Below are positions 1-64,000 of a stretch of DNA of 64,000 nucleotides, piece by piece; position 1 is the first letter of the stretch, and each line of letters begins with the position of its first letter. A model generated the notes under the pieces. The model saw only the letters and a program-made list of their open reading frames with translations. It searched no databases and was not told where the DNA came from. The translations under genes were made by a program, and so were the position numbers. The stretch comes from Gammaproteobacteria bacterium (GTDB taxonomy: Bacteria > Pseudomonadota > Gammaproteobacteria > HyVt-429). The DNA lies in contig JAADGI010000015.1 of NCBI GenBank assembly GCA_013152415.1, forward strand, positions 186,001 to 250,000. The letters run 5' to 3'.

Positions 1-548
1 CCAAAGGCCGCCACCGCAGTCCAGCGCATACCCTGGTAAGGCACTTTAAACATCAGCATGCCGATGGCCAGCGTAATCAATAACGCACCTCCCCACTCCA
101 GGGCCTGTTCCGAAAACAGGCCGTACACAAAAAGCCCCAAACCGATTAACACGATCCAGATGGTGTAGGACATATACCCCCCACCAAAAAAGACCATGGC
201 AAAGTTCAAAAGGATGCCCATACCGAGCAGCAGCCACCACAACTTTAAGACCTGGCCCTGAACAAAGGACACCGTTTCATCTCGAGACCGCCGCAAGGCC
301 CGTGTCCTTCGAAAATCCAGCCAACAAGCGGAAAAAATGACGCCGCCCAAAAGCAAGACCACCGCCACGGCCCGCTGCCAACGTTCTGGCAGGGTCTGGT
401 GGTTGATCAGCATTTCGCCAATGACACACAACAGCGCCCCGGCCAGGCCCCAAATTACCAGGCTGTGACGCTCTATACGGATGCTGCGATGCCCACTCGC
501 GAGCATGGATTGGATGGCTTCGATCTGACTATCGGCAGTAGTGGCCAT
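1..548 (-). CDS. Integral membrane protein, C-terminal end cut by window edge
   Basis: The frame is open from an ATG at 548 to the window edge (182 codons seen), so the gene continues off the left side. GGAG lies six bases before the ATG, which supports this start. A polar N-terminus (residues 1-27) is followed by about five hydrophobic segments near residues 30-48, 60-77, 103-123, 129-145 and 153-167, with a basic cytoplasmic-type loop (RRTRALRRSRD) after the second. This is a small polytopic inner-membrane protein. I do not recognise the family and no catalytic motif is visible. A strong twin dyad sits directly upstream of the start, so the gene is probably controlled by a dedicated DNA-binding regulator, perhaps encoded beyond the edge. 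Confidence 0.7.
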   Translation of the reverse strand, partial: MATTADSQIEAIQSMLASGHRSIRIERHSLVIWGLAGALLCVIGEMLINHQTLPERWQRAVAVVLLLGGVIFSACWLDFRRTRALRRSRDETVSFVQGQVLKLWWLLLGMGILLNFAMVFFGGGYMSYTIWIVLIGLGLFVYGLFSEQALEWGGALLITLAIGMLMFKVPYQGMRWTAVAAF

Positions 549-561
549 GATGCGCTCCTTT

Positions 562-601
562 ACTCTGTAATGCAGAGTATTATAGCTCTGCATTACAGAG
601 T
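562..601. promoter_or_regulatory. Twin-dyad operator-like inverted repeat
   Basis: A 16-bp perfect inverted repeat, ACTCTGTAATGCAGAG at 562-577 and CTCTGCATTACAGAGT at 586-601, separated by 8 bp. Each arm is itself a dyad (CTCTG-N5-CAGAG), so the element reads as two adjacent binding sites with centres about 24 bp apart. It ends 14 bp before the start codon of the membrane protein gene at 1-548, where a repressor would block transcription. The regulator is not in the window. A hairpin function in RNA is an alternative. Confidence 0.6.
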
Positions 602-772
602 GTCAACCCTTTAAAATACCCCCGCTTTGGTGAAATGAAACAGGGGTCTGGAATAACGGGATTTTTTACAAGCCTGGGGGACTTCTCTATAATGCGCGCT
701 CCGCCGTCCGGGCCAGAAAGTGTGAAGACACCAGCGCAGACACGGCGCCTAAAGATGGTAACGAAAGATTAT

Positions 773-848
773 GGCCAGGTAGCTCAGTCGGTAGAGCAGG
801 GGACTGAAAATCCCCGTGTCGGCAGTTCGATTCTGTCCCTGGCCACCA
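773..848 (+). tRNA. tRNA-Phe (GAA)
   Basis: A 76-nt cloverleaf with encoded CCA. The acceptor stem pairs GGCCAGG with CCTGGCC. The D-arm is AGCTCAGTCGGTAGAGC, the anticodon stem GGGGA/TCCCC carries GAA at 806-808, and the T-loop is GTTCGATTC. It matches the usual bacterial tRNA-Phe layout. The 3' part from base 808 onward is repeated exactly at 4570-4632, marking this gene as the integration target of a mobile element. The gene is complete, so the element restored its 3' end on insertion. Confidence 0.97.
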
Positions 849-870
849 TATTATCAAGGACTTAGCGTCC
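808..870 (+). repeat. Attachment-site repeat, left copy (tRNA-Phe 3' half plus flank)
   Basis: This 63-bp stretch, from the anticodon of tRNA-Phe to 22 bp past its CCA end, occurs again without a mismatch at 4570-4632. After the exact core the two copies stay recognisably similar for roughly 40 more bases (both carry CTTCCGA and then TTCCTTGCGT), but diverged. Tyrosine-recombinase elements commonly integrate into a tRNA 3' half and leave exactly this direct repeat, so it is read as attL. Confidence 0.85.
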
Positions 871-1155
871 ATTAGCTCCCTTCCGAAATTTCCTTGCGTA
901 AATCTTGCGGAAGGACTGTTTTAAGAAACACTCAGCCTGCGCAAAACCACGATGCGAGAAGGGCAAAAGACAAGACTCTATTTTTGACCTGCTCGTTTCG
1001 ACCTACGTTTGAAGCAAAATATCCTCTTGCCCAGAAATGTTGTCAGACATGATTTCTTTGTCTACCCGTATAGGTCCGGACAATGTGAATGGTGCTTTCC
1101 CCCTTTATGAACCCAAGCACCTGCGATACTGGATGTTTGGGTAGAATCGATACCA

Positions 1156-1743
1156 TTAGGACCGAACAAAATTCAGCAACAGACCAATATCGTGGTTATC
1201 GGCAGCACGGAGGGCTGCGATATAGGCTTGTCGCGTCTTGCCAGGATCAACCAGATTGGCACGCCCCCACGAAAAACGCGGGCGGTCCATAGCCACTAAT
1301 AGCAAGTCGGTCACTAACCGAGCATGTCGGCCATTACCATTCGGGAAGGGATGGATCGATACAAGGCGGTGATGAAACCGCGCCGCGATTTCATCCGGCT
1401 CATAGGTCTCGTTCTCAACCCAGTATCGACAATCATCGATAAGCTGTCGGAGGTCATTTGGGATGCGATAGGCATCAACTCCGATATTGCGCACCGAACG
1501 GCGAAACGTGCCAGCCCACCGCCAGACACGGCCAAACACCCGCTTATGAAGGTTGGTGAGAAACCGCTCATCCAGTACATCACGCTTGCGTGTAAACGCC
1601 CATTCTTCCACCTCAAGAATATTGGCTTGCTCCGCTTCATTGAGTTCGGCCCGAAGTGTGATGTAGGAGGGGATCAAATCTTCCCGCTCTTCTCCTGTCA
1701 GCGGTGTAGAGGCGTCATCCTGTTCCTCCAGGGGATCAGTCAT
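1156..1743 (-). CDS. Fic/DOC family protein (mobile mystery protein B type)
   Basis: A Fic-fold protein of 195 residues. The Fic motif HPFPNGNGRHAR is at residues 131-142, with all catalytic positions (H, F, G-N-G-R) present; such enzymes transfer AMP or related groups from nucleotides to target proteins. The start is placed at 1743 because this ATG overlaps the stop of the upstream HTH gene in an ATGA, typical of translational coupling; a longer form would begin at 1758. The pairing of an XRE protein with a small Fic protein corresponds to the family pair called mobile mystery proteins A and B, usually found on mobile DNA. Likely a toxin whose partner is the upstream protein. It lies inside the tRNA-Phe element. 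Confidence 0.85.
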   Translation of the reverse strand: MTDPLEEQDDASTPLTGEEREDLIPSYITLRAELNEAEQANILEVEEWAFTRKRDVLDERFLTNLHKRVFGRVWRWAGTFRRSVRNIGVDAYRIPNDLRQLIDDCRYWVENETYEPDEIAARFHHRLVSIHPFPNGNGRHARLVTDLLLVAMDRPRFSWGRANLVDPGKTRQAYIAALRAADNHDIGLLLNFVRS

Positions 1744-2213
1744 GTACCTTCCTCCCAAAGTACGGAGCCAGACTTTTCTAACAGGCGCTGGATCATTTGC
1801 TTGAGCTGTACCTGTTCGTCGACTGTTTCAACACCCTGGGCTTCGAGGGACATACTATGGCTCGTCGATTCCAGACGCCGTTTGGCGAGGCGTTCGGCAC
1901 GCTCGGTGACCAGTTTTTCAAGCGGTTTGCGCGGTACAAGGGTATAAACCAACCGGCAATCCAGAGCATGGGCCGCCCTTTCCAAGCTGTTGAGTGTTAT
2001 TGTGCCCTTAACCTCCGCTTGCTCAATGGCAACAACGCGCGATTGAACAACACCCAGCCGCTTTGCCAGCTGGCTGCTTGTCATGCCCAGTGCCTCACGA
2101 ATCGCCTTGATCCAGCCACGTGGTGGGCACGTGAGCAGCTCCGCGTTATTTTGTAGTACAAGCAGCCGTTTATCGAGCTGTCGGCGGGCAGAAGCACGAT
2201 CTTTCGGGCGCAT
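1740..2213 (-). CDS. XRE-type HTH protein (mobile mystery protein A type)
   Basis: 157 residues. A helix-turn-helix of the Cro/C1 class lies around residues 40-90 (IREALGMTSSQLAKRLGV followed by QSRVVAIEQAE), and a C-terminal helical part rich in R, E and K may contact the Fic partner. The ATG at 2213, with AAAGG upstream, is preferred over the GTG at 2222. The stop overlaps the start of the Fic gene by four bases, so the two form a coupled operon. By analogy with other toxin-antitoxin pairs this protein would neutralise Fic and repress its own promoter; three dyads in the region upstream (2247-2331) are the obvious sites. Antitoxin role is inferred. Confidence 0.8.
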   Translation of the reverse strand: MRPKDRASARRQLDKRLLVLQNNAELLTCPPRGWIKAIREALGMTSSQLAKRLGVVQSRVVAIEQAEVKGTITLNSLERAAHALDCRLVYTLVPRKPLEKLVTERAERLAKRRLESTSHSMSLEAQGVETVDEQVQLKQMIQRLLEKSGSVLWEEGT

Positions 2214-2246
2214 GGCAATCACCTTTAGATGGGACTAAACACCACT

Positions 2247-2331
2247 AATTATCACGTAAAAGTGATTATATATCAATATTCTTATCATACAAGAGTGATA
2301 ATAATCTATTTATATCATAAATATATGATAT
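2247..2331. promoter_or_regulatory. Three ATCA-N-TGAT dyads upstream of the HTH/Fic operon
   Basis: Three similar inverted repeats stand in an AT-rich leader: around 2247-2270 (ATCAC-N6-GTGAT core), 2282-2301 (TTATCA-N8-TGATAA) and 2312-2331 (ATATCAT-N6-ATGATAT). They are spaced about 30 bp apart, close to whole helical turns, which suits cooperative binding of an XRE dimer on one DNA face. They lie just upstream of the HTH gene start at 2213, so autoregulation is the natural reading. Confidence 0.5.
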
Positions 2332-2516
2332 TTCTTGGCAATGTCCTAACTTGGCTTAGAAACGAGTCCGAGAACACATTCAGTCCAGATTTTCACGGAT
2401 GGACACTCCCCAAAAGCTTAAAAATAGTGGATCCCCAACTTATGGGTGTCCCCAAATTCCCCGGACGACATAACAGTTATTGGAATAGATCTAACCAAGA
2501 GATCTACCTGATTAAA

Positions 2517-3785
2517 TCATCTAAGCCGGAATCCAGGATAAGCGAATGCGCTGGATATTTTCTCGCAGTCTTTTTCCGTTACGCCTTCTCTGCGGGCGAC
2601 TTCATACCATCTGTTTGTGATGGTTTTTTCCATCTCGTTGACAATGTTTTTGGCCATGTCCGGTTCAAGGAGAAAGCGTGCGCTTTGCGATAGCAGGTTT
2701 TCAGCGTGCGCATAGCGGCCCATGTCACCGCATTCAAGTGCCAGGTCTCGACGTTCGATACTAATCGGCGTAGATGGCGTTAGATCATAGGCAGGTGAAA
2801 GCTTCCATTCCGTGTCCATGGCAATAACGGCGTGGTTGCGAGGATGATCGTCAATATTGGAGATTAGCGCGTTAAAGCACATGCGCCGGAATAGCTCGGA
2901 AGCATCGGTGCGCGGCTGCGAAGAGATGCGCCGTAACTCCTCGACAAGCAAAACATAAGACCATCTCCCCCTGTCCTGATAGTCATCATCTGCACGCAGC
3001 AATGTTAGGGCGCTGAGCATCCGACCTCTGCGATAGCCTGTTCTCGTCTGTACCCGGTCGAAACGTTTAACAAGCAGCGCATCATGTTTGCCAATCGTAA
3101 CAACTTTGCTATCAGAGGTCTGTAGGCCGCACGCACGGGCCAGCATTAACATCGCATGCTCTACACGCGCATCGTTCCACTTATCCTCCGGGTGGCGAAA
3201 TTTTACGATCCATAGACCGTTGTGATCCTCGACGACTGCCTTTGGCCGGGCACCGCCCATTGACGTGGCACCATCAATCAAATTCTGAACCTGCTCGGCG
3301 TCAGCGCCACCGGGAAGTTCTTCATCGGCAATAATTAAATCTGCAAGGGCTTGCAGACGTTCCAGCTCTATTGTCTGGTTGAATTCCTGGCGAGGAGCAG
3401 GAGGCTCTTTATTGAGGCCGAACCCCAGCGCGCCTGCGCGGTCGTCTTGTGAATGTAGAAGATAGTCGATCTCACCAAGCTGTGTTTTTCCGGCGTACTT
3501 TTCTATGACCCTACGACCCCAGTAATCGGGACTGGCATCGCGTAGTGAGCCGAAAACGCCTTTCAGTATATTTGTCTCATAGGTTTTGCTGCTGAGCTTG
3601 AGTTCAAGCGGGTCTATTGCGACTGCGTTTTCACGTGCAAGATATGTGCGGCCATAAATAAATTTACCGGTAGGAATACCCTGTCGATTGGTTGTTAGCT
3701 CAAATTTTCCGGCAGTGACAAACTTCGTTTCACCCGGCAGGGTGATATAGACGTAGCATTCACTCGCGGAGCTTTTAGAAATCAT
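2517..3785 (-). CDS. hipA: HipA-type serine/threonine kinase toxin (first copy)
   Basis: 422 residues from the ATG at 3785, which overlaps the end of the HTH gene by 11 bases; a longer open frame to 3872 runs deep into that gene and is not favoured. HipA toxins phosphorylate host proteins (the glutamyl-tRNA synthetase in Escherichia coli) and stop growth. The catalytic loop ISNIDDHPRNH is at residues 308-318 and the metal-binding LSPAYDLTPS follows shortly after, so the kinase core looks intact. The N-terminal 100 residues form the usual HipA N-terminal subdomain (GVFGSLRDASPDYWG is the family's conserved stretch). It belongs to a different HipA subfamily from the second copy at 7656-8894, so the two arose by separate acquisition rather than duplication. 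Confidence 0.9.
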   Translation of the reverse strand: MISKSSASECYVYITLPGETKFVTAGKFELTTNRQGIPTGKFIYGRTYLARENAVAIDPLELKLSSKTYETNILKGVFGSLRDASPDYWGRRVIEKYAGKTQLGEIDYLLHSQDDRAGALGFGLNKEPPAPRQEFNQTIELERLQALADLIIADEELPGGADAEQVQNLIDGATSMGGARPKAVVEDHNGLWIVKFRHPEDKWNDARVEHAMLMLARACGLQTSDSKVVTIGKHDALLVKRFDRVQTRTGYRRGRMLSALTLLRADDDYQDRGRWSYVLLVEELRRISSQPRTDASELFRRMCFNALISNIDDHPRNHAVIAMDTEWKLSPAYDLTPSTPISIERRDLALECGDMGRYAHAENLLSQSARFLLEPDMAKNIVNEMEKTITNRWYEVARREGVTEKDCEKISSAFAYPGFRLR

Positions 3786-4116
3786 TATCAAGCTCCCCTC
3801 TCGGGCGGGCACGGGTACGCTCTTTTGACAAAGAAAGTGACAGGCCTTCCTCATCCAGCGCAGGATCGGCAAGTTCGTTCATCGGTTCGAGCAGGTCATA
3901 CACCCAGAGCAGAGCGGTATAGACCGCAATGCCGGTTGAAATCTTGCCTTTTTCCGCATCCGTCACTGCACGTGGGCCTGTCCCGATTTTTTCGCCGACC
4001 TCTTCAATCGTCAGGTTCCGGCGTAGCCTTGCCGTGCGCAGGTTTGTGCCGAGGCGTTGAATTGCCTGTTCGACCTGGTAGGGTGGTGCCTTTATTAGAG
4101 TGTTTTTTGCTGTCAT
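3775..4116 (-). CDS. hipB: HipB-like XRE antitoxin (first copy)
   Basis: 113 residues with a helix-turn-helix around residues 20-75 (LGTNLRTARLRRNLTIEEVG, then RAVTDAEKG). HipB-type proteins bind their HipA kinase and repress the shared promoter. The gene precedes and overlaps hipA, the standard order. The C-terminal tail is charged and ends in DNDF; HipB tails often end in a hydrophobic residue, which fits. Two palindromes at 4149-4162 and 4195-4210 upstream are likely its operators. Confidence 0.8.
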   Translation of the reverse strand: MTAKNTLIKAPPYQVEQAIQRLGTNLRTARLRRNLTIEEVGEKIGTGPRAVTDAEKGKISTGIAVYTALLWVYDLLEPMNELADPALDEEGLSLSLSKERTRARPRGELDNDF

Positions 4117-4148
4117 CTTCCCTTGGGAGCCTCTTATCTAGGTTAATC

Positions 4149-4210
4149 AGCTCTTAAGAGCTTATCAATAATTTATAGAATCAACAAGCATAATATGCTC
4201 TTAAGGGCAT
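4149..4210. promoter_or_regulatory. Paired GCTCTTAAGAGC operators upstream of hipBA
   Basis: AGCTCTTAAGAGCT at 4149-4162 is a perfect 14-bp palindrome. ATGCTCTTAAGGGCAT at 4195-4210 is the same site with one mismatch. Their centres lie about 47 bp apart in an AT-rich region directly upstream of hipB. Paired palindromes at this distance suit cooperative HipB binding with DNA bending, as in E. coli, though the sequence is unrelated to the E. coli site. Confidence 0.6.
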
Positions 4211-4569
4211 ATTTATCCCCCCAAAATGATGTTTCAAGGAACAGTATCCTTGTCCTGAGCATCACAATGTCTACCGTTGCCTTAAATCCGCTGTGAAAAG
4301 CCTGGTTCTACGTAGGCCTTGCAATCTCCTGCCTGTGACATTTATACGTGGCTACGATAGCGCGGTTCTCGTTGCTTCATATCTGGGTATAGGGACACCC
4401 AGGATATCCAATTTATGGGTGTCCACAAATTGTCAAATTGTTTATGATAAAATTCAGGAAATTAAACGAAAATATCGGACAACGAGCAGAAACAAATACT
4501 GTGGATACGGCCGCAAGAGAACAAGTTAGAACAACCGGGAATTTAATAGCCGGGCAACCCAGAATACTG
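4211..4569. other. Intergenic end of island, no gene seen
   Basis: No convincing coding frame. One feature stands out: GGACACCCA and TGGGTGTCC near 4391-4427 form a 9-bp inverted repeat, and the right part (CAATTTATGGGTGTCCACAA) resembles CAACTTATGGGTGTCCCCAA near 2437-2456. The island therefore contains a short dispersed repeat on both sides of hipBA, possibly remnant ends of a small transposable element. Confidence 0.4.
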
Positions 4570-4632
4570 AAATCCCCGTGTCGGCAGTTCGATTCTGTCC
4601 CTGGCCACCATATTATCAAGGACTTAGCGTCC
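4570..4632 (+). repeat. Attachment-site repeat, right copy (tRNA-Phe fragment)
   Basis: Exact 63-bp copy of 808-870: it starts at AAATCCCCGTG inside the anticodon stem and runs past the CCA end. The 5' half of the tRNA is missing, so this is not a functional gene. It marks the far end (attR) of a 3.76-kb element holding the Fic and hipBA pairs. The next bases (CTTCCGAGTTTTCCTTGCGTGAG) are a diverged version of what follows the real tRNA, showing that the repeated segment was longer originally. Confidence 0.85.
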
Positions 4633-4808
4633 TTCTACTTCCTTCCGAGTTTTCCTTGCGTGAGTTTTGCGTAGGGGTTGTTTAAGGATCAATCGTATCT
4701 GATAGCCCCATTGATTTTTAATAGGCGAAGCCACACTCGCCCTTCTTCGACAAAAGGAGGCAGGATAGGGTTGCACTGCTAATCCTCTCCCGCCAAAGGA
4801 GCTTTAAT

Positions 4809-5876
4809 ATGTCAAGCCTCAGCTTAGCTTTCATCTTTATACTTGGACTATTTGCCGGTAGTTTTGCACTCGCAGATGAGCATAAATCTTGTAGCCTCAT
4901 CAATCACGAATGCCGCCAGACATGCACACAAACTACGCAAACTTTTAATCAAAACAAGGGACAGCGTGCCGCAGAGATTGCTGCGGAGAATCAACGATAC
5001 CAGAATGACATGCAAGGCTGTAGAAATACAGGTGACCAAGGCCGCCAAAACTTCACTCAACAGTACAAAACCCAACTGGCCTTATGCACAACGGCTGCCT
5101 GCCGGGCCAAGACGCTCAATATCTACAACATTAATTATAACGGGACGACCATATCCGAAATGAATTGCGTGGCCATCTCGAATGCTGTACATACTCAGCG
5201 ACTCAACGCAATTGAGACGAAGTATCCAGATGTTGATTACAGCCAATCCAACTACCAGCACGACCAAACCTGTCGGCAGGATTGCCAAGAGAACTACACC
5301 CAGTGCCGCAAGGAACGCAAACAGGGGTCTGACTCTGGAGGGACGGGCAGCAGTGCCGGCTACCAAACCAAACCGTGTCCGCCGGGGAGTCAAGCCAATC
5401 CCCTGGGAGTATGCGTCACCCTGCTGGCACCACGTGGCAATTCTGCGGGCACCGTTAGGAGTGAAGGTTGCCCCCCGGGTGCAGTCCATGGGCCAACAGA
5501 TGAATGTGTACCAAAGATACGTGTGGTCGGTGTCTTTCATGAGGGCGGCCAATGGTATATCAACTGCCCCTCAGGGACACGACCCAGCCCTATCGACGGT
5601 GGCTGCGTGATTGATCTGAGCAAGGCCGGTAATGGGGGCCTTCCTGGCGTGCGCCCGTGTCCTGCGGGCACAACACCCGGACCCGACGATGCCTGTGTCC
5701 CCATCGTGCGAATGCTCGAGAACCCCGCGCAACCCAGCGCCCGCCTTCAACCTGGGTCAATGCCCACTGTGAACGAAAGTTTGGCACCGAGCATCATGCG
5801 CGTGGACGATCCCTTAAAGGCCATCGAAAAAACGATTGAACTGCTACAAAGTGAGATAGTGACACAACCGCAGTAA
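4809..5876 (+). CDS. Secreted Cys-rich repeat protein of unknown function
   Basis: 355 residues beginning with a clear signal peptide (cleavage likely after SFALA, about residue 22); AAAGGAG stands upstream at good distance. The N-terminal half has paired cysteines (CSLINHECRQTC, CTTAACRAK, CRQDCQENYTQC) and many Q and N residues, with helical character. The C-terminal half carries four copies of a short unit starting CPxG and closing CV after 10-12 residues: CPPGSQANPLGVCV, CPPGAVHGPTDECV, CPSGTRPSPIDGGCV and CPAGTTPGPDDACV. These look like small disulfide-closed loops, as in extracellular adhesion or binding modules. A Gly/Ser linker separates the halves. I do not recognise a family. It lies just outside the right tRNA repeat and before an integrase relic. 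Confidence 0.75.
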   Translation: MSSLSLAFIFILGLFAGSFALADEHKSCSLINHECRQTCTQTTQTFNQNKGQRAAEIAAENQRYQNDMQGCRNTGDQGRQNFTQQYKTQLALCTTAACRAKTLNIYNINYNGTTISEMNCVAISNAVHTQRLNAIETKYPDVDYSQSNYQHDQTCRQDCQENYTQCRKERKQGSDSGGTGSSAGYQTKPCPPGSQANPLGVCVTLLAPRGNSAGTVRSEGCPPGAVHGPTDECVPKIRVVGVFHEGGQWYINCPSGTRPSPIDGGCVIDLSKAGNGGLPGVRPCPAGTTPGPDDACVPIVRMLENPAQPSARLQPGSMPTVNESLAPSIMRVDDPLKAIEKTIELLQSEIVTQPQ

Positions 5877-5924
5877 AACGAGAGTGTGTGGTGGTATGCC
5901 TACCGTGAATTATCTTGACAGTCT

Positions 5925-6125
5925 CTGGATTCGGATCAGGTGCACGATATTCGTGTGGCGATGGAGGTAATACAGGAATGGATCGCCGATCACCCGGCAA
6001 AGAACACAAAGGACGCACCGCTATTCCGCTCACAACGCAGCGAGCAGGGAATTAGTGTCGCCGCTCTAAATCATATGGTCAAACATTGGTGCGCAAAGGC
6101 GGGCCTGAAAGGAAACTACGGCTCC
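5925..6125 (+). pseudogene. Tyrosine recombinase (phage-type integrase) fragment
   Basis: An in-frame stretch encodes HDIRVAMEVIQEWIADHP, later APLFRSQR, then HMVKHWCAKAGLKGNYGS. This is the middle of the catalytic domain of tyrosine recombinases, where the family continues with the His-x-x-Arg box (SHTLRKT). Here similarity stops exactly after GNYGS and unrelated sequence follows, so the H, R and Y active-site residues are lost; the N-terminal part is missing too. It is a dead remnant, probably of the integrase of one of the elements inserted at tRNA-Phe. No promoter or start is expected. Confidence 0.7.
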
Positions 6126-6177
6126 CCTGCCGCAGCAGATCAATTATGTGACCCATTGATTATTGATTTCTCCTTCG

Positions 6178-7398
6178 TCACGGCTTCTCTGGAAACAATC
6201 CCGGCATCCAGCGTGATGCCAGCGTGGCCGGGAAGATGAGGCGCAAAGGCGCACGCGTGCTCTTTGAGACCAGCACGCCGCTCTTGATCAGCGCCGCCAC
6301 TACCCGCCGGGCTTGGCGGTCACTTGTCCCCAGGATACCAGCGGTATCGCCGCGAGGGAGTTCACCCCGGTACAGGATTGCCTCCAGGATACTCCCAGCC
6401 TTGGGCGGCAATTTATCGGCGCGAATTTCTTCCTCTGCCCATAGAAGAATGCGATCACGCAACCGATCCGGCTGCACTAATTCCTCCATAAATTTCACCT
6501 GATCTAAACACGTTTCGAGAAAGAAACGTGTAAAGGATGCCAGTTCTTCTTCACTCAGATTGCCTCTCCCATCGAGATCGTTACGTCGTGGTAGATCACA
6601 TTGGGCAAGATGGCCTTTGTATGACTGCGCGTTCCGGGCAAGACCACGTGCAATTGACCAAACGCCGCCGGTATCAAGCGCCTCAAGCAACATCGCGTAG
6701 GACATTAGCCGTGCGACACGGCCATTGCCGTCCAGGAACGGGTGAACCCAAAGCAGGCGGTGATGGGCGGCGGCGGCGGCAATAATTGTTTCCGCTTTAC
6801 CGAGGCCGCTGTAAACGCGCTCAAACTGACCTAGAAATCGTGGCACAGCACCAGGGCTTATTGGCACATGCTGGCCAACCTTAACATCACGCTGACGCAA
6901 TTCTCCGGGAACAACTTTCATGCGCTCGCCCGTATCGGGATTTTCTATCCAAAGCATTTCATCGGGTAGTAGTTCTCCAAATCGCTTATGAATTTCACAA
7001 ATTCCCTCCAGGCTTGCGGTCCTGCCACGAAGTCCATCTTCCTCAATCCAGCGCTGGACGGCAATATGGGCCTTGGCTTCGAGCTGAAGGTTGCGTTTCT
7101 CGGTGTTGGTGCTGTAATCGTTCCTAAGCGCACGCTCAATATCAATCGGATGGGTATCGTGGCCCTCGATCAAGTTGCTGTAGTAACAGTTCATCGCCCG
7201 AACCAGATCGGCCAAGGCCGTTAGCACCCCCTCCGGAAGGCTCCGGCGAAATCCTGCTGAATGCGCTGCCAATTCGACCGCAAGGTCGGCCAGATCCCCA
7301 CGATGGCGCGAGCTTTCCGAGATCAGCAGGGGCTCCATTATGGACACCTGCTCGCCCCTATCGAGGGCCGCTAATATGTCCGGTTCTAAATCACTCAT
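6178..7398 (-). CDS. Fic family protein with built-in inhibitory helix and winged helix
   Basis: 406 residues. The Fic motif HPFLDGNGRVAR lies at residues 219-230 and is complete. SNLIEG at residues 74-79 matches the [S/T]xxxE[G/N] inhibitory motif found before the Fic core in class II Fic proteins, where its glutamate blocks productive ATP binding; this explains why no separate antitoxin gene is adjacent. The C-terminal region (about 325-390) looks like a winged helix (GILGTSDRQARRVVAALIKS), a common companion domain. The product probably AMPylates a protein and may self-modify. An AT-rich promoter region lies upstream. It faces the integrase relic and is part of the accessory tract. Confidence 0.9.
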   Translation of the reverse strand: MSDLEPDILAALDRGEQVSIMEPLLISESSRHRGDLADLAVELAAHSAGFRRSLPEGVLTALADLVRAMNCYYSNLIEGHDTHPIDIERALRNDYSTNTEKRNLQLEAKAHIAVQRWIEEDGLRGRTASLEGICEIHKRFGELLPDEMLWIENPDTGERMKVVPGELRQRDVKVGQHVPISPGAVPRFLGQFERVYSGLGKAETIIAAAAAHHRLLWVHPFLDGNGRVARLMSYAMLLEALDTGGVWSIARGLARNAQSYKGHLAQCDLPRRNDLDGRGNLSEEELASFTRFFLETCLDQVKFMEELVQPDRLRDRILLWAEEEIRADKLPPKAGSILEAILYRGELPRGDTAGILGTSDRQARRVVAALIKSGVLVSKSTRAPLRLIFPATLASRWMPGLFPEKP

Positions 7399-7629
7399 AA
7401 TATGATTAATATCATAGTCTTGGGGCCATGTTAAGCTATATTATGCCATTTAAATGGCCGGTTTATAGTCCGCTTCCAAAAATAGCGTTGCCCGGGGCTG
7501 TTTCGGGCTTCTTTCCTTCCCGACAAATATCAGACGATCATTAGCTTATGGTGTCATGCGGATATTAGCTTTTACTGCTGTTTGCCCTCATGTCTGACGA
7601 CACCCGTCGTGCAAATCGGGCAACTATCA

Positions 7630-7645
7630 CCTTGCGTGAGTTTTG
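7630..7645 (+). repeat. 16-bp echo of the att flank
   Basis: CCTTGCGTGAGTTTTG here is identical to 4654-4669, the flank just downstream of the right tRNA-Phe repeat, and resembles CCTTGCGTAAATCTTG near 890-905. It lies between the second Fic gene and the second hipBA pair. It may mark a third, worn integration boundary. Sixteen bases alone are weak evidence. Confidence 0.35.
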
Positions 7646-7655
7646 TGGGAAGTCT

Positions 7656-8894
7656 CTAGACTTTTATCGTTTCCCGCACAAGCTCTATCTTCTTTAAATG
7701 CTGTTCAATCGCTTCAATTGTATGGATTGATAGCGGTAGATTCTTTCGTTCACTTGACCATACGGATAAAAATTTCTCTACCGTCTCCATACCCGAATCC
7801 AGGACGAGCTTTTCAGGTAATCTCGCCTTCGCGGCAAAGCGTGTTAACGTATCAATTGATAGATCGGTCATGCTCTTTGATTTTAAGAAATTAAGCGCCA
7901 TATTTTTATCGTCGATATAGTCAATTGTGGAGACAAAGTCATAGCCCGGTGAAAGGGCTGCATGCCGCCTATCAGGGTATATCAGGCTCCAGTTTTTGAG
8001 GTGCATGTCCGCGTTGCCAATAAGCGTGTTAAAAACCAAGCGGCGAATGAATTCTGCAACACCCTTCGCACCGGTTTCCGCCCATAACACTTCGGCTATA
8101 TTACGATAGCTTGCGCGATCATATTTCTTGTCCGGATAGACACCGAATACTTGCGCGAAGTCTTCAATATGGATTGATTCACCGCCATCCGTTCGATCAA
8201 AACGTTTTACAGCCAGCGCAGAACCTTCTAGCCACCCCATGCCATCCGGTAGCCCGGCTATAGATTTCAGATCAACGAGCCGGACTTCCGGCACGTCGAT
8301 ACCGATCATACGTGCCAGGGTCATCATGGCGTATTCGTTTTCCGGCACGCCTTCAAACTTCACGGAAGGAAGCTTTATGATCCAGGAACCACCAACGCCC
8401 TGCGCAGGAATTGTGAGGCCCCCTGCTGCCTCCATCATGGCGGAGAATTTGAGTTGAACACCTGCAAGCGAAAATCGGAACGCTGTTTCCGGACCATCAT
8501 GGCCCTGTTCACCGCCACCGTCATTGCCCCCAGGCGGCCATGCCCCATTCTCATCAGGCTCAATGGTAATACCACCAGGCAAATCGCGCCCAAGCACCCA
8601 GAAAAGGAAGAATTCACGTTTGCCATTCACGCCTGCGCGTCCTGCCAAATAGTCACGCATAGCACCTTCTGGAAGAAGATTTGAGAAAAATGGTGGCACA
8701 CGTGTTTGTGTGGGACGAATATCTGTAATCAACGCCCCCATCTGATCTTTGAACGACAGGCTCAGGGTCGGCCGCTCAGGGTCATCAATATAGTCTTGCG
8801 AGAAAGCGAAAAGTACCCTCTCCCCAGGGAACAGCGTCAGCGTACCCCTCTTTTCGCCGTACAACATGACTTTGAGGACGGTGATATCAGGCAT
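7656..8894 (-). CDS. hipA: HipA-type serine/threonine kinase toxin (second copy)
   Basis: About 412 residues. The N-terminal HipA subdomain (LKVMLYGEKRGTLTLFPGER) is followed by the kinase region; the catalytic loop LIGNADMHLKNW is at about residues 291-302 and the metal-binding ALSPGYDFV follows. The gene appears intact. Several ATGs (8909, 8900, 8897, 8894) are possible; 8894 is chosen because GAAGAGG precedes it by six bases. The start overlaps the end of hipB, so translation is coupled. It differs strongly in sequence from the first HipA in this window and belongs to the more classical, E. coli-like group. Its target is unknown; HipA kinases act on aminoacyl-tRNA synthetases or other cytosolic proteins. 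Confidence 0.9.
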   Translation of the reverse strand: MPDITVLKVMLYGEKRGTLTLFPGERVLFAFSQDYIDDPERPTLSLSFKDQMGALITDIRPTQTRVPPFFSNLLPEGAMRDYLAGRAGVNGKREFFLFWVLGRDLPGGITIEPDENGAWPPGGNDGGGEQGHDGPETAFRFSLAGVQLKFSAMMEAAGGLTIPAQGVGGSWIIKLPSVKFEGVPENEYAMMTLARMIGIDVPEVRLVDLKSIAGLPDGMGWLEGSALAVKRFDRTDGGESIHIEDFAQVFGVYPDKKYDRASYRNIAEVLWAETGAKGVAEFIRRLVFNTLIGNADMHLKNWSLIYPDRRHAALSPGYDFVSTIDYIDDKNMALNFLKSKSMTDLSIDTLTRFAAKARLPEKLVLDSGMETVEKFLSVWSSERKNLPLSIHTIEAIEQHLKKIELVRETIKV

Positions 8895-9201
8895 CATCAT
8901 CCTCTTCATTCAGTTGATATAATGGTCGCTGCGCTTCGTAGCCCCCGTTTGTTTCGGCAGTTTGCTTTACCAGACTATTCACGGCGGGAACGAACTGGCG
9001 CGGGACGAGCATGACTTCAAGGTCGAGCGTGCGTGCAATCTCGACCAGATTGGACGTGCGCAAATCGACTGCCCCACTCTCGATCTTGGAAAGACGGCTT
9101 TGGGGCACACCGATTGCTCTGCCAAAGGCTCGCTGGCTTAGCCCTTTTTTCTCACGTGCGGACTTTAGGGCATCTGTAAGGGGTTGAATTGAGTGTTTCA
9201 T
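8887..9201 (-). CDS. hipB: HipB-like XRE antitoxin (second copy)
   Basis: 104 residues. A Cro/C1-type helix-turn-helix spans about residues 8-65 (ALKSAREKKGLSQRAFGRAI, then QSRLSKIESGAVDLR). It lies directly upstream of, and overlaps, hipA, as usual in hipBA operons. Its tail ends in a run of acidic residues (NEEDDDA). It should bind the inverted repeat at 9220-9242, just before its start, and so repress the pair. Confidence 0.85.
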   Translation of the reverse strand: MKHSIQPLTDALKSAREKKGLSQRAFGRAIGVPQSRLSKIESGAVDLRTSNLVEIARTLDLEVMLVPRQFVPAVNSLVKQTAETNGGYEAQRPLYQLNEEDDDA

Positions 9202-9219
9202 GCAGTGATACCCAAATAA

Positions 9220-9242
9220 TTATCAATATAGCCAATTGATAA
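9220..9242. promoter_or_regulatory. Inverted repeat upstream of second hipBA
   Basis: TTATCAA (9220-9226) and TTGATAA (9236-9242) form a perfect 7-bp inverted repeat with a 9-bp spacer, 19 bp from the hipB start codon. The size and spacing resemble HipB operators (half-sites about 8 bp apart). Further TATCA-like half-sites occur to 9280, which may make a second site. Overlap with the promoter supports autorepression. Confidence 0.55.
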
Positions 9243-9326
9243 CTTATTGCATATCACAATAGCTGTCAAGAAAATGATATGTCCTTCTTCACAGGGTACC
9301 CGCCGCATCAGCTCTGGCACCTGTGC

Positions 9327-9926
9327 CTAAGCGTCGCCCTTCAGATATTTATTGAGTTTGTCTATGGACATCTCACCGAGCATGTCATGAAGAATTTTTT
9401 TGTCGCTGGCACCACGCATTTCCAGCTTTAGAAACGGGCCTGCCTCCAAAAACACAGTCATGGCAGTACGCCCTCTTTGTGCTTCTATGATGCCGGTATG
9501 ATCGCCGACACGAAAACTTTCCGCATTGGGGTTGCCTCGTTGTGCCATGGCGGCCATCTGGCTGAACGCTCCGAGTCCGGCACCTGCAGTGGTAATAGAG
9601 ACCTTCACAGTGGTGCTGCCCTTTTTATAATCCCGTTCTACTGCCACCATGCCCAGCACGGCAGTCGATTTAACGGGCTTACCTTTAAAACCTGCAAGTT
9701 CATCCTTTAGATATGTCAGCAAACGTTGAGTATGAAGCTTGTCGATGTCCTTTTTTGCCCATTCCACTTCCTTGCTCGCCTTAACGTAGTTCCCCTTTTC
9801 AACATACTCCATAGCTTTGTCGAAAGCCTTTTTAATATCATCGACTGTCTTTTCACCTGCGATCGATCGGGCCTGCATTGAAAATACCAGAACAACAAAT
9901 ACCAGAAAGTAATTAAATTTCTTCAT
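9327..9926 (-). CDS. Exported protein of unknown function
   Basis: 199 residues from the ATG at 9926, chosen because GGAGG lies eight bases upstream; an in-frame ATG at 9941 has no such site. The N-terminus is a signal peptide (MKKFNYFLVFVVLVFSMQAR, cleavage near SIAG). Residues 30-75 are helical and charged (VDDIKKAFDKAMEYVEKGNY), resembling one TPR-like helical hairpin. The rest is mixed sheet with GxG-rich turns around the TTAGAGLGAF stretch. I do not recognise a named family. It sits at the end of the toxin-rich tract and has no operon partner. Confidence 0.7.
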   Translation of the reverse strand: MKKFNYFLVFVVLVFSMQARSIAGEKTVDDIKKAFDKAMEYVEKGNYVKASKEVEWAKKDIDKLHTQRLLTYLKDELAGFKGKPVKSTAVLGMVAVERDYKKGSTTVKVSITTAGAGLGAFSQMAAMAQRGNPNAESFRVGDHTGIIEAQRGRTAMTVFLEAGPFLKLEMRGASDKKILHDMLGEMSIDKLNKYLKGDA

Positions 9927-10390
9927 GCTAAATTCCTCCATGTATCCAATTTATATCGTACTTGGTCGTCAAAATATCGGTGCACAAAATTTCATTTCCA
10001 AGCATGTATTTCGCACTCCTTTGTGATTGCCGTACGGGATGATACTAGAAAATGGGCCACGGGAAACGGGCCTAAGAAACGGACCCGTCACCCACCCGAA
10101 TCAGCACATGCCCCTATTTGGCACAGAAACCATGAACTTGCGCCCAGTTGTCTGTGTTGGCCGACCAAAGTGAGCTAAGACCTTCTTTTTGTTCCATTTT
10201 TCATTGACGGCACGCAATGTAAGTCCATACTTAGGCTAAGGTAGTCAACAGGGTAGTTGAGCATGTGCCAAATTGAGCCCAAAAATGGTCCGCGGTGCCG
10301 GTGTGGACGGCACGTAGGGCTTGGTTTTGACGATCCCAAAAGCCACCAAAGACCGGTCTCACCGGCTTAGCAGTTTCACCCCCTCCACCC
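9927..10390. other. Intergenic, no gene seen
   Basis: About 460 bp between divergent genes. No coding frame, RNA gene or clear hairpin was found. It must hold the promoters for both neighbours. A TGGCAC at 10119-10124 has no matching TTGC at sigma-54 spacing. Confidence 0.4.
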
Positions 10391-11881
10391 ATGGCCCATC
10401 CTCCTACTATGAGCTCAGTCGCAACCGTCCGTGGACCTGCGGATATGTCCTTTATTTTAGGGGATCTCGACCTGAGCCTTGAAGACGCGGCAGAAATTGC
10501 CAATGCATGGAAGCACCGGATCAAGACGCTCGGCTACCAATCCACCCAGAATCTATACGATGAAAGGGATAACCTCCTGGTAGCGGCAAATACAGTCATT
10601 ACAGCAGACAAGACCTTTGAACTATTACGATCAAATGCCCTTGCTACACTGGACAATACCTCGGTCCTTTGCGATCAGGTTCGTAATGCTGCACTAGTAC
10701 ACCAGCTCACCGCAATTTATTCGGCAGTGCTGTCATTTGAACAACCCGATTTTGCACCACTCATCTTTCTGATCAAACGATGTATTAGTGAATTACCTTC
10801 GGAAAACAAATTATTCGAATGGCTGGTGGATCTACGTAATTGTATTACCACTGAGGATGAGGCCCTAAGGAAGTTGAGCATCTCAAGCTTACGTGCAGCC
10901 TATCTGGCGACTTGCCTTGGTAGACGCACCGGGTTGACGTCAGAGGGTTTACAGGACGTCTTTGCTACTGCCCTGTTCGCCGATTTGGGAATGTTGTTTG
11001 TTCATCCGGATGCACTTGAAAAAGAAATCCTGGCACAAGATGACTTCAGAAAAGTGCGCATGCACCCGATAATCAGTCAACGCATCCTGGCAGAATCCAG
11101 CAGTTTCTCTCCCTATATCATGTCCGGTGTACTTCATCACCATCGCAACCTGGATGGTACCGGTTATCCTGAAGATGAGGAGGAACCCAATGACTATGCA
11201 CGAATTGCCAACATCGTCAGCACCTATACAGCGATGCGCTGGCGCAGCCTGCCAACTCAACAAATACTACGCGCCCTGATTCTAGGCAGCCGTTCTTTGG
11301 AGTCGACCGGTGGGCCATCGGCGAAATGTGACCCTACCTACGTCGATGCACTTAATGTTATGCATATGGAAGATGAAATATTTGAAAAAGAAAAACAGCA
11401 AATGGCCAAGAATGCGAACACGATCCAGGGCTATCAATTTGAAATATTCGAGGATCGTGACAGCCTCGCTGCCTATCTCTCCAGAATAATCGAAATATCC
11501 AGCATCCTGAATACAGCATATGACCATCTGTCTAAATTTTTTCACACTGGCCGCCAAAATGACCCTGAACTCGAGGAATTCATGAAGGCCTTCGACCACC
11601 TAACGACGCTACCACGAGCATTAAGAATTTCCGAAAACACCAACTTTGATATCTACCTATCTAATGCCAACACCTTGGGTGAAATCGAGCATGATGCCTT
11701 GAGTGTTTACAGGGAGATGATGCATGCACGTACCGCGATTAACCGCCCCCTGGATACATTGCGTGACCGATATGTGGATGCCTCATTCCGGCGAGTGCGC
11801 AGTGGTTATTCGGCTGCTATTCACGAACTAAAAGATGCAAAAAACTTTATCAAAAAGGATGTCGATATTGAAGGGGCGTAG
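10391..11881 (+). CDS. Degenerate HD-GYP domain protein
   Basis: 496 residues, cytosolic. HD-GYP enzymes degrade cyclic di-GMP and carry an HD metal pair and an HHxxxxGxGYP signature. Here the second signature is perfect (HHHRNLDGTGYP, residues 249-260) and the MHPIIS stretch at 224-229 is kept, but the HD doublet is replaced: the LLHDIG-like stretch reads LFADLG at 195-200. Loss of the first metal-binding histidine predicts a catalytically weak or inactive protein, perhaps a c-di-GMP or protein-protein sensor. Residues 350-490 are helical, without recognised domain. There is no clear ribosome binding site at the first ATG; ATGs at codons 7 and 19 are alternatives. Stands alone, no operon. 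Confidence 0.75.
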   Translation: MAHPPTMSSVATVRGPADMSFILGDLDLSLEDAAEIANAWKHRIKTLGYQSTQNLYDERDNLLVAANTVITADKTFELLRSNALATLDNTSVLCDQVRNAALVHQLTAIYSAVLSFEQPDFAPLIFLIKRCISELPSENKLFEWLVDLRNCITTEDEALRKLSISSLRAAYLATCLGRRTGLTSEGLQDVFATALFADLGMLFVHPDALEKEILAQDDFRKVRMHPIISQRILAESSSFSPYIMSGVLHHHRNLDGTGYPEDEEEPNDYARIANIVSTYTAMRWRSLPTQQILRALILGSRSLESTGGPSAKCDPTYVDALNVMHMEDEIFEKEKQQMAKNANTIQGYQFEIFEDRDSLAAYLSRIIEISSILNTAYDHLSKFFHTGRQNDPELEEFMKAFDHLTTLPRALRISENTNFDIYLSNANTLGEIEHDALSVYREMMHARTAINRPLDTLRDRYVDASFRRVRSGYSAAIHELKDAKNFIKKDVDIEGA

Positions 11882-11984
11882 AGCTTGGCATCTCCGATTG
11901 ACCTGCTTATTTCTGAATCCAATCAACTCGAAAAGCATTAAAAAATGCGACACGTGTCAAATTGAACACCCAGGCTAACACTAC

Positions 11985-12488
11985 ATGAACATCACCTACT
12001 TCGCCTATGGATCTAATATGCATCTTGGTCGCCTCACCCAGCGGGTGGGTGAGATTAAAAGTCATGGGCTGGCACAACTCAAGGGCCACCGCCTGGAGTT
12101 TCATAAGCGTGGCAAAGATGGCTCTGCCAAGTGCGATGCCTTTTACACCGGCAACAAAAAGGATGGCATCTTTGGTGTACTCATAGAACTCGACCCCAGC
12201 CAAAAGATGCGTCTCGATTATTTTGAAGGCCTGGGCAATGGATACAATGAATGTGTTATAGACGCGAAGACTGCCACCGGCACCATCGAGGCCATCACCT
12301 ATACCGCACAACGACAATACATCGACCCCGACCTTAGGCCATTTGAGTGGTATACGTTACTGGTTATTGAAGGTGCCAAACAACATGGCCTGCCACCCCA
12401 CTACATCGCCCTGATCGAAAATATACCTCATATAGATGATCCAGACCCTGAACGGGACCAAGAAAACTACTCAATTCTAAAATATTAG
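11985..12488 (+). CDS. Gamma-glutamylcyclotransferase-like protein
   Basis: 167 residues. The YGSN substrate-binding loop is at residues 8-11, just after the first strand (MNITYFAYGSN), and a candidate catalytic glutamate is E81 in DYFEGLGNGY. These are the marks of the GGCT/AIG2-like fold, in which the enzyme releases 5-oxoproline from gamma-glutamyl compounds. Length suits the family. Natural substrate cannot be told from sequence; many bacterial members act on gamma-glutamyl-amines or remain uncharacterised. Single gene with its own promoter region. Confidence 0.85.
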   Translation: MNITYFAYGSNMHLGRLTQRVGEIKSHGLAQLKGHRLEFHKRGKDGSAKCDAFYTGNKKDGIFGVLIELDPSQKMRLDYFEGLGNGYNECVIDAKTATGTIEAITYTAQRQYIDPDLRPFEWYTLLVIEGAKQHGLPPHYIALIENIPHIDDPDPERDQENYSILKY

Positions 12489-12612
12489 CCGAACTAAAGC
12501 CCGACAAATACGTCATACATGAAACGCCCTCCACCAACGTCAACCCAATGGTGAGAGCCGCGCTAGCGATATAGACCACAATAAAACCCCACACACTAAA
12601 TGAGGATAAATC

Positions 12613-13020
12613 ATGAATAAACCCTTAACTTTGACTGCCACATTAGGCCTGATATTGACCACAGGCTGGGCACTTGCAGGAGAAGACCACCCAGGATCCA
12701 AAGGGCCACGTATGATGGGAAACATGATGCAACAAATGGATGTCGACAAAAATGGCAGTATCACCCGAAAAGAATTCGATGACTTTGGAAAGAAACGCAG
12801 ACAAGAACACTTTACCCACCTCGACAGCAACAAGGACGGTAGCGTAAGCATGGAAGAATTTTCCAAGGCCCACAGCGATCGCGCCAACAAACATTTTAGC
12901 CGCATGGACCGGGATGGTAACGGTGTCATTGATAAGACAGAAATGACACCACCGAATCTCGGTCAACAAGATCATTCTGGACACAATCCGAACGCCAATG
13001 GGAGCTCAGAGAAACATTAA
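12613..13020 (+). CDS. Exported EF-hand calcium-binding protein
   Basis: 135 residues with a signal peptide (cleavage near LAGED, residue 22). Three EF-hand loops are at residues 43-54 (DVDKNGSITRKE), 71-82 (DSNKDGSVSMEE) and 99-110 (DRDGNGVIDKTE), evenly spaced by 28 residues. Each has Asp or Asn at positions 1, 3 and 5 and Glu at 12, so all should bind Ca2+. The protein is periplasmic or secreted. The tail is rich in H and N. TGAGGA precedes the ATG at suitable distance. Similar small EF-hand proteins are common in Gammaproteobacteria; their role is mostly unknown. Confidence 0.9.
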   Translation: MNKPLTLTATLGLILTTGWALAGEDHPGSKGPRMMGNMMQQMDVDKNGSITRKEFDDFGKKRRQEHFTHLDSNKDGSVSMEEFSKAHSDRANKHFSRMDRDGNGVIDKTEMTPPNLGQQDHSGHNPNANGSSEKH

Positions 13021-13170
13021 GCCCTTGGCTAACGGAATCTTATTACCGTGACCCGCCACCTCCGCGAATATCTGCACAAAGATAAACGCTAGAGCAATAC
13101 ACGACTATATGGACCTCGGGCCCATAGTGGGTGGCTACACACGGAAGGGTTACAGGGTGCAGAACCAAAC

Positions 13171-13213
13171 AAGGGCGATTGTCAGATAATCTCTGGCTCA
13201 CACAATCGCCCTT
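13171..13213. terminator. Hairpin between convergent genes
   Basis: AAGGGCGATTGT (13171-13182) pairs perfectly with ACAATCGCCCTT (13202-13213), a 12-bp stem with a 19-nt loop. It lies between the ends of the EF-hand gene (+) and dctP (-), so it can serve both. There is no long T-tract, so it may only stabilise the transcript ends. Confidence 0.6.
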
Positions 13214-13241
13214 CTCTGCAAATCCTTTGCGGTACTACCAC

Positions 13242-14354
13242 CTATCTACCCAGGGCCTGAGCATAGGCTGATTCTGATATGGCGTTCCAGGCATCGTTGC
13301 TGGCACGAAATTTATTATAGGCCTCATAGACCTTTTTAAAATCGGCATTTTTGCTTGCCTCTTCATCCAGGGCCTCGGTTGCCAACTTGCGCAGGGCATC
13401 CAGGACCTCTTGGGGGAAACGATAGACCTCAACGTTGTATTGATTCTTTAGTGTATCCAGGGCGGTCAGATTCTTGGCCTCAAACTCGGAAAACATGGAA
13501 AGACTCGCACTACGTGCCGCAGTTTTAACGATAAGCTTGAGGTCATCGGGTAGGCTCTGCCAGGCCTTGTCATTGATGATCAGTTCCAGAGCCGTACCCG
13601 GCTCGTGCCAACCGGGGTAATAGTAAAATTTAGCGGCCCGATACAGACCCAGACGCAAATCATGAAAAGGACCCACCCACTCGGTAGCATCAATGGTGCC
13701 TCGCTCCAGGGCGGTATAGATTTCACCACCGGCCAATAGCACCGGTGTACCACCGGCCTTGGCCAAAACCTTGCCACCCAGCCCCGGGATACGCATCTTG
13801 AGACCTTGCAGGTCCTTAATAGACTGAATTTTTTTATTAAACCACCCCCCCATCTGCACACCTGTATTGCCCATGGGGAAAGGGACCAGATTGTAGGGCT
13901 TGTAGATTTCTCTCCACAGCTCGAGCCCACCGCCACCATAGAACCAGGCATTCATACCCTGGGCATTCATACCAAAGGGTACTGCGGTAAAAAACTGGGC
14001 CGCCGGGATCTTGCCGGCCCAGTAATAGGCCGCACCGTGTCCCATTTCCACCGTACCCTGGGATACTGCGTCAAAGGCCTGCAGGGGTGGGACCAATTGT
14101 CCACCGGCATAGACTTTGATGTTGAGCCGGCCGCCGGACATGATCTTGACCTCTTCGGCAAAGCGTTCCACCCCTTCCTGGAAGATGGGAAAATTGGGCG
14201 GCCAGGTTGTCACCATACGCCAGTTAAAGATCTTTGCTGCCTCGGCGGCGGTGGTCTTCTCCTGTGATGCGTTTTGCTTATCATCAGGGCCACAGGCCGT
14301 TAAACCAACGATGGACAGGACTGCAATCAACCATAGAATTTTACTTGTTTTCAT
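13242..14354 (-). CDS. TRAP transporter solute-binding lipoprotein (DctP family)
   Basis: 370 residues from the ATG at 14354 (a longer frame to 14393 lacks support). The N-terminus is a lipoprotein signal with lipobox LTAC, so the mature protein is anchored by its cysteine. The DctP fold follows: RMVTTWPPNFPIFQEGVERF, the ligand-contact region KMRIPGLGG, and TALERGTIDATEWVGP, the last typical of the subgroup that binds 2-oxo acids (TakP-like). It should deliver a carboxylate to a DctQ/DctM permease. No permease genes adjoin it, so it works with one encoded elsewhere or acts as a sensor. Strong hairpin downstream. Confidence 0.9.
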   Translation of the reverse strand: MKTSKILWLIAVLSIVGLTACGPDDKQNASQEKTTAAEAAKIFNWRMVTTWPPNFPIFQEGVERFAEEVKIMSGGRLNIKVYAGGQLVPPLQAFDAVSQGTVEMGHGAAYYWAGKIPAAQFFTAVPFGMNAQGMNAWFYGGGGLELWREIYKPYNLVPFPMGNTGVQMGGWFNKKIQSIKDLQGLKMRIPGLGGKVLAKAGGTPVLLAGGEIYTALERGTIDATEWVGPFHDLRLGLYRAAKFYYYPGWHEPGTALELIINDKAWQSLPDDLKLIVKTAARSASLSMFSEFEAKNLTALDTLKNQYNVEVYRFPQEVLDALRKLATEALDEEASKNADFKKVYEAYNKFRASNDAWNAISESAYAQALGR

Positions 14355-14544
14355 GTTCCTACCCTTCAGAGTTACTCGGAGAATCCCATTCAAAATATTG
14401 TGCTCACCAGTGACGGTATTGTTACCCCCCTACTGGGCGACGCATTTTACCCCTATTTACAAGGGAGAAGGAGCTAAAAATTCGAGTTTGGGTTGGTTTC
14501 CGAAAAGTGAGTTTAATCTCATTTATCTCTTTCTTCTTGCATCT

Positions 14545-15483
14545 TCATTCCAACATCACCCTGACCACAGCATTCCAAGCCAGGGCCAGGTTTCTGCGGT
14601 TGTAACCGCCACCGCCCATGGCCAACAGGCGTCCGTCACAAAACTCATCGGCAATCTTGCACAACTGTCTTGTGGCGTGCGCGTGGGCCTTGGGACTGAA
14701 ACACATATGGGTGATGGGATCGTCTTTAATGCTGTCGGCACCGGCCTGTAGCAAGATGATCTCGGGTTTGGCGGTGCGCACGAATTCTTCGAGCTGTGGC
14801 CATACCTGATGAAAGGCCTCGTCATCGCTACCGGGCGCCATGGGAATATTGAGCTTGGTGCCTGCCGCCTTACCCTTGCCGGTCTCATGGGCAAAACCGG
14901 TGCCAGGATAGAGGTATTGCCCGTCTTCGTGGATATCGGCAAAGATCAAATCCGGGTCCTCTTCAAAGGCGTAAAACACGCCATCACCGTGATGGGCATC
15001 AATATCCACATAGGCCACGCGCTGGACACCAAACTCTGCCCGTAGGGTTTCGATCAACACACCGGCATCGTTGAAGACACAAAAGCCTGCGGCGCTGTCT
15101 CGTCGCGCATGGTGCAGACCGGCAATAGGCACAAAGATACGGGGGGTCTTGCCGGACATGATGACATTAAGGGCGTCCAGGTCAGAGCCCACCACGAACG
15201 ACGTGGCTTCAAATACGCCCTTAAAGGCCGGGGTATCACCACAATCCAGATGGCCTTCGCCGTTAACAGACTGTTTTATAACCCGGTCAATATATTCTGC
15301 GGTATGAAATCTCGCGATCTGTGATTGTTGGGCACTGACTGGGGTGCCAATACGGACCTTCTTATCCAGACCCTCTTTGACAGTTTGTTCCCAAAAGGCG
15401 TGGATGCGGTCCGACCCAAACGGATGGCTGTGGCCAAACCCATAATGGCCCAAGTCATCACCGAAGTAGATGCCGACCGCCAT
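14545..15483 (-). CDS. Histone deacetylase-like amidohydrolase (AcuC/AphA type)
   Basis: 312 residues of the arginase/deacetylase fold. LHHA at residues 123-126 supplies the charge-relay histidines and YVDIDAHHGDG at 158-168 supplies the zinc ligands (the D and H of DAH). A later aspartate ligand is in LQAGADSI, and GGGGYN provides the transition-state tyrosine, so the enzyme should be active. Bacterial members remove acetyl groups from acetyl-lysine or acetylpolyamines; AcuC deacetylates acetyl-CoA synthetase in Bacillus. The true substrate is open. Monocistronic. Confidence 0.9.
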   Translation of the reverse strand: MAVGIYFGDDLGHYGFGHSHPFGSDRIHAFWEQTVKEGLDKKVRIGTPVSAQQSQIARFHTAEYIDRVIKQSVNGEGHLDCGDTPAFKGVFEATSFVVGSDLDALNVIMSGKTPRIFVPIAGLHHARRDSAAGFCVFNDAGVLIETLRAEFGVQRVAYVDIDAHHGDGVFYAFEEDPDLIFADIHEDGQYLYPGTGFAHETGKGKAAGTKLNIPMAPGSDDEAFHQVWPQLEEFVRTAKPEIILLQAGADSIKDDPITHMCFSPKAHAHATRQLCKIADEFCDGRLLAMGGGGYNRRNLALAWNAVVRVMLE

Positions 15484-15511
15484 GGGAATCGACTTAGCAC
15501 ACAGCCTGCGG

Positions 15512-15907
15512 CTATTTCACACAACGCCAGGAGCGAACTTTGACGTTCTTATCGGCACCGTCGACGTTCATATACCAGCGCGAACCTACCGTAAGTTTGA
15601 TCTTTTCACGGTCAGGTTTCTTTTTCCAATAGGCCGGTAACTCAGTCTTATCCTTACAATTTTTTTCGGCGTAGACACTGCAGTGGGCAAAGTCGATAAC
15701 CGCAACTCGATGCACCTTGCGTGCACCCGGAGCATTATGACAACCCGGCTTATCGTCATTACGCATGAACATCTGGCGCTTCAATCCGTCGTGCTTATCC
15801 ACTTTATAGAACCTGATTTCAGCTTGGACGACGGCGCCCATAGTCATCAGCAGGCAAGCCAATATACCTATCACCGTGCTACGTCCCGATACTCTTTTAA
15901 AATTCAT
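15512..15907 (-). CDS. Small exported protein of unknown function
   Basis: 131 residues with a signal peptide (cleavage near VVQAE, residue 29). The mature part is basic and has four cysteines (PGCHN, AHCSV, NCKDK, WRCVK), probably two disulfides. No family recognised. It ends shortly before the deacetylase gene, on the same strand, with its own upstream region. Confidence 0.65.
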   Translation of the reverse strand: MNFKRVSGRSTVIGILACLLMTMGAVVQAEIRFYKVDKHDGLKRQMFMRNDDKPGCHNAPGARKVHRVAVIDFAHCSVYAEKNCKDKTELPAYWKKKPDREKIKLTVGSRWYMNVDGADKNVKVRSWRCVK

Positions 15908-16015
15908 CAGCTTTTACCTAATGTAATACAAAACCCCATATTGAGTGAACAATCAGTCACATTTTTTCACAGCACTTGGCAAAGACACCAAAATAACATG
16001 GGCAATGCACCCGGC

Positions 16016-16783
16016 CTATTGGAACACCGTTCGGTAGCTACAATAGGTGGCCACAAAGTAAATTGGAAAAAATAGAATCAAACCCAGAAAAAATGGCAGC
16101 GCTGCTACAATGAATAATGCTGTACTGATAGAAAAAAATACAAGCAGCAGGGGCAACCAATTTTTCAGCGCGGCCTTAAAACTCGTAATCAATGCCGCAA
16201 ACGGGTCCATACCGCGTAACATCACCAGGGCTGGAGAATAGAATGTCGCCATGACACCCACCATCCACAAACTCAGAATCACAAAGGTGCCAATAAAAAA
16301 TGGCACGGAACTGACCATCTGTAATAATAATTCTGGATCAATATTTTTTGGATCAAAGCCACTCTCGGAAAACACGTCGAAAAAGATTCCAACGAAGAAG
16401 AATGCCATGGCCATGGAGATCACCATCCACATACCCAGGGTGATGGCCCCCAATATGATCATGGGGGCGGTCTTGGTGTCATCAGTGAATGCCTTGAACA
16501 AACAGGACAGCTCCAGCTTGCGGCCTAGTTCCACCTCACGGGCCGCGAACATCATGCCACCTAGCAAGGCGGGGGATACCAGCGAGGTCACCACACCACC
16601 TATGAATGGCACACCCATAGCCAATACCAGGATCATGACCATATAGATCAGGGCCAAGGCAATCCACATCCCTGGATTACGAGAAAATAACACCCAGGCA
16701 CAGACATACCAGCCCCATCCGTCATGGGCCTTAGCGGTATTGATCACAACCTTTCTATCCACAAGCAGGGCACGGCACGCCAA
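16016..16783 (-). CDS. Polytopic membrane protein (BPSS1780-like family)
   Basis: About 255 residues if the TTG at 16783 is used. The family pattern, a GWGWYVCAWVLFSRNPGMW stretch followed by six or so membrane helices in the order seen here, matches conserved inner-membrane proteins called BPSS1780 or DUF2189-like. The first 12 codons look non-conserved, so a GTG at 16747 may be the true start; no clear ribosome binding site decides it. Helices near residues 38-60, 62-80, 105-135, 155-180, 205-235. Function unknown. Precedes no obvious partner. Confidence 0.7.
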   Translation of the reverse strand: MACRALLVDRKVVINTAKAHDGWGWYVCAWVLFSRNPGMWIALALIYMVMILVLAMGVPFIGGVVTSLVSPALLGGMMFAAREVELGRKLELSCLFKAFTDDTKTAPMIILGAITLGMWMVISMAMAFFFVGIFFDVFSESGFDPKNIDPELLLQMVSSVPFFIGTFVILSLWMVGVMATFYSPALVMLRGMDPFAALITSFKAALKNWLPLLLVFFSISTALFIVAALPFFLGLILFFPIYFVATYCSYRTVFQ

Positions 16784-16829
16784 ACGGCCTGGTTTTGAGG
16801 GCCTTTCTGGCTATTCAGGTTCCACCCCT

Positions 16830-17198
16830 CTACCATTTATGGATTACCCACAAGGGCACAAAGATACGCGGATCCATATCGTTGCGGCGACTTTCAAGGT
16901 TACCGTCACCGTCGCGATCAATCAGGTAATATGTGGGCATATTTTTACTGGTGACCTTGACCATGTAGAGTTGACCGCGGATTCGATATTCTTCAATCGT
17001 GCGGTTGTCCTCGGTCTTGATAGTCACCACCGGACCTTCCTCCTGTAACACAGACCCATCCGTATCATCCGCCTTGATAATCTTTGGGGCCGGAGGCGGC
17101 GGTGGAATATCAGGCATCTTTTCCAACTTCTGTTCAGCCTGGGCCATCGCAACAGGCACCATCAAGCTTATGGCAATCACTAAAAAATTAACTCGCAT
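16830..17198 (-). CDS. DUF2782 exported protein
   Basis: 122 residues: signal peptide (cleavage near AMAQAE), proline-rich stretch (DIPPPPPAPKI), then the DUF2782 core (VTIKTEDNRTIEEYRIRGQL, MVKVTSKNMPTYYLIDRDGD). Members occur next to polA in Pseudomonas-type genomes, where the order is thrB, this gene, polA; here the LOG gene stands between. Function unknown, likely periplasmic. Confidence 0.85.
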   Translation of the reverse strand: MRVNFLVIAISLMVPVAMAQAEQKLEKMPDIPPPPPAPKIIKADDTDGSVLQEEGPVVTIKTEDNRTIEEYRIRGQLYMVKVTSKNMPTYYLIDRDGDGNLESRRNDMDPRIFVPLWVIHKW

Positions 17199-17243
17199 AA
17201 CTATGCCTCTATTGTTATTGGGCCGGGACCAACGCCACCCAGC

Positions 17244-17972
17244 CTACAAATTGAGCTGAATCTCGGCCTCTTCCTCCGAGGGCTCAAAACCACGGTACTC
17301 ATAATACCTGAAAATAGCATCCACTACGTCTTCGGGGCGCTCCAGTACCACGAACAAATCCAGGTCGGCTTTATCAATGACCCCCTCGGGGACCAATTTG
17401 TCTTGAAACCAGCCTATCAAACCCGCCCAAAACTCAGGATTCACCAAAATAATGGGGATACGGCGGCTCTTGCCGGTCTGCACCAGAGTCAATATCTCCG
17501 CCAGTTCATCCAGGGTACCGAAGCCGCCGGGGAGCACGACATAGGCCGAAGCATATTTAACAAAACTCACCTTACGGGCAAAAAAGTGCCTGAATACCAG
17601 ACTGATATCCTGGTACCGGTTACCCACTTCCTCATGGGGCAGGACGATATTGAGCCCCACACTGGGAGATTTACCGTTGAAGGCACCCTTGTTGGCCGCC
17701 TCCATGATCCCCGGGCCACCACCGCTGACTACCGCAAAACCCGCATCGGACAGACGCTTGGCAATATCTTCGGCCAACTGATAATAGGGGTGCTCGGGTG
17801 AGGTCCGGGCAGACCCGAATATGCTGACCGACGGACTGATACAGGCCAGGCGCTCGAAACCTTCGACGAACTCAGCCATGATCTGGAAAATCTTCCATGA
17901 CTCCCGTGACAAAACCCGGGATGGCATGGAAAAGGAACGGGGGGTGCTCGGCTTGCTACCTTCATCACTCAT
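17244..17972 (-). CDS. LOG family protein (TIGR00730-type Rossmann fold)
   Basis: 242 residues from the ATG at 17972. It has both signatures of the LOG (lysine decarboxylase-like) family: GGGPGIMEAANKGA and PGGFGTLDELAEILTLVQTG. LOG enzymes hydrolyse cytokinin-type or purine nucleoside 5'-monophosphates, cutting base from ribose phosphate. The GGxGTxxE nucleotide-binding motif is intact, so activity is expected, on AMP-like substrates. It is transcribed away from polA, sharing a 90-bp divergent promoter region. Confidence 0.9.
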   Translation of the reverse strand: MSDEGSKPSTPRSFSMPSRVLSRESWKIFQIMAEFVEGFERLACISPSVSIFGSARTSPEHPYYQLAEDIAKRLSDAGFAVVSGGGPGIMEAANKGAFNGKSPSVGLNIVLPHEEVGNRYQDISLVFRHFFARKVSFVKYASAYVVLPGGFGTLDELAEILTLVQTGKSRRIPIILVNPEFWAGLIGWFQDKLVPEGVIDKADLDLFVVLERPEDVVDAIFRYYEYRGFEPSEEEAEIQLNL

Positions 17973-18060
17973 ATGAAGTAGTATGGTCACAAATCACCCA
18001 TAAGCCAAATCGAGACAGCCCAGACCATCACATGGGCCTTAACCTGGAAAGCAACACCCT

Positions 18061-20766
18061 ATGCCGAAACAAAAACCCCTCATCCTGGTAGATGGCTCGT
18101 CCTACCTTTATCGCGCCTTTCATGCCATGCCCAATCTGATCAATTCACACGGTGAACCCACCGGGGCGATATACGGTGTCACCAATATGTTGCGCAAGCT
18201 GGTGAACGACTATGAGCCCGATGAGATGGTGGTCATATTTGACGCCAAGGGTAAGACCTTTCGTCATGATATGTATGCCCAGTACAAGGCCAATCGTCCT
18301 CCCATGCCCGATGACCTGCGCTGTCAGATTCAACCCATCCATGACATCGTCACCGCCATGGGTCTGCCCATGCTGATCATTGAGGGAGTAGAGGCCGACG
18401 ATGTCATCGGCACCCTCGCCAGTGACTCCATCCCAAAAAAGGCGAATGTCCTGATCTCCACCGGCGACAAAGACCTGGCCCAACTGGTGACCCAGCACGT
18501 CCACCTCATCAATACCATGACCGACACCCTGAGCGACCCCGACGGTGTGATAGAAAAATTCGGTGTACCGGCCGAGGCCATCGTTGATTACCTTGCCCTT
18601 ATCGGCGACAAGGCAGACAACATCCCCGGTGTGCCCAAGGTGGGGCCCAAGACCGCAGTCAAATGGCTGAATGAATATGGCTCTCTCGATGGAATTATAA
18701 AAAATGCCGACAAGATCGGTGGCAAGGTGGGGGAGAACCTGCGCGATCACCTGGATCAACTGTCCTTGTCCCGGGAACTGGCAACCATCAAACGCGACGT
18801 CAAACTGGATAAATCAGAACTCGATTTTAAACGCAGGCCACCGGATTGGGATCGTCTGCGGGAACTGTTTGCCCACCTGGAATTTAAAAGCTGGCTGGCT
18901 GCCCTGGGTGGGAAATCAGGGGGTTCACAAGACGGGGCGGTCCCCAGCCAAGTGGCTGCCGACTATGAAACGGTGTTGGACGAAAAATCCTTAGACACCT
19001 GGTTAGAGCGACTCAACAAGGCCGAGCTGTTTGCCTTCGACACCGAGACCACTGACCTCAACACCATGAATGCGCAATTGGTGGGGCTCTCGTTTAGCGA
19101 CCAAGCCGGGACCGCCGCTTATGTCCCCCTGGCCCATGACTACCCCGGTGCACCACAGCAACTGGATCGGGACGCGGTACTGAAAAAGATCAAACCCATT
19201 CTAGAAGATCCCAAGCAACACAAGGTCGGACAAAACCTAAAATACGATATGTCGGTGCTGGCCAATTACGGTATCACCCTGAACGGTATCCGATACGACA
19301 CCATGCTGGAATCCTATGTGCTCGACAGCACCGCCTCACGCCATGATATGGACAGCCTGGCCTTAAAGTATTTGGGGCATAAAACGATTAAATACGACGA
19401 AGTCACCGGTAAGGGTAAAAACAGGATCAACTTTAGCGAGGTCCCCCTGGAACAGGCTGGCCCCTATGCCGCTGAAGATGCCGACATCACCCTGCGCCTG
19501 CACCAAACCCTGTGGCCACGGCTGAGCGACACCCCAACACTGAGCAAACTATTTAATGATATCGAGATACCCCTGGTACCGGTGTTGTCACGAATAGAAC
19601 GCAACGGGGTCAAGATCGACACCGCCATGCTGCGCAAGCAAAGTGGGGAGCTGGCCAAGCGCATGCAGGAGATTGAGCTTGAGGCCTATGAGCACGCCGG
19701 CCAACCCTTCAACATGGGCTCGCCCAAACAGATCCAGGAGATTCTCTTCGACAAATTAGAACTCCCAGTGCTACAAAAAACCCCCAAGGGTGCCCCCTCC
19801 ACCGCCGAAGGGGTACTGCAGGAACTGGCCCTGGACTATCCCCTGCCCCAGCTGATCCTGGAGCACCGAAGCATGGCCAAGCTCAAGTCCACCTATACCG
19901 ACAAACTACCCGAAATGGTCAATGCCCGCACCGGGCGGGTGCATACTTCTTATCACCAGGCGGTGGCGGCCACCGGACGGCTGTCTTCGTCCGATCCCAA
20001 TTTACAGAACATCCCGGTACGCACCGAAGAGGGTCGACGTATACGCCAGGCCTTTGTACCGGAAGAAGGATTTAAGATCCTGGCCGCAGATTATTCCCAG
20101 ATCGAGCTGCGCATCATGGCCCACCTCTCCGCCGATGACAGCCTGCTAAAGGCCTTTGCCGAGGGACTGGATGTACACCGGGCCACCGCCGCCGAGGTGT
20201 TCGGCTGCGAACCCGAGGCGGTGAGCAACGACCAAAGACGCACCGCCAAGGCCATCAATTTTGGGCTCATCTACGGCATGTCGGCCTTCGGTCTGGCCAA
20301 ACAGCTCAAGATCGACCGCTCCAGCGCCCAGGAATATGTCAAACTCTACTTCGATCGCTACCCTGGGGTACAACAGTTTATGGACCGCATGCGCGACACC
20401 GCCCGCGACCAGGGCTATGTAGAGACCGTATTCGGACGACGGCTCTACGTCCCGGAAATCAAGGCCAGCAACCAGGCCCGCCGCCAATACGCAGAACGCA
20501 CCGCCATCAACGCCCCCATGCAGGGCACGGCAGCAGATTTGATCAAACTGGCCATGTTGGCGGTAGACCGCTGGATTAGCGATAGCGGCGCCAAGGTCAG
20601 GATGATCATGCAAGTGCACGATGAACTGGTGTTTGAGGTGGCCCAAGAGACCCTGGACAGCGCCACTGCTATGATACACCAGCACATGACCGGCGTGGCA
20701 GAGCTTGCCGTGCCCCTGGAGGTGGATATCGCAACCGGAAAGAATTGGAATGAGGCCCATCCCTAG
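18061..20766 (+). CDS. polA: DNA polymerase I
   Basis: 901 residues, close to the 928 of E. coli. Domains in order: 5' nuclease (1-290; LVDGSSYLYRAFHA and EADDVIGTLA), 3'-5' exonuclease (310-500; FDTETTDLNTM with the catalytic D and E, so proofreading is likely active), and polymerase (510-901; DYSQIELRIMAHLS motif A, RRTAKAINFGLIYGMSAFG helix O, MQVHDELVFEV motif C). It fills gaps and removes RNA primers and damaged DNA. Its usual neighbour engB is 18 kb away. Three fragments homologous to parts of this gene lie at 27365, 28164 and 38510. Confidence 0.98.
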   Translation: MPKQKPLILVDGSSYLYRAFHAMPNLINSHGEPTGAIYGVTNMLRKLVNDYEPDEMVVIFDAKGKTFRHDMYAQYKANRPPMPDDLRCQIQPIHDIVTAMGLPMLIIEGVEADDVIGTLASDSIPKKANVLISTGDKDLAQLVTQHVHLINTMTDTLSDPDGVIEKFGVPAEAIVDYLALIGDKADNIPGVPKVGPKTAVKWLNEYGSLDGIIKNADKIGGKVGENLRDHLDQLSLSRELATIKRDVKLDKSELDFKRRPPDWDRLRELFAHLEFKSWLAALGGKSGGSQDGAVPSQVAADYETVLDEKSLDTWLERLNKAELFAFDTETTDLNTMNAQLVGLSFSDQAGTAAYVPLAHDYPGAPQQLDRDAVLKKIKPILEDPKQHKVGQNLKYDMSVLANYGITLNGIRYDTMLESYVLDSTASRHDMDSLALKYLGHKTIKYDEVTGKGKNRINFSEVPLEQAGPYAAEDADITLRLHQTLWPRLSDTPTLSKLFNDIEIPLVPVLSRIERNGVKIDTAMLRKQSGELAKRMQEIELEAYEHAGQPFNMGSPKQIQEILFDKLELPVLQKTPKGAPSTAEGVLQELALDYPLPQLILEHRSMAKLKSTYTDKLPEMVNARTGRVHTSYHQAVAATGRLSSSDPNLQNIPVRTEEGRRIRQAFVPEEGFKILAADYSQIELRIMAHLSADDSLLKAFAEGLDVHRATAAEVFGCEPEAVSNDQRRTAKAINFGLIYGMSAFGLAKQLKIDRSSAQEYVKLYFDRYPGVQQFMDRMRDTARDQGYVETVFGRRLYVPEIKASNQARRQYAERTAINAPMQGTAADLIKLAMLAVDRWISDSGAKVRMIMQVHDELVFEVAQETLDSATAMIHQHMTGVAELAVPLEVDIATGKNWNEAHP

Positions 20767-20990
20767 GATACCCACAAGCGATACCCTATCACTCGCCAAG
20801 CAAGTAGGTTCAGCCACCACTAGAACAGGGAATGGCTTAGACAATCAAGAAAGAAGCAAAGTAAACCTAGTCGCCCCTCTTTAACTTTATCAGCCGCCCG
20901 GCGATCATGGATTAGTCGCTGGACTGTTGCCCAAGAGCTAGGGGCCGATTTAGTTAACTGACCCTCTGAACATCTCAAGAACTTGCGCCC

Positions 20991-23660
20991 ATGACCGGAA
21001 ACGCCGACAACGACGAAAAGAGTATTGAAACAGCTACGGTAATGTTTATGGACAGTTTTGCAGGTGCAGCGTCACGCTGGATCATGCGCTACTACCTCAT
21101 CATCATCGTAGTCACCGCTGTGGTTACGGCGGCGTCTTTTCAGTTGGCGGCTGACCTAAAACTAAACGCCGATATCTTTGCGCTCATGCCTGACGGTGTC
21201 GCCAGTGTCGACAATCTCAACCAGGTTATGAAGAAAACAGGTAGTTTCAGCAACGCCATGGTAGTGGTGGAATCCCCAGACCCCGCCGCCGCTATTCGGT
21301 TTCTGCGTAAACTTCGCAAACAAGCACTCAAACACCCCTGGGTCAGATCAGCGGAATATACCGAAGACACATCGGTCTTCCAACGCCACAAGTTGCTCTA
21401 CATGGAGACCGCAGATCTGCGTGAGATCCAACGCCGTATTAACGTGCGTGTCGACTACGAAAAACGTCACCCCAACATTACCTTCAGAAATGTTGAGATA
21501 AAAATCAGTACTCGCAAACCCTACGGTCCCAAAAGTACAGACAAGACAAAACTGGAGATCTCGGCTCCGATAATGCCAACCACAAAACCAATGTCCAAGA
21601 CCCAGCGGGAGTCGGGGCGCAACGGGCGCAAGGACAACCCCACAATTGGCCCACCACCGTTGGAATTCGACGATATTGAAGCCAAGTATCAAAGAAAACA
21701 GGGTCATCGTGATAAAACTCGCTCTTCCGAACGGGTATTCCAAAGTGATGATGGCCTGATTTCCATCCTCTTGGTTTGGCCGCGGGGAGAGACTAATGAT
21801 ATTGGGTTTTCCCGCCACTTCATCAACGATCTAAGCACGCTTGTGGAAACCGTTGACCCCAGCAAATACCACCCACGCATGCAGGTCGACATTGGCGGTC
21901 TAATGCAGGGTCGTGTGATGGGGTTTGATGCCGTAATGAATGATTTGAGGAGCAGTGCGCTTTGGTCAATCAGCGCCATCTTGTTGCTACTGACCTTTTA
22001 CTACCGCCGCCTGTTTTCCATTCTCTATATCGGTCTTCCCCTGATCATGGGTATTCTATGGACCTTTGGCATCACCCAACTGATCTTGGGCGGCCTTAAT
22101 CTCATTACCGTTTTTTTGGTGGTGGTGTTGTTTGGTCTGGGTGTCGATTTCGGCATACACAATCTCACCCGCTATGATGAAGTCCGCCGCTGCGGTGGCT
22201 CCCTTGAGGAGGCCCTAACCATTGTGTTCCGCCGCACCGGCATGGCGTCCTTTATGGCCGCCATCACCACGATTGCCGGTTTTTATGCCTTATTGGTCAC
22301 CGATTTTCGAGCGTTCTTTGAGTTTGGATTTATCGCCGGCACCGGGGTGGCTCTCATCTTCCTATCCATGTATCTGGTGTTTCCGGCGCTCATGTTACTG
22401 GCTGAGCGTATTGGTCTGTACCGTGTCAGCGTGCCTCAGATAGACGTGTGCAACGTCACCCGCGAAGGCTTTCCGAAACCACGGGCGGTCCTTTTTGTCA
22501 CGCTGGCGGTACTAGTAGTCTCACTATTCTATGGCAACAAGATTCATTACGAAGATGACTTTAATAAATTAAACACGAAAATCCCTCGGTATGAAGCAGT
22601 CAAACAAAAGATCAACAAGGTTTTTCCATTAGTAGGCACAGCAGCGGTCATTTTTGTGCCCACTCTCGAGGAAGTGGCCGCCTTGGTGAAGCATCTGAAT
22701 TACAAAATAGCCACAGATGATGAGTCGCCGACCATCAAGGAGGTGAAATCCATCTACACTATCGTGCCCAGCAAGCAGGAACAAGACGAACGTCTCGCCA
22801 TCATCCGCAGCATCAAACTCAATACTGAAGAGATTACCGACTACATTAACGATGAACAACGAACCAAGCTCACAGATATTCTAGACTATCTCGATATAGA
22901 CCGCCTCAGTGCCCGCGATTTACCCCCCGCTCTGCGCCGACTCTATACCGGTTTGCCCGGATCGGGCGGCTATCTCATCTATATCTACGACAGTGTCTCA
23001 TTGTCTGATTTGACCCAGGCTAAAGCCTACTCCGACGACATTCGGGAACTGACAGTCAATGGTAAGACCTACTATCCCGCCACCGAAGCACTGATCTTTG
23101 TCGATATGCGGGACCTTATGCGTAATGATGCTGCCATCGCAGTGTTTGCGGTAAGCCTTGTTATCATCTTGGTGTTGTTGGTCAACTTCCGCAGCCTGCG
23201 TAAAGTGTTTATCGTGGTGTTCCCGGTGGTTACCGGCATGATCATGATGGCAGGCATCATGGGGATATTTGATATCCGTCTGTCCATTTTCAACATGGTG
23301 GTACTGCCCACTATCGTTGGCATCGGTGTGGACAATGGCATTCATATATTCCATCGCTACGAGGAAGAGGGGGCTCGCAGCCTGCGGCATGTCATTCGCA
23401 CCACCGGCTGGGCGGTTGCGATTACGACACTGACTACCTTGTTTGGATTTGCCGGCATGCTGTCGGCCGCCAACCCAGGACTTCAATCACTTGGCATTCT
23501 GGCCTGCATTGGACTGAGCACCTGTTTGGTCAGTTCCCTGATCCTGTTACCCGTATTGTTGCAATGGATGGAAAACCGAGGCATTGGGCCGAAATATGAG
23601 CTTGGTCAAACAACATCCTTTGCTACTTCCCAGCGACCCACCAAGACACAAATGGATTAG
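20991..23660 (+). CDS. RND superfamily exporter (MMPL/HpnN-like)
   Basis: 889 residues. Two homologous halves each have one N-terminal helix, a large periplasmic loop, and five membrane helices: first group near residues 315-490, second near 705-870. Motifs GLGVDFGIHNLTRYDEV and GIGVDNGIHIFHRYEEE are the proton-relay D of helix 4 in each half, as in MmpL/HpnN exporters. These move lipids, hopanoids or other hydrophobic molecules with proton antiport. No partner membrane fusion or outer membrane gene adjoins, which fits the HpnN/MMPL type, not AcrB. It is the first gene of the 18-kb insertion after polA. Confidence 0.9.
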   Translation: MTGNADNDEKSIETATVMFMDSFAGAASRWIMRYYLIIIVVTAVVTAASFQLAADLKLNADIFALMPDGVASVDNLNQVMKKTGSFSNAMVVVESPDPAAAIRFLRKLRKQALKHPWVRSAEYTEDTSVFQRHKLLYMETADLREIQRRINVRVDYEKRHPNITFRNVEIKISTRKPYGPKSTDKTKLEISAPIMPTTKPMSKTQRESGRNGRKDNPTIGPPPLEFDDIEAKYQRKQGHRDKTRSSERVFQSDDGLISILLVWPRGETNDIGFSRHFINDLSTLVETVDPSKYHPRMQVDIGGLMQGRVMGFDAVMNDLRSSALWSISAILLLLTFYYRRLFSILYIGLPLIMGILWTFGITQLILGGLNLITVFLVVVLFGLGVDFGIHNLTRYDEVRRCGGSLEEALTIVFRRTGMASFMAAITTIAGFYALLVTDFRAFFEFGFIAGTGVALIFLSMYLVFPALMLLAERIGLYRVSVPQIDVCNVTREGFPKPRAVLFVTLAVLVVSLFYGNKIHYEDDFNKLNTKIPRYEAVKQKINKVFPLVGTAAVIFVPTLEEVAALVKHLNYKIATDDESPTIKEVKSIYTIVPSKQEQDERLAIIRSIKLNTEEITDYINDEQRTKLTDILDYLDIDRLSARDLPPALRRLYTGLPGSGGYLIYIYDSVSLSDLTQAKAYSDDIRELTVNGKTYYPATEALIFVDMRDLMRNDAAIAVFAVSLVIILVLLVNFRSLRKVFIVVFPVVTGMIMMAGIMGIFDIRLSIFNMVVLPTIVGIGVDNGIHIFHRYEEEGARSLRHVIRTTGWAVAITTLTTLFGFAGMLSAANPGLQSLGILACIGLSTCLVSSLILLPVLLQWMENRGIGPKYELGQTTSFATSQRPTKTQMD

Positions 23661-24006
23661 GAAATCTTGGCTTTATTTGCTACCCCAAGAAGCTTACTCG
23701 TCCGAAGGCAACAAGGAATCGCCATGGGAAAGAAAACTGAGAAAAGACCCGATTCTTTTATTCTGCTTGCTCTGCGCTATTTCCAGACGGATATTCATGG
23801 ACTATTTACAGCTGGAGTGGAATTTATGGACACGTGGGAATTGTGTCAGCGCCGTGGGTTTGGAATCGGGTAATACGGGACGGTAGCACATTAAGTACCA
23901 AGTACAGGAAGAGAAACGCCAGGAGCAGATGAGCTTAGCAGGACCATATAACAGTATTTTCGTCATACCACCCGCTCTGCGAGTGGCATTTGATTAGGGG
24001 CTCATA
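23661..24006. other. Intergenic, no supported gene
   Basis: 346 bp. Short overlapping frames in all phases, but none has a ribosome binding site, family resemblance or consistent codon use. No hairpin of note. Probably decayed DNA within the inserted region. Confidence 0.35.
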
Positions 24007-24585
24007 TTGGAATCATTGGTAACGACATTTTCCGAACATATAATTATCGCAAGTTTTATCGGCGCATCTCTGGGCGGAACAAGCATCACGCTTTTTCTAG
24101 CGATCCTCGCCGGACAAGGCCAGGTCCCCCTGCTCGAACTCGCAGTAGGAGCGGCATGTGGAAACCTTTCATCTGATATAGTCTGGTTTGTAATCGGAAA
24201 ATCAGATCGCATGATGAAATGGACATCAAAGGGTAGGCTTCGACGAAGTTACAAGCGTGTAGAGCGTTTGGCGGAGGTTTACAATCGACGGGATCTCGCA
24301 ATATTTATATTCGTAAAGTTTCTCTACGGATTGCGCGTTATCGCGATCATCTTTTTTGGAAGAATAGGGTATTCAACGAAACGATTTCTCGTGTTTGATG
24401 CGACGGCTGTTATCATAATAACAGCAACCATAGTTAGCGTCGGCTGGGCTGCGGGGAAAGGTGCGAGTATATTCCTTAATGTCTTTGGAGGTATCCAACT
24501 TGCGCTAACTGCAACCTTGGCCGGCTGGCTTCTATTTGTGGGCACAAGAAAAATCGTTCGACATTATTATTTGCCTGAGAGATAA
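24007..24585 (+). CDS. VTT-domain (DedA-like) membrane protein
   Basis: 192 residues from a TTG at 24007; an ATG-led form would be much shorter. Hydrophobic helices near 8-35, 40-65, 98-120, 130-155 and 160-180. The region FIFVKFLYGLRVIAIIFFGR is the conserved amphipathic re-entrant signature of DedA/VTT proteins (FxxRFxxxxR-like), implicated in phospholipid scrambling and membrane potential. Family assignment is fair, substrate unknown. Its codons are more AT-rich than the core genes, fitting acquired DNA. Confidence 0.7.
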   Translation: MESLVTTFSEHIIIASFIGASLGGTSITLFLAILAGQGQVPLLELAVGAACGNLSSDIVWFVIGKSDRMMKWTSKGRLRRSYKRVERLAEVYNRRDLAIFIFVKFLYGLRVIAIIFFGRIGYSTKRFLVFDATAVIIITATIVSVGWAAGKGASIFLNVFGGIQLALTATLAGWLLFVGTRKIVRHYYLPER

Positions 24586-24684
24586 GTTAATAACGGTTAC
24601 TCTAACCCTTCGGTTTGAATATTGGGCGGTGTCTTTTAACCCTGTGGATTGTAGAAATATTAACAGCTACTTATTATTTTTAGA

Positions 24685-25323
24685 TCACGGTGATAACGCC
24701 GAAAGGGTTCTCCAGAAATACTTCCTATAGGTTCTTTTGAAAACCTTGTTGGCACCAATATTTCTCCTCGGGAAATGATGATCCGGGATGTCTCGATTTA
24801 AAAATTGGCAGAGCTTTCCCCAACCTTCCCCACCGCAGATATCGATCTGCAACAGATCTTCAGGACGGTTCTTGAAATAAGCGAGCACCGCTTTCTCATG
24901 CTTAACATATGACTTGGTGAAGGTTTCGCGGTTGAACGATGCTGAACCGTACAGATCCTCATGGAGCTTCAAAACCCTACGAATGAGCGGACTCTTCCCC
25001 AAGGAAACCTTCTCTGCATATTCACCTGGCCACACATGATGATGCTCACACGACGTAAGCCAACTATTTACATCGCGCTGGGTGAGAATAAATTTTGAAT
25101 TTGGAAAATGCTTGTCCAATTCGCGGAAGAAACGCGCAACCGGAGAATCAGTGCAAGCATCATAACGATTAAGGCGGCCCGCATTTAATACCAGCTCTCC
25201 ATTTTGGTATTTCAATACATTGAATGGATAATGAATTGTATGATAGCCCATTATTTTAAGTGCGTGGGTGAGGCTGGTGGTTCCCGTCTTAGACAGACCT
25301 ATTCCAAATATTTTCTGAGCCAT
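24685..25323 (-). CDS. Sulfotransferase family protein
   Basis: 212 residues from the ATG at 25323; a GTG at 25353 is possible. GIGLSKTGTTSLTHALKIMG is the 5'-phosphosulfate-binding loop of PAPS-dependent sulfotransferases, and SKFILTQRDVNSWLTSC is the 3'-phosphate motif. LQIDICGGEGWGKLCQFL is also typical near the C-terminus. It likely moves sulfate from PAPS to a polysaccharide, lipid or protein. Nearby DegT relic suggests a former polysaccharide locus. AT-rich. Confidence 0.85.
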   Translation of the reverse strand: MAQKIFGIGLSKTGTTSLTHALKIMGYHTIHYPFNVLKYQNGELVLNAGRLNRYDACTDSPVARFFRELDKHFPNSKFILTQRDVNSWLTSCEHHHVWPGEYAEKVSLGKSPLIRRVLKLHEDLYGSASFNRETFTKSYVKHEKAVLAYFKNRPEDLLQIDICGGEGWGKLCQFLNRDIPDHHFPRRNIGANKVFKRTYRKYFWRTLSALSP

Positions 25324-26090
25324 ATTTTTATTAAAATTTAACTTGATATTCACAATATATAAGCAGCCGATATCGGCATCCTCTGCTCGTTATCCTTAAT
25401 TTAGTCGCACACTATCCTCAAAACCCGAAGCCAACAAGACCGAAGAACTGCGTTTGGCACAACAGGCTCTCAATAATACCACAGGCGAATACAACAACGA
25501 TAATTTGATCCAAGTGCCGCCGGGTCATCTTGTTCTAACGCTCGATTATCCAACCTGCGTTCATAGCGCTCGAGTTTCACCCATCACGACCTGAGCGAAC
25601 AGCCGCAAATGCGGCTCCACAGCGTTATGCGAAGCGTTAGGAAGTGATTATTAATTTGAGGATGGCCTAGATCCCGTTGCAGAAAGGCTGTACGAGAAAA
25701 CAGTATTGCAAGGAACCAAACGCTGTACGGCCCAGAACGGGTCTGTTGCAGGAAGTCCAGGCACCACCGCAAGCTGGCTTGTTCGATTGTCCTTAAGGAA
25801 ACCGACCATTTAGCTCATATTGCTGCGCTTGGCGGAGGCGGCATAGAGTAAGGTACGACCCCAAGGATGGAATCGGTAGAGTCGGGAACAGCAAGTGAGT
25901 TGCCGAGGGCATCTGTTGGGCTAAGGGCAAAAATTGGCCGGAAATGGATGTAGAATTCAAGCTTGGGCGGCGGAATTCTACAAGATTTTACGATGATCAG
26001 GGTGAAAAGCGAGATAATCGGCTGTTCAATAACAGTGGACTTTAGGGGAAATGGGTTTTATTCTGCCCATAGTGCCAATCGCTGATTGGC
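25324..26090. other. Degenerate noncoding stretch
   Basis: About 770 bp without an intact gene. One open phase near 25400-25590 (FSRTLSSKPEANKTEELRLA and onward to a stop at TGA) reads like a protein fragment, but has no start or known homology. A hairpin AGCCGCAAATGCGGCT is at 25600-25615. The stretch is interpreted as decayed genes between the sulfotransferase and the aminotransferase relic. Confidence 0.4.
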
Positions 26091-26306
26091 ATGATGTCAT
26101 TGGGGGTCAAGCTTGGTGATGAATCGATAACAACCTCGTTTAGCATTATATCTACGGCCGAAGTGACCGTTCGGATAGGGGTGACACCGGCTTTCGTCGA
26201 CATAGGACCAGATACCCGTAATATAGATACGAGCCTGATCGAAGCAAAAAGAGCAGACAATATAAAAGCCATCATGTCCGTCAGCCTGTATGGACAACCG
26301 GCTTGA
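26091..26306 (+). pseudogene. DegT/DnrJ/EryC1 aminotransferase fragment
   Basis: 71 codons encode GVKLGDESITTSFSIISTAE, then GVTPAFVDIGPDTRNIDTSL and KAIMSVSLYGQPA. This is residues ~70-140 of PLP-dependent sugar aminotransferases (GDEVITTPFTFIATAE and VDIDPDTYNIDP in intact relatives). Both the N-terminal substrate part and the C-terminal lysine region are missing, so it cannot function. A stop immediately follows. Such enzymes make amino sugars for surface polysaccharides. Confidence 0.75.
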
Positions 26307-26440
26307 AGGTCAAGAATAACGGTGTGAGCGGTTACAACAACATTATGCAAGTTCCTATGGCAAATTTATTGGGGGGCATCGTTGCGTTGGGTGTTCTATT
26401 TATTGGTGGTGGCCTTAGAGGCTTCACGCGAGCGGAGTAG
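26306..26440 (+). pseudogene. C-terminal membrane-anchor fragment of an exported protein
   Basis: The phase encoding NNIMQVPMANLLGGIVALGV, then LFIGGGLRGFTRAE and a stop, gives a VP-containing segment, one hydrophobic helix and a short basic end. This is the layout of surface-sorting tails of the PEP-CTERM kind, though the exact signal is not present. No start codon or ribosome binding site is near. Reading it as the last part of a lost exported protein is tentative. Confidence 0.3.
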
Positions 26441-26445
26441 TTCGG

Positions 26446-27243
26446 TTGGCGTTTGATAAACAGGCGGATGCCTTGGCCGCAGATCCAAGTCAACAATATT
26501 TCTCGGCTGGACTGATCGAACCGTCTTTTTTATTAGTCGGTAACTATATTGTCGTGTGGTGGTTGGCCCCCCATATTGATAACGGCATCGTTTCTTTAAT
26601 ATTGACCAGTGCCTTTCTTGCCGTAATCTTGTACACAGTTATTATTAGTCCGGTCTATATTCATAAGCACGACCTTCAAAGTCGAGGTTTGGGCCCCCCC
26701 AGCACCTTCTTTATCCGTACCGACAATCTGATGGAAGGCGCCAAGATTTTTGCAGGCAATGTGTTCATACTATCAATTTTAATCTTACTAGCAGCGTGGT
26801 GGAAGCGGCCAGATGTTTTTTTAAGCCTGGATTGGGGCGCATTATCCTTAAAGTTTCTCATCTATTTCTTTAGTTCGCTTTTACAGAACCTAATTTTTAT
26901 CAGCTATGCTTTTAACATTGTATATTACTCGCTGCCATTAACAGCTCGAATTCCTCACCGGGTACAAACCGTGGTGGTGATCGCCTCCCTATTCAGCCTC
27001 TTCCACCTACCAAACTGGCCTATGATGATTTTAACAATGATCATAGGAACTGTGTTTACCTGGCACTACTATATACACCGAAACCTATTTTTGATGGTTT
27101 GCAGTCAAGCAATTATCGGCACTTTGCTACACCGCGTGCTTGAAATAAACATGCGCATTGGTCCGTTTTATTGGGACACCGACACTTACGTTATACGCAA
27201 AATCGTCCCGGGGATGGCAGAATTAATCGGTAAGTCATTTTAA
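26446..27243 (+). CDS. CPBP-like membrane protein, possibly inactive
   Basis: 265 residues from a TTG; the real start is uncertain. About seven hydrophobic helices. LFSLFHLPNWPMM at residues 180-192 looks like motif 2 (FxxxH) of CPBP/CAAX-protease-like membrane proteins, but the preceding EExxxR motif reads SSLLQNLIF, and motif 3 reads SQAIIGTLLH in place of HxxxN. If the family call is right, the metal-site glutamates are missing and the protein may have lost protease activity. Next to the membrane-anchor relic and the DegT relic. Confidence 0.5.
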   Translation: MAFDKQADALAADPSQQYFSAGLIEPSFLLVGNYIVVWWLAPHIDNGIVSLILTSAFLAVILYTVIISPVYIHKHDLQSRGLGPPSTFFIRTDNLMEGAKIFAGNVFILSILILLAAWWKRPDVFLSLDWGALSLKFLIYFFSSLLQNLIFISYAFNIVYYSLPLTARIPHRVQTVVVIASLFSLFHLPNWPMMILTMIIGTVFTWHYYIHRNLFLMVCSQAIIGTLLHRVLEINMRIGPFYWDTDTYVIRKIVPGMAELIGKSF

Positions 27244-27364
27244 ATAGCACCCAAACAAGGGGACACCGATGCTTTAATGCTTTAGTGGAAAAACGAGATT
27301 GATTCTGTTATTTTATTCAGTGCCAAGACAAAGACGACTACACTTACCGAGGGGATATTATATC

Positions 27365-27444
27365 GCCCGCGACCGGGGCTATGTGGAGACCGTATTCGGG
27401 CGGCGTCTCTATGTCCCGGAGATCAAGGCCAGCAACCAAGCCCG
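27365..27444 (+). pseudogene. polA: polA fragment 1 (codons 781-806)
   Basis: 80 bp aligned without gaps to 20401-20480 of the intact polA, with eight differences. Seven are synonymous third-position changes and one is missense (CAG to CGG). Similarity begins abruptly at GCCCGCGACC and ends at the GCCCG of the QARR motif, 20480. The pattern means the fragment came from a polA that was under selection in a related lineage, not from a dead local copy. Confidence 0.9.
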
Positions 27445-27459
27445 GCTTCGCCGGGCTTG
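27439..27459 (-). terminator. Hairpin after brnA
   Basis: AAGCCCGGC and GCCGGGCTT enclose TTC, a 9-bp stem. It begins inside the last bases of polA fragment 1 and ends where brnA stops, so it can terminate brnTA on the minus strand, although a T-run is lacking on that side. Confidence 0.5.
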
Positions 27460-27660
27460 CTATTTCACCACCTCAATCAACTTGATATCCTGCCTGAGCA
27501 TCTCATTGACGAGCTTGGAAACTTCCACACCTTTTGATTTAGCCCGTTCTTGCAAATAACTCAGCACTTCTTCATCCAGATAAACCGGCAGGTTTAATCT
27601 AGCATTCTCACGGAAGAACTTCCCGCGCTCACCTTTAGAAAAGTCATATTCCTGTTTCAT
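27460..27660 (-). CDS. brnA: BrnA-type antitoxin
   Basis: 66 residues: an N-terminal YDFSKGERGKFFR stretch characteristic of BrnA, a ribbon-helix-helix region (NLPVYLDEEVLSYLQERA) and a DIKLIEVVK tail. BrnA binds and neutralises BrnT ribonuclease and represses the brnTA promoter. The ATG overlaps the brnT reading frame end (ATGA). The gene looks intact, while its toxin is frameshifted, so it is an orphan antitoxin now. Confidence 0.85.
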   Translation of the reverse strand: MKQEYDFSKGERGKFFRENARLNLPVYLDEEVLSYLQERAKSKGVEVSKLVNEMLRQDIKLIEVVK

Positions 27661-27966
27661 GCGTTTGCCTCATATTGCCGTTGTTCATGTTGGGTGGCTG
27701 GTCGTGCGGAAATCATCCGCACATTGGCCGCGTTGGCGCTGATCTCCAGACTAAGTATGGATCACCAATAATAATTTGCTGTTCTCCGCCTGTCCTATTG
27801 TGATCCAGCGTTCCTCAAACTCGCTGCTTTCCTCGTCTGGGATAGAAATCATTAAGGGATCACGAAATACCGTTGCCGCCAGATCAAAACTGACCCCATG
27901 TTTGCGCTGGTTACTGGTGGCCTTGGTTGCATCCCATTCAAAGTGATAATCAAAAGCGGTTGTCAT
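27657..27966 (-). pseudogene. brnT: BrnT-type ribonuclease toxin, frameshifted
   Basis: Starts at 27966 with MTTAFDYHFEWDATKATSNQ and RKHGVSFDLAATVFRD, the BrnT signature, and continues to ENSKLLLVIHT where a TAG stops it at 71 residues. Shifting by one base resumes the family C-terminus: NVRMISARPATQHEQRQYEA to a TGA overlapping brnA. One T inserted or two bases lost at the CATACTTAG site (27750s) explains this. The missing segment holds conserved RNase residues, so toxin is likely dead. Sequencing error is possible. Confidence 0.75.
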
Positions 27967-28163
27967 TTTACGCTATCCAGTCGCCGAGAATCGGTTGGCA
28001 TCGTGCTTGAGGATCAGGCTTTCCAGTACCGCCTTGGCGACCCTCTTCTCTTCCGGTGCGAATCGGGTCAAGGCTTCAAATTTGAAGCAGCAGGTCATCA
28101 TCCGGCCCGTGAATCTGGGGACAGTATACCCATTTACCTCGCCTATAACTAAAGGGGTTGCTC

Positions 28164-28296
28164 ATGGGTTCGCCCAAACAAATCCAGGAGATTCTGTTTG
28201 ATAAACTGGAACTCCCGGTGCTACAAAAAACCCCCAAGGGTGCCCCTGGAGGTGGATATTGCAACCGGCAACAACTGGAATCAGGCCCATCCCTGA
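28164..28296 (+). pseudogene. polA: polA fragment 2 (internal-deletion fusion)
   Basis: From ATGGGTTCGCCC to CCCAAGGGTGCCCC it matches polA 19714 onward (codons [21 protein letters not shown]); after GTGCCCC it matches the last 16 codons of polA ([18 protein letters not shown], stop). GTGCCCC occurs at both places in intact polA (19788 region and 20710 region), in different phases, so about 920 bp were lost by recombination over this 7-bp microhomology, giving a frameshifted join. Most differences from intact polA are synonymous. The stop is TGA, not TAG. Confidence 0.9.
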
Positions 28297-28312
28297 AATT
28301 AGCACCCCGTGA

Positions 28313-28334
28313 GGTCAGAGCCGCAGCTCTGACC
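28313..28334. terminator. Hairpin after polA fragment 2
   Basis: GGTCAGAGC and GCTCTGACC form a perfect 9-bp stem with loop CGCA. It lies 17 bp after the fragment's stop codon. The T-run is weak. It might be a former transcription terminator of the donor polA, or of the opposing gene at 28445. Confidence 0.45.
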
Positions 28335-28444
28335 CTGACAACCCTAGCTAAACAAAAGACAAGACCTAACCCTATTTTTTCCCCGATGAAAATACGACAA
28401 CTATTCCAGCTACGAACAATAAGTTAGCAGCTTTTTCTGGAAAT

Positions 28445-28717
28445 CTAGTTCGTCCTATCATCATTTTTGGTATCGGAAGTTTTGGTATCGTCAGCATCCG
28501 CATCTTTCTTCATGGCGTCAGTGCATTTTTTGCGATTTTTATCACAATTAATACCGTTGCTTTGAGCGCCGGCCGGAAAATACCAACCTACACCATCAAC
28601 GACGGTATACGCGCCATTGCCTTCTGTAGTAACAATTTCTACTGGGTGTTTCGTAGCTAAAACACCCATCGCTGAAAGACTTAACATCACGAACAAATAG
28701 CATTTGGCTCGCATCAT
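28445..28717 (-). CDS. Small exported protein of unknown function
   Basis: 90 residues from the ATG at 28717, with AAGGAG seven bases upstream; a longer frame to 28762 lacks a site. Signal peptide (CYLFVMLSLSAMGVLA), then a short domain ending NCDKNRKKCTDAMKK and a charged, probably disordered tail DADADDTKTSDTKNDD. Two cysteines may pair. Belongs to a set of small exported proteins in this inserted region, without close similarity to the others. Confidence 0.65.
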   Translation of the reverse strand: MMRAKCYLFVMLSLSAMGVLATKHPVEIVTTEGNGAYTVVDGVGWYFPAGAQSNGINCDKNRKKCTDAMKKDADADDTKTSDTKNDDRTN

Positions 28718-28875
28718 TTTATTTCTCCTTAATTTCAATTTATGAGCTTTGCTCGATATCAACCGCTACTCGGTTATACTGCACCGGTTGACGCTCAGCT
28801 TAGCATGGCCCACATGAACAAGGACTGAACGGATTTGAACTTGTCCAATATGTTGAAACTCTTGACACACTCTAT

Positions 28876-30417
28876 TCACTTACCGGTTCTCAAAGACAGC
28901 GGTCTGCTCTCACCAATGACGCTACCCTTACTGTCCACCGCCAATACTCTCATGTAGACGGTGCCGGTTTTCAGGTAATCACCCACCACATCACTGAGCT
29001 GTGCGCTTTGCTTGCTGCCATCGACTACCATACCGGACACCGGTGCCTGATCGCCCGGTGGCGAAGCAAAGAATTCAATATGATAGGTCTTGGCACCTTT
29101 GATACGCTGCCATTCAAAACGGGTATCCAGCGCCAAGGTGGCGCCCGTAACAGGGGATATCACTGTCATACTTTTAGGTGGTCCTGCCGGCTGCTCAGTG
29201 GGGGTAATGTAATAACGCAACTCCGGCATCTCTTTGCCTATAAAGGGCTTGCTGATACGCAGGCGCACAATATACAAACCAGGCATGCGGGTAGGTAGTG
29301 CCGGGCTCAGGATATCCGTCTGATCGGGACCACTTAGGTAGTCCCGCACCAAGCGCAAGGTACGGAAGACCGGTCGGCCAGCGGTACTCGTAGGCAGCGC
29401 AACTTCCCAGCGCGCCTCAAGTAAACCACGGCCAGCATACGTGACTTCCGCCAGCGCCTTTATCGTTGCACCCTTGTCGGCTACCTCTTGCACCGAGCCG
29501 TCTTCAAATTGCAGCCCAACACGACCCAGCGAAAATGAGGCTGCAGCACCGGAGGTGATTTTGAATACCTTGATGCCCTCAACTGTGGTCACACCATCGC
29601 TAAAAATACGTGTGTAGAATATCTCATCCACACCCGCCGCCTGAGCCGCAAAAATTACGCTGGTGGGTATCGGCACTCTCTCGGAAATACTCAGGGTATT
29701 ACCACTGAATCTTCCTGTAACACCCCTCGACACACCACCTAGAGGCAAACCACCAGGTGTGGTAAACGTACCGCCGGGTGACACCACCGTGCACCCCACC
29801 TCCTTATCACACGTCGGTCCCGAAGTGCTTGTATTCAAAACCCAGCGCACACTTGCCCGCTGGGCACGTTGGCCGGAGATGGGTATGGTTCTACCGGAAC
29901 GACCATCCTTACCACCACCATTGTCAATCACAAGATCACCGCCCGAGCCGCCGCCCGAGCTACCACCGTTGCTGCCCGAGACACCCCCCGAAGACACAAA
30001 TCGGATATTGACCGTAGCCGACTTGTTACCACCACCCTCAGAATCATTAAATATTCGAGTATATCGAACACCCGAATAACCACTGGCAACCGCAGATGCA
30101 ACGGGTATGGTAACGGTCTCGGAGAATTTACACAGGCTACTGGATGGGCAGTTCACCTTTTTAGAGAAACTCTTGGTAATCACCTTAATGACCGCACCAC
30201 CGGGTGAGCGTATGACCGCCTTCTTGGAACCAACGATGGCACCGGTAGCGTTGTTAACGACCCCCCATCTTATGGACACACTCTTGCTGCTGGCAGAATC
30301 CGATACACTGATGAATGATGGCGATACCACTACCCCGGTGACTGCGGCCCAAACACCTTGTACATGCAAGGCAAGCAGCGCAACGCTGAATGTACTTACA
30401 ATCACTTTATTATTCAT
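28876..30417 (-). CDS. Large exported protein with duplicated domain
   Basis: 513 residues with signal peptide (cleavage near VWAAV, residue 25). Two related domains are visible: residues ~26-145 and ~178-300, both with an ETVTIPV/ERVPIPT strand and then VRYTRIFNDS/IFYTRIFSDG. Between them runs a Gly/Ser linker (NGGSSGGGSGG). A third part (300-410) and a C-terminal fibronectin-like segment (ATLALDTRFEWQRIKGAKTY) follow. The whole looks like an extracellular beta-sandwich protein. It starts nine bases after the outer-membrane barrel gene stop, with AAGGAGAAATT before the ATG, so the two form an operon. Possibly a partner displayed by the barrel. Confidence 0.75.
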   Translation of the reverse strand: MNNKVIVSTFSVALLALHVQGVWAAVTGVVVSPSFISVSDSASSKSVSIRWGVVNNATGAIVGSKKAVIRSPGGAVIKVITKSFSKKVNCPSSSLCKFSETVTIPVASAVASGYSGVRYTRIFNDSEGGGNKSATVNIRFVSSGGVSGSNGGSSGGGSGGDLVIDNGGGKDGRSGRTIPISGQRAQRASVRWVLNTSTSGPTCDKEVGCTVVSPGGTFTTPGGLPLGGVSRGVTGRFSGNTLSISERVPIPTSVIFAAQAAGVDEIFYTRIFSDGVTTVEGIKVFKITSGAAASFSLGRVGLQFEDGSVQEVADKGATIKALAEVTYAGRGLLEARWEVALPTSTAGRPVFRTLRLVRDYLSGPDQTDILSPALPTRMPGLYIVRLRISKPFIGKEMPELRYYITPTEQPAGPPKSMTVISPVTGATLALDTRFEWQRIKGAKTYHIEFFASPPGDQAPVSGMVVDGSKQSAQLSDVVGDYLKTGTVYMRVLAVDSKGSVIGESRPLSLRTGK

Positions 30418-30426
30418 AATTTCTCC

Positions 30427-32502
30427 TTAGTTCCCCACCGGGAATCGATAGGGCCAGCTTAAGGTGGCACCGACAAAGACCTGATTCTGGTTCAAATCGG
30501 CGTCGTCGAAGACCTTGTCATTGAAGCTTTGGTGAGACACTTGCAACCAAAATGACAGGCCCGGCTTATTACTACGCGCCGGTATGGCCTGCCAATTCAG
30601 ATTGGCGCTCAATATATTGTCCCGAGTACTTTCGGAATTATCCAACAAGCGGGTGTCGCTGATTTCATAATCCAGATTGAGGTCTAACCGACTCGGAATA
30701 AGCTCTATATCACCCGTCAGCCCAACGATCACCGTACTGCTGTCCGGCTCACCTGTTGTCGAAATCAGGTTGTATTGGGCTCGACTACTGAGGCTAAACC
30801 GGTCACTGATGGAGACGTCCGCCTCCAGCTCAAACAACTGGTTTTTGGTGTCCGGATTAAAATCGGAAAAGTCATCTAACCAACCAACCTTATAACGAAC
30901 CAGACCATTCCAACGCGAATGATTAAAGCGGGCGAAAACGGATATGTCCTGGATACGATTGTCTATATCGAGACCACCGGGGTTAGGCTGATTGACGGTC
31001 TCCTCTTTGGTGCGCCGAAGCTCTACATTGTAGGTGGGCTGGCCATACCAGGGTTCTTTGTCCATATCGCCTGTGGACACCTTTGGTTTATAGCGAGTAG
31101 CAAGCTTGTACACATCTTTGCGCCGGGTGGGCAGGCTCTTGGTTCCATCCACATTGTCCTCTTCACTAGCCAAATAAAGACTGGTGGTGAGGCCCACCCA
31201 TTGGGCCTTAGCAACAAAAGCCACCAACTCCCGGTCAACAGCAAGTGCAGCGTTGGCGGGACTCTCAAATTGATCACCCACTTTCAAATACTGCAATCCA
31301 AGAGATGTCTTCACCGGACTGCCGGCGATGCGATATTCGGTCTTCGGTCGATAACGCACCAGCAGATTAACGGCATCATCATTAGTGTCAGCCAACCCAT
31401 TCGTTGCATTTTGCCGCGCACGAGCATACTCACCCGCAATATAGAGCCGTTTGTCCATCACCGTGCTGCGAGCCGCAACACTCCAAGCATTGGTGTCCGT
31501 CTTCAGTCCACCACTGATGGTGGCAAAATCATCGCTGTTGGCGGTTTTACCAGAAAGATAAGTGGTGGTTAGCGACAATTTCTCGGGCGTACCAATAAAA
31601 GGTTGAAAAGTAATGCCGCCGCCGAGGGTGCGATTCTCCGGATCACTAAACCCCAGCCCCTCGGACAGCCCAACGACACGGCCAGTACGCATGGCGAATA
31701 CATCCGCCATAAGGCGCTTGTCCTTACTCTTAAACCGTGATGATATACCGCGACGACGAAAACGTTTGATTAACAAACCTTCCGGTTCCAGCCTGTGGTC
31801 ACCTATATTAAAACCTAGGTTTTGGTAATTACCTTGAACCTGAAATTTACCGATATCAAATTCCCTTCGACCTGCAGGGGTCAACTCAGGCAGACTGTTG
31901 TATATGAAGTTGGCCTTGGCCTTCACCTGCCAATCCTTACCAGATACCCTGCCTTTGGTCTTGATAGCACCATCGGCCTGGGCTCGATGTTCTGGTAAAT
32001 CGTTTTCATCGTAACCACGGTCACTTGCACGCTGCTTGATATTGAGGGTGGCCTTGCTGGAAAACATCATCTCCCGCACGGCATCGGACTGCCTCACCTC
32101 AAATGGCCAGCTACCCCGCTCCAGGGTCTTAGCGCCAACCTTCTCCAGCAGAGCTATCATATGCTGACCGTATTTGAGGGGCCTGCCCGGTTCCAGTATC
32201 AGTTGCCTGCCTTCGATACGCATCACCTGGGTCATATCGACCTTGTCCAACACCAACCGCAGTTGACCGATTTTGCTAGCATCGAAGTCATCCGGCAGAA
32301 AAATCCGTAACGGGTCTCGCGGCTGACGTACGGAATCGACTTCTGGCGCGAATTGCGCCTGCCATTGGCCGCTATCGCCATAGACCGCCGGAGCGGTGAG
32401 TAGCCCCGCAGATACCAATGCAACGCACACCGTTCGCAAGGAAAACCCTTGATTGGCAGAAAATATTTGTACAATCGTTTCACTAACCCGTTTCTTTTTC
32501 AT
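30427..32502 (-). CDS. Predicted outer-membrane beta-barrel protein
   Basis: 691 residues. Signal segment (TVCVALVSAGLLTAPAVYG) after a basic N-terminal extension of some 24 residues. Residues 50-160 form a soluble domain (LRIFLPDDFDASKIGQLRLV). From residue 170 to the end there are about 24 alternating amphipathic strands with aromatic girdles (DKRLYIAGEYARARQNA, NGLVRYKVGWLDDFSDF, RFSLSSRAQYNLIST), and the last strand (NQVFVGATLSWPYRF) ends close to the C-terminus. This is typical of a large porin-like barrel. No TonB plug domain. First gene of an operon with the duplicated-domain exported protein. Family unknown to me. Confidence 0.75.
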   Translation of the reverse strand: MKKKRVSETIVQIFSANQGFSLRTVCVALVSAGLLTAPAVYGDSGQWQAQFAPEVDSVRQPRDPLRIFLPDDFDASKIGQLRLVLDKVDMTQVMRIEGRQLILEPGRPLKYGQHMIALLEKVGAKTLERGSWPFEVRQSDAVREMMFSSKATLNIKQRASDRGYDENDLPEHRAQADGAIKTKGRVSGKDWQVKAKANFIYNSLPELTPAGRREFDIGKFQVQGNYQNLGFNIGDHRLEPEGLLIKRFRRRGISSRFKSKDKRLMADVFAMRTGRVVGLSEGLGFSDPENRTLGGGITFQPFIGTPEKLSLTTTYLSGKTANSDDFATISGGLKTDTNAWSVAARSTVMDKRLYIAGEYARARQNATNGLADTNDDAVNLLVRYRPKTEYRIAGSPVKTSLGLQYLKVGDQFESPANAALAVDRELVAFVAKAQWVGLTTSLYLASEEDNVDGTKSLPTRRKDVYKLATRYKPKVSTGDMDKEPWYGQPTYNVELRRTKEETVNQPNPGGLDIDNRIQDISVFARFNHSRWNGLVRYKVGWLDDFSDFNPDTKNQLFELEADVSISDRFSLSSRAQYNLISTTGEPDSSTVIVGLTGDIELIPSRLDLNLDYEISDTRLLDNSESTRDNILSANLNWQAIPARSNKPGLSFWLQVSHQSFNDKVFDDADLNQNQVFVGATLSWPYRFPVGN

Positions 32503-32576
32503 TCCTCAGAGGCTCCCTAAAAAATCATAGGCAAAAGACGCTAACGCACTAAAATAATTTGAGCTCGTGCAGGCCA

Positions 32577-32592
32577 AACTAACGTTAGTTTC
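32577..32592. promoter_or_regulatory. 16-bp palindrome upstream of barrel gene
   Basis: AAACTAACGTTAGTTT is a perfect 16-bp palindrome 75 bp upstream of the barrel gene's start codon. It is positioned like an operator near a promoter. No known regulator consensus is claimed. Confidence 0.45.
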
Positions 32593-32686
32593 AAGCAGTT
32601 ATAAATATAATTATATGCTGGCGTTATTATGTATTGCAGCCGTCCAACTGGATTTCTTTCACCGGCAACTATTTTACACGTACACA

Positions 32687-32702
32687 CTGAACCGCAACTG
32701 AA
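32687..32702. promoter_or_regulatory. Direct-repeat element, copy 1 (CTGAA, 11-bp period)
   Basis: CTGAACCGCAACTGAA carries CTGAA twice with an 11-bp period, the form in which OmpR/PhoP/PmrA-type response regulators bind (two head-to-tail monomers on one DNA face). An almost identical element is at 33853-33868. It lies 185 bp upstream of the barrel operon start. A link with the regulator gene at 34293 is inferred. Confidence 0.5.
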
Positions 32703-33063
32703 TAGAGTCTTCACGGAAATTGAATTATACAGCTTGTAGAAGCAGTTTACCTTTTTCGTCACCCTTAACCCTGCGCTGTTTATGTAATAGGTTTTTGGCA
32801 CCAACACCCACTCGACTGCTGACCTTACATCAAATGCACTGCAACATAGTGGGAAATTATAATCGGTGGTGACATACAAACAATTTACAGCCTGCAATAT
32901 CTTTAGCCTTACAGAAACTTCCATATTTCATAGAGCCTTTAACTCATTCACCATTAGGATGGCCTCGTAAGGAAGGCCCCGTACAATTTCACCGGAAGGG
33001 CACAAATGAGAATACAGAGGGGCAGAGGCTGATAGCAGCCCCTCTGCATCCCTTATAGATTTA

Positions 33064-33321
33064 TTAACACCGCACCCCAGAGTTGGGATCATCGCACGGT
33101 CCACTGCCATCGGACTTGAATTCTGCTGCGTCCTTATTCAGTATTTTTGCCTTCTTTTTAGCTTCCTTTTTAGATCCCGCGCGAACTGTTTTGTCACCAT
33201 TGGTGACAACCCAACCCACCATCGGCACCTCTTTTACGACCCACTCTGCCATCACCTGGGGGGCAACAAACACCATCACTAATGCAGCAAAAAGCACACT
33301 ATGGATAATTTTTCGCATCAT
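33064..33321 (-). CDS. Small exported protein with C-terminal CDDPxSGVxC motif (A)
   Basis: 85 residues from ATG 33321 with GAGGAG six bases upstream. Signal peptide (cleavage near VMAEW, residue 26), then a short core VKEVPMVGWVVTNGDKTVRA, a lysine-rich helix (KKEAKKKAKILNKDAAEF) and the end GPCDDPNSGVRC. The same plan and tail occur in the adjacent gene at 33373 (GLCDDPRSGVVC), so the two are paralogues. The two end cysteines may pair with each other or serve as a recognition or attachment tail. Confidence 0.7.
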   Translation of the reverse strand: MMRKIIHSVLFAALVMVFVAPQVMAEWVVKEVPMVGWVVTNGDKTVRAGSKKEAKKKAKILNKDAAEFKSDGSGPCDDPNSGVRC

Positions 33322-33372
33322 CAATTTCTCCTCGATATGACTATAGATATGGATAAATCCGGCATGGGCTCA

Positions 33373-33717
33373 TCAACAAACAACGCCGGATCGGGGATCA
33401 TCACAGAGCCCATCCGGGTCGGCCTTAACCCCCTTTGACTCCAATTTGTTGAATTTCTTGGCCGCCTTCTCCGCTTTCTTATAAGTTTTAAAATAAATTT
33501 TGTCCCCGGGATTCCGGCCATTCCTGATATAAGGCCCACCCGAATCGCTGCCCGCACTCCATATCGCCATCTGGATGACGGAAGTCTCTTTTGGTGCCGG
33601 CTGCGTCATTGCTTGTTGCCAATCAATTTGATTTACAGTCATACTCGACATCGCAGGTAAGGCGGCAAACATCAAGCCAGCCACCAAAAGTAGGGTCGTA
33701 CAATTTGCTCGTTTCAT
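33373..33717 (-). CDS. Small exported protein with C-terminal CDDPxSGVxC motif (B)
   Basis: 114 residues. Signal peptide MKRANCTTLLLVAGLMFAAL, a central stretch SGGPYIRNGRNPGDKIYFKT, a lysine-rich helix (YKKAEKAAKKFNKLESKG) and the end DGLCDDPRSGVVC. Clearly related to the 33064 protein in the helix and tail. Upstream region is shared with the divergent PepSY gene and holds a CRP-like site and a regulator-type direct repeat. Confidence 0.7.
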   Translation of the reverse strand: MKRANCTTLLLVAGLMFAALPAMSSMTVNQIDWQQAMTQPAPKETSVIQMAIWSAGSDSGGPYIRNGRNPGDKIYFKTYKKAEKAAKKFNKLESKGVKADPDGLCDDPRSGVVC

Positions 33718-33852
33718 TATCTGTCTCCTTATTCTCCACTGAAAATATCGGCAATCAATACGATAACGATCAGCCGCAGACCTTCCTTAGCGGTAACTGT
33801 GTCTCCTTAGCAACCATAATACGGCTGTGCGCATCATCATGCCCCAAACAAG

Positions 33853-33868
33853 CTGAACCGCAGCTGAA
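33853..33868. promoter_or_regulatory. Direct-repeat element, copy 2 (CTGAA, 11-bp period)
   Basis: CTGAACCGCAGCTGAA differs from copy 1 (32687-32702) at a single base. It stands in the divergent region between the small exported gene (33717) and the PepSY/response regulator operon (33952). An operator of the local OmpR-family regulator, including autoregulation, is the natural hypothesis. Confidence 0.5.
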
Positions 33869-33894
33869 CAATGGTTAGCCTGTTCTTCAACAAA

Positions 33895-33910
33895 TGTGAT
33901 ATACATCACA
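33895..33910. promoter_or_regulatory. CRP/Vfr-like site
   Basis: TGTGATATACATCACA is a perfect TGTGA-N6-TCACA palindrome, the consensus of CRP and Vfr. It lies 42 bp before the PepSY gene's start codon and downstream of the direct-repeat element in the same divergent region. It suggests cAMP control of the regulator operon, provided the host makes a CRP-type protein. Confidence 0.6.
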
Positions 33911-33951
33911 CTATCATTGATTCCTAAATGTCACCTTAAATATATGCCAAA

Positions 33952-34281
33952 ATGCCCGTGAGTCCGACATTCAAGTTGCTGCTAGCGGTCCTGGCCACAC
34001 TGTTTGGTCCACAGCCGGTTTCCGCCTCCATGGAGCCTGTGAGGCACCTGCCACAAAGCACCCATATACCTTTGCTACTGGCTGCCACGGAAACCCTGGG
34101 CGGCGAGGAGTTTACGGCCGAGAACGCAGCTTCGGTGGTACGAAAACGTTCTCGTGGACGGGTATTATCCGTGGAAACCGTTAAGCAGGAAGGACAGCTT
34201 TTTTACGAGGTCAAGGTGTTATTGAAAAGTGGCGAGATTCGCATCTACCATGTCGATACCACCACCGGGGGAATTCAGTAA
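33952..34281 (+). CDS. PepSY-domain exported protein
   Basis: 109 residues: signal peptide (cleavage near VSASME), linker, and a PepSY-like domain (VVRKRSRGRVLSVETVKQEG, YEVKVLLKSGEIRIYHVDTT) from 60 to 109. PepSY proteins often sit next to PhoP/PhoQ-like pairs and may inhibit proteases or sense envelope cues. It is 11 bp before the response regulator gene, so probably the first gene of that operon. ATG at 33952 is the only good start. Confidence 0.85.
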   Translation: MPVSPTFKLLLAVLATLFGPQPVSASMEPVRHLPQSTHIPLLLAATETLGGEEFTAENAASVVRKRSRGRVLSVETVKQEGQLFYEVKVLLKSGEIRIYHVDTTTGGIQ

Positions 34282-34292
34282 GGTTTGCGGCT

Positions 34293-34973
34293 ATGCGTGT
34301 TCTGATTGTCGAGGACGAAGAAAACCTGCTGTCACAGATACGCTCACGACTGGAAGAAGACGCTTACCAGACCGAAGGGTCCACCAATGGCAAGGATGGA
34401 TTGTACCTCGCCTCTGAATATCCATTTGATGCGGCCATTATTGACCTGGGGTTACCACTACTCAATGGCATAGACCTGATCACAAAACTACGTGAACAAG
34501 GCAGCCGTATCCCGATCTTGATTCTCACTGCACGCGGCAATTGGCGAGATAAAGTCGAAGGCCTGGAGGCCGGTGCCGATGACTACCTGACCAAACCTTT
34601 CCACATGGAAGAACTTCAAGCACGCCTGCGTGCATTAGTCAGACGTGCCGCAGGCAGTGGCCAAAACCGCATACGCTTTGGCCCCTGTGACCTCGACCTC
34701 GCCTCCCAACAAGTGAGCATGGACGGTACACAAATCGAACTGACTGCATTCGAATATCGCCTGCTGGAGTATCTCATGCGCCGCCCTGGCAAAGTGGTGT
34801 CCAAAAGAGAGTTGGTCGACTACCTCTACACAGAAGATGACGAACGCGACAGCAATGTTGTGGAGGTCATGATCGGTCGCCTGCGGCGAAAGTTAGACCC
34901 TGAAAATGTCTTGCGGCCCCTCGAGACCCTTCGCGGTCGCGGCTACCGTTTTGCTCTGGGCGATAACGATTAG
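34293..34973 (+). CDS. OmpR-family response regulator
   Basis: 226 residues. Receiver domain 1-115 with acidic pocket (EDEEN near 8-12), phospho-acceptor D in AAIIDLGLPLLNG (D51) and K101 in YLTKPFH. Winged-helix DNA-binding domain 125-220, recognition region SNVVEVMIGRLRRKLDPENV and RGRGYRFAL. Subgroup resembles PhoP/QseB. Followed after one base by the kinase gene. Direct repeats with 11-bp period nearby are plausible targets. Confidence 0.93.
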   Translation: MRVLIVEDEENLLSQIRSRLEEDAYQTEGSTNGKDGLYLASEYPFDAAIIDLGLPLLNGIDLITKLREQGSRIPILILTARGNWRDKVEGLEAGADDYLTKPFHMEELQARLRALVRRAAGSGQNRIRFGPCDLDLASQQVSMDGTQIELTAFEYRLLEYLMRRPGKVVSKRELVDYLYTEDDERDSNVVEVMIGRLRRKLDPENVLRPLETLRGRGYRFALGDND

Positions 34974-34974
34974 C

Positions 34975-36318
34975 ATGGGGTCACTGGCTACCCGCATTGG
35001 GTTGAGCGCAACAATCGTACTGGGCATTTTCATCGTAGTAACAGGCATCAGCCTGGATCGAGCCTTCCATGAAAGCGCCCGGTCTGTAGAAAGCAGCCGC
35101 TTGCTCAGCCAGATATATCTACTGATGGCCGCAGCCAAGGTCAACCGCAAGGGACAATTATCCATGCCGGACAATCTTCAAGAAGCCCGGTTCAATCTAC
35201 CGGATTCTGGGCTGTACGGTCGCATTATCGATGCAAACGGAAATACAGTCTGGCAGTCCAGCTCAAGCATGGGTATCACCTTGCCCGCCACATCAGCATT
35301 AGCCGCAGGCAAAAAAATATTTTCTGCTCGTCAAGATGCTGGCCATACCTATTTTAGTTCCGATTTTGGCGTGCGCTGGGCAGTAGACAAAAATAATTAT
35401 CCTTTCACCTTTACGGTAATAGAAGACAGTACAGCGTACCAAGCACAGCTCAGCCATTATCGCCAGAGTCTATGGATGTGGCTAGGTATCATGGCAGTAC
35501 TCCTACTCCTTGCCCAAGCCATCGTGCTGCGTTGGTGGTTGCGGCCACTGCGTAGAGTCGTTCGAGAACTGAACTTCATTGACGATGGTCGACAAGACAT
35601 AATAGAAGGTGAGTACCCGACGGAATTAAAACAAATAACAGACCGCCTCAACGCCCTCATTCGCCACGAGCGTGCCCGCCAGACCCGATCCCGAAATGCC
35701 CTGGCCGACCTGGCCCACAGCCTCAAGACACCACTTGCGGTGCTACGTGGTTCAATTGGTGAGGGCAAGTTTAACGAAAAGAGTGTTCGTCTTATGGATG
35801 AACAAATAAACCAAATGGATCGCACCGTACGACACCAGCTACAAAGAGTAGAGACTGGTGAGGCAGCTATCGTCATGCATTCAATAGATGCTGCACTTTT
35901 GATCAGGAAACTGGTCTCGGTGCTGGAAAAAGTCTACCGGGACAAAAACATACACTGTGCAAAAAAAATGAGTCTCAATCTTAAAGTTCTGTGCGACGAA
36001 CGAGACTTTATGGAGCTGGCCGGCAACCTATTGGACAACGCCTTCAAATACTGTCGCAGCAAGGTGGCCCTTTCTGCTGACAGGGAAAACGGCCATATCG
36101 CTATTGATATCGAGGATGATGGACCAGGTTTTGAAGTAGATGAAATCAAACATATTCTACAGCGGGGTGGACGGCTGGATCAGTCCAAGCCCGGCCAAGG
36201 CATTGGTTTAACGGTAGCCAAAGAAATTATTGATGCTTACCGAGGCCGATTGGAGCTAAAACGTTCCGTCCTGGGCGGTGCCCACATACGCGTTTTGATT
36301 CCAGAACACCTACGCTAA
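34975..36318 (+). CDS. PhoQ-type sensor histidine kinase
   Basis: 447 residues from ATG 34975, one base after the regulator stop; an earlier in-frame start at 34906 lies within the regulator gene and is rejected. Two membrane helices (residues ~8-30 and ~165-185) enclose a periplasmic sensor of about 135 residues. HAMP-like part, then H-box ALADLAHSLKTPLAVLRGS (the PhoQ-like form), N-box GNLLDNAFKYC, and G-boxes DDGPGF and GQGIGLTVAKEI. All catalytic parts are present. It partners with the upstream regulator. Confidence 0.92.
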   Translation: MGSLATRIGLSATIVLGIFIVVTGISLDRAFHESARSVESSRLLSQIYLLMAAAKVNRKGQLSMPDNLQEARFNLPDSGLYGRIIDANGNTVWQSSSSMGITLPATSALAAGKKIFSARQDAGHTYFSSDFGVRWAVDKNNYPFTFTVIEDSTAYQAQLSHYRQSLWMWLGIMAVLLLLAQAIVLRWWLRPLRRVVRELNFIDDGRQDIIEGEYPTELKQITDRLNALIRHERARQTRSRNALADLAHSLKTPLAVLRGSIGEGKFNEKSVRLMDEQINQMDRTVRHQLQRVETGEAAIVMHSIDAALLIRKLVSVLEKVYRDKNIHCAKKMSLNLKVLCDERDFMELAGNLLDNAFKYCRSKVALSADRENGHIAIDIEDDGPGFEVDEIKHILQRGGRLDQSKPGQGIGLTVAKEIIDAYRGRLELKRSVLGGAHIRVLIPEHLR

Positions 36319-36593
36319 TAACCCAATCATTGCAAAAAAAACCGTGCTTCATGATAGTTTCCACTCTGTATCGACTGTGCGAATTAACCCTGTCCTCTCT
36401 TTTCCTGGCTTGGCATGACAATGTCCTTGAGCTTTACATCCCCCATTTCCTGACGCAGATAGATGACGACTTTTCGTGCCTCATTCCCTCTTTGTGTAGT
36501 GGACTGGACATGGGCCATAGCGTGGATTATCAAGTATAATGAAGCAAGCGACTTGATCCCTTTTAATCTTTTTCATGTTCCACGGAGAAAAAT

Positions 36594-36854
36594 GTGAAAA
36601 CATTATTTTTAGCATTACTTCTGGCCTTTAGCTTTCCTGCCTTTGCTGGAGATGAAGTTTATTCTCAAGGCACAGGAAATTATCAAAAGGACAAGGACGG
36701 AAGCTCAAGAGAGATCGTTAGAGTTAAGGTTCGTATCGGTGGAGAAACTACAGATTTGGGAGGTGCTTTTAAAGGCGGCCCCCGTGAATCGGAACTTCAC
36801 GAGGAAGGACAGAAAAAAATCGACGATGCAAATAACACAAACGATGGCAAGTAA
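36594..36854 (+). CDS. Small exported protein of unknown function
   Basis: 86 residues from a GTG at 36594 with CGGAG upstream. Signal peptide (MKTLFLALLLAFSFPAFAG), then a charged polar chain with no cysteine (EVYSQGTGNYQKDKDGSSRE). No recognised family. Similar in style to other small exported proteins of this region but not clearly homologous. Confidence 0.6.
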   Translation: MKTLFLALLLAFSFPAFAGDEVYSQGTGNYQKDKDGSSREIVRVKVRIGGETTDLGGAFKGGPRESELHEEGQKKIDDANNTNDGK

Positions 36855-36920
36855 GAACATCAATACAGGTTTTCTCACAGCAAAAGAGTCACTTACTTAA
36901 TCTGATATGGTGCTTTCTGG

Positions 36921-36954
36921 TCCCTTCTACCCCAGGGAGAAGGTTAGGATGAGG
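36921..36954. repeat. CCCTCTCCC-type dispersed repeat, copy 1
   Basis: CCCTTCTACCCCAGGGAGAA, continuing to a GGATGAGGG end, is a worn copy of a common hairpin repeat (CCCTCTCCC...GGGAGAGGG then TTAGGGTGAGGG). A better copy in the other orientation is at 63923-63956. Confidence 0.5.
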
Positions 36955-36989
36955 GAAGTAGATACCTAGACCCCTTATCATCCTATCAT

Positions 36990-37145
36990 CAACGCCTACA
37001 AGAAAAATTGTCCGATGAGAACTTTGTCAGCCGTGCCCCGACCGAAGTAGCAGACAAAGAAAGACGGCGAGCAACGGATTTGGGAAACGACCTGGCGAAT
37101 CTAATCGCACAAAGAGACAAAGTTTCCAAGCTACAAAATGAATAA
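36990..37145 (+). pseudogene. valS: valS 3' end fragment
   Basis: 52 codons with a stop encode QRLQEKLSDENFVSRAPTEV, then ADKERRRATDLGNDLANLIA and QRDKVSKLQNE. This is the C-terminal coiled-coil tail of valyl-tRNA synthetase (KLSNENFVxRAPxEVVxKER in intact enzymes). The catalytic part is absent, so it is a detached 3' end. An intact valS is presumably elsewhere. It joins the polA, lysA and tRNA-Phe fragments as another housekeeping-gene relic in accessory DNA. Confidence 0.8.
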
Positions 37146-37212
37146 GGCACGATTGGTTTCGTTACGCTGGCCCCTGCTTCCGCAAAGGCAATTATAACGC
37201 GGTGATTTGATC

Positions 37213-37893
37213 CTACCTTCCCAAAAAACCTATGGATTCAATTAATTTATAGCTAATTCCAGCCTTGTGCAGTAAATCCGGTTTATTTGCTGCAGATAGC
37301 TTAGGGTTGATAGTGGCGAATGCCAGAATAGAATGTCTATCTTTAGGGTTCAAAATTACAACCAAGCGAACGTATAAGAGCCCGATAGTAGGGTCTTCAA
37401 ACTGCCCGACCCCCACCACGCCATCGGCACCGTTTATTTTTGTTTGTGCTATACCGAGTAATTTTGCATTGAGATAGCCTTTTGACGCATCGGCAAACGC
37501 TTGATTAGACAAGAGGTGTGCAGCCGTCTTTATGCGCAAAACGGGATCACCCATGCCTATCTGAACTGGAACCAGACGGATATTTTCTATTATCTGTTTT
37601 TCTTTTGTGACAAAACTAATCTTTAATAAAGTCGTATCACTCGGGCCACCTACTTTTGGGTCATAGTAATTGAGAAACTTTTTGCTCACTGGGACCTGAA
37701 TTCTAAAAGGCGCTGCTACAGACTTTCTGTATTTCTTGGCGAAAGCCGAATCAATATTTATGGTTTTCGATACAGTTAATCCCTTAACAGAAAATGGGGT
37801 AAACGAGACGCTCCCAACGCCAGTCGCCGCACTGACCACCGTCCCAACCATCAATCCAACTAAAAGTAGAGAAAATCGAACAATATTTGGCAT
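37213..37893 (-). CDS. Exported protein of unknown function
   Basis: 226 residues from ATG 37893, with GGAG six bases upstream (the longer frame to 37920 is not needed). Signal peptide (cleavage near VVSAAT, residue 24). Mature part is beta-rich: VGSVSFTPFSVKGLTVSKTI, LNYYDPKVGG, FEDPTIGLLYVRLVVILNPK. No cysteines. No family recognised. Opposed to the valS fragment, followed by the remains of relBE. Confidence 0.65.
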   Translation of the reverse strand: MPNIVRFSLLLVGLMVGTVVSAATGVGSVSFTPFSVKGLTVSKTINIDSAFAKKYRKSVAAPFRIQVPVSKKFLNYYDPKVGGPSDTTLLKISFVTKEKQIIENIRLVPVQIGMGDPVLRIKTAAHLLSNQAFADASKGYLNAKLLGIAQTKINGADGVVGVGQFEDPTIGLLYVRLVVILNPKDRHSILAFATINPKLSAANKPDLLHKAGISYKLIESIGFLGR

Positions 37894-37927
37894 TGCTATC
37901 TCCGTATCATTGATTGGCACAAATCCA

Positions 37928-37964
37928 GGATACCCATCAGCCCACCCCGGTCAATAGCCTAAAC
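37928..37964. repeat. 37-bp dispersed repeat, copy 1
   Basis: This stretch (core CCCCGGTCAATAGC) matches 63352-63388 at 33 of 37 positions. It covers the end of the relE remnant. Both copies border decayed genes, which suggests a short mobile or recombination-borne segment. Confidence 0.55.
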
Positions 37965-38265
37965 TGATCCCTTGATTTGTTTCCTGACACAGATACGTAC
38001 GGATACGTGACGCATTTTTCGTGTCCCATTGCCTTTTTGCAGTCCTTTTGTCTGGCCCCATTTTTCTGTGCCAATTAATCGTAAATATCTTTTCGGTGCG
38101 CCACAATCCCGTGAGGTCGCGGGGCAATGATTTACCAAAACGGCGGGGATCTTCATCAGTGGCAATGCGCTTACGGAAATAACGTAATATTTCTTGCTGG
38201 GCCTGGCGGTCGAGCTTGCGAAGCTCCTTGGTAGCCGCATCGTCAAATTCAACGATCCAGATCAA
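37951..38265 (-). pseudogene. relE: RelE-type toxin, C-terminal half degenerate
   Basis: The first 55 codons (IVEFDDAATKELRKLDRQAQ, then RKRIATDEDPRRFGKSLPRD and LTGLWR) are standard RelE/ParE-type mRNA interferase. After LWR the family continues YRVGxYRLIC, but here the frame reads TEKIFTINWHRK, while the neighbouring phase reads KRYLRLIG, so a frameshift lies at about 38100. The catalytic arginines of the second half are not recoverable. Starts with TTG overlapping the antitoxin remnant. Confidence 0.65.
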
Positions 38266-38450
38266 GGTCTTGTTCTAGTTCGTCCAGCGTCCAGCACCTA
38301 CCGGGGTTCTCTAGGCGATTGATTGCCAGGTATTTGTCTTCCAGCTCACCCAAGTGCTCAAGAAAGGCTTCTTTGGCATACAAAGGTCTGGTGCGTCCGG
38401 TTCTGGCCGTCAGGCGGGCCTCAATCCCTTCAGGTAGAGTCTAATAGCAA
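38249..38450 (-). pseudogene. relB: RelB-type antitoxin, frameshifted
   Basis: On the minus strand the phase ending at 38249 reads PEGIEARLTARTGRTRPLYA, KEAFLEHLGELEDKYLAINR and WTLDELEQDLDLDR, the helical part of RelB/DinJ-like antitoxins. The beginning (LAIRL) is in another phase, so a frameshift separates the RHH N-terminus. It overlaps relE as in intact pairs. Both partners have decayed. Confidence 0.6.
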
Positions 38451-38509
38451 GCGCTCCAGCCTTCCTCAATATACGTGTATTAATAGCATAGCAGTATCAC
38501 GCGCGCACA

Positions 38510-38603
38510 ATGCGCGACACGGCCCGTGACCAGGGCTATGTGAAGACCGTATTCGGACGGCGGCTCTATGCCTCCGAAATCAAGTCCAGTAATCAGGCCC
38601 GCC
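38510..38603 (+). pseudogene. polA: polA fragment 3 (codons 777-807)
   Basis: 94 bp aligned to polA 20389-20482 without gaps, 12 differences, of which four codons are missense (E to K, V to A, P to S, A to S). It ends at CAGGCCCGCC, within two bases of where polA fragment 1 ends (20480). It lies immediately before the candidate sRNA and engB, where intact polA stands in related genomes. Confidence 0.9.
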
Positions 38604-38752
38604 CTAAAATTTACACAAAACTTGCGTTAATTTCAGGGTGATTGGTGCTTTTAACGAACAAAAGGATCGATTTTATCAAATCTTTCCCCTTTCACGGCAC
38701 AATTACTGCTGTCGACCCGGAACTTAGGGGGCCAAATTGCGTCATACTGGGT

Positions 38753-38871
38753 AGACGGTATGGAATACCGTCTGAAGCCCGCTCCTCCTCCCTGAGCGGG
38801 TGGTGCCGGCAGGGCCGGTACCGAAGCACTTGCCCCGGATTTTTCCATCCCTCAATCCGGGGCATTTTTTT
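38753..38871 (+). ncRNA. Candidate small RNA between polA relic and engB (Spot 42/ErsA position)
   Basis: Four consecutive hairpins. SL1 38753-38773: AGACGGTAT/ATACCGTCT, loop GGA. SL2 38778-38800: CCCGCTC/GAGCGGG with the loop CTCCTCCCT, a C-rich sequence able to pair with GGAGG-type ribosome binding sites. SL3 38802-38822: GGTGCCGGC/GCCGGTACC. SL4 is a terminator (38831-38871). There is no open frame. In Escherichia coli spf (Spot 42), and in Pseudomonas ErsA, occupy the gap between polA and engB on the polA strand; this element has that place and direction. The 5' end is unknown and may lie upstream, to about 38640. No sequence identity to either RNA is claimed. Confidence 0.65.
38831..38871 (+). 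terminator. Rho-independent terminator of the candidate sRNA
   Basis: TGCCCCGGATT (38831-38841) pairs with AATCCGGGGCA (38854-38864), an 11-bp stem, followed by seven Ts. It is oriented on the plus strand and so does not serve the opposing engB. No protein gene ends upstream of it on the plus strand, which is what points to an RNA gene. Confidence 0.9.
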
Positions 38872-38900
38872 GCCTGTTTATCCTGTGGAATCAGGCCTCA

Positions 38901-39509
38901 TCACCCTGTATCCCAAGCCAGCCAAGCCTCTAAGCGGTCGCTGACCTCCTCTACACCCTGACGCTTGGGGGCCGAAAATAGTTGGGCGCAGGCCCCAGGA
39001 AAATCCCTTTCCAGGGTCTTTTGCAGGCCCAGCAATGCCACCTGGGCCTGGGAACGACTGAGTTTATCGGCCTTGGTAAGCAATATGTGAACCGGCATCT
39101 GGACCTGACCACACCAGGCCAGCATGCGCTGATCAAATTCCTTCAGAGGGTGGCGACTGTCCACGATCAGCACCAGACCCTGCAGACTCTGACGGGACTG
39201 GAGATAGCGCTCCAGGGTCTGGTCCCAATGCCGGCGCATGGCATGGGAGACCTTGGCGTAACCATAGCCTGGCAGATCCACCAAGCGTCGCTCACCCTCA
39301 TCCAGAACAAAAAAATTGATCTGCTGGGTGCGCCCTGGGGTCTTGCTGATGCGGGCCAGGGAGCGGCGTCCGGTGATGGCATTGAGGGCGCTGGATTTAC
39401 CCACATTGGAACGCCCGGCGAAGGCCACCTCCCAACCCTCATCCTCTGGACATTGGGTCAGCTTGTGGGCTCCCAGAATAAAACGCGGATTTGCAGTTAA
39501 CAAAGACAT
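38901..39509 (-). CDS. engB: Ribosome biogenesis GTPase EngB/YihA
   Basis: 202 residues. GTPase boxes: G1 GRSNVGKSS, G3 DLPGYG, G4 TKADK, G5 FSAPK. The family is essential in many bacteria for assembly of the 50S subunit. Length fits. Strand opposite to polA and the candidate sRNA, the same arrangement as in Pseudomonas and E. coli. ATG at 39509. Confidence 0.97.
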   Translation of the reverse strand: MSLLTANPRFILGAHKLTQCPEDEGWEVAFAGRSNVGKSSALNAITGRRSLARISKTPGRTQQINFFVLDEGERRLVDLPGYGYAKVSHAMRRHWDQTLERYLQSRQSLQGLVLIVDSRHPLKEFDQRMLAWCGQVQMPVHILLTKADKLSRSQAQVALLGLQKTLERDFPGACAQLFSAPKRQGVEEVSDRLEAWLAWDTG

Positions 39510-39713
39510 ACCGCTACACTGTGACGGAATTACCCTCGCGGAACAAGGTGGCCCGTCATCGGGCTAAATTGACCTCCTAGAGGCAGATGTTATATAAGGT
39601 GTGCCCCGATCGATCCGCGATGAATGGGTTATCCAGACCCTGTACCCCGGTTATTGAACACACCCTCAATTGGGCCCCAATGGCGCTTAGCGAATAGGGT
39701 TAGGAGATTGTTT

Positions 39714-40334
39714 ATGAAATGCTTAGTAAAATTGGCCCTGGCTGGACTTAGCCTGGGCATGAGTTTAACCGTAGCCCATGCCTACAATACGGGCGACATT
39801 GAAGCCGGGCGCGCCAGATCCGCCGCCTGTGCCGGTTGTCACGGCCCCGAGGGCAAAAGTATCAACCCCCAGTGGCCCAACCTCGCCGCCCAGGTCCCCG
39901 GCTATATCGCCAAGCAGCTTGCCGATTTTAAATCGGGCGTCCGGCCCAACCCTATCATGGCAGGACAAGCTGCAACCTTGAGCGAACAAGATATGGCCAA
40001 CCTGGACGCATTCTATTCCAGCCTGAAGCCCAGCATCGCCGCGACTACTGAGAAGAAGCTTACTAAACAGGGCGAGAAAATCTTTCGTGGTGGTAACAGC
40101 AAGACCGGCGTATCGGCCTGCATGAGTTGCCACGGTCCTTCCGGCAATGGCATCCCCCCCCGCTTCCCCCGGGTTGCTGGCCAGAACAGCGCCTATGCCC
40201 AGGCCCAACTCATGGCCTTCAAATCCGCCAAGCGCAGTAAGAACGAGCAAGTCATGAGCCGCATTGCCTTTCGCATGTCAGAGCAAGAAATTGAGGCAGT
40301 CGCGCAATATATGCAGTACCTGGACGTAAAGTAG
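39714..40334 (+). CDS. Diheme cytochrome c4
   Basis: 206 residues from ATG 39714, GGAG in TAGGAG seven bases upstream; the longer frame to 39624 is upstream leader. Signal peptide (cleavage near AHAYNT). Two c-type heme sites: CAGCH and CMSCH, each with a distal methionine (PIMAGQ and the MSRIAFRM stretch). Periplasmic electron carrier to cytochrome oxidase. Neighbouring engB and the system II maturation genes match its role; it is a substrate of ResB/CcsA. Confidence 0.96.
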   Translation: MKCLVKLALAGLSLGMSLTVAHAYNTGDIEAGRARSAACAGCHGPEGKSINPQWPNLAAQVPGYIAKQLADFKSGVRPNPIMAGQAATLSEQDMANLDAFYSSLKPSIAATTEKKLTKQGEKIFRGGNSKTGVSACMSCHGPSGNGIPPRFPRVAGQNSAYAQAQLMAFKSAKRSKNEQVMSRIAFRMSEQEIEAVAQYMQYLDVK

Positions 40335-40447
40335 CCGGTTGTTTTAGCTCACATCAAAAATGAGGGGGTGGCGGCAGCGTCATCCCCTTTTTTGTCCGCC
40401 AGGATTTTATATTTCAGCTCAAACACGTATAACACTTTCTGTTCTCC

Positions 40448-42457
40448 ATGGTAGCCGCCAGCAAAACCAAGCGAAACCAACACAGCACCAGCAGACGGCT
40501 GCTGGAGTTCTTTGGCTCCATGAACTTGGCTATCACCTTGCTGGTGGTCATTGCCATTGCCTCGGTCATCGGTACTGTCCTACAACAGAACCAACCCTAT
40601 AACGATTACATTATCAAGTTCGGTCCGTTCTGGTTTGAGGTCTTCGACAAACTGCAGCTCTATGATGTCTACCATGCATTATGGTTCTTGGTTATTCTCG
40701 CCTTCCTGGTCATCTCTACCAGCACCTGTATCTATCGCAATACCCCCACCATGTTGCGGGAGATGCGTCAGTGGCGTGAACACATTAGCCGCAAATCTCT
40801 GGCTGCCTTTCATCTGAAGGCCGAATGGCAAATACCCAGCAACACCGTCGTACCTATAGAGGGTTTAGAGCAGGCGCTGACCAACCGGGGATATAAGGTC
40901 AAACGCCATGTTCAGGATACCACCACCACTTTGGCGGCCAAACGGGGAGTCTATAATCGAATTGGCTACATCCTCACCCATGCGGCCATTGTCGTCATAT
41001 GCATCGGTGGATTACTGGATGGCAATATTCCCATCATGCTAAGCGAGCGCCTCGGAAATATCCAGGTCGAAACTCGGGATGTGTCCGTCTCCAAGATGGA
41101 TAAAAAAAGTTTTCTCCCTGTGGAGAATCCTTCCTACCGGGGGAATATCACCATCCCGGAGAACCAGGCCGCCAGTTTTATATTTCTCAGTGTACGAGAC
41201 GGTGTATTGGTACAACATCTACCCTTTACTGTAGAAGTAAAAGACTTTCGAATCACCCACTACGACAATGGCCAACCCAAATCGTATGAGAGTGACCTGG
41301 TCATCTATGACGACGACCTCGACCAACCCATAGAACAAACTATTTCCGTCAATCATCCGCTCATTCATAAGGGTATTACGATCTATCAAGCCAGCTTTGG
41401 TGATGGTGGTTCAAAACTCAAACTCCGTGCCTGGCCCCTGGGTGCATCCCAAAATAAGAGTTTCACGCTCCAGGGTACGGTTAAGCGCAACACAGATATC
41501 ACCATTGGTGATGAAAAAATTGTGCTGGAGATTGGAGACTTCAGAAAATTCAATATCCACAACCTGGCCCAGGAAGCGGGCGCCAAAGATTTCAAAAATG
41601 TTGGCCCGAGTTTTCAGTTCAAGCTGCGCCGTAGCGATGGTGACGCCCTGGAATACAACAATTACATGTCCCCGATTAAGGTGGAAGGCCGTTTGTTTAT
41701 GCTCAGTGGAGTGCGCAGTACTCCCGGGGAAGCATTCAACTATATCCACCTGCCGGTGGGACCGGATGGATCACTGAAACGCTTTCTGCGGTTTCTGGAG
41801 CTGGTGCACAGCGATGCTGCCATGCTGAAGGTTGCCAAAGGTATCGCCGATATTACCCTGTCTGTAGCCAGCAACAAGGACCCCAAGGTGCGTCAGCAGA
41901 TTATTGACAGGACCGTCGAGTTAGGACGTCTATTTGCCCGTGGGGGTTTTGCCGCCATCGAAAAGGCTGTCGACCGAAGCTTTGCCAAGGAAAAACGGAT
42001 GGAAGGGTTTCGCGCCTACATGAATATCATTCGAGTGCAGCTGGCCGCCCTGTTTGAACGTACCTTGCGTGAGGCCGGTGAATACAAAAATGATCAACTG
42101 ACTCCACGCCAGGAACAATTTTACGAGGATGCGGTGACTGTACTGACCGCCCTGCCCCACTATGGATCCCCCATTTATTTACAACTCACGGACTTTGAGC
42201 ATATCGAGGCCACAGGCCTGGAGATCACCCGATCCCCAGGTAAGTATATCGTCTACCTGGGTTGCACACTGTTGTTGGTCGGTGTATTTATGCTGTTCTA
42301 CATCCACCCACGCCGGGTCTGGGTAATGGTGACAAAGACCGGCCAAGGTGCGACAGTACTATGCGGTGGCAGCGATCACCGAAAGTCACCAGATTTTGAG
42401 CGGGAATTTGGGATCATCCGATTGGCCCTGAGCGCCCGATTAAAGCCGCTCGTATGA
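40448..42457 (+). CDS. resB: Cytochrome c biogenesis protein ResB (CcsB)
   Basis: 669 residues. Membrane helices near 28-50, 78-98, 178-198 and 600-620, with a large periplasmic domain between the last two. ATTLAAKRG and GYILTHAAIVVICIGG are typical of the ResB family. With CcsA it forms the system II heme-delivery and ligation complex on the periplasmic side of the membrane. Followed 31 bp later by ccsA, an operon. Presence of system II in place of CcmA-I is a clue to the lineage. Confidence 0.95.
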   Translation: MVAASKTKRNQHSTSRRLLEFFGSMNLAITLLVVIAIASVIGTVLQQNQPYNDYIIKFGPFWFEVFDKLQLYDVYHALWFLVILAFLVISTSTCIYRNTPTMLREMRQWREHISRKSLAAFHLKAEWQIPSNTVVPIEGLEQALTNRGYKVKRHVQDTTTTLAAKRGVYNRIGYILTHAAIVVICIGGLLDGNIPIMLSERLGNIQVETRDVSVSKMDKKSFLPVENPSYRGNITIPENQAASFIFLSVRDGVLVQHLPFTVEVKDFRITHYDNGQPKSYESDLVIYDDDLDQPIEQTISVNHPLIHKGITIYQASFGDGGSKLKLRAWPLGASQNKSFTLQGTVKRNTDITIGDEKIVLEIGDFRKFNIHNLAQEAGAKDFKNVGPSFQFKLRRSDGDALEYNNYMSPIKVEGRLFMLSGVRSTPGEAFNYIHLPVGPDGSLKRFLRFLELVHSDAAMLKVAKGIADITLSVASNKDPKVRQQIIDRTVELGRLFARGGFAAIEKAVDRSFAKEKRMEGFRAYMNIIRVQLAALFERTLREAGEYKNDQLTPRQEQFYEDAVTVLTALPHYGSPIYLQLTDFEHIEATGLEITRSPGKYIVYLGCTLLLVGVFMLFYIHPRRVWVMVTKTGQGATVLCGGSDHRKSPDFEREFGIIRLALSARLKPLV

Positions 42458-42488
42458 AGGCCATAGCCAACGATTGTGAGGTTTTAGC

Positions 42489-43661
42489 ATGAGTACCCCC
42501 CAAGAAGTTATGGACGATAGTGAATTTGCAGTACTGCCGTTCTGGAAAAAACTTACCCTGACAGATGGCCTATGGGCAATAATCATGGCCCTGGGGACGG
42601 TACTTACCTACATCAATTATTCCGGTTACATGGATGCCTACGAGGTCATGATCCTGGTGGGCACCTTAATCTCCATAGTGTCGCTGGGCTGGCGCTGGCG
42701 CCCAACCCAGATCCTGGTCCTGGTCGTGAGCGCCCTGTCTCTGTTCGCAATGTGGCTCTACGCGGGCGACATTGCCAGGGGTGAACAAAGCTTTTTTCTA
42801 AAATTCTTGTTTTCCAGCCAGTCTGCAGTGATGTGGATGAGCGCCCTGTTTGTGATGGCTACCGTAGCCTACTTCTGGGGACTGACCACCCGCTCAGATT
42901 TCATCAACCGGGTCGCCAGCGGCATGACTTGGTGCGCCGCAGCTATGGGTCTGGTGGGCCTCATGGTACGCTGGCTGGAGTCTTATCTGATCAACCCGGA
43001 CTACGGCCACATCCCGGTAAGCAACCTCTACGAAGTATTCATTCTGTTTTCGATCGTCACCGCCCTGCTCTACCTCTACTACGAACAACGCAGCGGGACC
43101 AAGACCCTGGGTGGGTTTGTGCTGCTCATTATCAGCGCCGCTGTGGGCTTTTTATTGTGGTACGCCTTCGGTAAGGAGGCCCATATCATCCAGCCCCTGG
43201 TACCTGCACTACAATCCTATTGGATGAAAATCCATGTCCCCGCCAACTTTATCGGCTATGGCTGCTTTGCCATAGCCGCCATGCTGGGTGTTGCCCTGTT
43301 ACTGATCGGGGACAGGAGCAAGCGGGGTTTCTTCGCCTCCCGACTACCCGATGTGGCTGTCATTGATGATCTCCAGTACAAGGCTATTGCCCTGGGCTTT
43401 GCCTTTTTCACCCTGGCCACCATCCTCGGTGCCCTGTGGGCGGCAGAGGCCTGGGGCAGTTACTGGTCCTGGGACCCCAAGGAGACCTGGGCCCTGATCG
43501 TATGGCTGAACTATGCGGCCTGGTTGCACATGCGTCTCACCAAGGGCTGGCGTGGGGCAACCATGGCCTGGTGGTCGGTGATCGGCCTGTTTGTGACCAT
43601 CTTTGCCTTTTTAGGGGTCAACATGTTTCTGTCTGGCCTACATTCCTACGGCGAACTGTAG
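42489..43661 (+). CDS. ccsA: Cytochrome c biogenesis protein CcsA (ResC)
   Basis: 390 residues, about eight to ten helices. The tryptophan-rich WWD heme-handling motif is present (AWGSYWSWDPKETWALI), and conserved periplasmic histidines in HIPVSNLYEV, and LKMH-like MKIHVPANFIGYG. Transports heme across the membrane and ligates it to apocytochrome with ResB. Probable main client is cytochrome c4, encoded just upstream. GTGAGGTTTTAGC leader provides the ribosome binding site. Confidence 0.95.
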   Translation: MSTPQEVMDDSEFAVLPFWKKLTLTDGLWAIIMALGTVLTYINYSGYMDAYEVMILVGTLISIVSLGWRWRPTQILVLVVSALSLFAMWLYAGDIARGEQSFFLKFLFSSQSAVMWMSALFVMATVAYFWGLTTRSDFINRVASGMTWCAAAMGLVGLMVRWLESYLINPDYGHIPVSNLYEVFILFSIVTALLYLYYEQRSGTKTLGGFVLLIISAAVGFLLWYAFGKEAHIIQPLVPALQSYWMKIHVPANFIGYGCFAIAAMLGVALLLIGDRSKRGFFASRLPDVAVIDDLQYKAIALGFAFFTLATILGALWAAEAWGSYWSWDPKETWALIVWLNYAAWLHMRLTKGWRGATMAWWSVIGLFVTIFAFLGVNMFLSGLHSYGEL

Positions 43662-43979
43662 CCAGAGCCCCACAGCACAAGCCCACAAATAACAAGAATT
43701 CATCAAAACCTTAGCCTTTTGAGACGGTAACAACGAGGCTGTCTGCTTGAGGTTAAGGGACGACAGCTTTTCGTGCTTGGCTGGGTGACGACACAGATCA
43801 CCTGGGCCTAACCCAGCCTTGCCCCGCAATTTTGAGCTCTAATGTCACACCCTGCGACCCTGACCTGGTCCACATCAATTTAACCAATCTACTGGAAAAT
43901 CCACCAATAAACGCCTATTCTGTATGGGAATTTTGTACCATTCCCGGTCTTTGTAGTATCTCAACTCAGCAATATCATT
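43662..43979. other. Intergenic, promoter region of the PhnD/kinase operon
   Basis: 318 bp, no gene. Inverted repeats CTGGGTGACG and similar are short and not convincing. I looked for a cyclic-di-GMP riboswitch because the operon encodes an EAL protein, and saw no GEMM core. Confidence 0.4.
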
Positions 43980-44867
43980 ATGGTTTTCACTGGACGAGCG
44001 ACCAAATTCCTACCCCTGGTCCTTGTGGGGTGTTTTCTTGTGTGGAGTCAGGGGATCGTTGCAGGGCCTAGAGCCCAGGAAGGGACCCAAGGAAAAACCA
44101 GCGACCCGGTATATCAATTTGGGATGCTGCCCTATCTCAGCCCAGAGGCCCTGGCCAGGACCTGGGGACCCCTCGTCACCCACCTGGAGAAATCACTCAA
44201 TGCCAAAATCATAATGCGGTCCGCGCCAGACTATAAAACCTATATACAACGGACCCAAAACCTGGAATACGATTTTCTCCTTACTGCACCCCACTTTGCG
44301 GTCCTGGCCAAAAAGGAATCGGGATACCACATCATCGCAAGGTACTCGAAGGCACTGTCCGGTGATATCGTGGTAAGAAAGGATGCGCCCTACAAAGACA
44401 TCACCAGCCTGAAAGGTGCCGTATTTGCCACACCGGATCGCCTTGCCGTTATCACCCTGCTCGGAGAGTTGGCCCTCAAAGAACAAGGGCTGGTTGCAAG
44501 CAAAAATATAACGATAAAATATACCCCGTCCCACAACAATGCGCTGATTTCCGTGGTTGAAGGCAAGGCCGATGCCGCCGTCGCCATCGGTGGACTGTAT
44601 CTACGCATGTCGCCAAAAGTAAGAAATAGCCTAAGGTTGCTCGCCAGGACCCAACAAGTCCCTCATGCCATGTTAATCGCAAGCCCGAAGGTTTCCGACA
44701 AAACACTCAATGCACTGATTGAGGGTACACTTTCCCCGAAGCATCGATCTGGCCTTCTGGAATTCGAAGCCAAACTGAACTGGGGAAATTTACAGGCTGT
44801 GTCAAAAAATGACATCCAGCAGCTCACTCCCCTGCTTTCCCTATTAAAGTCTCGCCTGGCACAGTGA
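43980..44867 (+). CDS. PhnD-type periplasmic substrate-binding protein
   Basis: 295 residues with signal peptide (FLPLVLVGCFLVWSQGIVAG). Fold as in phosphate/phosphonate/phosphite binding proteins of ABC transporters: FGMLPYLSPEALARTWGPLV, YDFLLTAPHFAVLAKKESGY, and KGAVFATPDRLAVITLLGE. No transport genes follow. The stop codon overlaps the next gene's GTG (GTGA), so it is coupled to a sensor kinase. In such PhnD-kinase pairs the binding protein is thought to carry the ligand signal to the kinase. Ligand unknown. Confidence 0.85.
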   Translation: MVFTGRATKFLPLVLVGCFLVWSQGIVAGPRAQEGTQGKTSDPVYQFGMLPYLSPEALARTWGPLVTHLEKSLNAKIIMRSAPDYKTYIQRTQNLEYDFLLTAPHFAVLAKKESGYHIIARYSKALSGDIVVRKDAPYKDITSLKGAVFATPDRLAVITLLGELALKEQGLVASKNITIKYTPSHNNALISVVEGKADAAVAIGGLYLRMSPKVRNSLRLLARTQQVPHAMLIASPKVSDKTLNALIEGTLSPKHRSGLLEFEAKLNWGNLQAVSKNDIQQLTPLLSLLKSRLAQ

Positions 44868-47521
44868 CAAATCAAAATTTTGGCTGGCGCTCCCTGCGCT
44901 ATAAACTGATTCTGGCCAGCGTCTTGGTTGAGGTGGTCATGCTATCGGTGCTGGTGTGGAACAGCACACGCCTGACTGAAGACTATTTAATTGGCCAAAC
45001 GCAATACCGCATCCAGGAGATCGTGCCTCTGCTCAACGCCAGCATTGCAGGTCCACTCTTCCAGGAAGATCTCGCGACCTTAAACGAATTGCTAAAAAGG
45101 GTCCAAAATGACCACGGGCTAAGCTACGTTTCGGTAAGTGACACCAATCGCAATCTCATCGCACTCCGGGGAACACCCCGCTCTCACGACACCACCAATG
45201 CAGACCTAAAATCACAACTCGATGCCCATGGGGCCTTGCTCCCGTTTGTCAGGACATTCCCCATTCAACTGGGTGGCCGACAAATCGGCTATCTTAGTTT
45301 TGAGCTGGATACCCGCTTTATTGCCAAGGCACTACGAGAGGTCAGGCGACAGGGTGTTGTGATCGCCATTGTTGGAATTATCTTGAGCATTGGATTGCTT
45401 ATGGCAATAGGGATAGGCCTAACGAGCAAATTGCAGAAACTCGCCTCAGCGGTCTCCAAGCTACCCGATGAAATCGAAAAACTACCCAGTGCAGGGCAAG
45501 CCCAGGACGAGATCGGCCACCTTACACTGGCCTTCAATAAAATGGCGGACCAGGTTCACGCCCGTGAATCAGACCGAGATGCCGCCATTGCAGAGCTGGC
45601 AGACCGGGAGCAGCACCTCGCCTTAACACTCGACAGTATCGGTGATGGGGTTATCGCCACTGATATTACTGGCCGAGTGACAAACATGAACCCGGTTGCA
45701 GAGACGCTGACGGGATGGATGAAGAACGAAGCCATGGGTCTACCCCTGACTGAGATCCTCACCATGGTCAATGCGGCTACCCGTGCAACCGTCTCTAACC
45801 CAGTGCTTAGGGTACTGCAACACGGCAAGATTGTAGGACTCGCCAATCACACTGTACTTATCGCCCGGGATCGAACCGAATATCATATCGCCGATAGTGC
45901 CGCCCCCATTCGAGGCCAGGACGGCAAACTCCATGGCGTGATCCTGGTGTTCCGTGATGTCAGCAAGGAATATCAAACACAACAGACACTGGTAGCCAAC
46001 GAACAACGCATGCGTCTGTATCGCGAACAGACGCCCCTGGGGGTCATTGAATGGAAACCGGACACAAAAGTGGTCGACTGGAATCCAGCGGCGACACAGA
46101 TATTTGGCTATTCAAAATCTGAGGCCGTAAACAAATCTATCACTAAATTGATTGTACCTGTAAATTTAGAACAACAAGACCATGAGCTCACCAATGATCT
46201 TTTATCCAACAAAGGTAGCCAGCAATGTGTTACCGAGAACCAGAACAAACACGGAGAGTTACTGACCTGCGAATGGTACAACACCGTATTGACCGATACA
46301 GATGGTGAAATCATCAGTATTGTTTCACTGATACAAGACATCACCGAACAACAAAAAACGGAAGAGATATTACGCCGATCACAAAAGATGGAAGTTGTTG
46401 ACCAACTATCAGGGGGTATTGCCCATGATTTCAATAACCAACTAGGTGTTATTATCGGCTATCTGGATTTTCTGGACCATTACCACGCAAATGAAAATAA
46501 ACCCAAACAATGGGTGGAGATAGCCACCAAGGCAGCACTCCATTGTCGTGACCTCACCCGCCAACTGCTCTCTTTTTCGAGACATCGACCTAAAGAGGGC
46601 ACAAGCATTGATATTAACGCCACCCTCGAAGACATGCGGTCAATTATCACGAGATCCATCACACCCGCAATTGAATTAAATTACAGGCTCGACCCTGAGC
46701 CGTGGATAGCTGTCGCCGACCCCCATGAGTTACAAGATGCCATTCTCAACTTGGTGATCAACGCTAAAGATGCGATGTCGGGTAGCGGCGCCCTCCATGT
46801 TGAGACCAAAACCGTAACACTTGATCAAAACTTTGAGGACGAAAACCCTGGATCAAAGGCGGGTGACTATATCGTGCTCTCCATCAGCGATACAGGATGC
46901 GGAATGAGCAAGGAAATTCTGGACCACGCCTTTGAACCTTTCTTTACCACCAAAGACGAAGGCAAGGGAACCGGGCTAGGTCTGTCTATGGTCTATGGAT
47001 TTGTTAAACGCTACGGCGGCTACCTTAAAGTCTATTCTGAATTGGACATAGGCACGACAGTCCACGTTTATCTACCTCGCCAGAATAAATTCAGTAGTTT
47101 GGCCAAATCGCCTGGAGCGCTCGATGACCCGCTACCCACCGGTTCGGAAACTGTGCTTATCGTCGATGATGAACACAGTCTGCTTATCTTGGCACAACAA
47201 CATTTATCAGACCTGGGCTATACTACTTATGTCGCCAGTAGTGCCAAGGAGGCCCTGGATATGCTCGGAGATCACCCTGAAATAGTACTTTTATTCACCG
47301 ACGTGGTGATGCCAGGGGGGATGAACGGTTATGAGCTGGCCCAAAAGGCAACAGCAGCTTATCCTGGCCTTAAGGTACTGCTCACTTCCGGGTTCATATC
47401 TAACGCGATACTCAACGATGATTTGGCAAAATTTGGGGCCAACTTGCTCACCAAACCCTATCGAAAACGGGACTTAGCACAGCACTTACGCCACACCCTG
47501 GACCGGGAACCCTACGCTTGA
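44864..47521 (+). CDS. Hybrid sensor histidine kinase with PAS domains
   Basis: 885 residues starting at the GTG that overlaps the PhnD stop. Order: helix 12-32, periplasmic sensor 33-165, helix ~165-185, HAMP (~185-240), PAS (~250-370) and PAS (~385-500), HisKA with [20 protein letters not shown]-box [12 protein letters not shown]-boxes DTGCGM and [11 protein letters not shown], then a receiver domain with D in [13 protein letters not shown] (~760-885). All catalytic residues are kept. The C-terminal receiver suggests phosphorelay or feedback. Overlaps the next gene (REC-EAL) by four bases. Confidence 0.93.
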
Positions 47522-48726
47522 ATCACTCACGACTGGTCATTGTGGACGACGAGCCTGCCTTCGCAGGATTTGTCGCGGGTGTCGCCCGCGAGGCGGGCTT
47601 CATTACAGAACTGTTCCACCATGCCGAGGCCTTCATGGCCAACTATAAACCAGATACCGTGGTGACCGTACTTGATTTGGTATTACCGGACGTTGATGGC
47701 ATTGAATTGTTGCGTTTTCTTGGGGAGAAAAAATCCACAACTAATATCATCCTGATGAGTGGTCTGGATGCCAACGTACTTCACTCTGCAGAGAAACTGG
47801 CAATAGAGCGTGGGCTCAAGATCCTGGGCAGTTTGACCAAACCCATAAGGTATTCAGAATTACTCAATCTACTGGAAGGCCTGATAGATTTGTCCAGCAG
47901 CCGACACCCCTATTCGGTCTATGAAAAACCAGAGGTCGGTGAACTTATCGAGGCCATCCGGCAAGACCAATTCGTCGTTGACTACCAACCACAAGTCTAT
48001 TTGAGTCAAGATGCCCCTTTCAGTGTGGAGGCACTCATTCGCTGGCAACATCCCCAAAGGGGACGCTTATTACCCATAATGTTTATTCCGATGGCGGAAA
48101 AACATGGGCTCATAGACGAATTGACATGGGTCGTAATGCGCGAGGCCGCAAAACAATATTCCTCCTGGCAACAAGGTGGGCTTAATATTCCCATCGCAAT
48201 CAATATTTCGGCCCTCACACTAAAGCGCCTTGACCTGCCCGACCGCATCCAGCAATTATTCAATGAAAATGGGGTTGACCCTTCACAGATTACCCTGGAA
48301 ATTACCGAAACAACCCTGTCCGGTGACTTTACCCAGTCACTGGATATATTGACGCGGTTACGAATGAAAAATATCGGACTTTCCCTGGACGACTTTGGCA
48401 CGGGTTATTCGTCATTGGTACAATTACATCGAGCTCCATTTTCCACCATAAAGATTGACAGATCTTTCGTTTCGCAGATGGATACCGACAAAGAAGCCTA
48501 CGCCATTGTAGAGTCCATCATCACACTGGCGCACAAGTTGGGCATGAAGGTTATTGCGGAAGGGATCGAATCCAAAACCATTTACGATATACTCGTAAAG
48601 CTCGATTGTGACATCGCCCAAGGCCACCTCTTGGCAAGACCGATGTCGGGTGACGCACTTGTAGATTGGGCAACAACACAAAACCGCACTGATAAGCCTG
48701 CACCCAGCCCTGTTCGTCTGGTGTAA
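47518..48726 (+). CDS. Response regulator with EAL phosphodiesterase domain
   Basis: 402 residues from the TTG at 47518, which overlaps the kinase stop (TTGA). Receiver 1-120 with D in TVLDLVLPDVDG and K in LTKPI. EAL domain 140-390 with EALIRWQHP, NISALTLK, EITETTLSG, LDDFGTGYSSL, TIKIDRSF, IAEGIES and the glutamine in AQGHLLARPM, so the metal-binding and catalytic set for hydrolysing cyclic di-GMP is complete. It is probably phosphorylated by the upstream kinase, so a periplasmic ligand would lower c-di-GMP. Confidence 0.92.
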   Translation: MNHSRLVIVDDEPAFAGFVAGVAREAGFITELFHHAEAFMANYKPDTVVTVLDLVLPDVDGIELLRFLGEKKSTTNIILMSGLDANVLHSAEKLAIERGLKILGSLTKPIRYSELLNLLEGLIDLSSSRHPYSVYEKPEVGELIEAIRQDQFVVDYQPQVYLSQDAPFSVEALIRWQHPQRGRLLPIMFIPMAEKHGLIDELTWVVMREAAKQYSSWQQGGLNIPIAINISALTLKRLDLPDRIQQLFNENGVDPSQITLEITETTLSGDFTQSLDILTRLRMKNIGLSLDDFGTGYSSLVQLHRAPFSTIKIDRSFVSQMDTDKEAYAIVESIITLAHKLGMKVIAEGIESKTIYDILVKLDCDIAQGHLLARPMSGDALVDWATTQNRTDKPAPSPVRLV

Positions 48727-49102
48727 CAGAACAGAGTAAATACCGCACGGCACCCCTTTCCATCCACCAGCACTTCTGGTGCCTTGGCCGGGGTCACCAA
48801 CGCACGGTGCTTGCTGTTATGTTAGGGGCAAAACACACCATGGAAACACATCAGCTTGACCCTGGGCCTGGGCACCAATGCTGCCAACCCGGTGGAAACC
48901 CGAAAGCTGGAAGAACACATGCGTAGTACCGTCCCGGTACGGTGTCTTTAATTGGTAGCGGACATTGCCATGGGATGCAAAAGATTTGCTAATGCCGTGA
49001 GCACAGGAAAAACGGCATCCTTGATATCCCGGGCGATTTAATCTAGTTTTTGGTATGGTTCAAGAAAGCTGCATGTTGCTTGATCAGCTCCGGAGCTTAA
49101 AG
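48727..49102. other. Intergenic with a lysA fragment
   Basis: 376 bp without an intact gene. On the minus strand at about 48760-48795 codons KAPEVLVDGK match the C-terminal part of lysA (RAPEVLVDGD at 51310-51340) with synonymous changes only. The rest shows no recognised protein. The region also holds the promoter of the downstream gene. Confidence 0.4.
48760..48795 (-). pseudogene. lysA: lysA fragment
   Basis: Ten codons, GCACCAGAAGTGCTGGTGGA, read APEVLVDG, identical in protein to the lysA C-terminal stretch at 51310-51340 with GAG to GAA, TTG to CTG and GGG to GGA changes, all synonymous. The flanks do not match. Short, so chance is possible, but synonymous divergence repeats the polA fragment pattern. 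Confidence 0.5.
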
Positions 49103-51052
49103 ATGGTGACAACCGGCCGCAATCGAAAGAGGATTTTCCTGGTCTGTCTGCTCGGTATGGTCTATAGCACGGTGTCCATTACCGTTTTGGCCCAGATCCA
49201 AACACTGTCCTTGAGTGATGAGGTTCGGGCAGCTACCCAATCTTCCCTCTTTCGCGCCCAGTTCAATTCGTCCCAGGTGCAGGCCCGTGGACTTTCGACT
49301 GTCCAACTAAAGGGCGGTGTGACCCTCAACTTCAAGCAATATCTAAATGCCAGTAACCTCCGGCGCACCCAGTTTAAGCCATTGTACCGGCCCGCGGTGC
49401 AAAACCGTTTTCTGACAGCGACGCCCCAATACAAGGAAAACATCGTGCAGCTGCAAGACCGGTTGGTGGTGGACCGGAAGCTCAACGTTAAGCTCAAACC
49501 GGGGGTCTGCCAGCTCAAATCAGTGCCATTGGCCATTTCCAATCTCTGTTTCAAGAAAAAGCAGGGCCGTCTTTCCGCGGCGATGAAGGCAGACCTGGTA
49601 AGAGTCCGGCAGCGGCTACGCAAGCTTTCACCCAAACAGACAATCATGCGTGGTGTCACCGCCAGCCAGGCCCTAGCTATGAACGATCTTGCGCTTCTTG
49701 AACTGATGTTAAACGGTGGCGAACGGGAGGTGCGGCGGGTGAGCGTGGTGCCCCTGCAGGTTCACTCGGTGGTGCTGGAGAAGGGACTCAGGTCACTGCC
49801 AAAACAGAATTTACATCTTTTTAACCGACAGCTGCGCCTGAACACCTTTACACCAGCTGGCTCGAGCGGAGGGTTGCGTGCCGGGGGGGCCGCAGGTGTA
49901 ACGGAAACCCTGAACAAAGGTCAACGCGCCGAACTCAACTGCCGCAAAATGAAATACCGCGGGCGCCATAATCAGGAACCATCGTCCCGACAAGTGGAAA
50001 ATATGGCAAGGAATGTACGAAAAAGTCAGGGCCAACCCTGCATCGAAAAGGTTGTACGCGAAATGCAGGAAGCCTTGGAAACTGCCGAACGGGAACGGGC
50101 CCGACGCCGGACGAAGCGAATACTCGAAAAAATTACCAAAATCGCGGAGAGACAACCGCGACACTTTGACAAGAAATATTTTCTCACAGGGTTTTCGGAT
50201 GGCCGGGAAATTTCCGACAAATACGAAATCACCTTCGCCCCAAGAGTCCGTGTTCTGGGCGTCACCATTACCGATCGTTATTACGCGCGCTTTTCCTACT
50301 ACATCGGTTATGGTTTCGGGTTGCGGATTCCATTGACTGTATCGGTCAAGGCCAGTCCAATGAAGAAGATTGGTAATGGCCGAGGGCGCCGATTTGAAGT
50401 CAGCGGCGGTGTGGATAACGGCGGGCAAACACTGTACCGAAAAGTAGGACTGGCGCCCCGCTATGATTTTGGCGGCAAGGAATTTGTGTTTATGTTCACA
50501 GCCCGATGCAGTTTCAAGGCCTCCATTCCAGGTCCTGATCCACCCACAATTCGCTGCCCCTCAATCGATTATGATGCCGGCAAGAATTTTCAACCGTCGC
50601 TGGGGAAGCGACGCGCCAACTTGGGTAATATCTGGCTCAACGGCGACGTAACCGGGCTCCAGTTGAGCGCCGCCATTGCCAGCGCTTCTCTGGACTTGGG
50701 AATTGCAGTGGACATAAAGAACGGGCAGTTCGGCTACCGGGTGCTTCCCTATGGCAGAGCCCGGGTCAAGTTGAACAACAGTAAAGTCTGGCGAAAAGTT
50801 ACCGATCCACTCAAGTTTAATGTGCTCCGTACCCGGGGTTCGGGCAGATGGGGTATCAAGATCGATCGCCCTCGCTACAAATTTAATCTGGCCCTGACGC
50901 CCCAAATTCGTATCAATTTGAATATTGATGTGGGTATTTATGAATACGACCACGATGTGGGGCCGTACCGTTTTGACAGCCTGACCATCAGTAGGCAATT
51001 ACGTCTCAAAGCCCATCCCGGTACCGTTAAAAAACACGTGTTTGCCATGTAA
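49103..51052 (+). CDS. Large exported protein of unknown function
   Basis: 649 residues from the ATG at 49103, with GGAG eight bases upstream; the earlier in-frame ATG at 49055 has no site. N-terminal hydrophobic segment (IFLVCLLGMVYSTVSITVLA) is a signal peptide. Residues 25-240 are basic and helix/strand mixed; a lysine/arginine/glutamate-rich coiled-coil-like part (EMQEALETAERERARRRTKR) at about 325-350; then 370-640 beta-rich (RYYARFSYYIGYGFGLRIPL, ASLDLGIAVDIKNG), which may be a beta-sandwich or small barrel. Paired cysteines: VCQLKS/NLCFKK, CRKMK/CIEKV, RCSFKA/RCPSID. I do not recognise it. Confidence 0.7.
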   Translation: MVTTGRNRKRIFLVCLLGMVYSTVSITVLAQIQTLSLSDEVRAATQSSLFRAQFNSSQVQARGLSTVQLKGGVTLNFKQYLNASNLRRTQFKPLYRPAVQNRFLTATPQYKENIVQLQDRLVVDRKLNVKLKPGVCQLKSVPLAISNLCFKKKQGRLSAAMKADLVRVRQRLRKLSPKQTIMRGVTASQALAMNDLALLELMLNGGEREVRRVSVVPLQVHSVVLEKGLRSLPKQNLHLFNRQLRLNTFTPAGSSGGLRAGGAAGVTETLNKGQRAELNCRKMKYRGRHNQEPSSRQVENMARNVRKSQGQPCIEKVVREMQEALETAERERARRRTKRILEKITKIAERQPRHFDKKYFLTGFSDGREISDKYEITFAPRVRVLGVTITDRYYARFSYYIGYGFGLRIPLTVSVKASPMKKIGNGRGRRFEVSGGVDNGGQTLYRKVGLAPRYDFGGKEFVFMFTARCSFKASIPGPDPPTIRCPSIDYDAGKNFQPSLGKRRANLGNIWLNGDVTGLQLSAAIASASLDLGIAVDIKNGQFGYRVLPYGRARVKLNNSKVWRKVTDPLKFNVLRTRGSGRWGIKIDRPRYKFNLALTPQIRINLNIDVGIYEYDHDVGPYRFDSLTISRQLRLKAHPGTVKKHVFAM

Positions 51053-51214
51053 CTACGGAATGCGGAGAGGCAGAATCGTCCGAAGACCTGCCACCCAAAT
51101 TCAGGGAGGATGGGAAGATACTGGTCACTCCGGTCACGCCCCTTACCCACGCCCGTGTAGGCAATAAAGCTTCCAACGGGAACGGGCCTGTTGAGGGCGT
51201 CCTGCCCGTCGCAT

Positions 51215-52492
51215 TTACCGTGTGTCTTGAAGATGATGGCCCGGCAACAAAGATTCGGTCGCAAGCAAATCATCCAGGGTCTCACGCCGCCGCACCACAT
51301 GATATTCATCCCCATCCACCAACACCTCTGGTGCCCGGGGGCGGCTATTGTAGTTGGAGCTCATGCTAGCACCGTAGGCCCCCGCTGAACGGACGGCCAA
51401 CAGATCACCGGCCTGGATATTAAGCTGTCGGTCTTTACCCAAAAAATCACCGGTCTCACACACCGGCCCCACCACGTCATAAAGGCGCGTCTCAGCATCA
51501 TCACGGGGGCACACGGCAACGATATCCTGCCAAGCCTGATACAGGGCCGGGCGCATCAGGTCGTTCATGGCCCCATCTACCACCGCAAAATTCTTTTCCG
51601 GCGCCTCTTTGAGGTATTCCACCTGGGTCAACATGACCCCGGCATTGCCGGCAATGGCACGACCCGGCTCGATCAAGATGCGTTGGGTCACACCTCGCTC
51701 GTTAACACGGCGCACGATGGCATCGGCATAGTCTGCCGGTCCTGGAGGCGTCTCATCCCGGTAACGAATCCCCAGGCCACCCCCCAAATCCAGATGCTGG
51801 AGCTCGATACCGTCGTCGGATAATGCCTCTACCAACTGCAATACCCGTTCAAGGGCATCCAAAAAGGGGGCGATCTCGGTGAGCTGGGAGCCGATATGAC
51901 AATCCACCCCGATCACTTTGATATTGGGCATGGCCGCAGCGCGGTCATAGACCCCCCGAGCCCGATCAATACTGATGCCAAACTTGTTGTCTCGTAAACC
52001 AGTAGCAATATAGGGGTGAGTATTGGCATCCACGTCTGGGTTGACCCGCAGAGATACCGGGGCGCTAACACCTTGTTCTGCCGCCAATCGATTGAGGCGT
52101 TCTAACTCGGCCTCGGATTCCACGTTAAAGCACATGACCCCGGCCGCCAAGGCCCCCAGGATATCAGCCTCGGATTTCCCCACACCGGAAAACACCACCT
52201 TGGCCATATCACCCCCAGCCCGGCGCACCCGTTCCAGCTCACCCAAAGAAACGATATCAAAACCCGACCCCAGCCGGGCAAGCAGATTGAGTACCGCTAT
52301 ATTGGAATTGGCCTTAACGGCATAACAAACCAGATGGTCGAGGCCACCAAAGGCACGGTCAAAGGCGTACCAGTGACGCTCCAGGGTGGCCCGGGAATAC
52401 ACGTAACAGGGCGTTCCAACCTGCTCGGCAATATGCGACAAGGGGACGTTCTCGGCATAAAGCCGTCCATCCCGGTAGGAAAAATGGTCCAT
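51215..52492 (-). CDS. lysA: Diaminopimelate decarboxylase
   Basis: 425 residues. PLP-binding lysine in VCYAVKANSN (about residue 59), glycine loop HLDLGGGLGI, substrate-binding EPGRAI, and C-terminal cysteine-tyrosine region CETGDFLG and AGAYGASMSSNYNS. Converts meso-diaminopimelate to lysine. Followed upstream by lptM in the standard order. C-terminal stretch ends in LLPGHHLQDTR. Intact. Confidence 0.97.
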   Translation of the reverse strand: MDHFSYRDGRLYAENVPLSHIAEQVGTPCYVYSRATLERHWYAFDRAFGGLDHLVCYAVKANSNIAVLNLLARLGSGFDIVSLGELERVRRAGGDMAKVVFSGVGKSEADILGALAAGVMCFNVESEAELERLNRLAAEQGVSAPVSLRVNPDVDANTHPYIATGLRDNKFGISIDRARGVYDRAAAMPNIKVIGVDCHIGSQLTEIAPFLDALERVLQLVEALSDDGIELQHLDLGGGLGIRYRDETPPGPADYADAIVRRVNERGVTQRILIEPGRAIAGNAGVMLTQVEYLKEAPEKNFAVVDGAMNDLMRPALYQAWQDIVAVCPRDDAETRLYDVVGPVCETGDFLGKDRQLNIQAGDLLAVRSAGAYGASMSSNYNSRPRAPEVLVDGDEYHVVRRRETLDDLLATESLLPGHHLQDTR

Positions 52493-52516
52493 TTTCTTTG
52501 AAGGAAACCAATCGTG

Positions 52517-52711
52517 TCAGCTTTTCTTTTCTTTAGTCTGCTCTTTTATTTGTTCTTTTGTCTGTTCTTTGGCCTTTTCTTTGGTCTGTCCAGGCTTGGA
52601 GTCGTCTGGCAGATACAATGGCCCCTTGAGACCACAGCCTGCCAACAATGCCGTAGTCATTACGGCCCCAGCCAGCAATAAAATAAAAAACCTGTTGTGT
52701 GTCCGGTTCAT
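52517..52711 (-). CDS. lptM: LptM-type lipoprotein
   Basis: 64 residues from ATG 52711 (GGAG upstream). Lipobox LLAGC then GLKGPLYLP, the signature of LptM (YifL), which helps the LPS-transport barrel LptD mature. The tail is a low-complexity run of KEQTKEQ-type repeats, apparently made by slippage of a short DNA unit (KAKEQ, TKEQIKEQTKEK). Same strand as lysA, start 25 bp upstream of lysA start region, so an operon. Confidence 0.9.
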   Translation of the reverse strand: MNRTHNRFFILLLAGAVMTTALLAGCGLKGPLYLPDDSKPGQTKEKAKEQTKEQIKEQTKEKKS

Positions 52712-52780
52712 GGTCTGCTCCAGATATGCCAAAATCAGCGACCGGTAGCATAACCTTTATTGGCGGGACAGAAAACATCA

Positions 52781-53116
52781 ATGAATGACTCTGAATTCCA
52801 CGAGAATGTGGACGAGACCATGGCCCAGATCGAGGCTGCCATCGAGGCTGCCGTTGACTCCGGCGGTGCCGACATCGATTACGAAATCGTGAGTGAAATC
52901 CTGACTCTGGAGTTCGAAAACGGCAATAAGATTATTATCAACAAACAGACCGCCGCCCATCAAATATGGGTAGCAGACAAAAGCGGGGGGTTTCACTTTG
53001 ACTACGATGAAGATCGCGGCCAGTGGCTGAACGACCGTAGCGGTGCCGAACTGTTCAGTGAGCTATCACGACTTGCAAGCGTACAGGCGGGCCAGGCAAT
53101 TGACCTGAAAAAGTAG
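52781..53116 (+). CDS. cyaY: Frataxin-like protein CyaY
   Basis: 111 residues from ATG 52781. N-terminal acidic helix (MNDSEFHENVDETMAQIEAA), then the frataxin sheet with EILTLEFENGNKIIINKQTA, QIWVADKSGGFHFDY. Binds iron and regulates Fe-S cluster assembly at IscS. Divergent from lptM-lysA with a 69-bp spacer, as in Pseudomonas. Confidence 0.95.
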   Translation: MNDSEFHENVDETMAQIEAAIEAAVDSGGADIDYEIVSEILTLEFENGNKIIINKQTAAHQIWVADKSGGFHFDYDEDRGQWLNDRSGAELFSELSRLASVQAGQAIDLKK

Positions 53117-53162
53117 TCTCCCACCCCGAAAAATCTATGGATTATTCAAGAAAATAATGGGC

Positions 53163-53311
53163 TCTCGCCAAGACGCTAAGTACGCCAAGGAAAGAGCGTT
53201 CAGTGGGACTCAACACCTTGATGCACATGGGCCTCATGCGTATACCCTTGCATCCTGAAAGATGCCAGGGGGGTGAAGGCTGTTCTCTGCGTGCTTAGCG
53301 CCTTGGCGAGA
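53163..53311. repeat. Long inverted repeat (TCTCGCCAAG...)
   Basis: Arms 53163-53185 (TCTCGCCAAGACGCTAAG and TACGC) and 53289-53311 are 23 bp with two mismatches, separated by 103 bp. CGCCAAGACGCTAAG-type sequences are widespread small repeats in proteobacteria, often near gene ends. It sits between cyaY and the zinc ribbon gene, and may form a long stem in RNA. Confidence 0.7.
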
Positions 53312-53329
53312 ATCTCGAGGCTTTTTTAT

Positions 53330-53608
53330 TTACTCCCATTCGCCCTCTTGGGGATAAAACTCGGCAGGCTCACCACATTTAGGGCAATCAATGTTGCGGG
53401 TTTCGATATCCAGAATCTGGATGCCCGGATGGTAACAATAACTACAGCGGGATTCCTGACCCTCAGACTTCCAGGTACTGCCCACGGATTTACATTCGTC
53501 ACAATGAAACAGCACCAGCACGGGGTCGGCCTGGCGTCCACTGCCAACACCCATCTGTGCCTCCTCATAACCACAGGCACTACACCGATAGCCTAAATAA
53601 CTACCCAT
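53330..53608 (-). CDS. Zinc-ribbon protein
   Basis: 92 residues with four CxxC pairs: CSACG, CDECK, CSYCY and CPKCG, enough to bind two zinc ions. Conserved small protein of unknown function, possibly linked to nucleic acid or protein binding. Its ATG overlaps the argH stop by eight bases, so it belongs to the argH operon. Confidence 0.8.
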
Positions 53609-54983
53609 TCAACCTCTCCCGGGCACGGGCAATGGCCAGACGTACCTGCTCCGGCGCAGTGCCACCCAAATGATTACGAGCCGCCACCGAGCCCTCCAAG
53701 GTCAGGACCTCGAACACATCCTGGTCAATACAGTCTGCAAACTGTTGTAACTGGGTAAGGCTCATTTCCGACAAATCTTTGCCACTGTCGATGCCGGCAC
53801 GAACCGCCTTGCCGACAATCTCATGGGCGTCCCTGAATGCCACACCCTTTTTTACCAGATAATCGGCAAGGTCCGTGGCCGTAGAGTAGCCTCGCCGTGC
53901 CGCTTGGTAGAGCCGCTCACGTTTAACGGTCATGGTTGGCATCATACCGGTAAAGACCCTTACGCTGGCCAGTACGCTATCAAGGGTATCAAACAAAGGT
54001 TCCTTGTCTTCCTGGTTATCCCGATTGTAGGCCAGGGGCTGGGCCTTCATCAGCATGAGCAGCGCCATCAAATTACCACAAACCCGGCCGGTCTTGCCCC
54101 TGACTAATTCCGCCACATCGGGGTTTTTCTTTTGCGGCATAATACTGGAACCCGTGCAAAAACCATCTCCCAGCTCGATAAATTCAAATTGTGCCGACGA
54201 CCACAACACCAGTTCTTCGGCAATGCGCGACAGATGCACCATAATCAAAGCGGCAGCAGCGTTAAATTCCACCAGAAAGTCCCGATCCGACACCGCATCC
54301 AGAGAATTCTCGGTGGCACTGTCAAACCCCAAGGCCCTGGCAGTAAAGGCCCGGTCAATGGGATAAGTGGTACCCGCCAGCGCCGCTGAACCCAGGGGCA
54401 TGACATTCATCCGTTTACGGCAATCCGACAACCGCGCCCGGTCACGAAACAACATCTCGACCCAGGCCAATACATGGTGACCCAGGGTCACCGGCTGGGC
54501 GGTCTGCATATGGGTAAAGCCCGGCATAATGGTATCGGCCTCGGCCGTCGCCAAATCTATCAAAACACCCTGAAACGCCACTAATGCCTGATTGAGTTGG
54601 TCGATGCCATCACGCAGATACAATCGCACGTCGGTAGCCACCTGGTCATTCCGGGAGCGGCCGGTGTGCAGTTTCTTGCCCACCTCACCGAGATCGCTCA
54701 CCAAGCGTGCCTCAATATTCATGTGCACATCTTCCAGGGCCTCCTGCCATTCAAACTCACCTTTCTCTATCTGTGCCTCAATGGCCCCAAGACCGGCAAC
54801 GATGGTATCCCGCTCCTGATCTGTCACCACACCAACATGCGCCAACATACTCACATGGGCGATGGAACCGGCGATGTCCACCTTATATAAGCGTCGATCA
54901 AATCCCACCGAAGCACTGAAGGCCTCGACCAGACTGTCGGTCTCGACATCAAAACGTCCACCCCATGGTTTCTTGGTCGTCAT
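53601..54983 (-). CDS. argH: Argininosuccinate lyase
   Basis: 460 residues from the ATG at 54983 ([11 protein letters not shown]); a further in-frame start at 55010 lacks a family N-terminus. Signature loop [12 protein letters not shown] and the catalytic histidine/glutamate region TVGHHVL-like TLGHHVLAW, and [12 protein letters not shown]. Cleaves argininosuccinate to arginine and fumarate. Neighbour of algZ-algR as in Pseudomonas. Confidence 0.97.
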
Positions 54984-55151
54984 GGCGCGGAGTATACCCG
55001 AACCCTGCAAAAAATCCCGGCAAATACGGCGTCCCTGGCATTGCCCAGCTGTATCTTTTCATAAAGACTACGCCAGATTAGCAGGATAGGTTAGATTAGA
55101 GGCTATGAGACCCACACGAGACTAGACCGTTAATTCTACCCAAGCCCTGAG

Positions 55152-56201
55152 ATGAGTAAGGACAGCAAAAAAGAGTGTATGCCAGATGTGGGTTCTGGCT
55201 ATGCCGCCCGCACCATATTGTCTATCGCGCTGTTTGTGACTGTGGTCGTTGCCTTAAGTCGCAACACCGAGCTGGAGATGTCTGCTGTCCAGGACCTACT
55301 GTTGTTTGGCGGTTATATCCTGGCCATTGCCCTGATCTGTATTGTCTTGCTCAAGATTGGCGCACCGATTTTAGGCCGGATGACCCCCCAGGCCAGCACC
55401 CTGTTTACGGCGATGCTATTCATGGTCTCAGCCATCGTAGTTACCGAGGCCATGCACTTTGGGCTCCATTTCCTGGGAGTAATCAAGGCGCTATGGCCCG
55501 GCTGGCACTGGCCCCTGTTGATTCGTGGCCTGGTGGTGGCCGGCCTTTGTGCCTGGGTATTCAATTACCATATGAAGACCCACCAAAAATTACAGCAAGA
55601 ATCAATGACCACCCATAGCGCCAAATTACAGGCCTTACAATCCCGTATTCGTCCACATTTTCTATTCAACAGCATGAACAGCATTGCCGGATTGCTGAAA
55701 AGTGACCCGGATCGGGCTGACCGTGCCCTGCAAGATCTGGCCGAGGTGTTTCGGGTATTATTGGCCGATGCCCGTAAGCTGGTCCCCATCACCGTAGAGA
55801 TGGAGATCTCCCGCCAATACCTCGATATCGAGAAAATTCGGCTGGGTGATCGATTAGATTATAAATGGAGCAATTCCAACGTACCTCGCTCTGCACAGAT
55901 CCCTTCCCTGACCTTGCAGCCACTTTTAGAAAACGCCATTTATCATGGTGTTGAGGCATGCTTTGCGGGGGGTATCATCAATATTGAAATGTGGGCGGAA
56001 GAAGAGGTGCTGAATATCCTCATCAGTAACCCTCTCCCCGAGGTGACTGTCAAGAATAAGCACCGTAAGGGTAACCAGATTGCACTGGACAATATTCGTC
56101 AGCGTCTGGCACAACATTTCGGGGACAAAGCAGAACTGCAAAGCTTCGAAAAAACCGGAACCTATTTCGTCAAAGTCAGCATCCCGGTTCTACGTGGTTA
56201 A
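55152..56201 (+). CDS. algZ: AlgZ/LytS-type sensor histidine kinase, first copy
   Basis: 349 residues; five or so helices in the first 145 residues, then the His_kinase core: SRIRPHFLFNSMNSIAGLL with the H acceptor, QDLAEVFRVLLADARKLVPI, YLDIEKIRLGDRL, LTLQPLLENAIYHGVE. The ATP region is short and C-terminal, as in the AlgZ/FimS group. Partner is algR at 57295. A second, related kinase follows after 20 bp. Confidence 0.9.
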   Translation: MSKDSKKECMPDVGSGYAARTILSIALFVTVVVALSRNTELEMSAVQDLLLFGGYILAIALICIVLLKIGAPILGRMTPQASTLFTAMLFMVSAIVVTEAMHFGLHFLGVIKALWPGWHWPLLIRGLVVAGLCAWVFNYHMKTHQKLQQESMTTHSAKLQALQSRIRPHFLFNSMNSIAGLLKSDPDRADRALQDLAEVFRVLLADARKLVPITVEMEISRQYLDIEKIRLGDRLDYKWSNSNVPRSAQIPSLTLQPLLENAIYHGVEACFAGGIINIEMWAEEEVLNILISNPLPEVTVKNKHRKGNQIALDNIRQRLAQHFGDKAELQSFEKTGTYFVKVSIPVLRG

Positions 56202-56221
56202 TCAGACCCAGTCACTCGATC

Positions 56222-57298
56222 ATGCCAACACGCCGATTCGAAGATAAAACTTTCCAAGACAAGAGCGGCGGCTTCCTGCCTGATTTTTGCAGGGGCGAAA
56301 CCATCATCAATGTCGTCGTCATCGCCCAACTGCTGGCCATCATAGTCACCCTTGTCAGCCAAAGACTGTCCGCCAATGTATTCAAAGATCTTTTGATTAT
56401 CTCATTGTTTGTTCAGTGGATGGCAATCTCCACCACCGCAGCACTGTGTATCTCCCGCCCCTACCTGGAGAAACTCCCCTCTGGCCGGGCGCTGATAATG
56501 TCCTACCTCGTGATGGTGACAGTGGCCTTGTTAATCAGCGAATTGATGGTCTGGGTCATGTGGGGTGCAGGCTGGATATCCTCGGCACGGCCAGAATGGT
56601 ACCTCTATTACCATGTGCAAAACTTCACCGTCGCCGCCATCGTCGATGCGCTGGCATTGCGCTATTTTCTTGCCAGACATCAATTTAAACAAAGCGCCCA
56701 TGCCGAAGAACGGGCGCGTATGGAATTACTCAAATATCGCATCAGACCCCATTTTTTATTCAATAGCATGAACATCATTGCCAGCCTGACTCAACACGCT
56801 CCAAACAAAGCCGAGGCCGCCATTGAAGACATGGCCGATTTGTTTCGCCTCATGCTAGATGAATCCAAGAACCTTGTTCCCCTGGTCGCCGAGGTTACCG
56901 TTGCCAAGAAATACCTGGCCCTCGAAAAATTACGCCTGGAAAACCGCCTTTCTGTAAACTGGCAGGTAGGTGATATACCGCGTACTGCCAAACTACCAGT
57001 GCTGACGCTACAATTACTGCTTGAGAATGCCATTCAATTTGGCATAGAAACCCTGTCTGAAGGTGGTGAGATCATCATAAAACTGGATATACAAGATGAT
57101 TTACTTCGAGTCAGCATCAGCAACCCCATAGGCCAGGACCAGGAAAGCGCCAAACACCAAAGCAACAACACTGCCTTGGACAATATCCGTTTGCGCCTGG
57201 ACGGCCATTACGGCACTAAAGGATCACTTGACACACACAAAGAAAATGGGCTTTTTACCGTTACTATGGCCCTACCCGCATTTGGAGGAGCGGAATGA
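56222..57298 (+). CDS. AlgZ/LytS-type sensor histidine kinase, second copy
   Basis: 358 residues, same plan: membrane helices to residue 155, then YRIRPHFLFNSMNIIASL, IEDMADLFRLMLDESKNLVP, YLALEKLRLENRL, LTLQLLLENAIQFGIE. About half of the kinase core matches the first copy and the membrane part is diverged, so this is an old tandem duplication with separate sensing. Its stop overlaps the algR start (ATGA), so it is the translationally coupled partner. Confidence 0.9.
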   Translation: MPTRRFEDKTFQDKSGGFLPDFCRGETIINVVVIAQLLAIIVTLVSQRLSANVFKDLLIISLFVQWMAISTTAALCISRPYLEKLPSGRALIMSYLVMVTVALLISELMVWVMWGAGWISSARPEWYLYYHVQNFTVAAIVDALALRYFLARHQFKQSAHAEERARMELLKYRIRPHFLFNSMNIIASLTQHAPNKAEAAIEDMADLFRLMLDESKNLVPLVAEVTVAKKYLALEKLRLENRLSVNWQVGDIPRTAKLPVLTLQLLLENAIQFGIETLSEGGEIIIKLDIQDDLLRVSISNPIGQDQESAKHQSNNTALDNIRLRLDGHYGTKGSLDTHKENGLFTVTMALPAFGGAE

Positions 57299-58026
57299 AA
57301 ATACTAATTGTCGATGATGAAAAACTCGCCCGCGTTCGACTTCGCGAATTGATCCAAAAAATTGGCGGTCACAATATTGTAGGTGAAGCCATCAATGGCA
57401 GCGACGCCATTGAGAAGACTATGAAGTATGCCCCCGATGTCCTGCTCATGGACATTCGTATGCCGGTCATGGATGGCCTGGAGGCCTCCATGCACCTGGC
57501 CTCCATGGAGTCACCACCCAGTGTCATCTTTACCACCGCCTATGATGAGCATGCCCTGGAGGCCTTTGAGGTCAACGCCGTGGACTACCTGCTCAAACCC
57601 ATCCGTAAAGAGCGCCTGGCCATGGCCCTGGACAAGGTACACAGCCTGACACTCAACCAACTCAGAGAAGTCAATCGTGCCCAGGAAGAACCCTCATCAC
57701 GCAGCCACATCAGCGTCCACCTACGCGGCCGAATCAATCTTATCCCGGTACAAGACATCATCTATTTTCAGGCAGACGCCAAGTATGTCACGGTACGAAC
57801 CGCCACCGAGCAACATCTGATTGAAGACTCATTAGTCAGCCTGGAAGAAGAGTTTGAGGAAATGTTTCTGCGCATTCACCGCAATGCCCTGGCCGCCACG
57901 GCCTATATACGCGGTATCGAAAAACACCCCTCCGGGCGCTGGCAAGTCCTATTTCAGCACATAGACGACCGCCTGGATGTCAGCCGCCGCCACACCGCAG
58001 GGGTACGGCGCTGGGTAAAGCGTTAA
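57295..58026 (+). CDS. algR: LytTR response regulator (AlgR-like)
   Basis: 243 residues. Receiver 1-118 with D in VLLMDIRMPVMDG (D54) and YLLKPIRKERL; LytTR DNA-binding domain 140-240 (GRINLIPVQDIIYFQADAKY, then TVRT, LRIHRNALAATAYI). Controls exopolysaccharide and motility genes in Pseudomonas. Coupled to the second kinase by a four-base overlap. In front of hemC as in Pseudomonas, with the thioredoxin-like gene inverted between. Confidence 0.95.
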   Translation: MKILIVDDEKLARVRLRELIQKIGGHNIVGEAINGSDAIEKTMKYAPDVLLMDIRMPVMDGLEASMHLASMESPPSVIFTTAYDEHALEAFEVNAVDYLLKPIRKERLAMALDKVHSLTLNQLREVNRAQEEPSSRSHISVHLRGRINLIPVQDIIYFQADAKYVTVRTATEQHLIEDSLVSLEEEFEEMFLRIHRNALAATAYIRGIEKHPSGRWQVLFQHIDDRLDVSRRHTAGVRRWVKR

Positions 58027-58098
58027 GCCCCCTTTTGGCCCCGGGAGGTGCCGAGGTCCGTGCCTATGCGTTTAATACGCAATGGGAGTGAGGGGAAA

Positions 58099-58578
58099 TC
58101 AGTTCGCCCGGGCTAAGGCCTTTAATGCGGCGAGAGATTCGTCGATCTTGTTATCCAAATAATAGCCATAGAAGTGTTCATTGCTGTAGCCGATCAGTTC
58201 TGAGGCCAGCTCCTTGCCATCGGGGCCATAAAATTTGATCGTTGGTACCAGTGACACCCCCTGGGCATCGGCAAACTCGGCGTGTTGTTGTTTTTTGCCG
58301 TTGAATCCCACTACATCATCAGAACCCTCTATGTCGACGACGCGGATAATCACCTTGTTTTCATATTCCTCATCTCCCACCATTGGAATCATGTAATCTT
58401 CCCGCACCACCTCGCAGTACGAACACGAATCTGAACTAAACATCACCATAATGACCACGCCCTGATCTTGGGCATCACTGGCATCTTGCTGAAAATCCTC
58501 CGCCATGGGCAGACTGCCGGCCTGGACCGACAGGGGTGCCAATAAAAATATCAACAAAGGTACAATTAAATTTTTCAT
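58099..58578 (-). CDS. Periplasmic thioredoxin-like protein (SoxW/DsbE-like)
   Basis: 159 residues from ATG 58578; a longer frame exists to 58686 but without a signal. Signal peptide (LIVPLLIFLLAPLSVQA). Thioredoxin fold with CSYC active site (FSSDSCSYCEVVREDYMIP) and the cis-Pro loop VSLVPTIKFYG. Similar proteins are found with sulfur-oxidation genes (SoxW) but no sox gene is here. Probably a thiol reductant. Interrupts the algR-hemC gap, opposite strand. Confidence 0.85.
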   Translation of the reverse strand: MKNLIVPLLIFLLAPLSVQAGSLPMAEDFQQDASDAQDQGVVIMVMFSSDSCSYCEVVREDYMIPMVGDEEYENKVIIRVVDIEGSDDVVGFNGKKQQHAEFADAQGVSLVPTIKFYGPDGKELASELIGYSNEHFYGYYLDNKIDESLAALKALARAN

Positions 58579-58784
58579 GGGTGCCTTAACCTGCCGCGTC
58601 TGTCTGAAGTAGCCCGAACATGGGCCACCCGAGTAAAATTCTCGGTGGTGGTGGAAATCCCGGGGCCAAAAAGCCAGAATAGTCAAAAATGGAGCCAGAG
58701 TCGATATTTTCAGTCGTGCTCTTGGTCATTGCTTGGGTTTAAACCCCCATTCGGCTCTGAGCCCCCTTCCCAGGAGACCAGTCT

Positions 58785-59711
58785 TTGAAGAATATACGTA
58801 TTGGTACCCGCAAGAGCCCTCTGGCCTTGTGGCAAGCCGAAGATGTACGCCAGCGCCTGCTTCAGGCCCACCCTGGCATCGAAGTCGAACTGGTGACCAT
58901 GACCACCCAGGGTGACAAGATCCTCGACACCCCCCTGGCCAAGGTAGGGGGCAAGGGCCTGTTCGTAAAGGAGCTGGAAAATGCCCTGCTCGAAGGCCGT
59001 ACCGATATTGCGGTGCATTCCATGAAAGATGTCACCGTGGAGCTACCACCCGGTCTGCATATCCCGGTAATCTGTGAACGGGAGGAGCCCCGCGATGCCT
59101 TTGTCTCCAATCAATACGCCGATATCCACTCACTTCCCAGCGGGGCTCGGCTCGGCACCTCGAGCCTGCGCCGCCAATGTCAGCTGGCCCAACAACTCCC
59201 CCATCTGAACATCATCAGCCTGCGCGGTAACGTCAATACGCGACTGGCAAAGCTGGACGCCGGTGAGTTTGACGCCATTATCCTCGCCACCGCCGGACTC
59301 AAACGACTCGGATTCGATTCCCGTATCACCCAGATCCTGCCTATTGATATCTGCCTGCCAGCAGTGGGGCAAGGTGCCGTAGGTATCGAGTGCCGCCAGG
59401 ATGATGAGGACACCCACTGTCTCATCGCCAGCCTCAACCACATCCCCACCCAGCAACGGGTCACTGCGGAACGGGCCATGAACAAGGCCCTCAACGGTGG
59501 CTGCCAGGTGCCCATCGCCGGTTATGCCGAGATCAAAGACCAGCAATTGATGATGCGTGGACTGGTCGGCCAGCCAGACGGCAACAAAGTGCTCAAACAC
59601 CACCTGAGCGGCCACATTAAAGATGCCGAACAATTGGGGACCCAGCTGGCCAATGTGCTGCTATCCATGGGGGCCGGTGAGATACTCAAACAAGTCTATG
59701 CCAACGCCTGA
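58785..59711 (+). CDS. hemC: Porphobilinogen deaminase
   Basis: 308 residues from the TTG at 58785, GGAG at a suitable distance. [18 protein letters not shown]-terminus, [13 protein letters not shown], and the dipyrromethane-cofactor cysteine in [10 protein letters not shown]. Links four porphobilinogen units into hydroxymethylbilane. Its end overlaps the hemD start by 14 bases. Confidence 0.97.
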
Positions 59712-60510
59712 TCCAGCAAAAAACCCGAAAGATGGCCTGAAAAATTGCTGGGTGGTGGTAACACGCCCAAGCCACCAAGCAATAAATCTCAGCAACAGCA
59801 TTGAGTCTGAGGGTGGTCACCCCATACCCTTCCCCGTCATCGAAATCACCACACCGTCCCAAACCGCCAACGCCGAACACCTCATCAAAAACCTGGACCC
59901 ATACCAACTGGCGATCTTCATCAGTAGCAACGCGGTAAACCGGGGGCTGGCGATGGTCAACGCCCAAGGCCACTGGCCCAAGGCCCTATCAGTGGCCGCA
60001 GTGGGCCAGGCCACGGCCTCGGCACTACGGGCTGCCGGGTTTGAATCCGTGCTGGTGCCCCGCGAGCGTTTCGACAGTGAGGCCCTGATAAAACTTACCG
60101 CACTTCAAGATGTGGCCGGGCAACGTATCGTCATTTTCCGTGGTGAGGGGGGCCGGGCCATGCTCGGCGACGGCCTGAGGCAGCGAGGCGCCAAGGTAGA
60201 CTATCTTGAGTGTTACCGCCGGGTTCGGCCCCAAATCGACCCCTCCATCCTGCACAAGCACTGGCACAACCGACAACTGGATATCATCACCGTGACCAGT
60301 GCAGAAGGCCTGCGGAATCTCTACGACATGGTGGCACCCGACGACCACCGACATCTATTGTCCACACCCTTGGTAGTATGCCATCCAAGGCTGGTCCCGG
60401 TGGCCCATAAGCTCGGTTGGCAGGCTACGGTTCTGGTGGCCAAAAATAGTGACGACGACGGCCTGGTGGAGGCGATCCGGACCTGGCGAAATGAGTCGAG
60501 ACAACCCTAA
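59698..60510 (+). CDS. hemD: Uroporphyrinogen-III synthase
   Basis: 270 residues from ATG 59698, inside the last codons of hem[57 protein letters not shown]-like [15 protein letters not shown], and [15 protein letters not shown] are family landmarks. Closes hydroxymethylbilane to uroporphyrinogen III. An in-frame longer form from 59623 overlaps hemC too far. Operon with hemC and hemXY. Confidence 0.95.
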
Positions 60511-60597
60511 ACATAGTCACAATGGTTTTTGCGCCGACCCTTGGTCGTTGTACACTGCCTGACTATAAAGTACACGGAAACCTAAACCAGGTGCAGC

Positions 60598-61644
60598 ATG
60601 ACCGACAACACACAAGTAGCAGACCCTAAACCGGCCACCGATAAGCCCATCAAGACCAAGAAGCACAAGCTCAAAAAGCCCGCCACCGGGCGTGGCATTG
60701 CCTGGTTTGCGTTGCTCGTCGGCCTGATGGCCGCTACCGCCTCGGCCTATCTGTGGTACCGCATGCTGGTGGTGGACCGACTGCTGGATTCGAATCTTGT
60801 GGCTCGCGCCACCCAGGCCGAGACCCGACTCGATAAACTGAGTGCATCGCAAACCTCTTTAGATCAGGCCCAGGCAGCATTACGCCAGCACCAGGACACC
60901 CTCACCGCAGCCCAGGAAAAATTTGCCAAGTCCCTGGGCAAAGATCGGCACGACTGGACCCTGGAAGAGGCCGCACAATTTCTGGTGGTGGCCAACACCC
61001 GGGTAAAACTCGCCAATGATATCGACACCGCCATGGTCGCCCTGCGTCAGGCCGACCAACGCCTGGGAAGCCTGTCAGACCCCAAGTTGCTTGATCTGCG
61101 CAAACAGATTGCCGATGAGATCGTCGCCCTGAAAACCGTCACCCGTGCCGATATCCCGGGGCTGAGTATTCAATTGGGCAGCCTCATCGCCTCTATCGAT
61201 CAACTGCCCCTGGCTACCCGGCCACATTTTGTTGCCCCCGAACCCATGCCAACGGAAACACAGACAGAACAGGGAACCTGGCAACAAGCAGCAAAGGAAT
61301 TCTGGTCTGATTTCAAAGGCCTGGTGGAAGTGCGTCGTGTTGAAGTTACCCAACCACCACTCCTGCCAAAGGAACAACGCTATTTTCTACGTGAGAACCT
61401 GAGGCTCATGTTACGCGGTGCCCAACTGGCCCTGCTGGGCGGTGAGGTGAATGCCTATATGGACAATCTTGCCCAGGTGGCAAACTGGATCAAGGCCTAC
61501 TATGACCTGGAGTCGGAAACCGTTAGCAAAGTGCTAACGGATATCACAGCCATGCGGGAGGCCACCATAACCCCCAACATCCCCGACATATCTGGATCTC
61601 TTGATAATCTGCGTACACTACAGCAAAAGGGCGACAAGCCATGA
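60598..61644 (+). CDS. hemX: HemX membrane protein
   Basis: 348 residues: basic cytosolic N-terminus (residues 1-32), one helix (GIAWFALLVGLMAATASAYLW, 33-55), then periplasmic coiled coil (60-150). Typical HemX, the single-pass proteins following hemD in Gammaproteobacteria. Role in heme synthesis is not proven; it lacks the SAM-methyltransferase motif sometimes attached to the name. Overlaps hemY by four bases. Confidence 0.9.
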   Translation: MTDNTQVADPKPATDKPIKTKKHKLKKPATGRGIAWFALLVGLMAATASAYLWYRMLVVDRLLDSNLVARATQAETRLDKLSASQTSLDQAQAALRQHQDTLTAAQEKFAKSLGKDRHDWTLEEAAQFLVVANTRVKLANDIDTAMVALRQADQRLGSLSDPKLLDLRKQIADEIVALKTVTRADIPGLSIQLGSLIASIDQLPLATRPHFVAPEPMPTETQTEQGTWQQAAKEFWSDFKGLVEVRRVEVTQPPLLPKEQRYFLRENLRLMLRGAQLALLGGEVNAYMDNLAQVANWIKAYYDLESETVSKVLTDITAMREATITPNIPDISGSLDNLRTLQQKGDKP

Positions 61645-62906
61645 AGATGCTGTTGTACATCATAGCCGTCCTCACCGTGGTGGTGATCGCCACCCTTGCC
61701 GCCATTGAAGACCCCGGCTATGTGCTGATCACCCGCGCACCCTTTAGCATTGAACTGTCACTCACTTTTTTCGTCGTCCTGTTTGCTGTTTCGTTTGTGG
61801 CCGTCTATGCCCTGCTAAGACTTATCATCAATGGCCTGCGACTACCGGCACAGGTGACACAATGGAATGTCCACAGACTCAAACACAATGCCCAACGCAA
61901 CCAAAGTATCGGTCTGATGCAACTTATCCAGGGTGACTGGCAGAAGGCCGAACGCAATCTTATTGCCCATGCCAGCGATAGCGACACACCCGTAATCAAC
62001 TATCTGGGTGCCGCCATGGCCGCCCAGGAGCTAGGCCACCCGGACAATCGCGACCGATACCTGGCCCTGGCCCATGAACATGCCCCCAAACAACGCTTGG
62101 CCATCGACCTCACCCAGGCCTCCCTACAACAACGAGGGGAACAGACAGAACAGGCCCTGGCAACCCTGACACGTCTGCATGAAACCGCACCCAAAAATAG
62201 CCGGGTGCTTAAACTACTGGTATCCGTATACCGGCAACTGCGTGACTGGAAGGGTATTGCCTCACTGCTCAAGGCCCTGCGCAAATCCCGGGCCTATACC
62301 GCTAAAGAACTGCAGCAATTGGAAATCGACACCTATCAGGCCTTACTGGCACACTCCGGCAACAGTGACATTGCGCCTTCGGCCCAAGAAGTGTGGCAAA
62401 ATGCCATCCCCCGATCGCTGCAAAGCGATCCAGCATTACTCACCCAATACATCAACCGTCTGATCGACTCAGGCGACATGGAAACCGCTGACCGTATCCT
62501 GCGCAAGAATTTGAACAAAAAATGGGACAGCCAACTCATCTATCTTTTCGGCTTGATTGAGGCCCCCGATCCGGGTGAGCAATTGAAATATGCCGAGAAG
62601 TGTTTACACCTGCACCCCTATAGCTCCAATCTACTGTTGACCCTGGGTCGTCTGGCCATGCGCAACCAGATATGGGGCCGCGCCCGCAGCTACCTGGAAT
62701 CGGCCATCGCCTCCAGCAGCCTGCCCGAGGCCTACAACGAACTCGGACATCTGCTTGAACACCTGGGTGAAAGTGAACAGGCCTTGGAATGCTATCGAAA
62801 GGGTTTGGAGACCGTTACAAAGCATCAAACTAAACTCGACCCGGCAACGGCCGGTGTGCCGAGCGCCCCGGTCAAGGCCATGGCTAACGGGGCGAGTGGC
62901 CAGTAG
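61641..62906 (+). CDS. hemY: HemY protein with TPR repeats
   Basis: 421 residues. Two helices at 3-20 and 38-62, then tetratricopeptide-type helical repeats from about 85 to 400 (MAAQELGHPDNRDRYLALAH, NYLGAAM, SSLPEAYNELGHLLEHLGES). This is the HemY of Proteobacteria, not protoporphyrinogen oxidase. Ends the hemCDXY operon. Probably scaffolds late heme steps. Confidence 0.92.
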   Translation: MKMLLYIIAVLTVVVIATLAAIEDPGYVLITRAPFSIELSLTFFVVLFAVSFVAVYALLRLIINGLRLPAQVTQWNVHRLKHNAQRNQSIGLMQLIQGDWQKAERNLIAHASDSDTPVINYLGAAMAAQELGHPDNRDRYLALAHEHAPKQRLAIDLTQASLQQRGEQTEQALATLTRLHETAPKNSRVLKLLVSVYRQLRDWKGIASLLKALRKSRAYTAKELQQLEIDTYQALLAHSGNSDIAPSAQEVWQNAIPRSLQSDPALLTQYINRLIDSGDMETADRILRKNLNKKWDSQLIYLFGLIEAPDPGEQLKYAEKCLHLHPYSSNLLLTLGRLAMRNQIWGRARSYLESAIASSSLPEAYNELGHLLEHLGESEQALECYRKGLETVTKHQTKLDPATAGVPSAPVKAMANGASGQ

Positions 62907-62915
62907 CTTTTTCGA

Positions 62916-63347
62916 TTGTTGAATGACTTTTTGCCGCAAAGGCGCGAAGCGCCGTCCCGTGGGGTCAACTTGTCGTTCACCGAACCTACGTTGATAATAA
63001 TTGAGTGCAAAAGATGGAAGGATAATGTGGATGTTTCCGTTCCCAAGGTCGTTAAATATAATCGAGACGATATCCAAGCAAACCCACCATATCCAAAAAG
63101 CGTATTAGCAATAATAGTTACTAGCAAAGGGTTTCAGTGCGGTGCTTTAAAAATATCGGAATTCGACGGAATAAATTGCCAAGTAGTAAATCATGAAGCA
63201 CCATATGGGTTCCGTTACGAAAACATTGTTCAGCATTTGTTAACTGATGATACAGAGCTTAGTGTTAGTGCTATTGCTAATGTTATTCGTCACGGACGAG
63301 AGATTGTAGAAAAACCCGAGCCCATGAGCAAGAAACGTGAAAACTGA
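62916..63347 (+). pseudogene. Restriction endonuclease-like (Mrr-type) fragment
   Basis: The second half contains TLIIIECKRWKDNVDVSVPK, VLAIIVTSKGFQCGALK and FDGINCQVVNHE, resembling Mrr/PD-(D/E)xK nuclease-like domains (E-C-K of the core). The preceding part (RREAPSRGVNLSFTEP) does not match and likely is non-native; the N-terminal half of the domain is missing. Starts in intergenic sequence with a GCGCGAAGCGCC repeat. Probably broken. AT-rich, unlike hemY just upstream. Confidence 0.5.
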
Positions 63348-63351
63348 ATGG

Positions 63352-63388
63352 GGTTACCCATTAGCCCGCCCCGGTCAATAGCTTAAAC
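63352..63388. repeat. 37-bp dispersed repeat, copy 2
   Basis: Matches 37928-37964 at 33 of 37 positions. It starts 5 bp after the nuclease fragment's stop codon and borders a further remnant. Confidence 0.55.
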
Positions 63389-63962
63389 GCGTCCCTGCCG
63401 AAAACAGCATAATAATCGTTTCGTTAACGGTGACAGCCATATTATCTATCTCGATAACTCTTCTGGTGATCTAAACCAATATGAGGGAGACTGGAGGGCA
63501 ATTTATGGCCAATATCAATTCCTTTGTAAACTAAAATATCCAACACTTTCATCTCTGATCCATGGTGCGCAATCAACAAAAACACAAGAGTTAGATATGA
63601 AGAAGTTTGCTGTTATGGCGCTTCCTGATGCCAGAAAGTGTAACTTAAGAACAAAAACCTCAGTAGCAATCATACCAGTAGCTAGATTAATTAACGGCAT
63701 GGCATTATTCGCAAGAGCGGTACATCGCAACAATGAGAATGAAACATATAGATTATTCAACCATGATTTGATGTCTTTAAGAGATCAAATATTCGAATGT
63801 GCTGAGCCGCTATTAGAGGGGCCATTAATCATTAATACTTCTAATTCAAAAATCGCGAAGGAGTGGAGACATTACAGAACTAAAAAACAGGGGCTTTTCA
63901 AAATCATCAATATATCGTATACCCCCTCACCCCTACCCTCTCCCTCAGGGAGAGGGAGCTAA
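63387..63962 (+). pseudogene. Truncated gene remnant, unrecognised
   Basis: One phase stays open for 192 codons (RFVNGDSHIIYLDNSSGDLN, EGDWRAIYGQYQFLCKLKYP, then from ATG 63597 KKFAVMALPDARKCNLRTKT) without a start at the left end, so its beginning is lost; only a 121-codon tail starts with ATG. The tail ends in PSPLPSPSGRGS, which is the translated CCCTCTCCC repeat, so the true end is lost too. AT-rich. Family unknown. Confidence 0.4.
63923..63956. repeat. CCCTCTCCC-type dispersed repeat, copy 2
   Basis: CCCTCTCCCT and AGGGAGAGGG (63936-63956) pair perfectly with one base between, preceded by CCCCTCACCCCTA. Same family as 36921-36954, opposite orientation. Confidence 0.7.
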
Positions 63963-64000
63963 CGAGACAGAGGTTCTTACATTTTTCTTCACCTTTGCGT

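Follow-up and report, generated by a model that had tools for sequence, protein, structure and literature searches.

We identify at positions 38753-38871 (+) of a 64,000-nt stretch of gammaproteobacterial DNA (genome G000, GCA_013152415.1, contig JAADGI010000015.1, positions 186,001 to 250,000; hereafter the window) what is, judging from its sequence, a genuine gene for a trans-acting small RNA (sRNA). The RNA appears to be the local form of a widespread gammaproteobacterial and betaproteobacterial family of the polA-engB locus, with anti-hemB as a member and sX13 as a more distant one; databases name this family only narrowly, under these two entries. We consider it probable that the RNA is a sigmaE-driven sRNA induced by envelope stress, whose loop would mask G-rich ribosome-binding sites (RBS) in the manner of sX13.

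Structure of the sRNA gene

Folding of 38753-38871 (+) gave a minimum free energy of -61.8 kcal/mol compared with -40.9 ± 3.7 kcal/mol for dinucleotide shuffles (z -5.7, 0/200), and confirmed the architecture described in the earlier note: four hairpins in a row, of which the second presents CUCCUCCCU in its loop, with a terminator stem of 11 bp and a run of seven Ts. When the 64 kb of the window were scanned for hairpins that have a C-rich loop and lie close to a terminator, only this site and one weak site on the opposite strand came up. The features of the gene and its surroundings are the following.

18061-20766 (+): polA, intact, 18 kb upstream of the sRNA
38513-38602 (+): polA relic (tblastn, 63% over 30 aa, E 7e-6)
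38719-38746 (+): predicted sigmaE/AlgU-type promoter, with -35 GGAACTT at 38719-38725, N16, and -10 TCATA at 38742-38746
38753-38871 (+): anti-hemB/sX13-like sRNA gene, 119 nt (R2 and Rfam RF02837 matches)
38753-38773 (+): hairpin 1 at the RNA 5' end, 9 bp, all 9 pairs with double changes
38777-38801 (+): hairpin 2, with the anti-Shine-Dalgarno-like loop CUCCUCCCU at 38785-38793 (fold, covariation)
38802-38822 (+): hairpin 3, variable; loop AGG here, C-rich in many relatives
38831-38864 (+): intrinsic terminator stem, 11 pairs, containing GCCCCGG...CCGGGGC
38865-38871 (+): terminator tail of seven Ts (whole terminator 38831-38871)
38901-39509 (-): engB/yihA-type GTPase gene, head-on neighbor (Pfam MMR_HSR1, 71.6 bits)

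Conservation and covariation of the family

The sRNA is present at 91% identity in a genome of the same genus (G001) and can be aligned from hairpin 2 onward in two genomes of the same family. A covariance model built from only three sequences, all of the window's own family (R1), recovered the RNA, in most cases at E values of 1e-5 to 1e-14, in nearly all of the remaining loci that the anti-hemB model had supplied, and a refined family model (R2) found it in 166/369 genomes of the class at E<=1e-5. On the window, which is among its training sequences, R2 scored 96.7 bits (E 1.1e-19) at 38753-38871, and the next-best place reached 14.4 bits.

In the covariance-model alignment, which, being fitted to the model, is biased in its favor, double changes were seen in 34/34 pairs, 92.8% of cells paired compared with 63.4% after shuffling, double-change cells numbered 637 compared with 173 after shuffling and 55-143 when the partner was slid by one to three columns, and the covariation score was 0.529 versus 0.130. 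Pair counts were taken from this alignment; a MAFFT and RNAalifold alignment misplaced hairpins 1-3. In helix 2, pairing reached 97.8% and each of the 6 pairs showed double changes, and the CCUCCC of loop 2 was near-invariant while its stem varied. Hairpins 1-3 covaried as well as the terminator did, and members folded individually mostly gave the same hairpins, many of them with several C-rich loops. The earlier note had proposed a candidate sRNA with a C-rich anti-RBS loop, for which a conserved loop and compensatory stem changes in relatives would speak; both were found, and strongly. A genome collection of 257 Gb contains the 22-mer CCGCTCCTCCTCCCTGAGCGGG 25 times, always in the same hairpin and with a terminator after it; all 25 places have engB, cytochrome c and/or polA alongside, and at almost every one the promoter is present in strict or near-strict form.

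Some loci carry tandem arrays of two to five sRNA copies (L088, L089, L090, L083, L084, L056, and L043). Several of the copies in L089 lack the C-rich loop in hairpin 2 and retain a C-rich loop 3. A metagenome-assembled genome labeled Nitrospira (L179, VRUB01000038.1) bears such a locus of the gammaproteobacterial type, engB and cytochrome c included; a binning or labeling error is the probable cause.

Genomic context

The place and direction of the RNA had been likened to those of Spot 42 and ErsA. This holds in the window for engB, to which the sRNA lies head-on, and for polA by way of the relic and of relatives: only the relic is adjacent here, and in two same-family genomes (G002 and G003) the sRNA lies directly downstream of polA. 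We read the relic as the mark of an ancestral polA-sRNA-engB order, and the E. coli annotation (polA-spf-yihA) has the same arrangement. Among the 102 fetched loci, polA was upstream on the same strand in 56/98 with enough flank, and engB was head-on in 59/91. The best R2 match adjoined engB in 50 of the 64 genomes checked, head-on in 49, and the best match of the anti-hemB model lay within 630 bp of engB in 52/66 genomes, again head-on in 49. The sRNA also occurs away from engB in some genomes.

Fragments of polA lie at 27377-27481, 28164-28290, and 38513-38602 of the window, which suggests that in this lineage the region downstream of polA (20767-38602, approximately 18 kb) has undergone partial duplication or insertion more than once. 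After engB, genes for a two-domain cytochrome c, ResB, and CcsA-type cytochrome c assembly run divergently at 39624-43661; many relatives, including some that lack engB there, also have a cytochrome c gene next to the sRNA. A 104-aa frame at 37951-38265 (-) looks by eye like a RelE/HigB-type toxin, with no Pfam match at E<=0.001.

A sigmaE-type promoter

Upstream of the RNA lies GGAACTT-N16-TCATA, which fits the known sigmaE/AlgU consensus and would place the transcription start at approximately 38752-38754. The earlier note makes no mention of this promoter. The motif alone is at chance level in 64 kb (0.88 expected), so the argument for it rests on place and conservation. GGAACTT-N16/17-TCNNA is conserved upstream of the RNA in the window's family, in G001-G003, with a variant -35 in G003. 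The strict motif stood 46-64 nt before hairpin 2 in 39/55 training loci against 0.1-0.26 expected, 16/55 having no strict match. Among independent RNAs, found by R2 and outside the promoter definition, it was present at the fixed distance in 30/41 loci against 0.17 expected, and most of the others had near variants. Most extra tandem copies keep a sigmaE-type promoter of their own. The genome also has rpoE (315.9 bits), with GAACTT-N16-TCTTT in its upstream region, and hfq (101.7 bits). A generic scan found no sigma70 promoter at the sRNA, as one would predict for a sigmaE-type promoter. A sigma54 promoter, GGCAC-N5-TGC at 38696-38709, was spotted by eye and rejected, as it is not conserved in relatives.

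Relationship to anti-hemB

At gathering thresholds, Rfam reports nothing at 38753-38871. The anti-hemB model (RF02837) nevertheless aligns end to end with the window RNA (model 1-81) at 47.7 bits and E 1.4e-10, below its cut-off of 49.5, and passes that cut-off in G001 (51.5 bits), G002 (50.2 bits), and G003 (62.0 bits) from the same family. It is above cut-off in 21/369 genomes of the class and matches in 203 genomes at E<=0.01. In the reverse direction, R2 recovers anti-hemB at 51-69 bits. Both RNAs have the C-rich hairpin CCCGCTYCTCCTCCCTGAGCGGG, then a further hairpin and the terminator, in the same order; the window RNA has hairpin 1, which the Rfam model lacks. Anti-hemB, also known as Burkholderia RNA 7 or ncS04, is a 105-nt transcript in B. 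cenocepacia, as determined by RACE and Northern blot, and is bound by Hfq (PMC5688073).

The form behind the Rfam model is wired differently. In a family that we took as Burkholderiaceae because 47/61 of its genomes pass the anti-hemB cut-off (G110), neither the sigmaE motif nor engB within 1.5 kb was found at any of 30 anti-hemB loci; hence the window form and this one differ in wiring, and sigmaE control is not universal in the family. Many of the Burkholderiaceae-type copies (L200-L228) have TAAA/TATAAT-like -10 boxes in place of the motif, and a promoter switch in this branch is possible. The same observations, together with the report that the level of ncS04 changed under none of the conditions tested in B. 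cenocepacia (PMC5688073), could be taken to mean that the window RNA too is a constitutive, sigma70-dependent sRNA of the anti-hemB type and its sigmaE-like motif incidental. Given the empty sigma70 scan here, the motif at its fixed distance in the independent loci, and its retention by most tandem copies, we regard this as unlikely and prefer sigmaE control for the window RNA.

Relationship to sX13, ErsA, and Spot 42

The sX13 model (RF02232) reached 22.2 bits on the window against a cut-off of 50. We took as Xanthomonadaceae-type a set of genomes in which RF02232 is above cut-off in 26/31, and R2 matched all 20 sX13 loci fetched, at the same coordinates and on the same strand (E 8e-7 to 0.008); its matches at unexpected places in this test had E values of 8e-4 and worse. 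As R2 finds sX13 at its own coordinates, it seems that anti-hemB and sX13 branch from a single family, of which sX13 is probably a diverged member. The sX13 loci have polA directly upstream in 19/20, and 11/20 share, at a constant distance, a GAAC[CT][AC]T-like -35 with N16 and TC; engB was not found beside the fetched sX13 loci. The window RNA and sX13 share C-rich loops and a GCCCCG-type terminator, whereas the loop of sX13 is of the CCCC type, and in the copies that score best, which are Xanthomonas-like, the promoter has diverged.

ErsA of Pseudomonas aeruginosa lies at the polA-engB locus under the control of sigma22, the sigmaE homolog (PMC8575079, PMC7565897). The window RNA resembles it in lying at engB behind a sigmaE-type promoter, a likeness of sequence motif, and differs from it in structure, ErsA being described as two stem-loops and a U-rich unstructured domain (PMC8575079). 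ErsA had no match in the Rfam scans. A further locus (L169, approximately 1296-1390, engB-minus orientation) has a sigmaE-type promoter next to engB and, behind this promoter, a short U-rich RNA, more like ErsA and Spot 42 than the C-rich family, and possibly an intermediate.

Spot 42 is under cAMP-CRP control and shares with the family the polA-sRNA-engB order and orientation, a likeness of locus. We tried and rejected it as a member: the Spot 42 model (RF00021) had no match in the window and was found in 0/369 genomes of the class, and R2 scored spf at 20.7 bits, mostly in the terminator and within the range of GC-rich terminators. The terminator of E. coli spf (L257 4413-4508), GCCCCAGUC...GACUGGGGC-UUUUUU, resembles the GCCCCGG...CCGGGGC of the family, which could be chance. 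The statement in the earlier note that the sequence differs from known regulators thus stands with respect to Spot 42 and falls more generally, in view of the near-threshold anti-hemB match and of sX13 as a probable diverged relative. The alphaproteobacterial ar14 or CCUCCUCCC (cuckoo-type) RNAs have the same CCUCCUCCC loop at other loci; the ar14 model (RF02344) reached 24.7 bits on the window against a cut-off of 58.8.

Proposed function

Transcription, sigmaE dependence, and loop pairing in the organism of the window are predictions from sequence. Envelope stress would free RpoE (sigmaE), which would transcribe the gene from GGAACTT-N16-TCATA, starting at approximately 38753 as the conserved sequence indicates. 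The 119-nt RNA would fold into three hairpins and the terminator, leaving CUCCUCCCU single-stranded in loop 2, a fold for which covariation argues strongly. The loop may then pair with GGAGG-type ribosome-binding or start-site stretches of selected mRNAs and lower their translation, and Hfq may assist through the U-tail. Such pairing has been shown experimentally for sX13: its repression depends on the C-rich loops and on G-rich motifs near the start sites of mRNAs, and is Hfq-independent (PMC3771888). By extension from the sX13 mechanism and the ncS04 data, masking of GGAGG-type sites under envelope stress is the most likely action of the window RNA. The target prediction with the loop as seed, as the earlier note had advised, yielded no candidate: a perfect 9-nt complement just before an ATG occurs at only two sites in the genome, and since neither lies at a plausible gene start, no target is supported.

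The C-rich loops might instead act as a sponge or decoy that titrates another RNA or a protein. The loop is short and extremely conserved, many members carry several such loops, and some genomes have 4-5 tandem copies, as dosage-acting RNAs can. We nevertheless find a sponge quite improbable: sX13 represses reporters through pairing of its C-rich loop with a G-rich RBS (PMC3771888), the sequence has no array of GGA loops for CsrA, and no partner is known. That the RNA is not an independent gene but derives from polA or engB, as a terminator or 3' UTR product, which its position between polA-derived sequence and engB and its strong terminal hairpin might suggest, is very improbable, considering that it has its own conserved promoter, persists with polA 18 kb away, occurs away from engB and in tandem, and covaries in hairpins 1-3 as in the terminator. 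A dual-function RNA with a small peptide, after the example of E. coli spf and its spfP, is scarcely credible, for the ATG frame at 38760-38795 (11 codons, MEYRLKPAPPP) is broken by a 2-nt deletion in a same-genus genome, the family alignment has no conserved start codon, and a 100-aa TTG frame spanning the region is mechanical, so that 38753-38871 holds no conserved protein frame, as had been claimed.

Implications

Anti-hemB, sX13, and the window RNA appear to belong to a single family that spans the class, shares its locus, and in most lineages has a promoter of the sigmaE type. In the literature on engB/yihA and RpoE-dependent sRNAs we found no description of this family; subscription papers were outside the search, and an earlier description is possible. 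More tentatively, and as a conjecture that we think less likely than not, a single ancient polA-engB sRNA gene, originally sigmaE-driven and with an anti-Shine-Dalgarno loop, may have given rise to anti-hemB, sX13, ErsA, and even Spot 42; place and terminator would have been kept, while the pairing region changed and the sigmaE promoter gave way to one under sigma70 or CRP. The family bears on the question, left open in PMC3771888, of whether structurally related sRNAs exist at the polA locus of other bacteria. For many unannotated genes it would predict both the signal (envelope stress) and the action (RBS masking), and it may offer an example of an sRNA gene whose controlling sigma factor has changed from one lineage to another.
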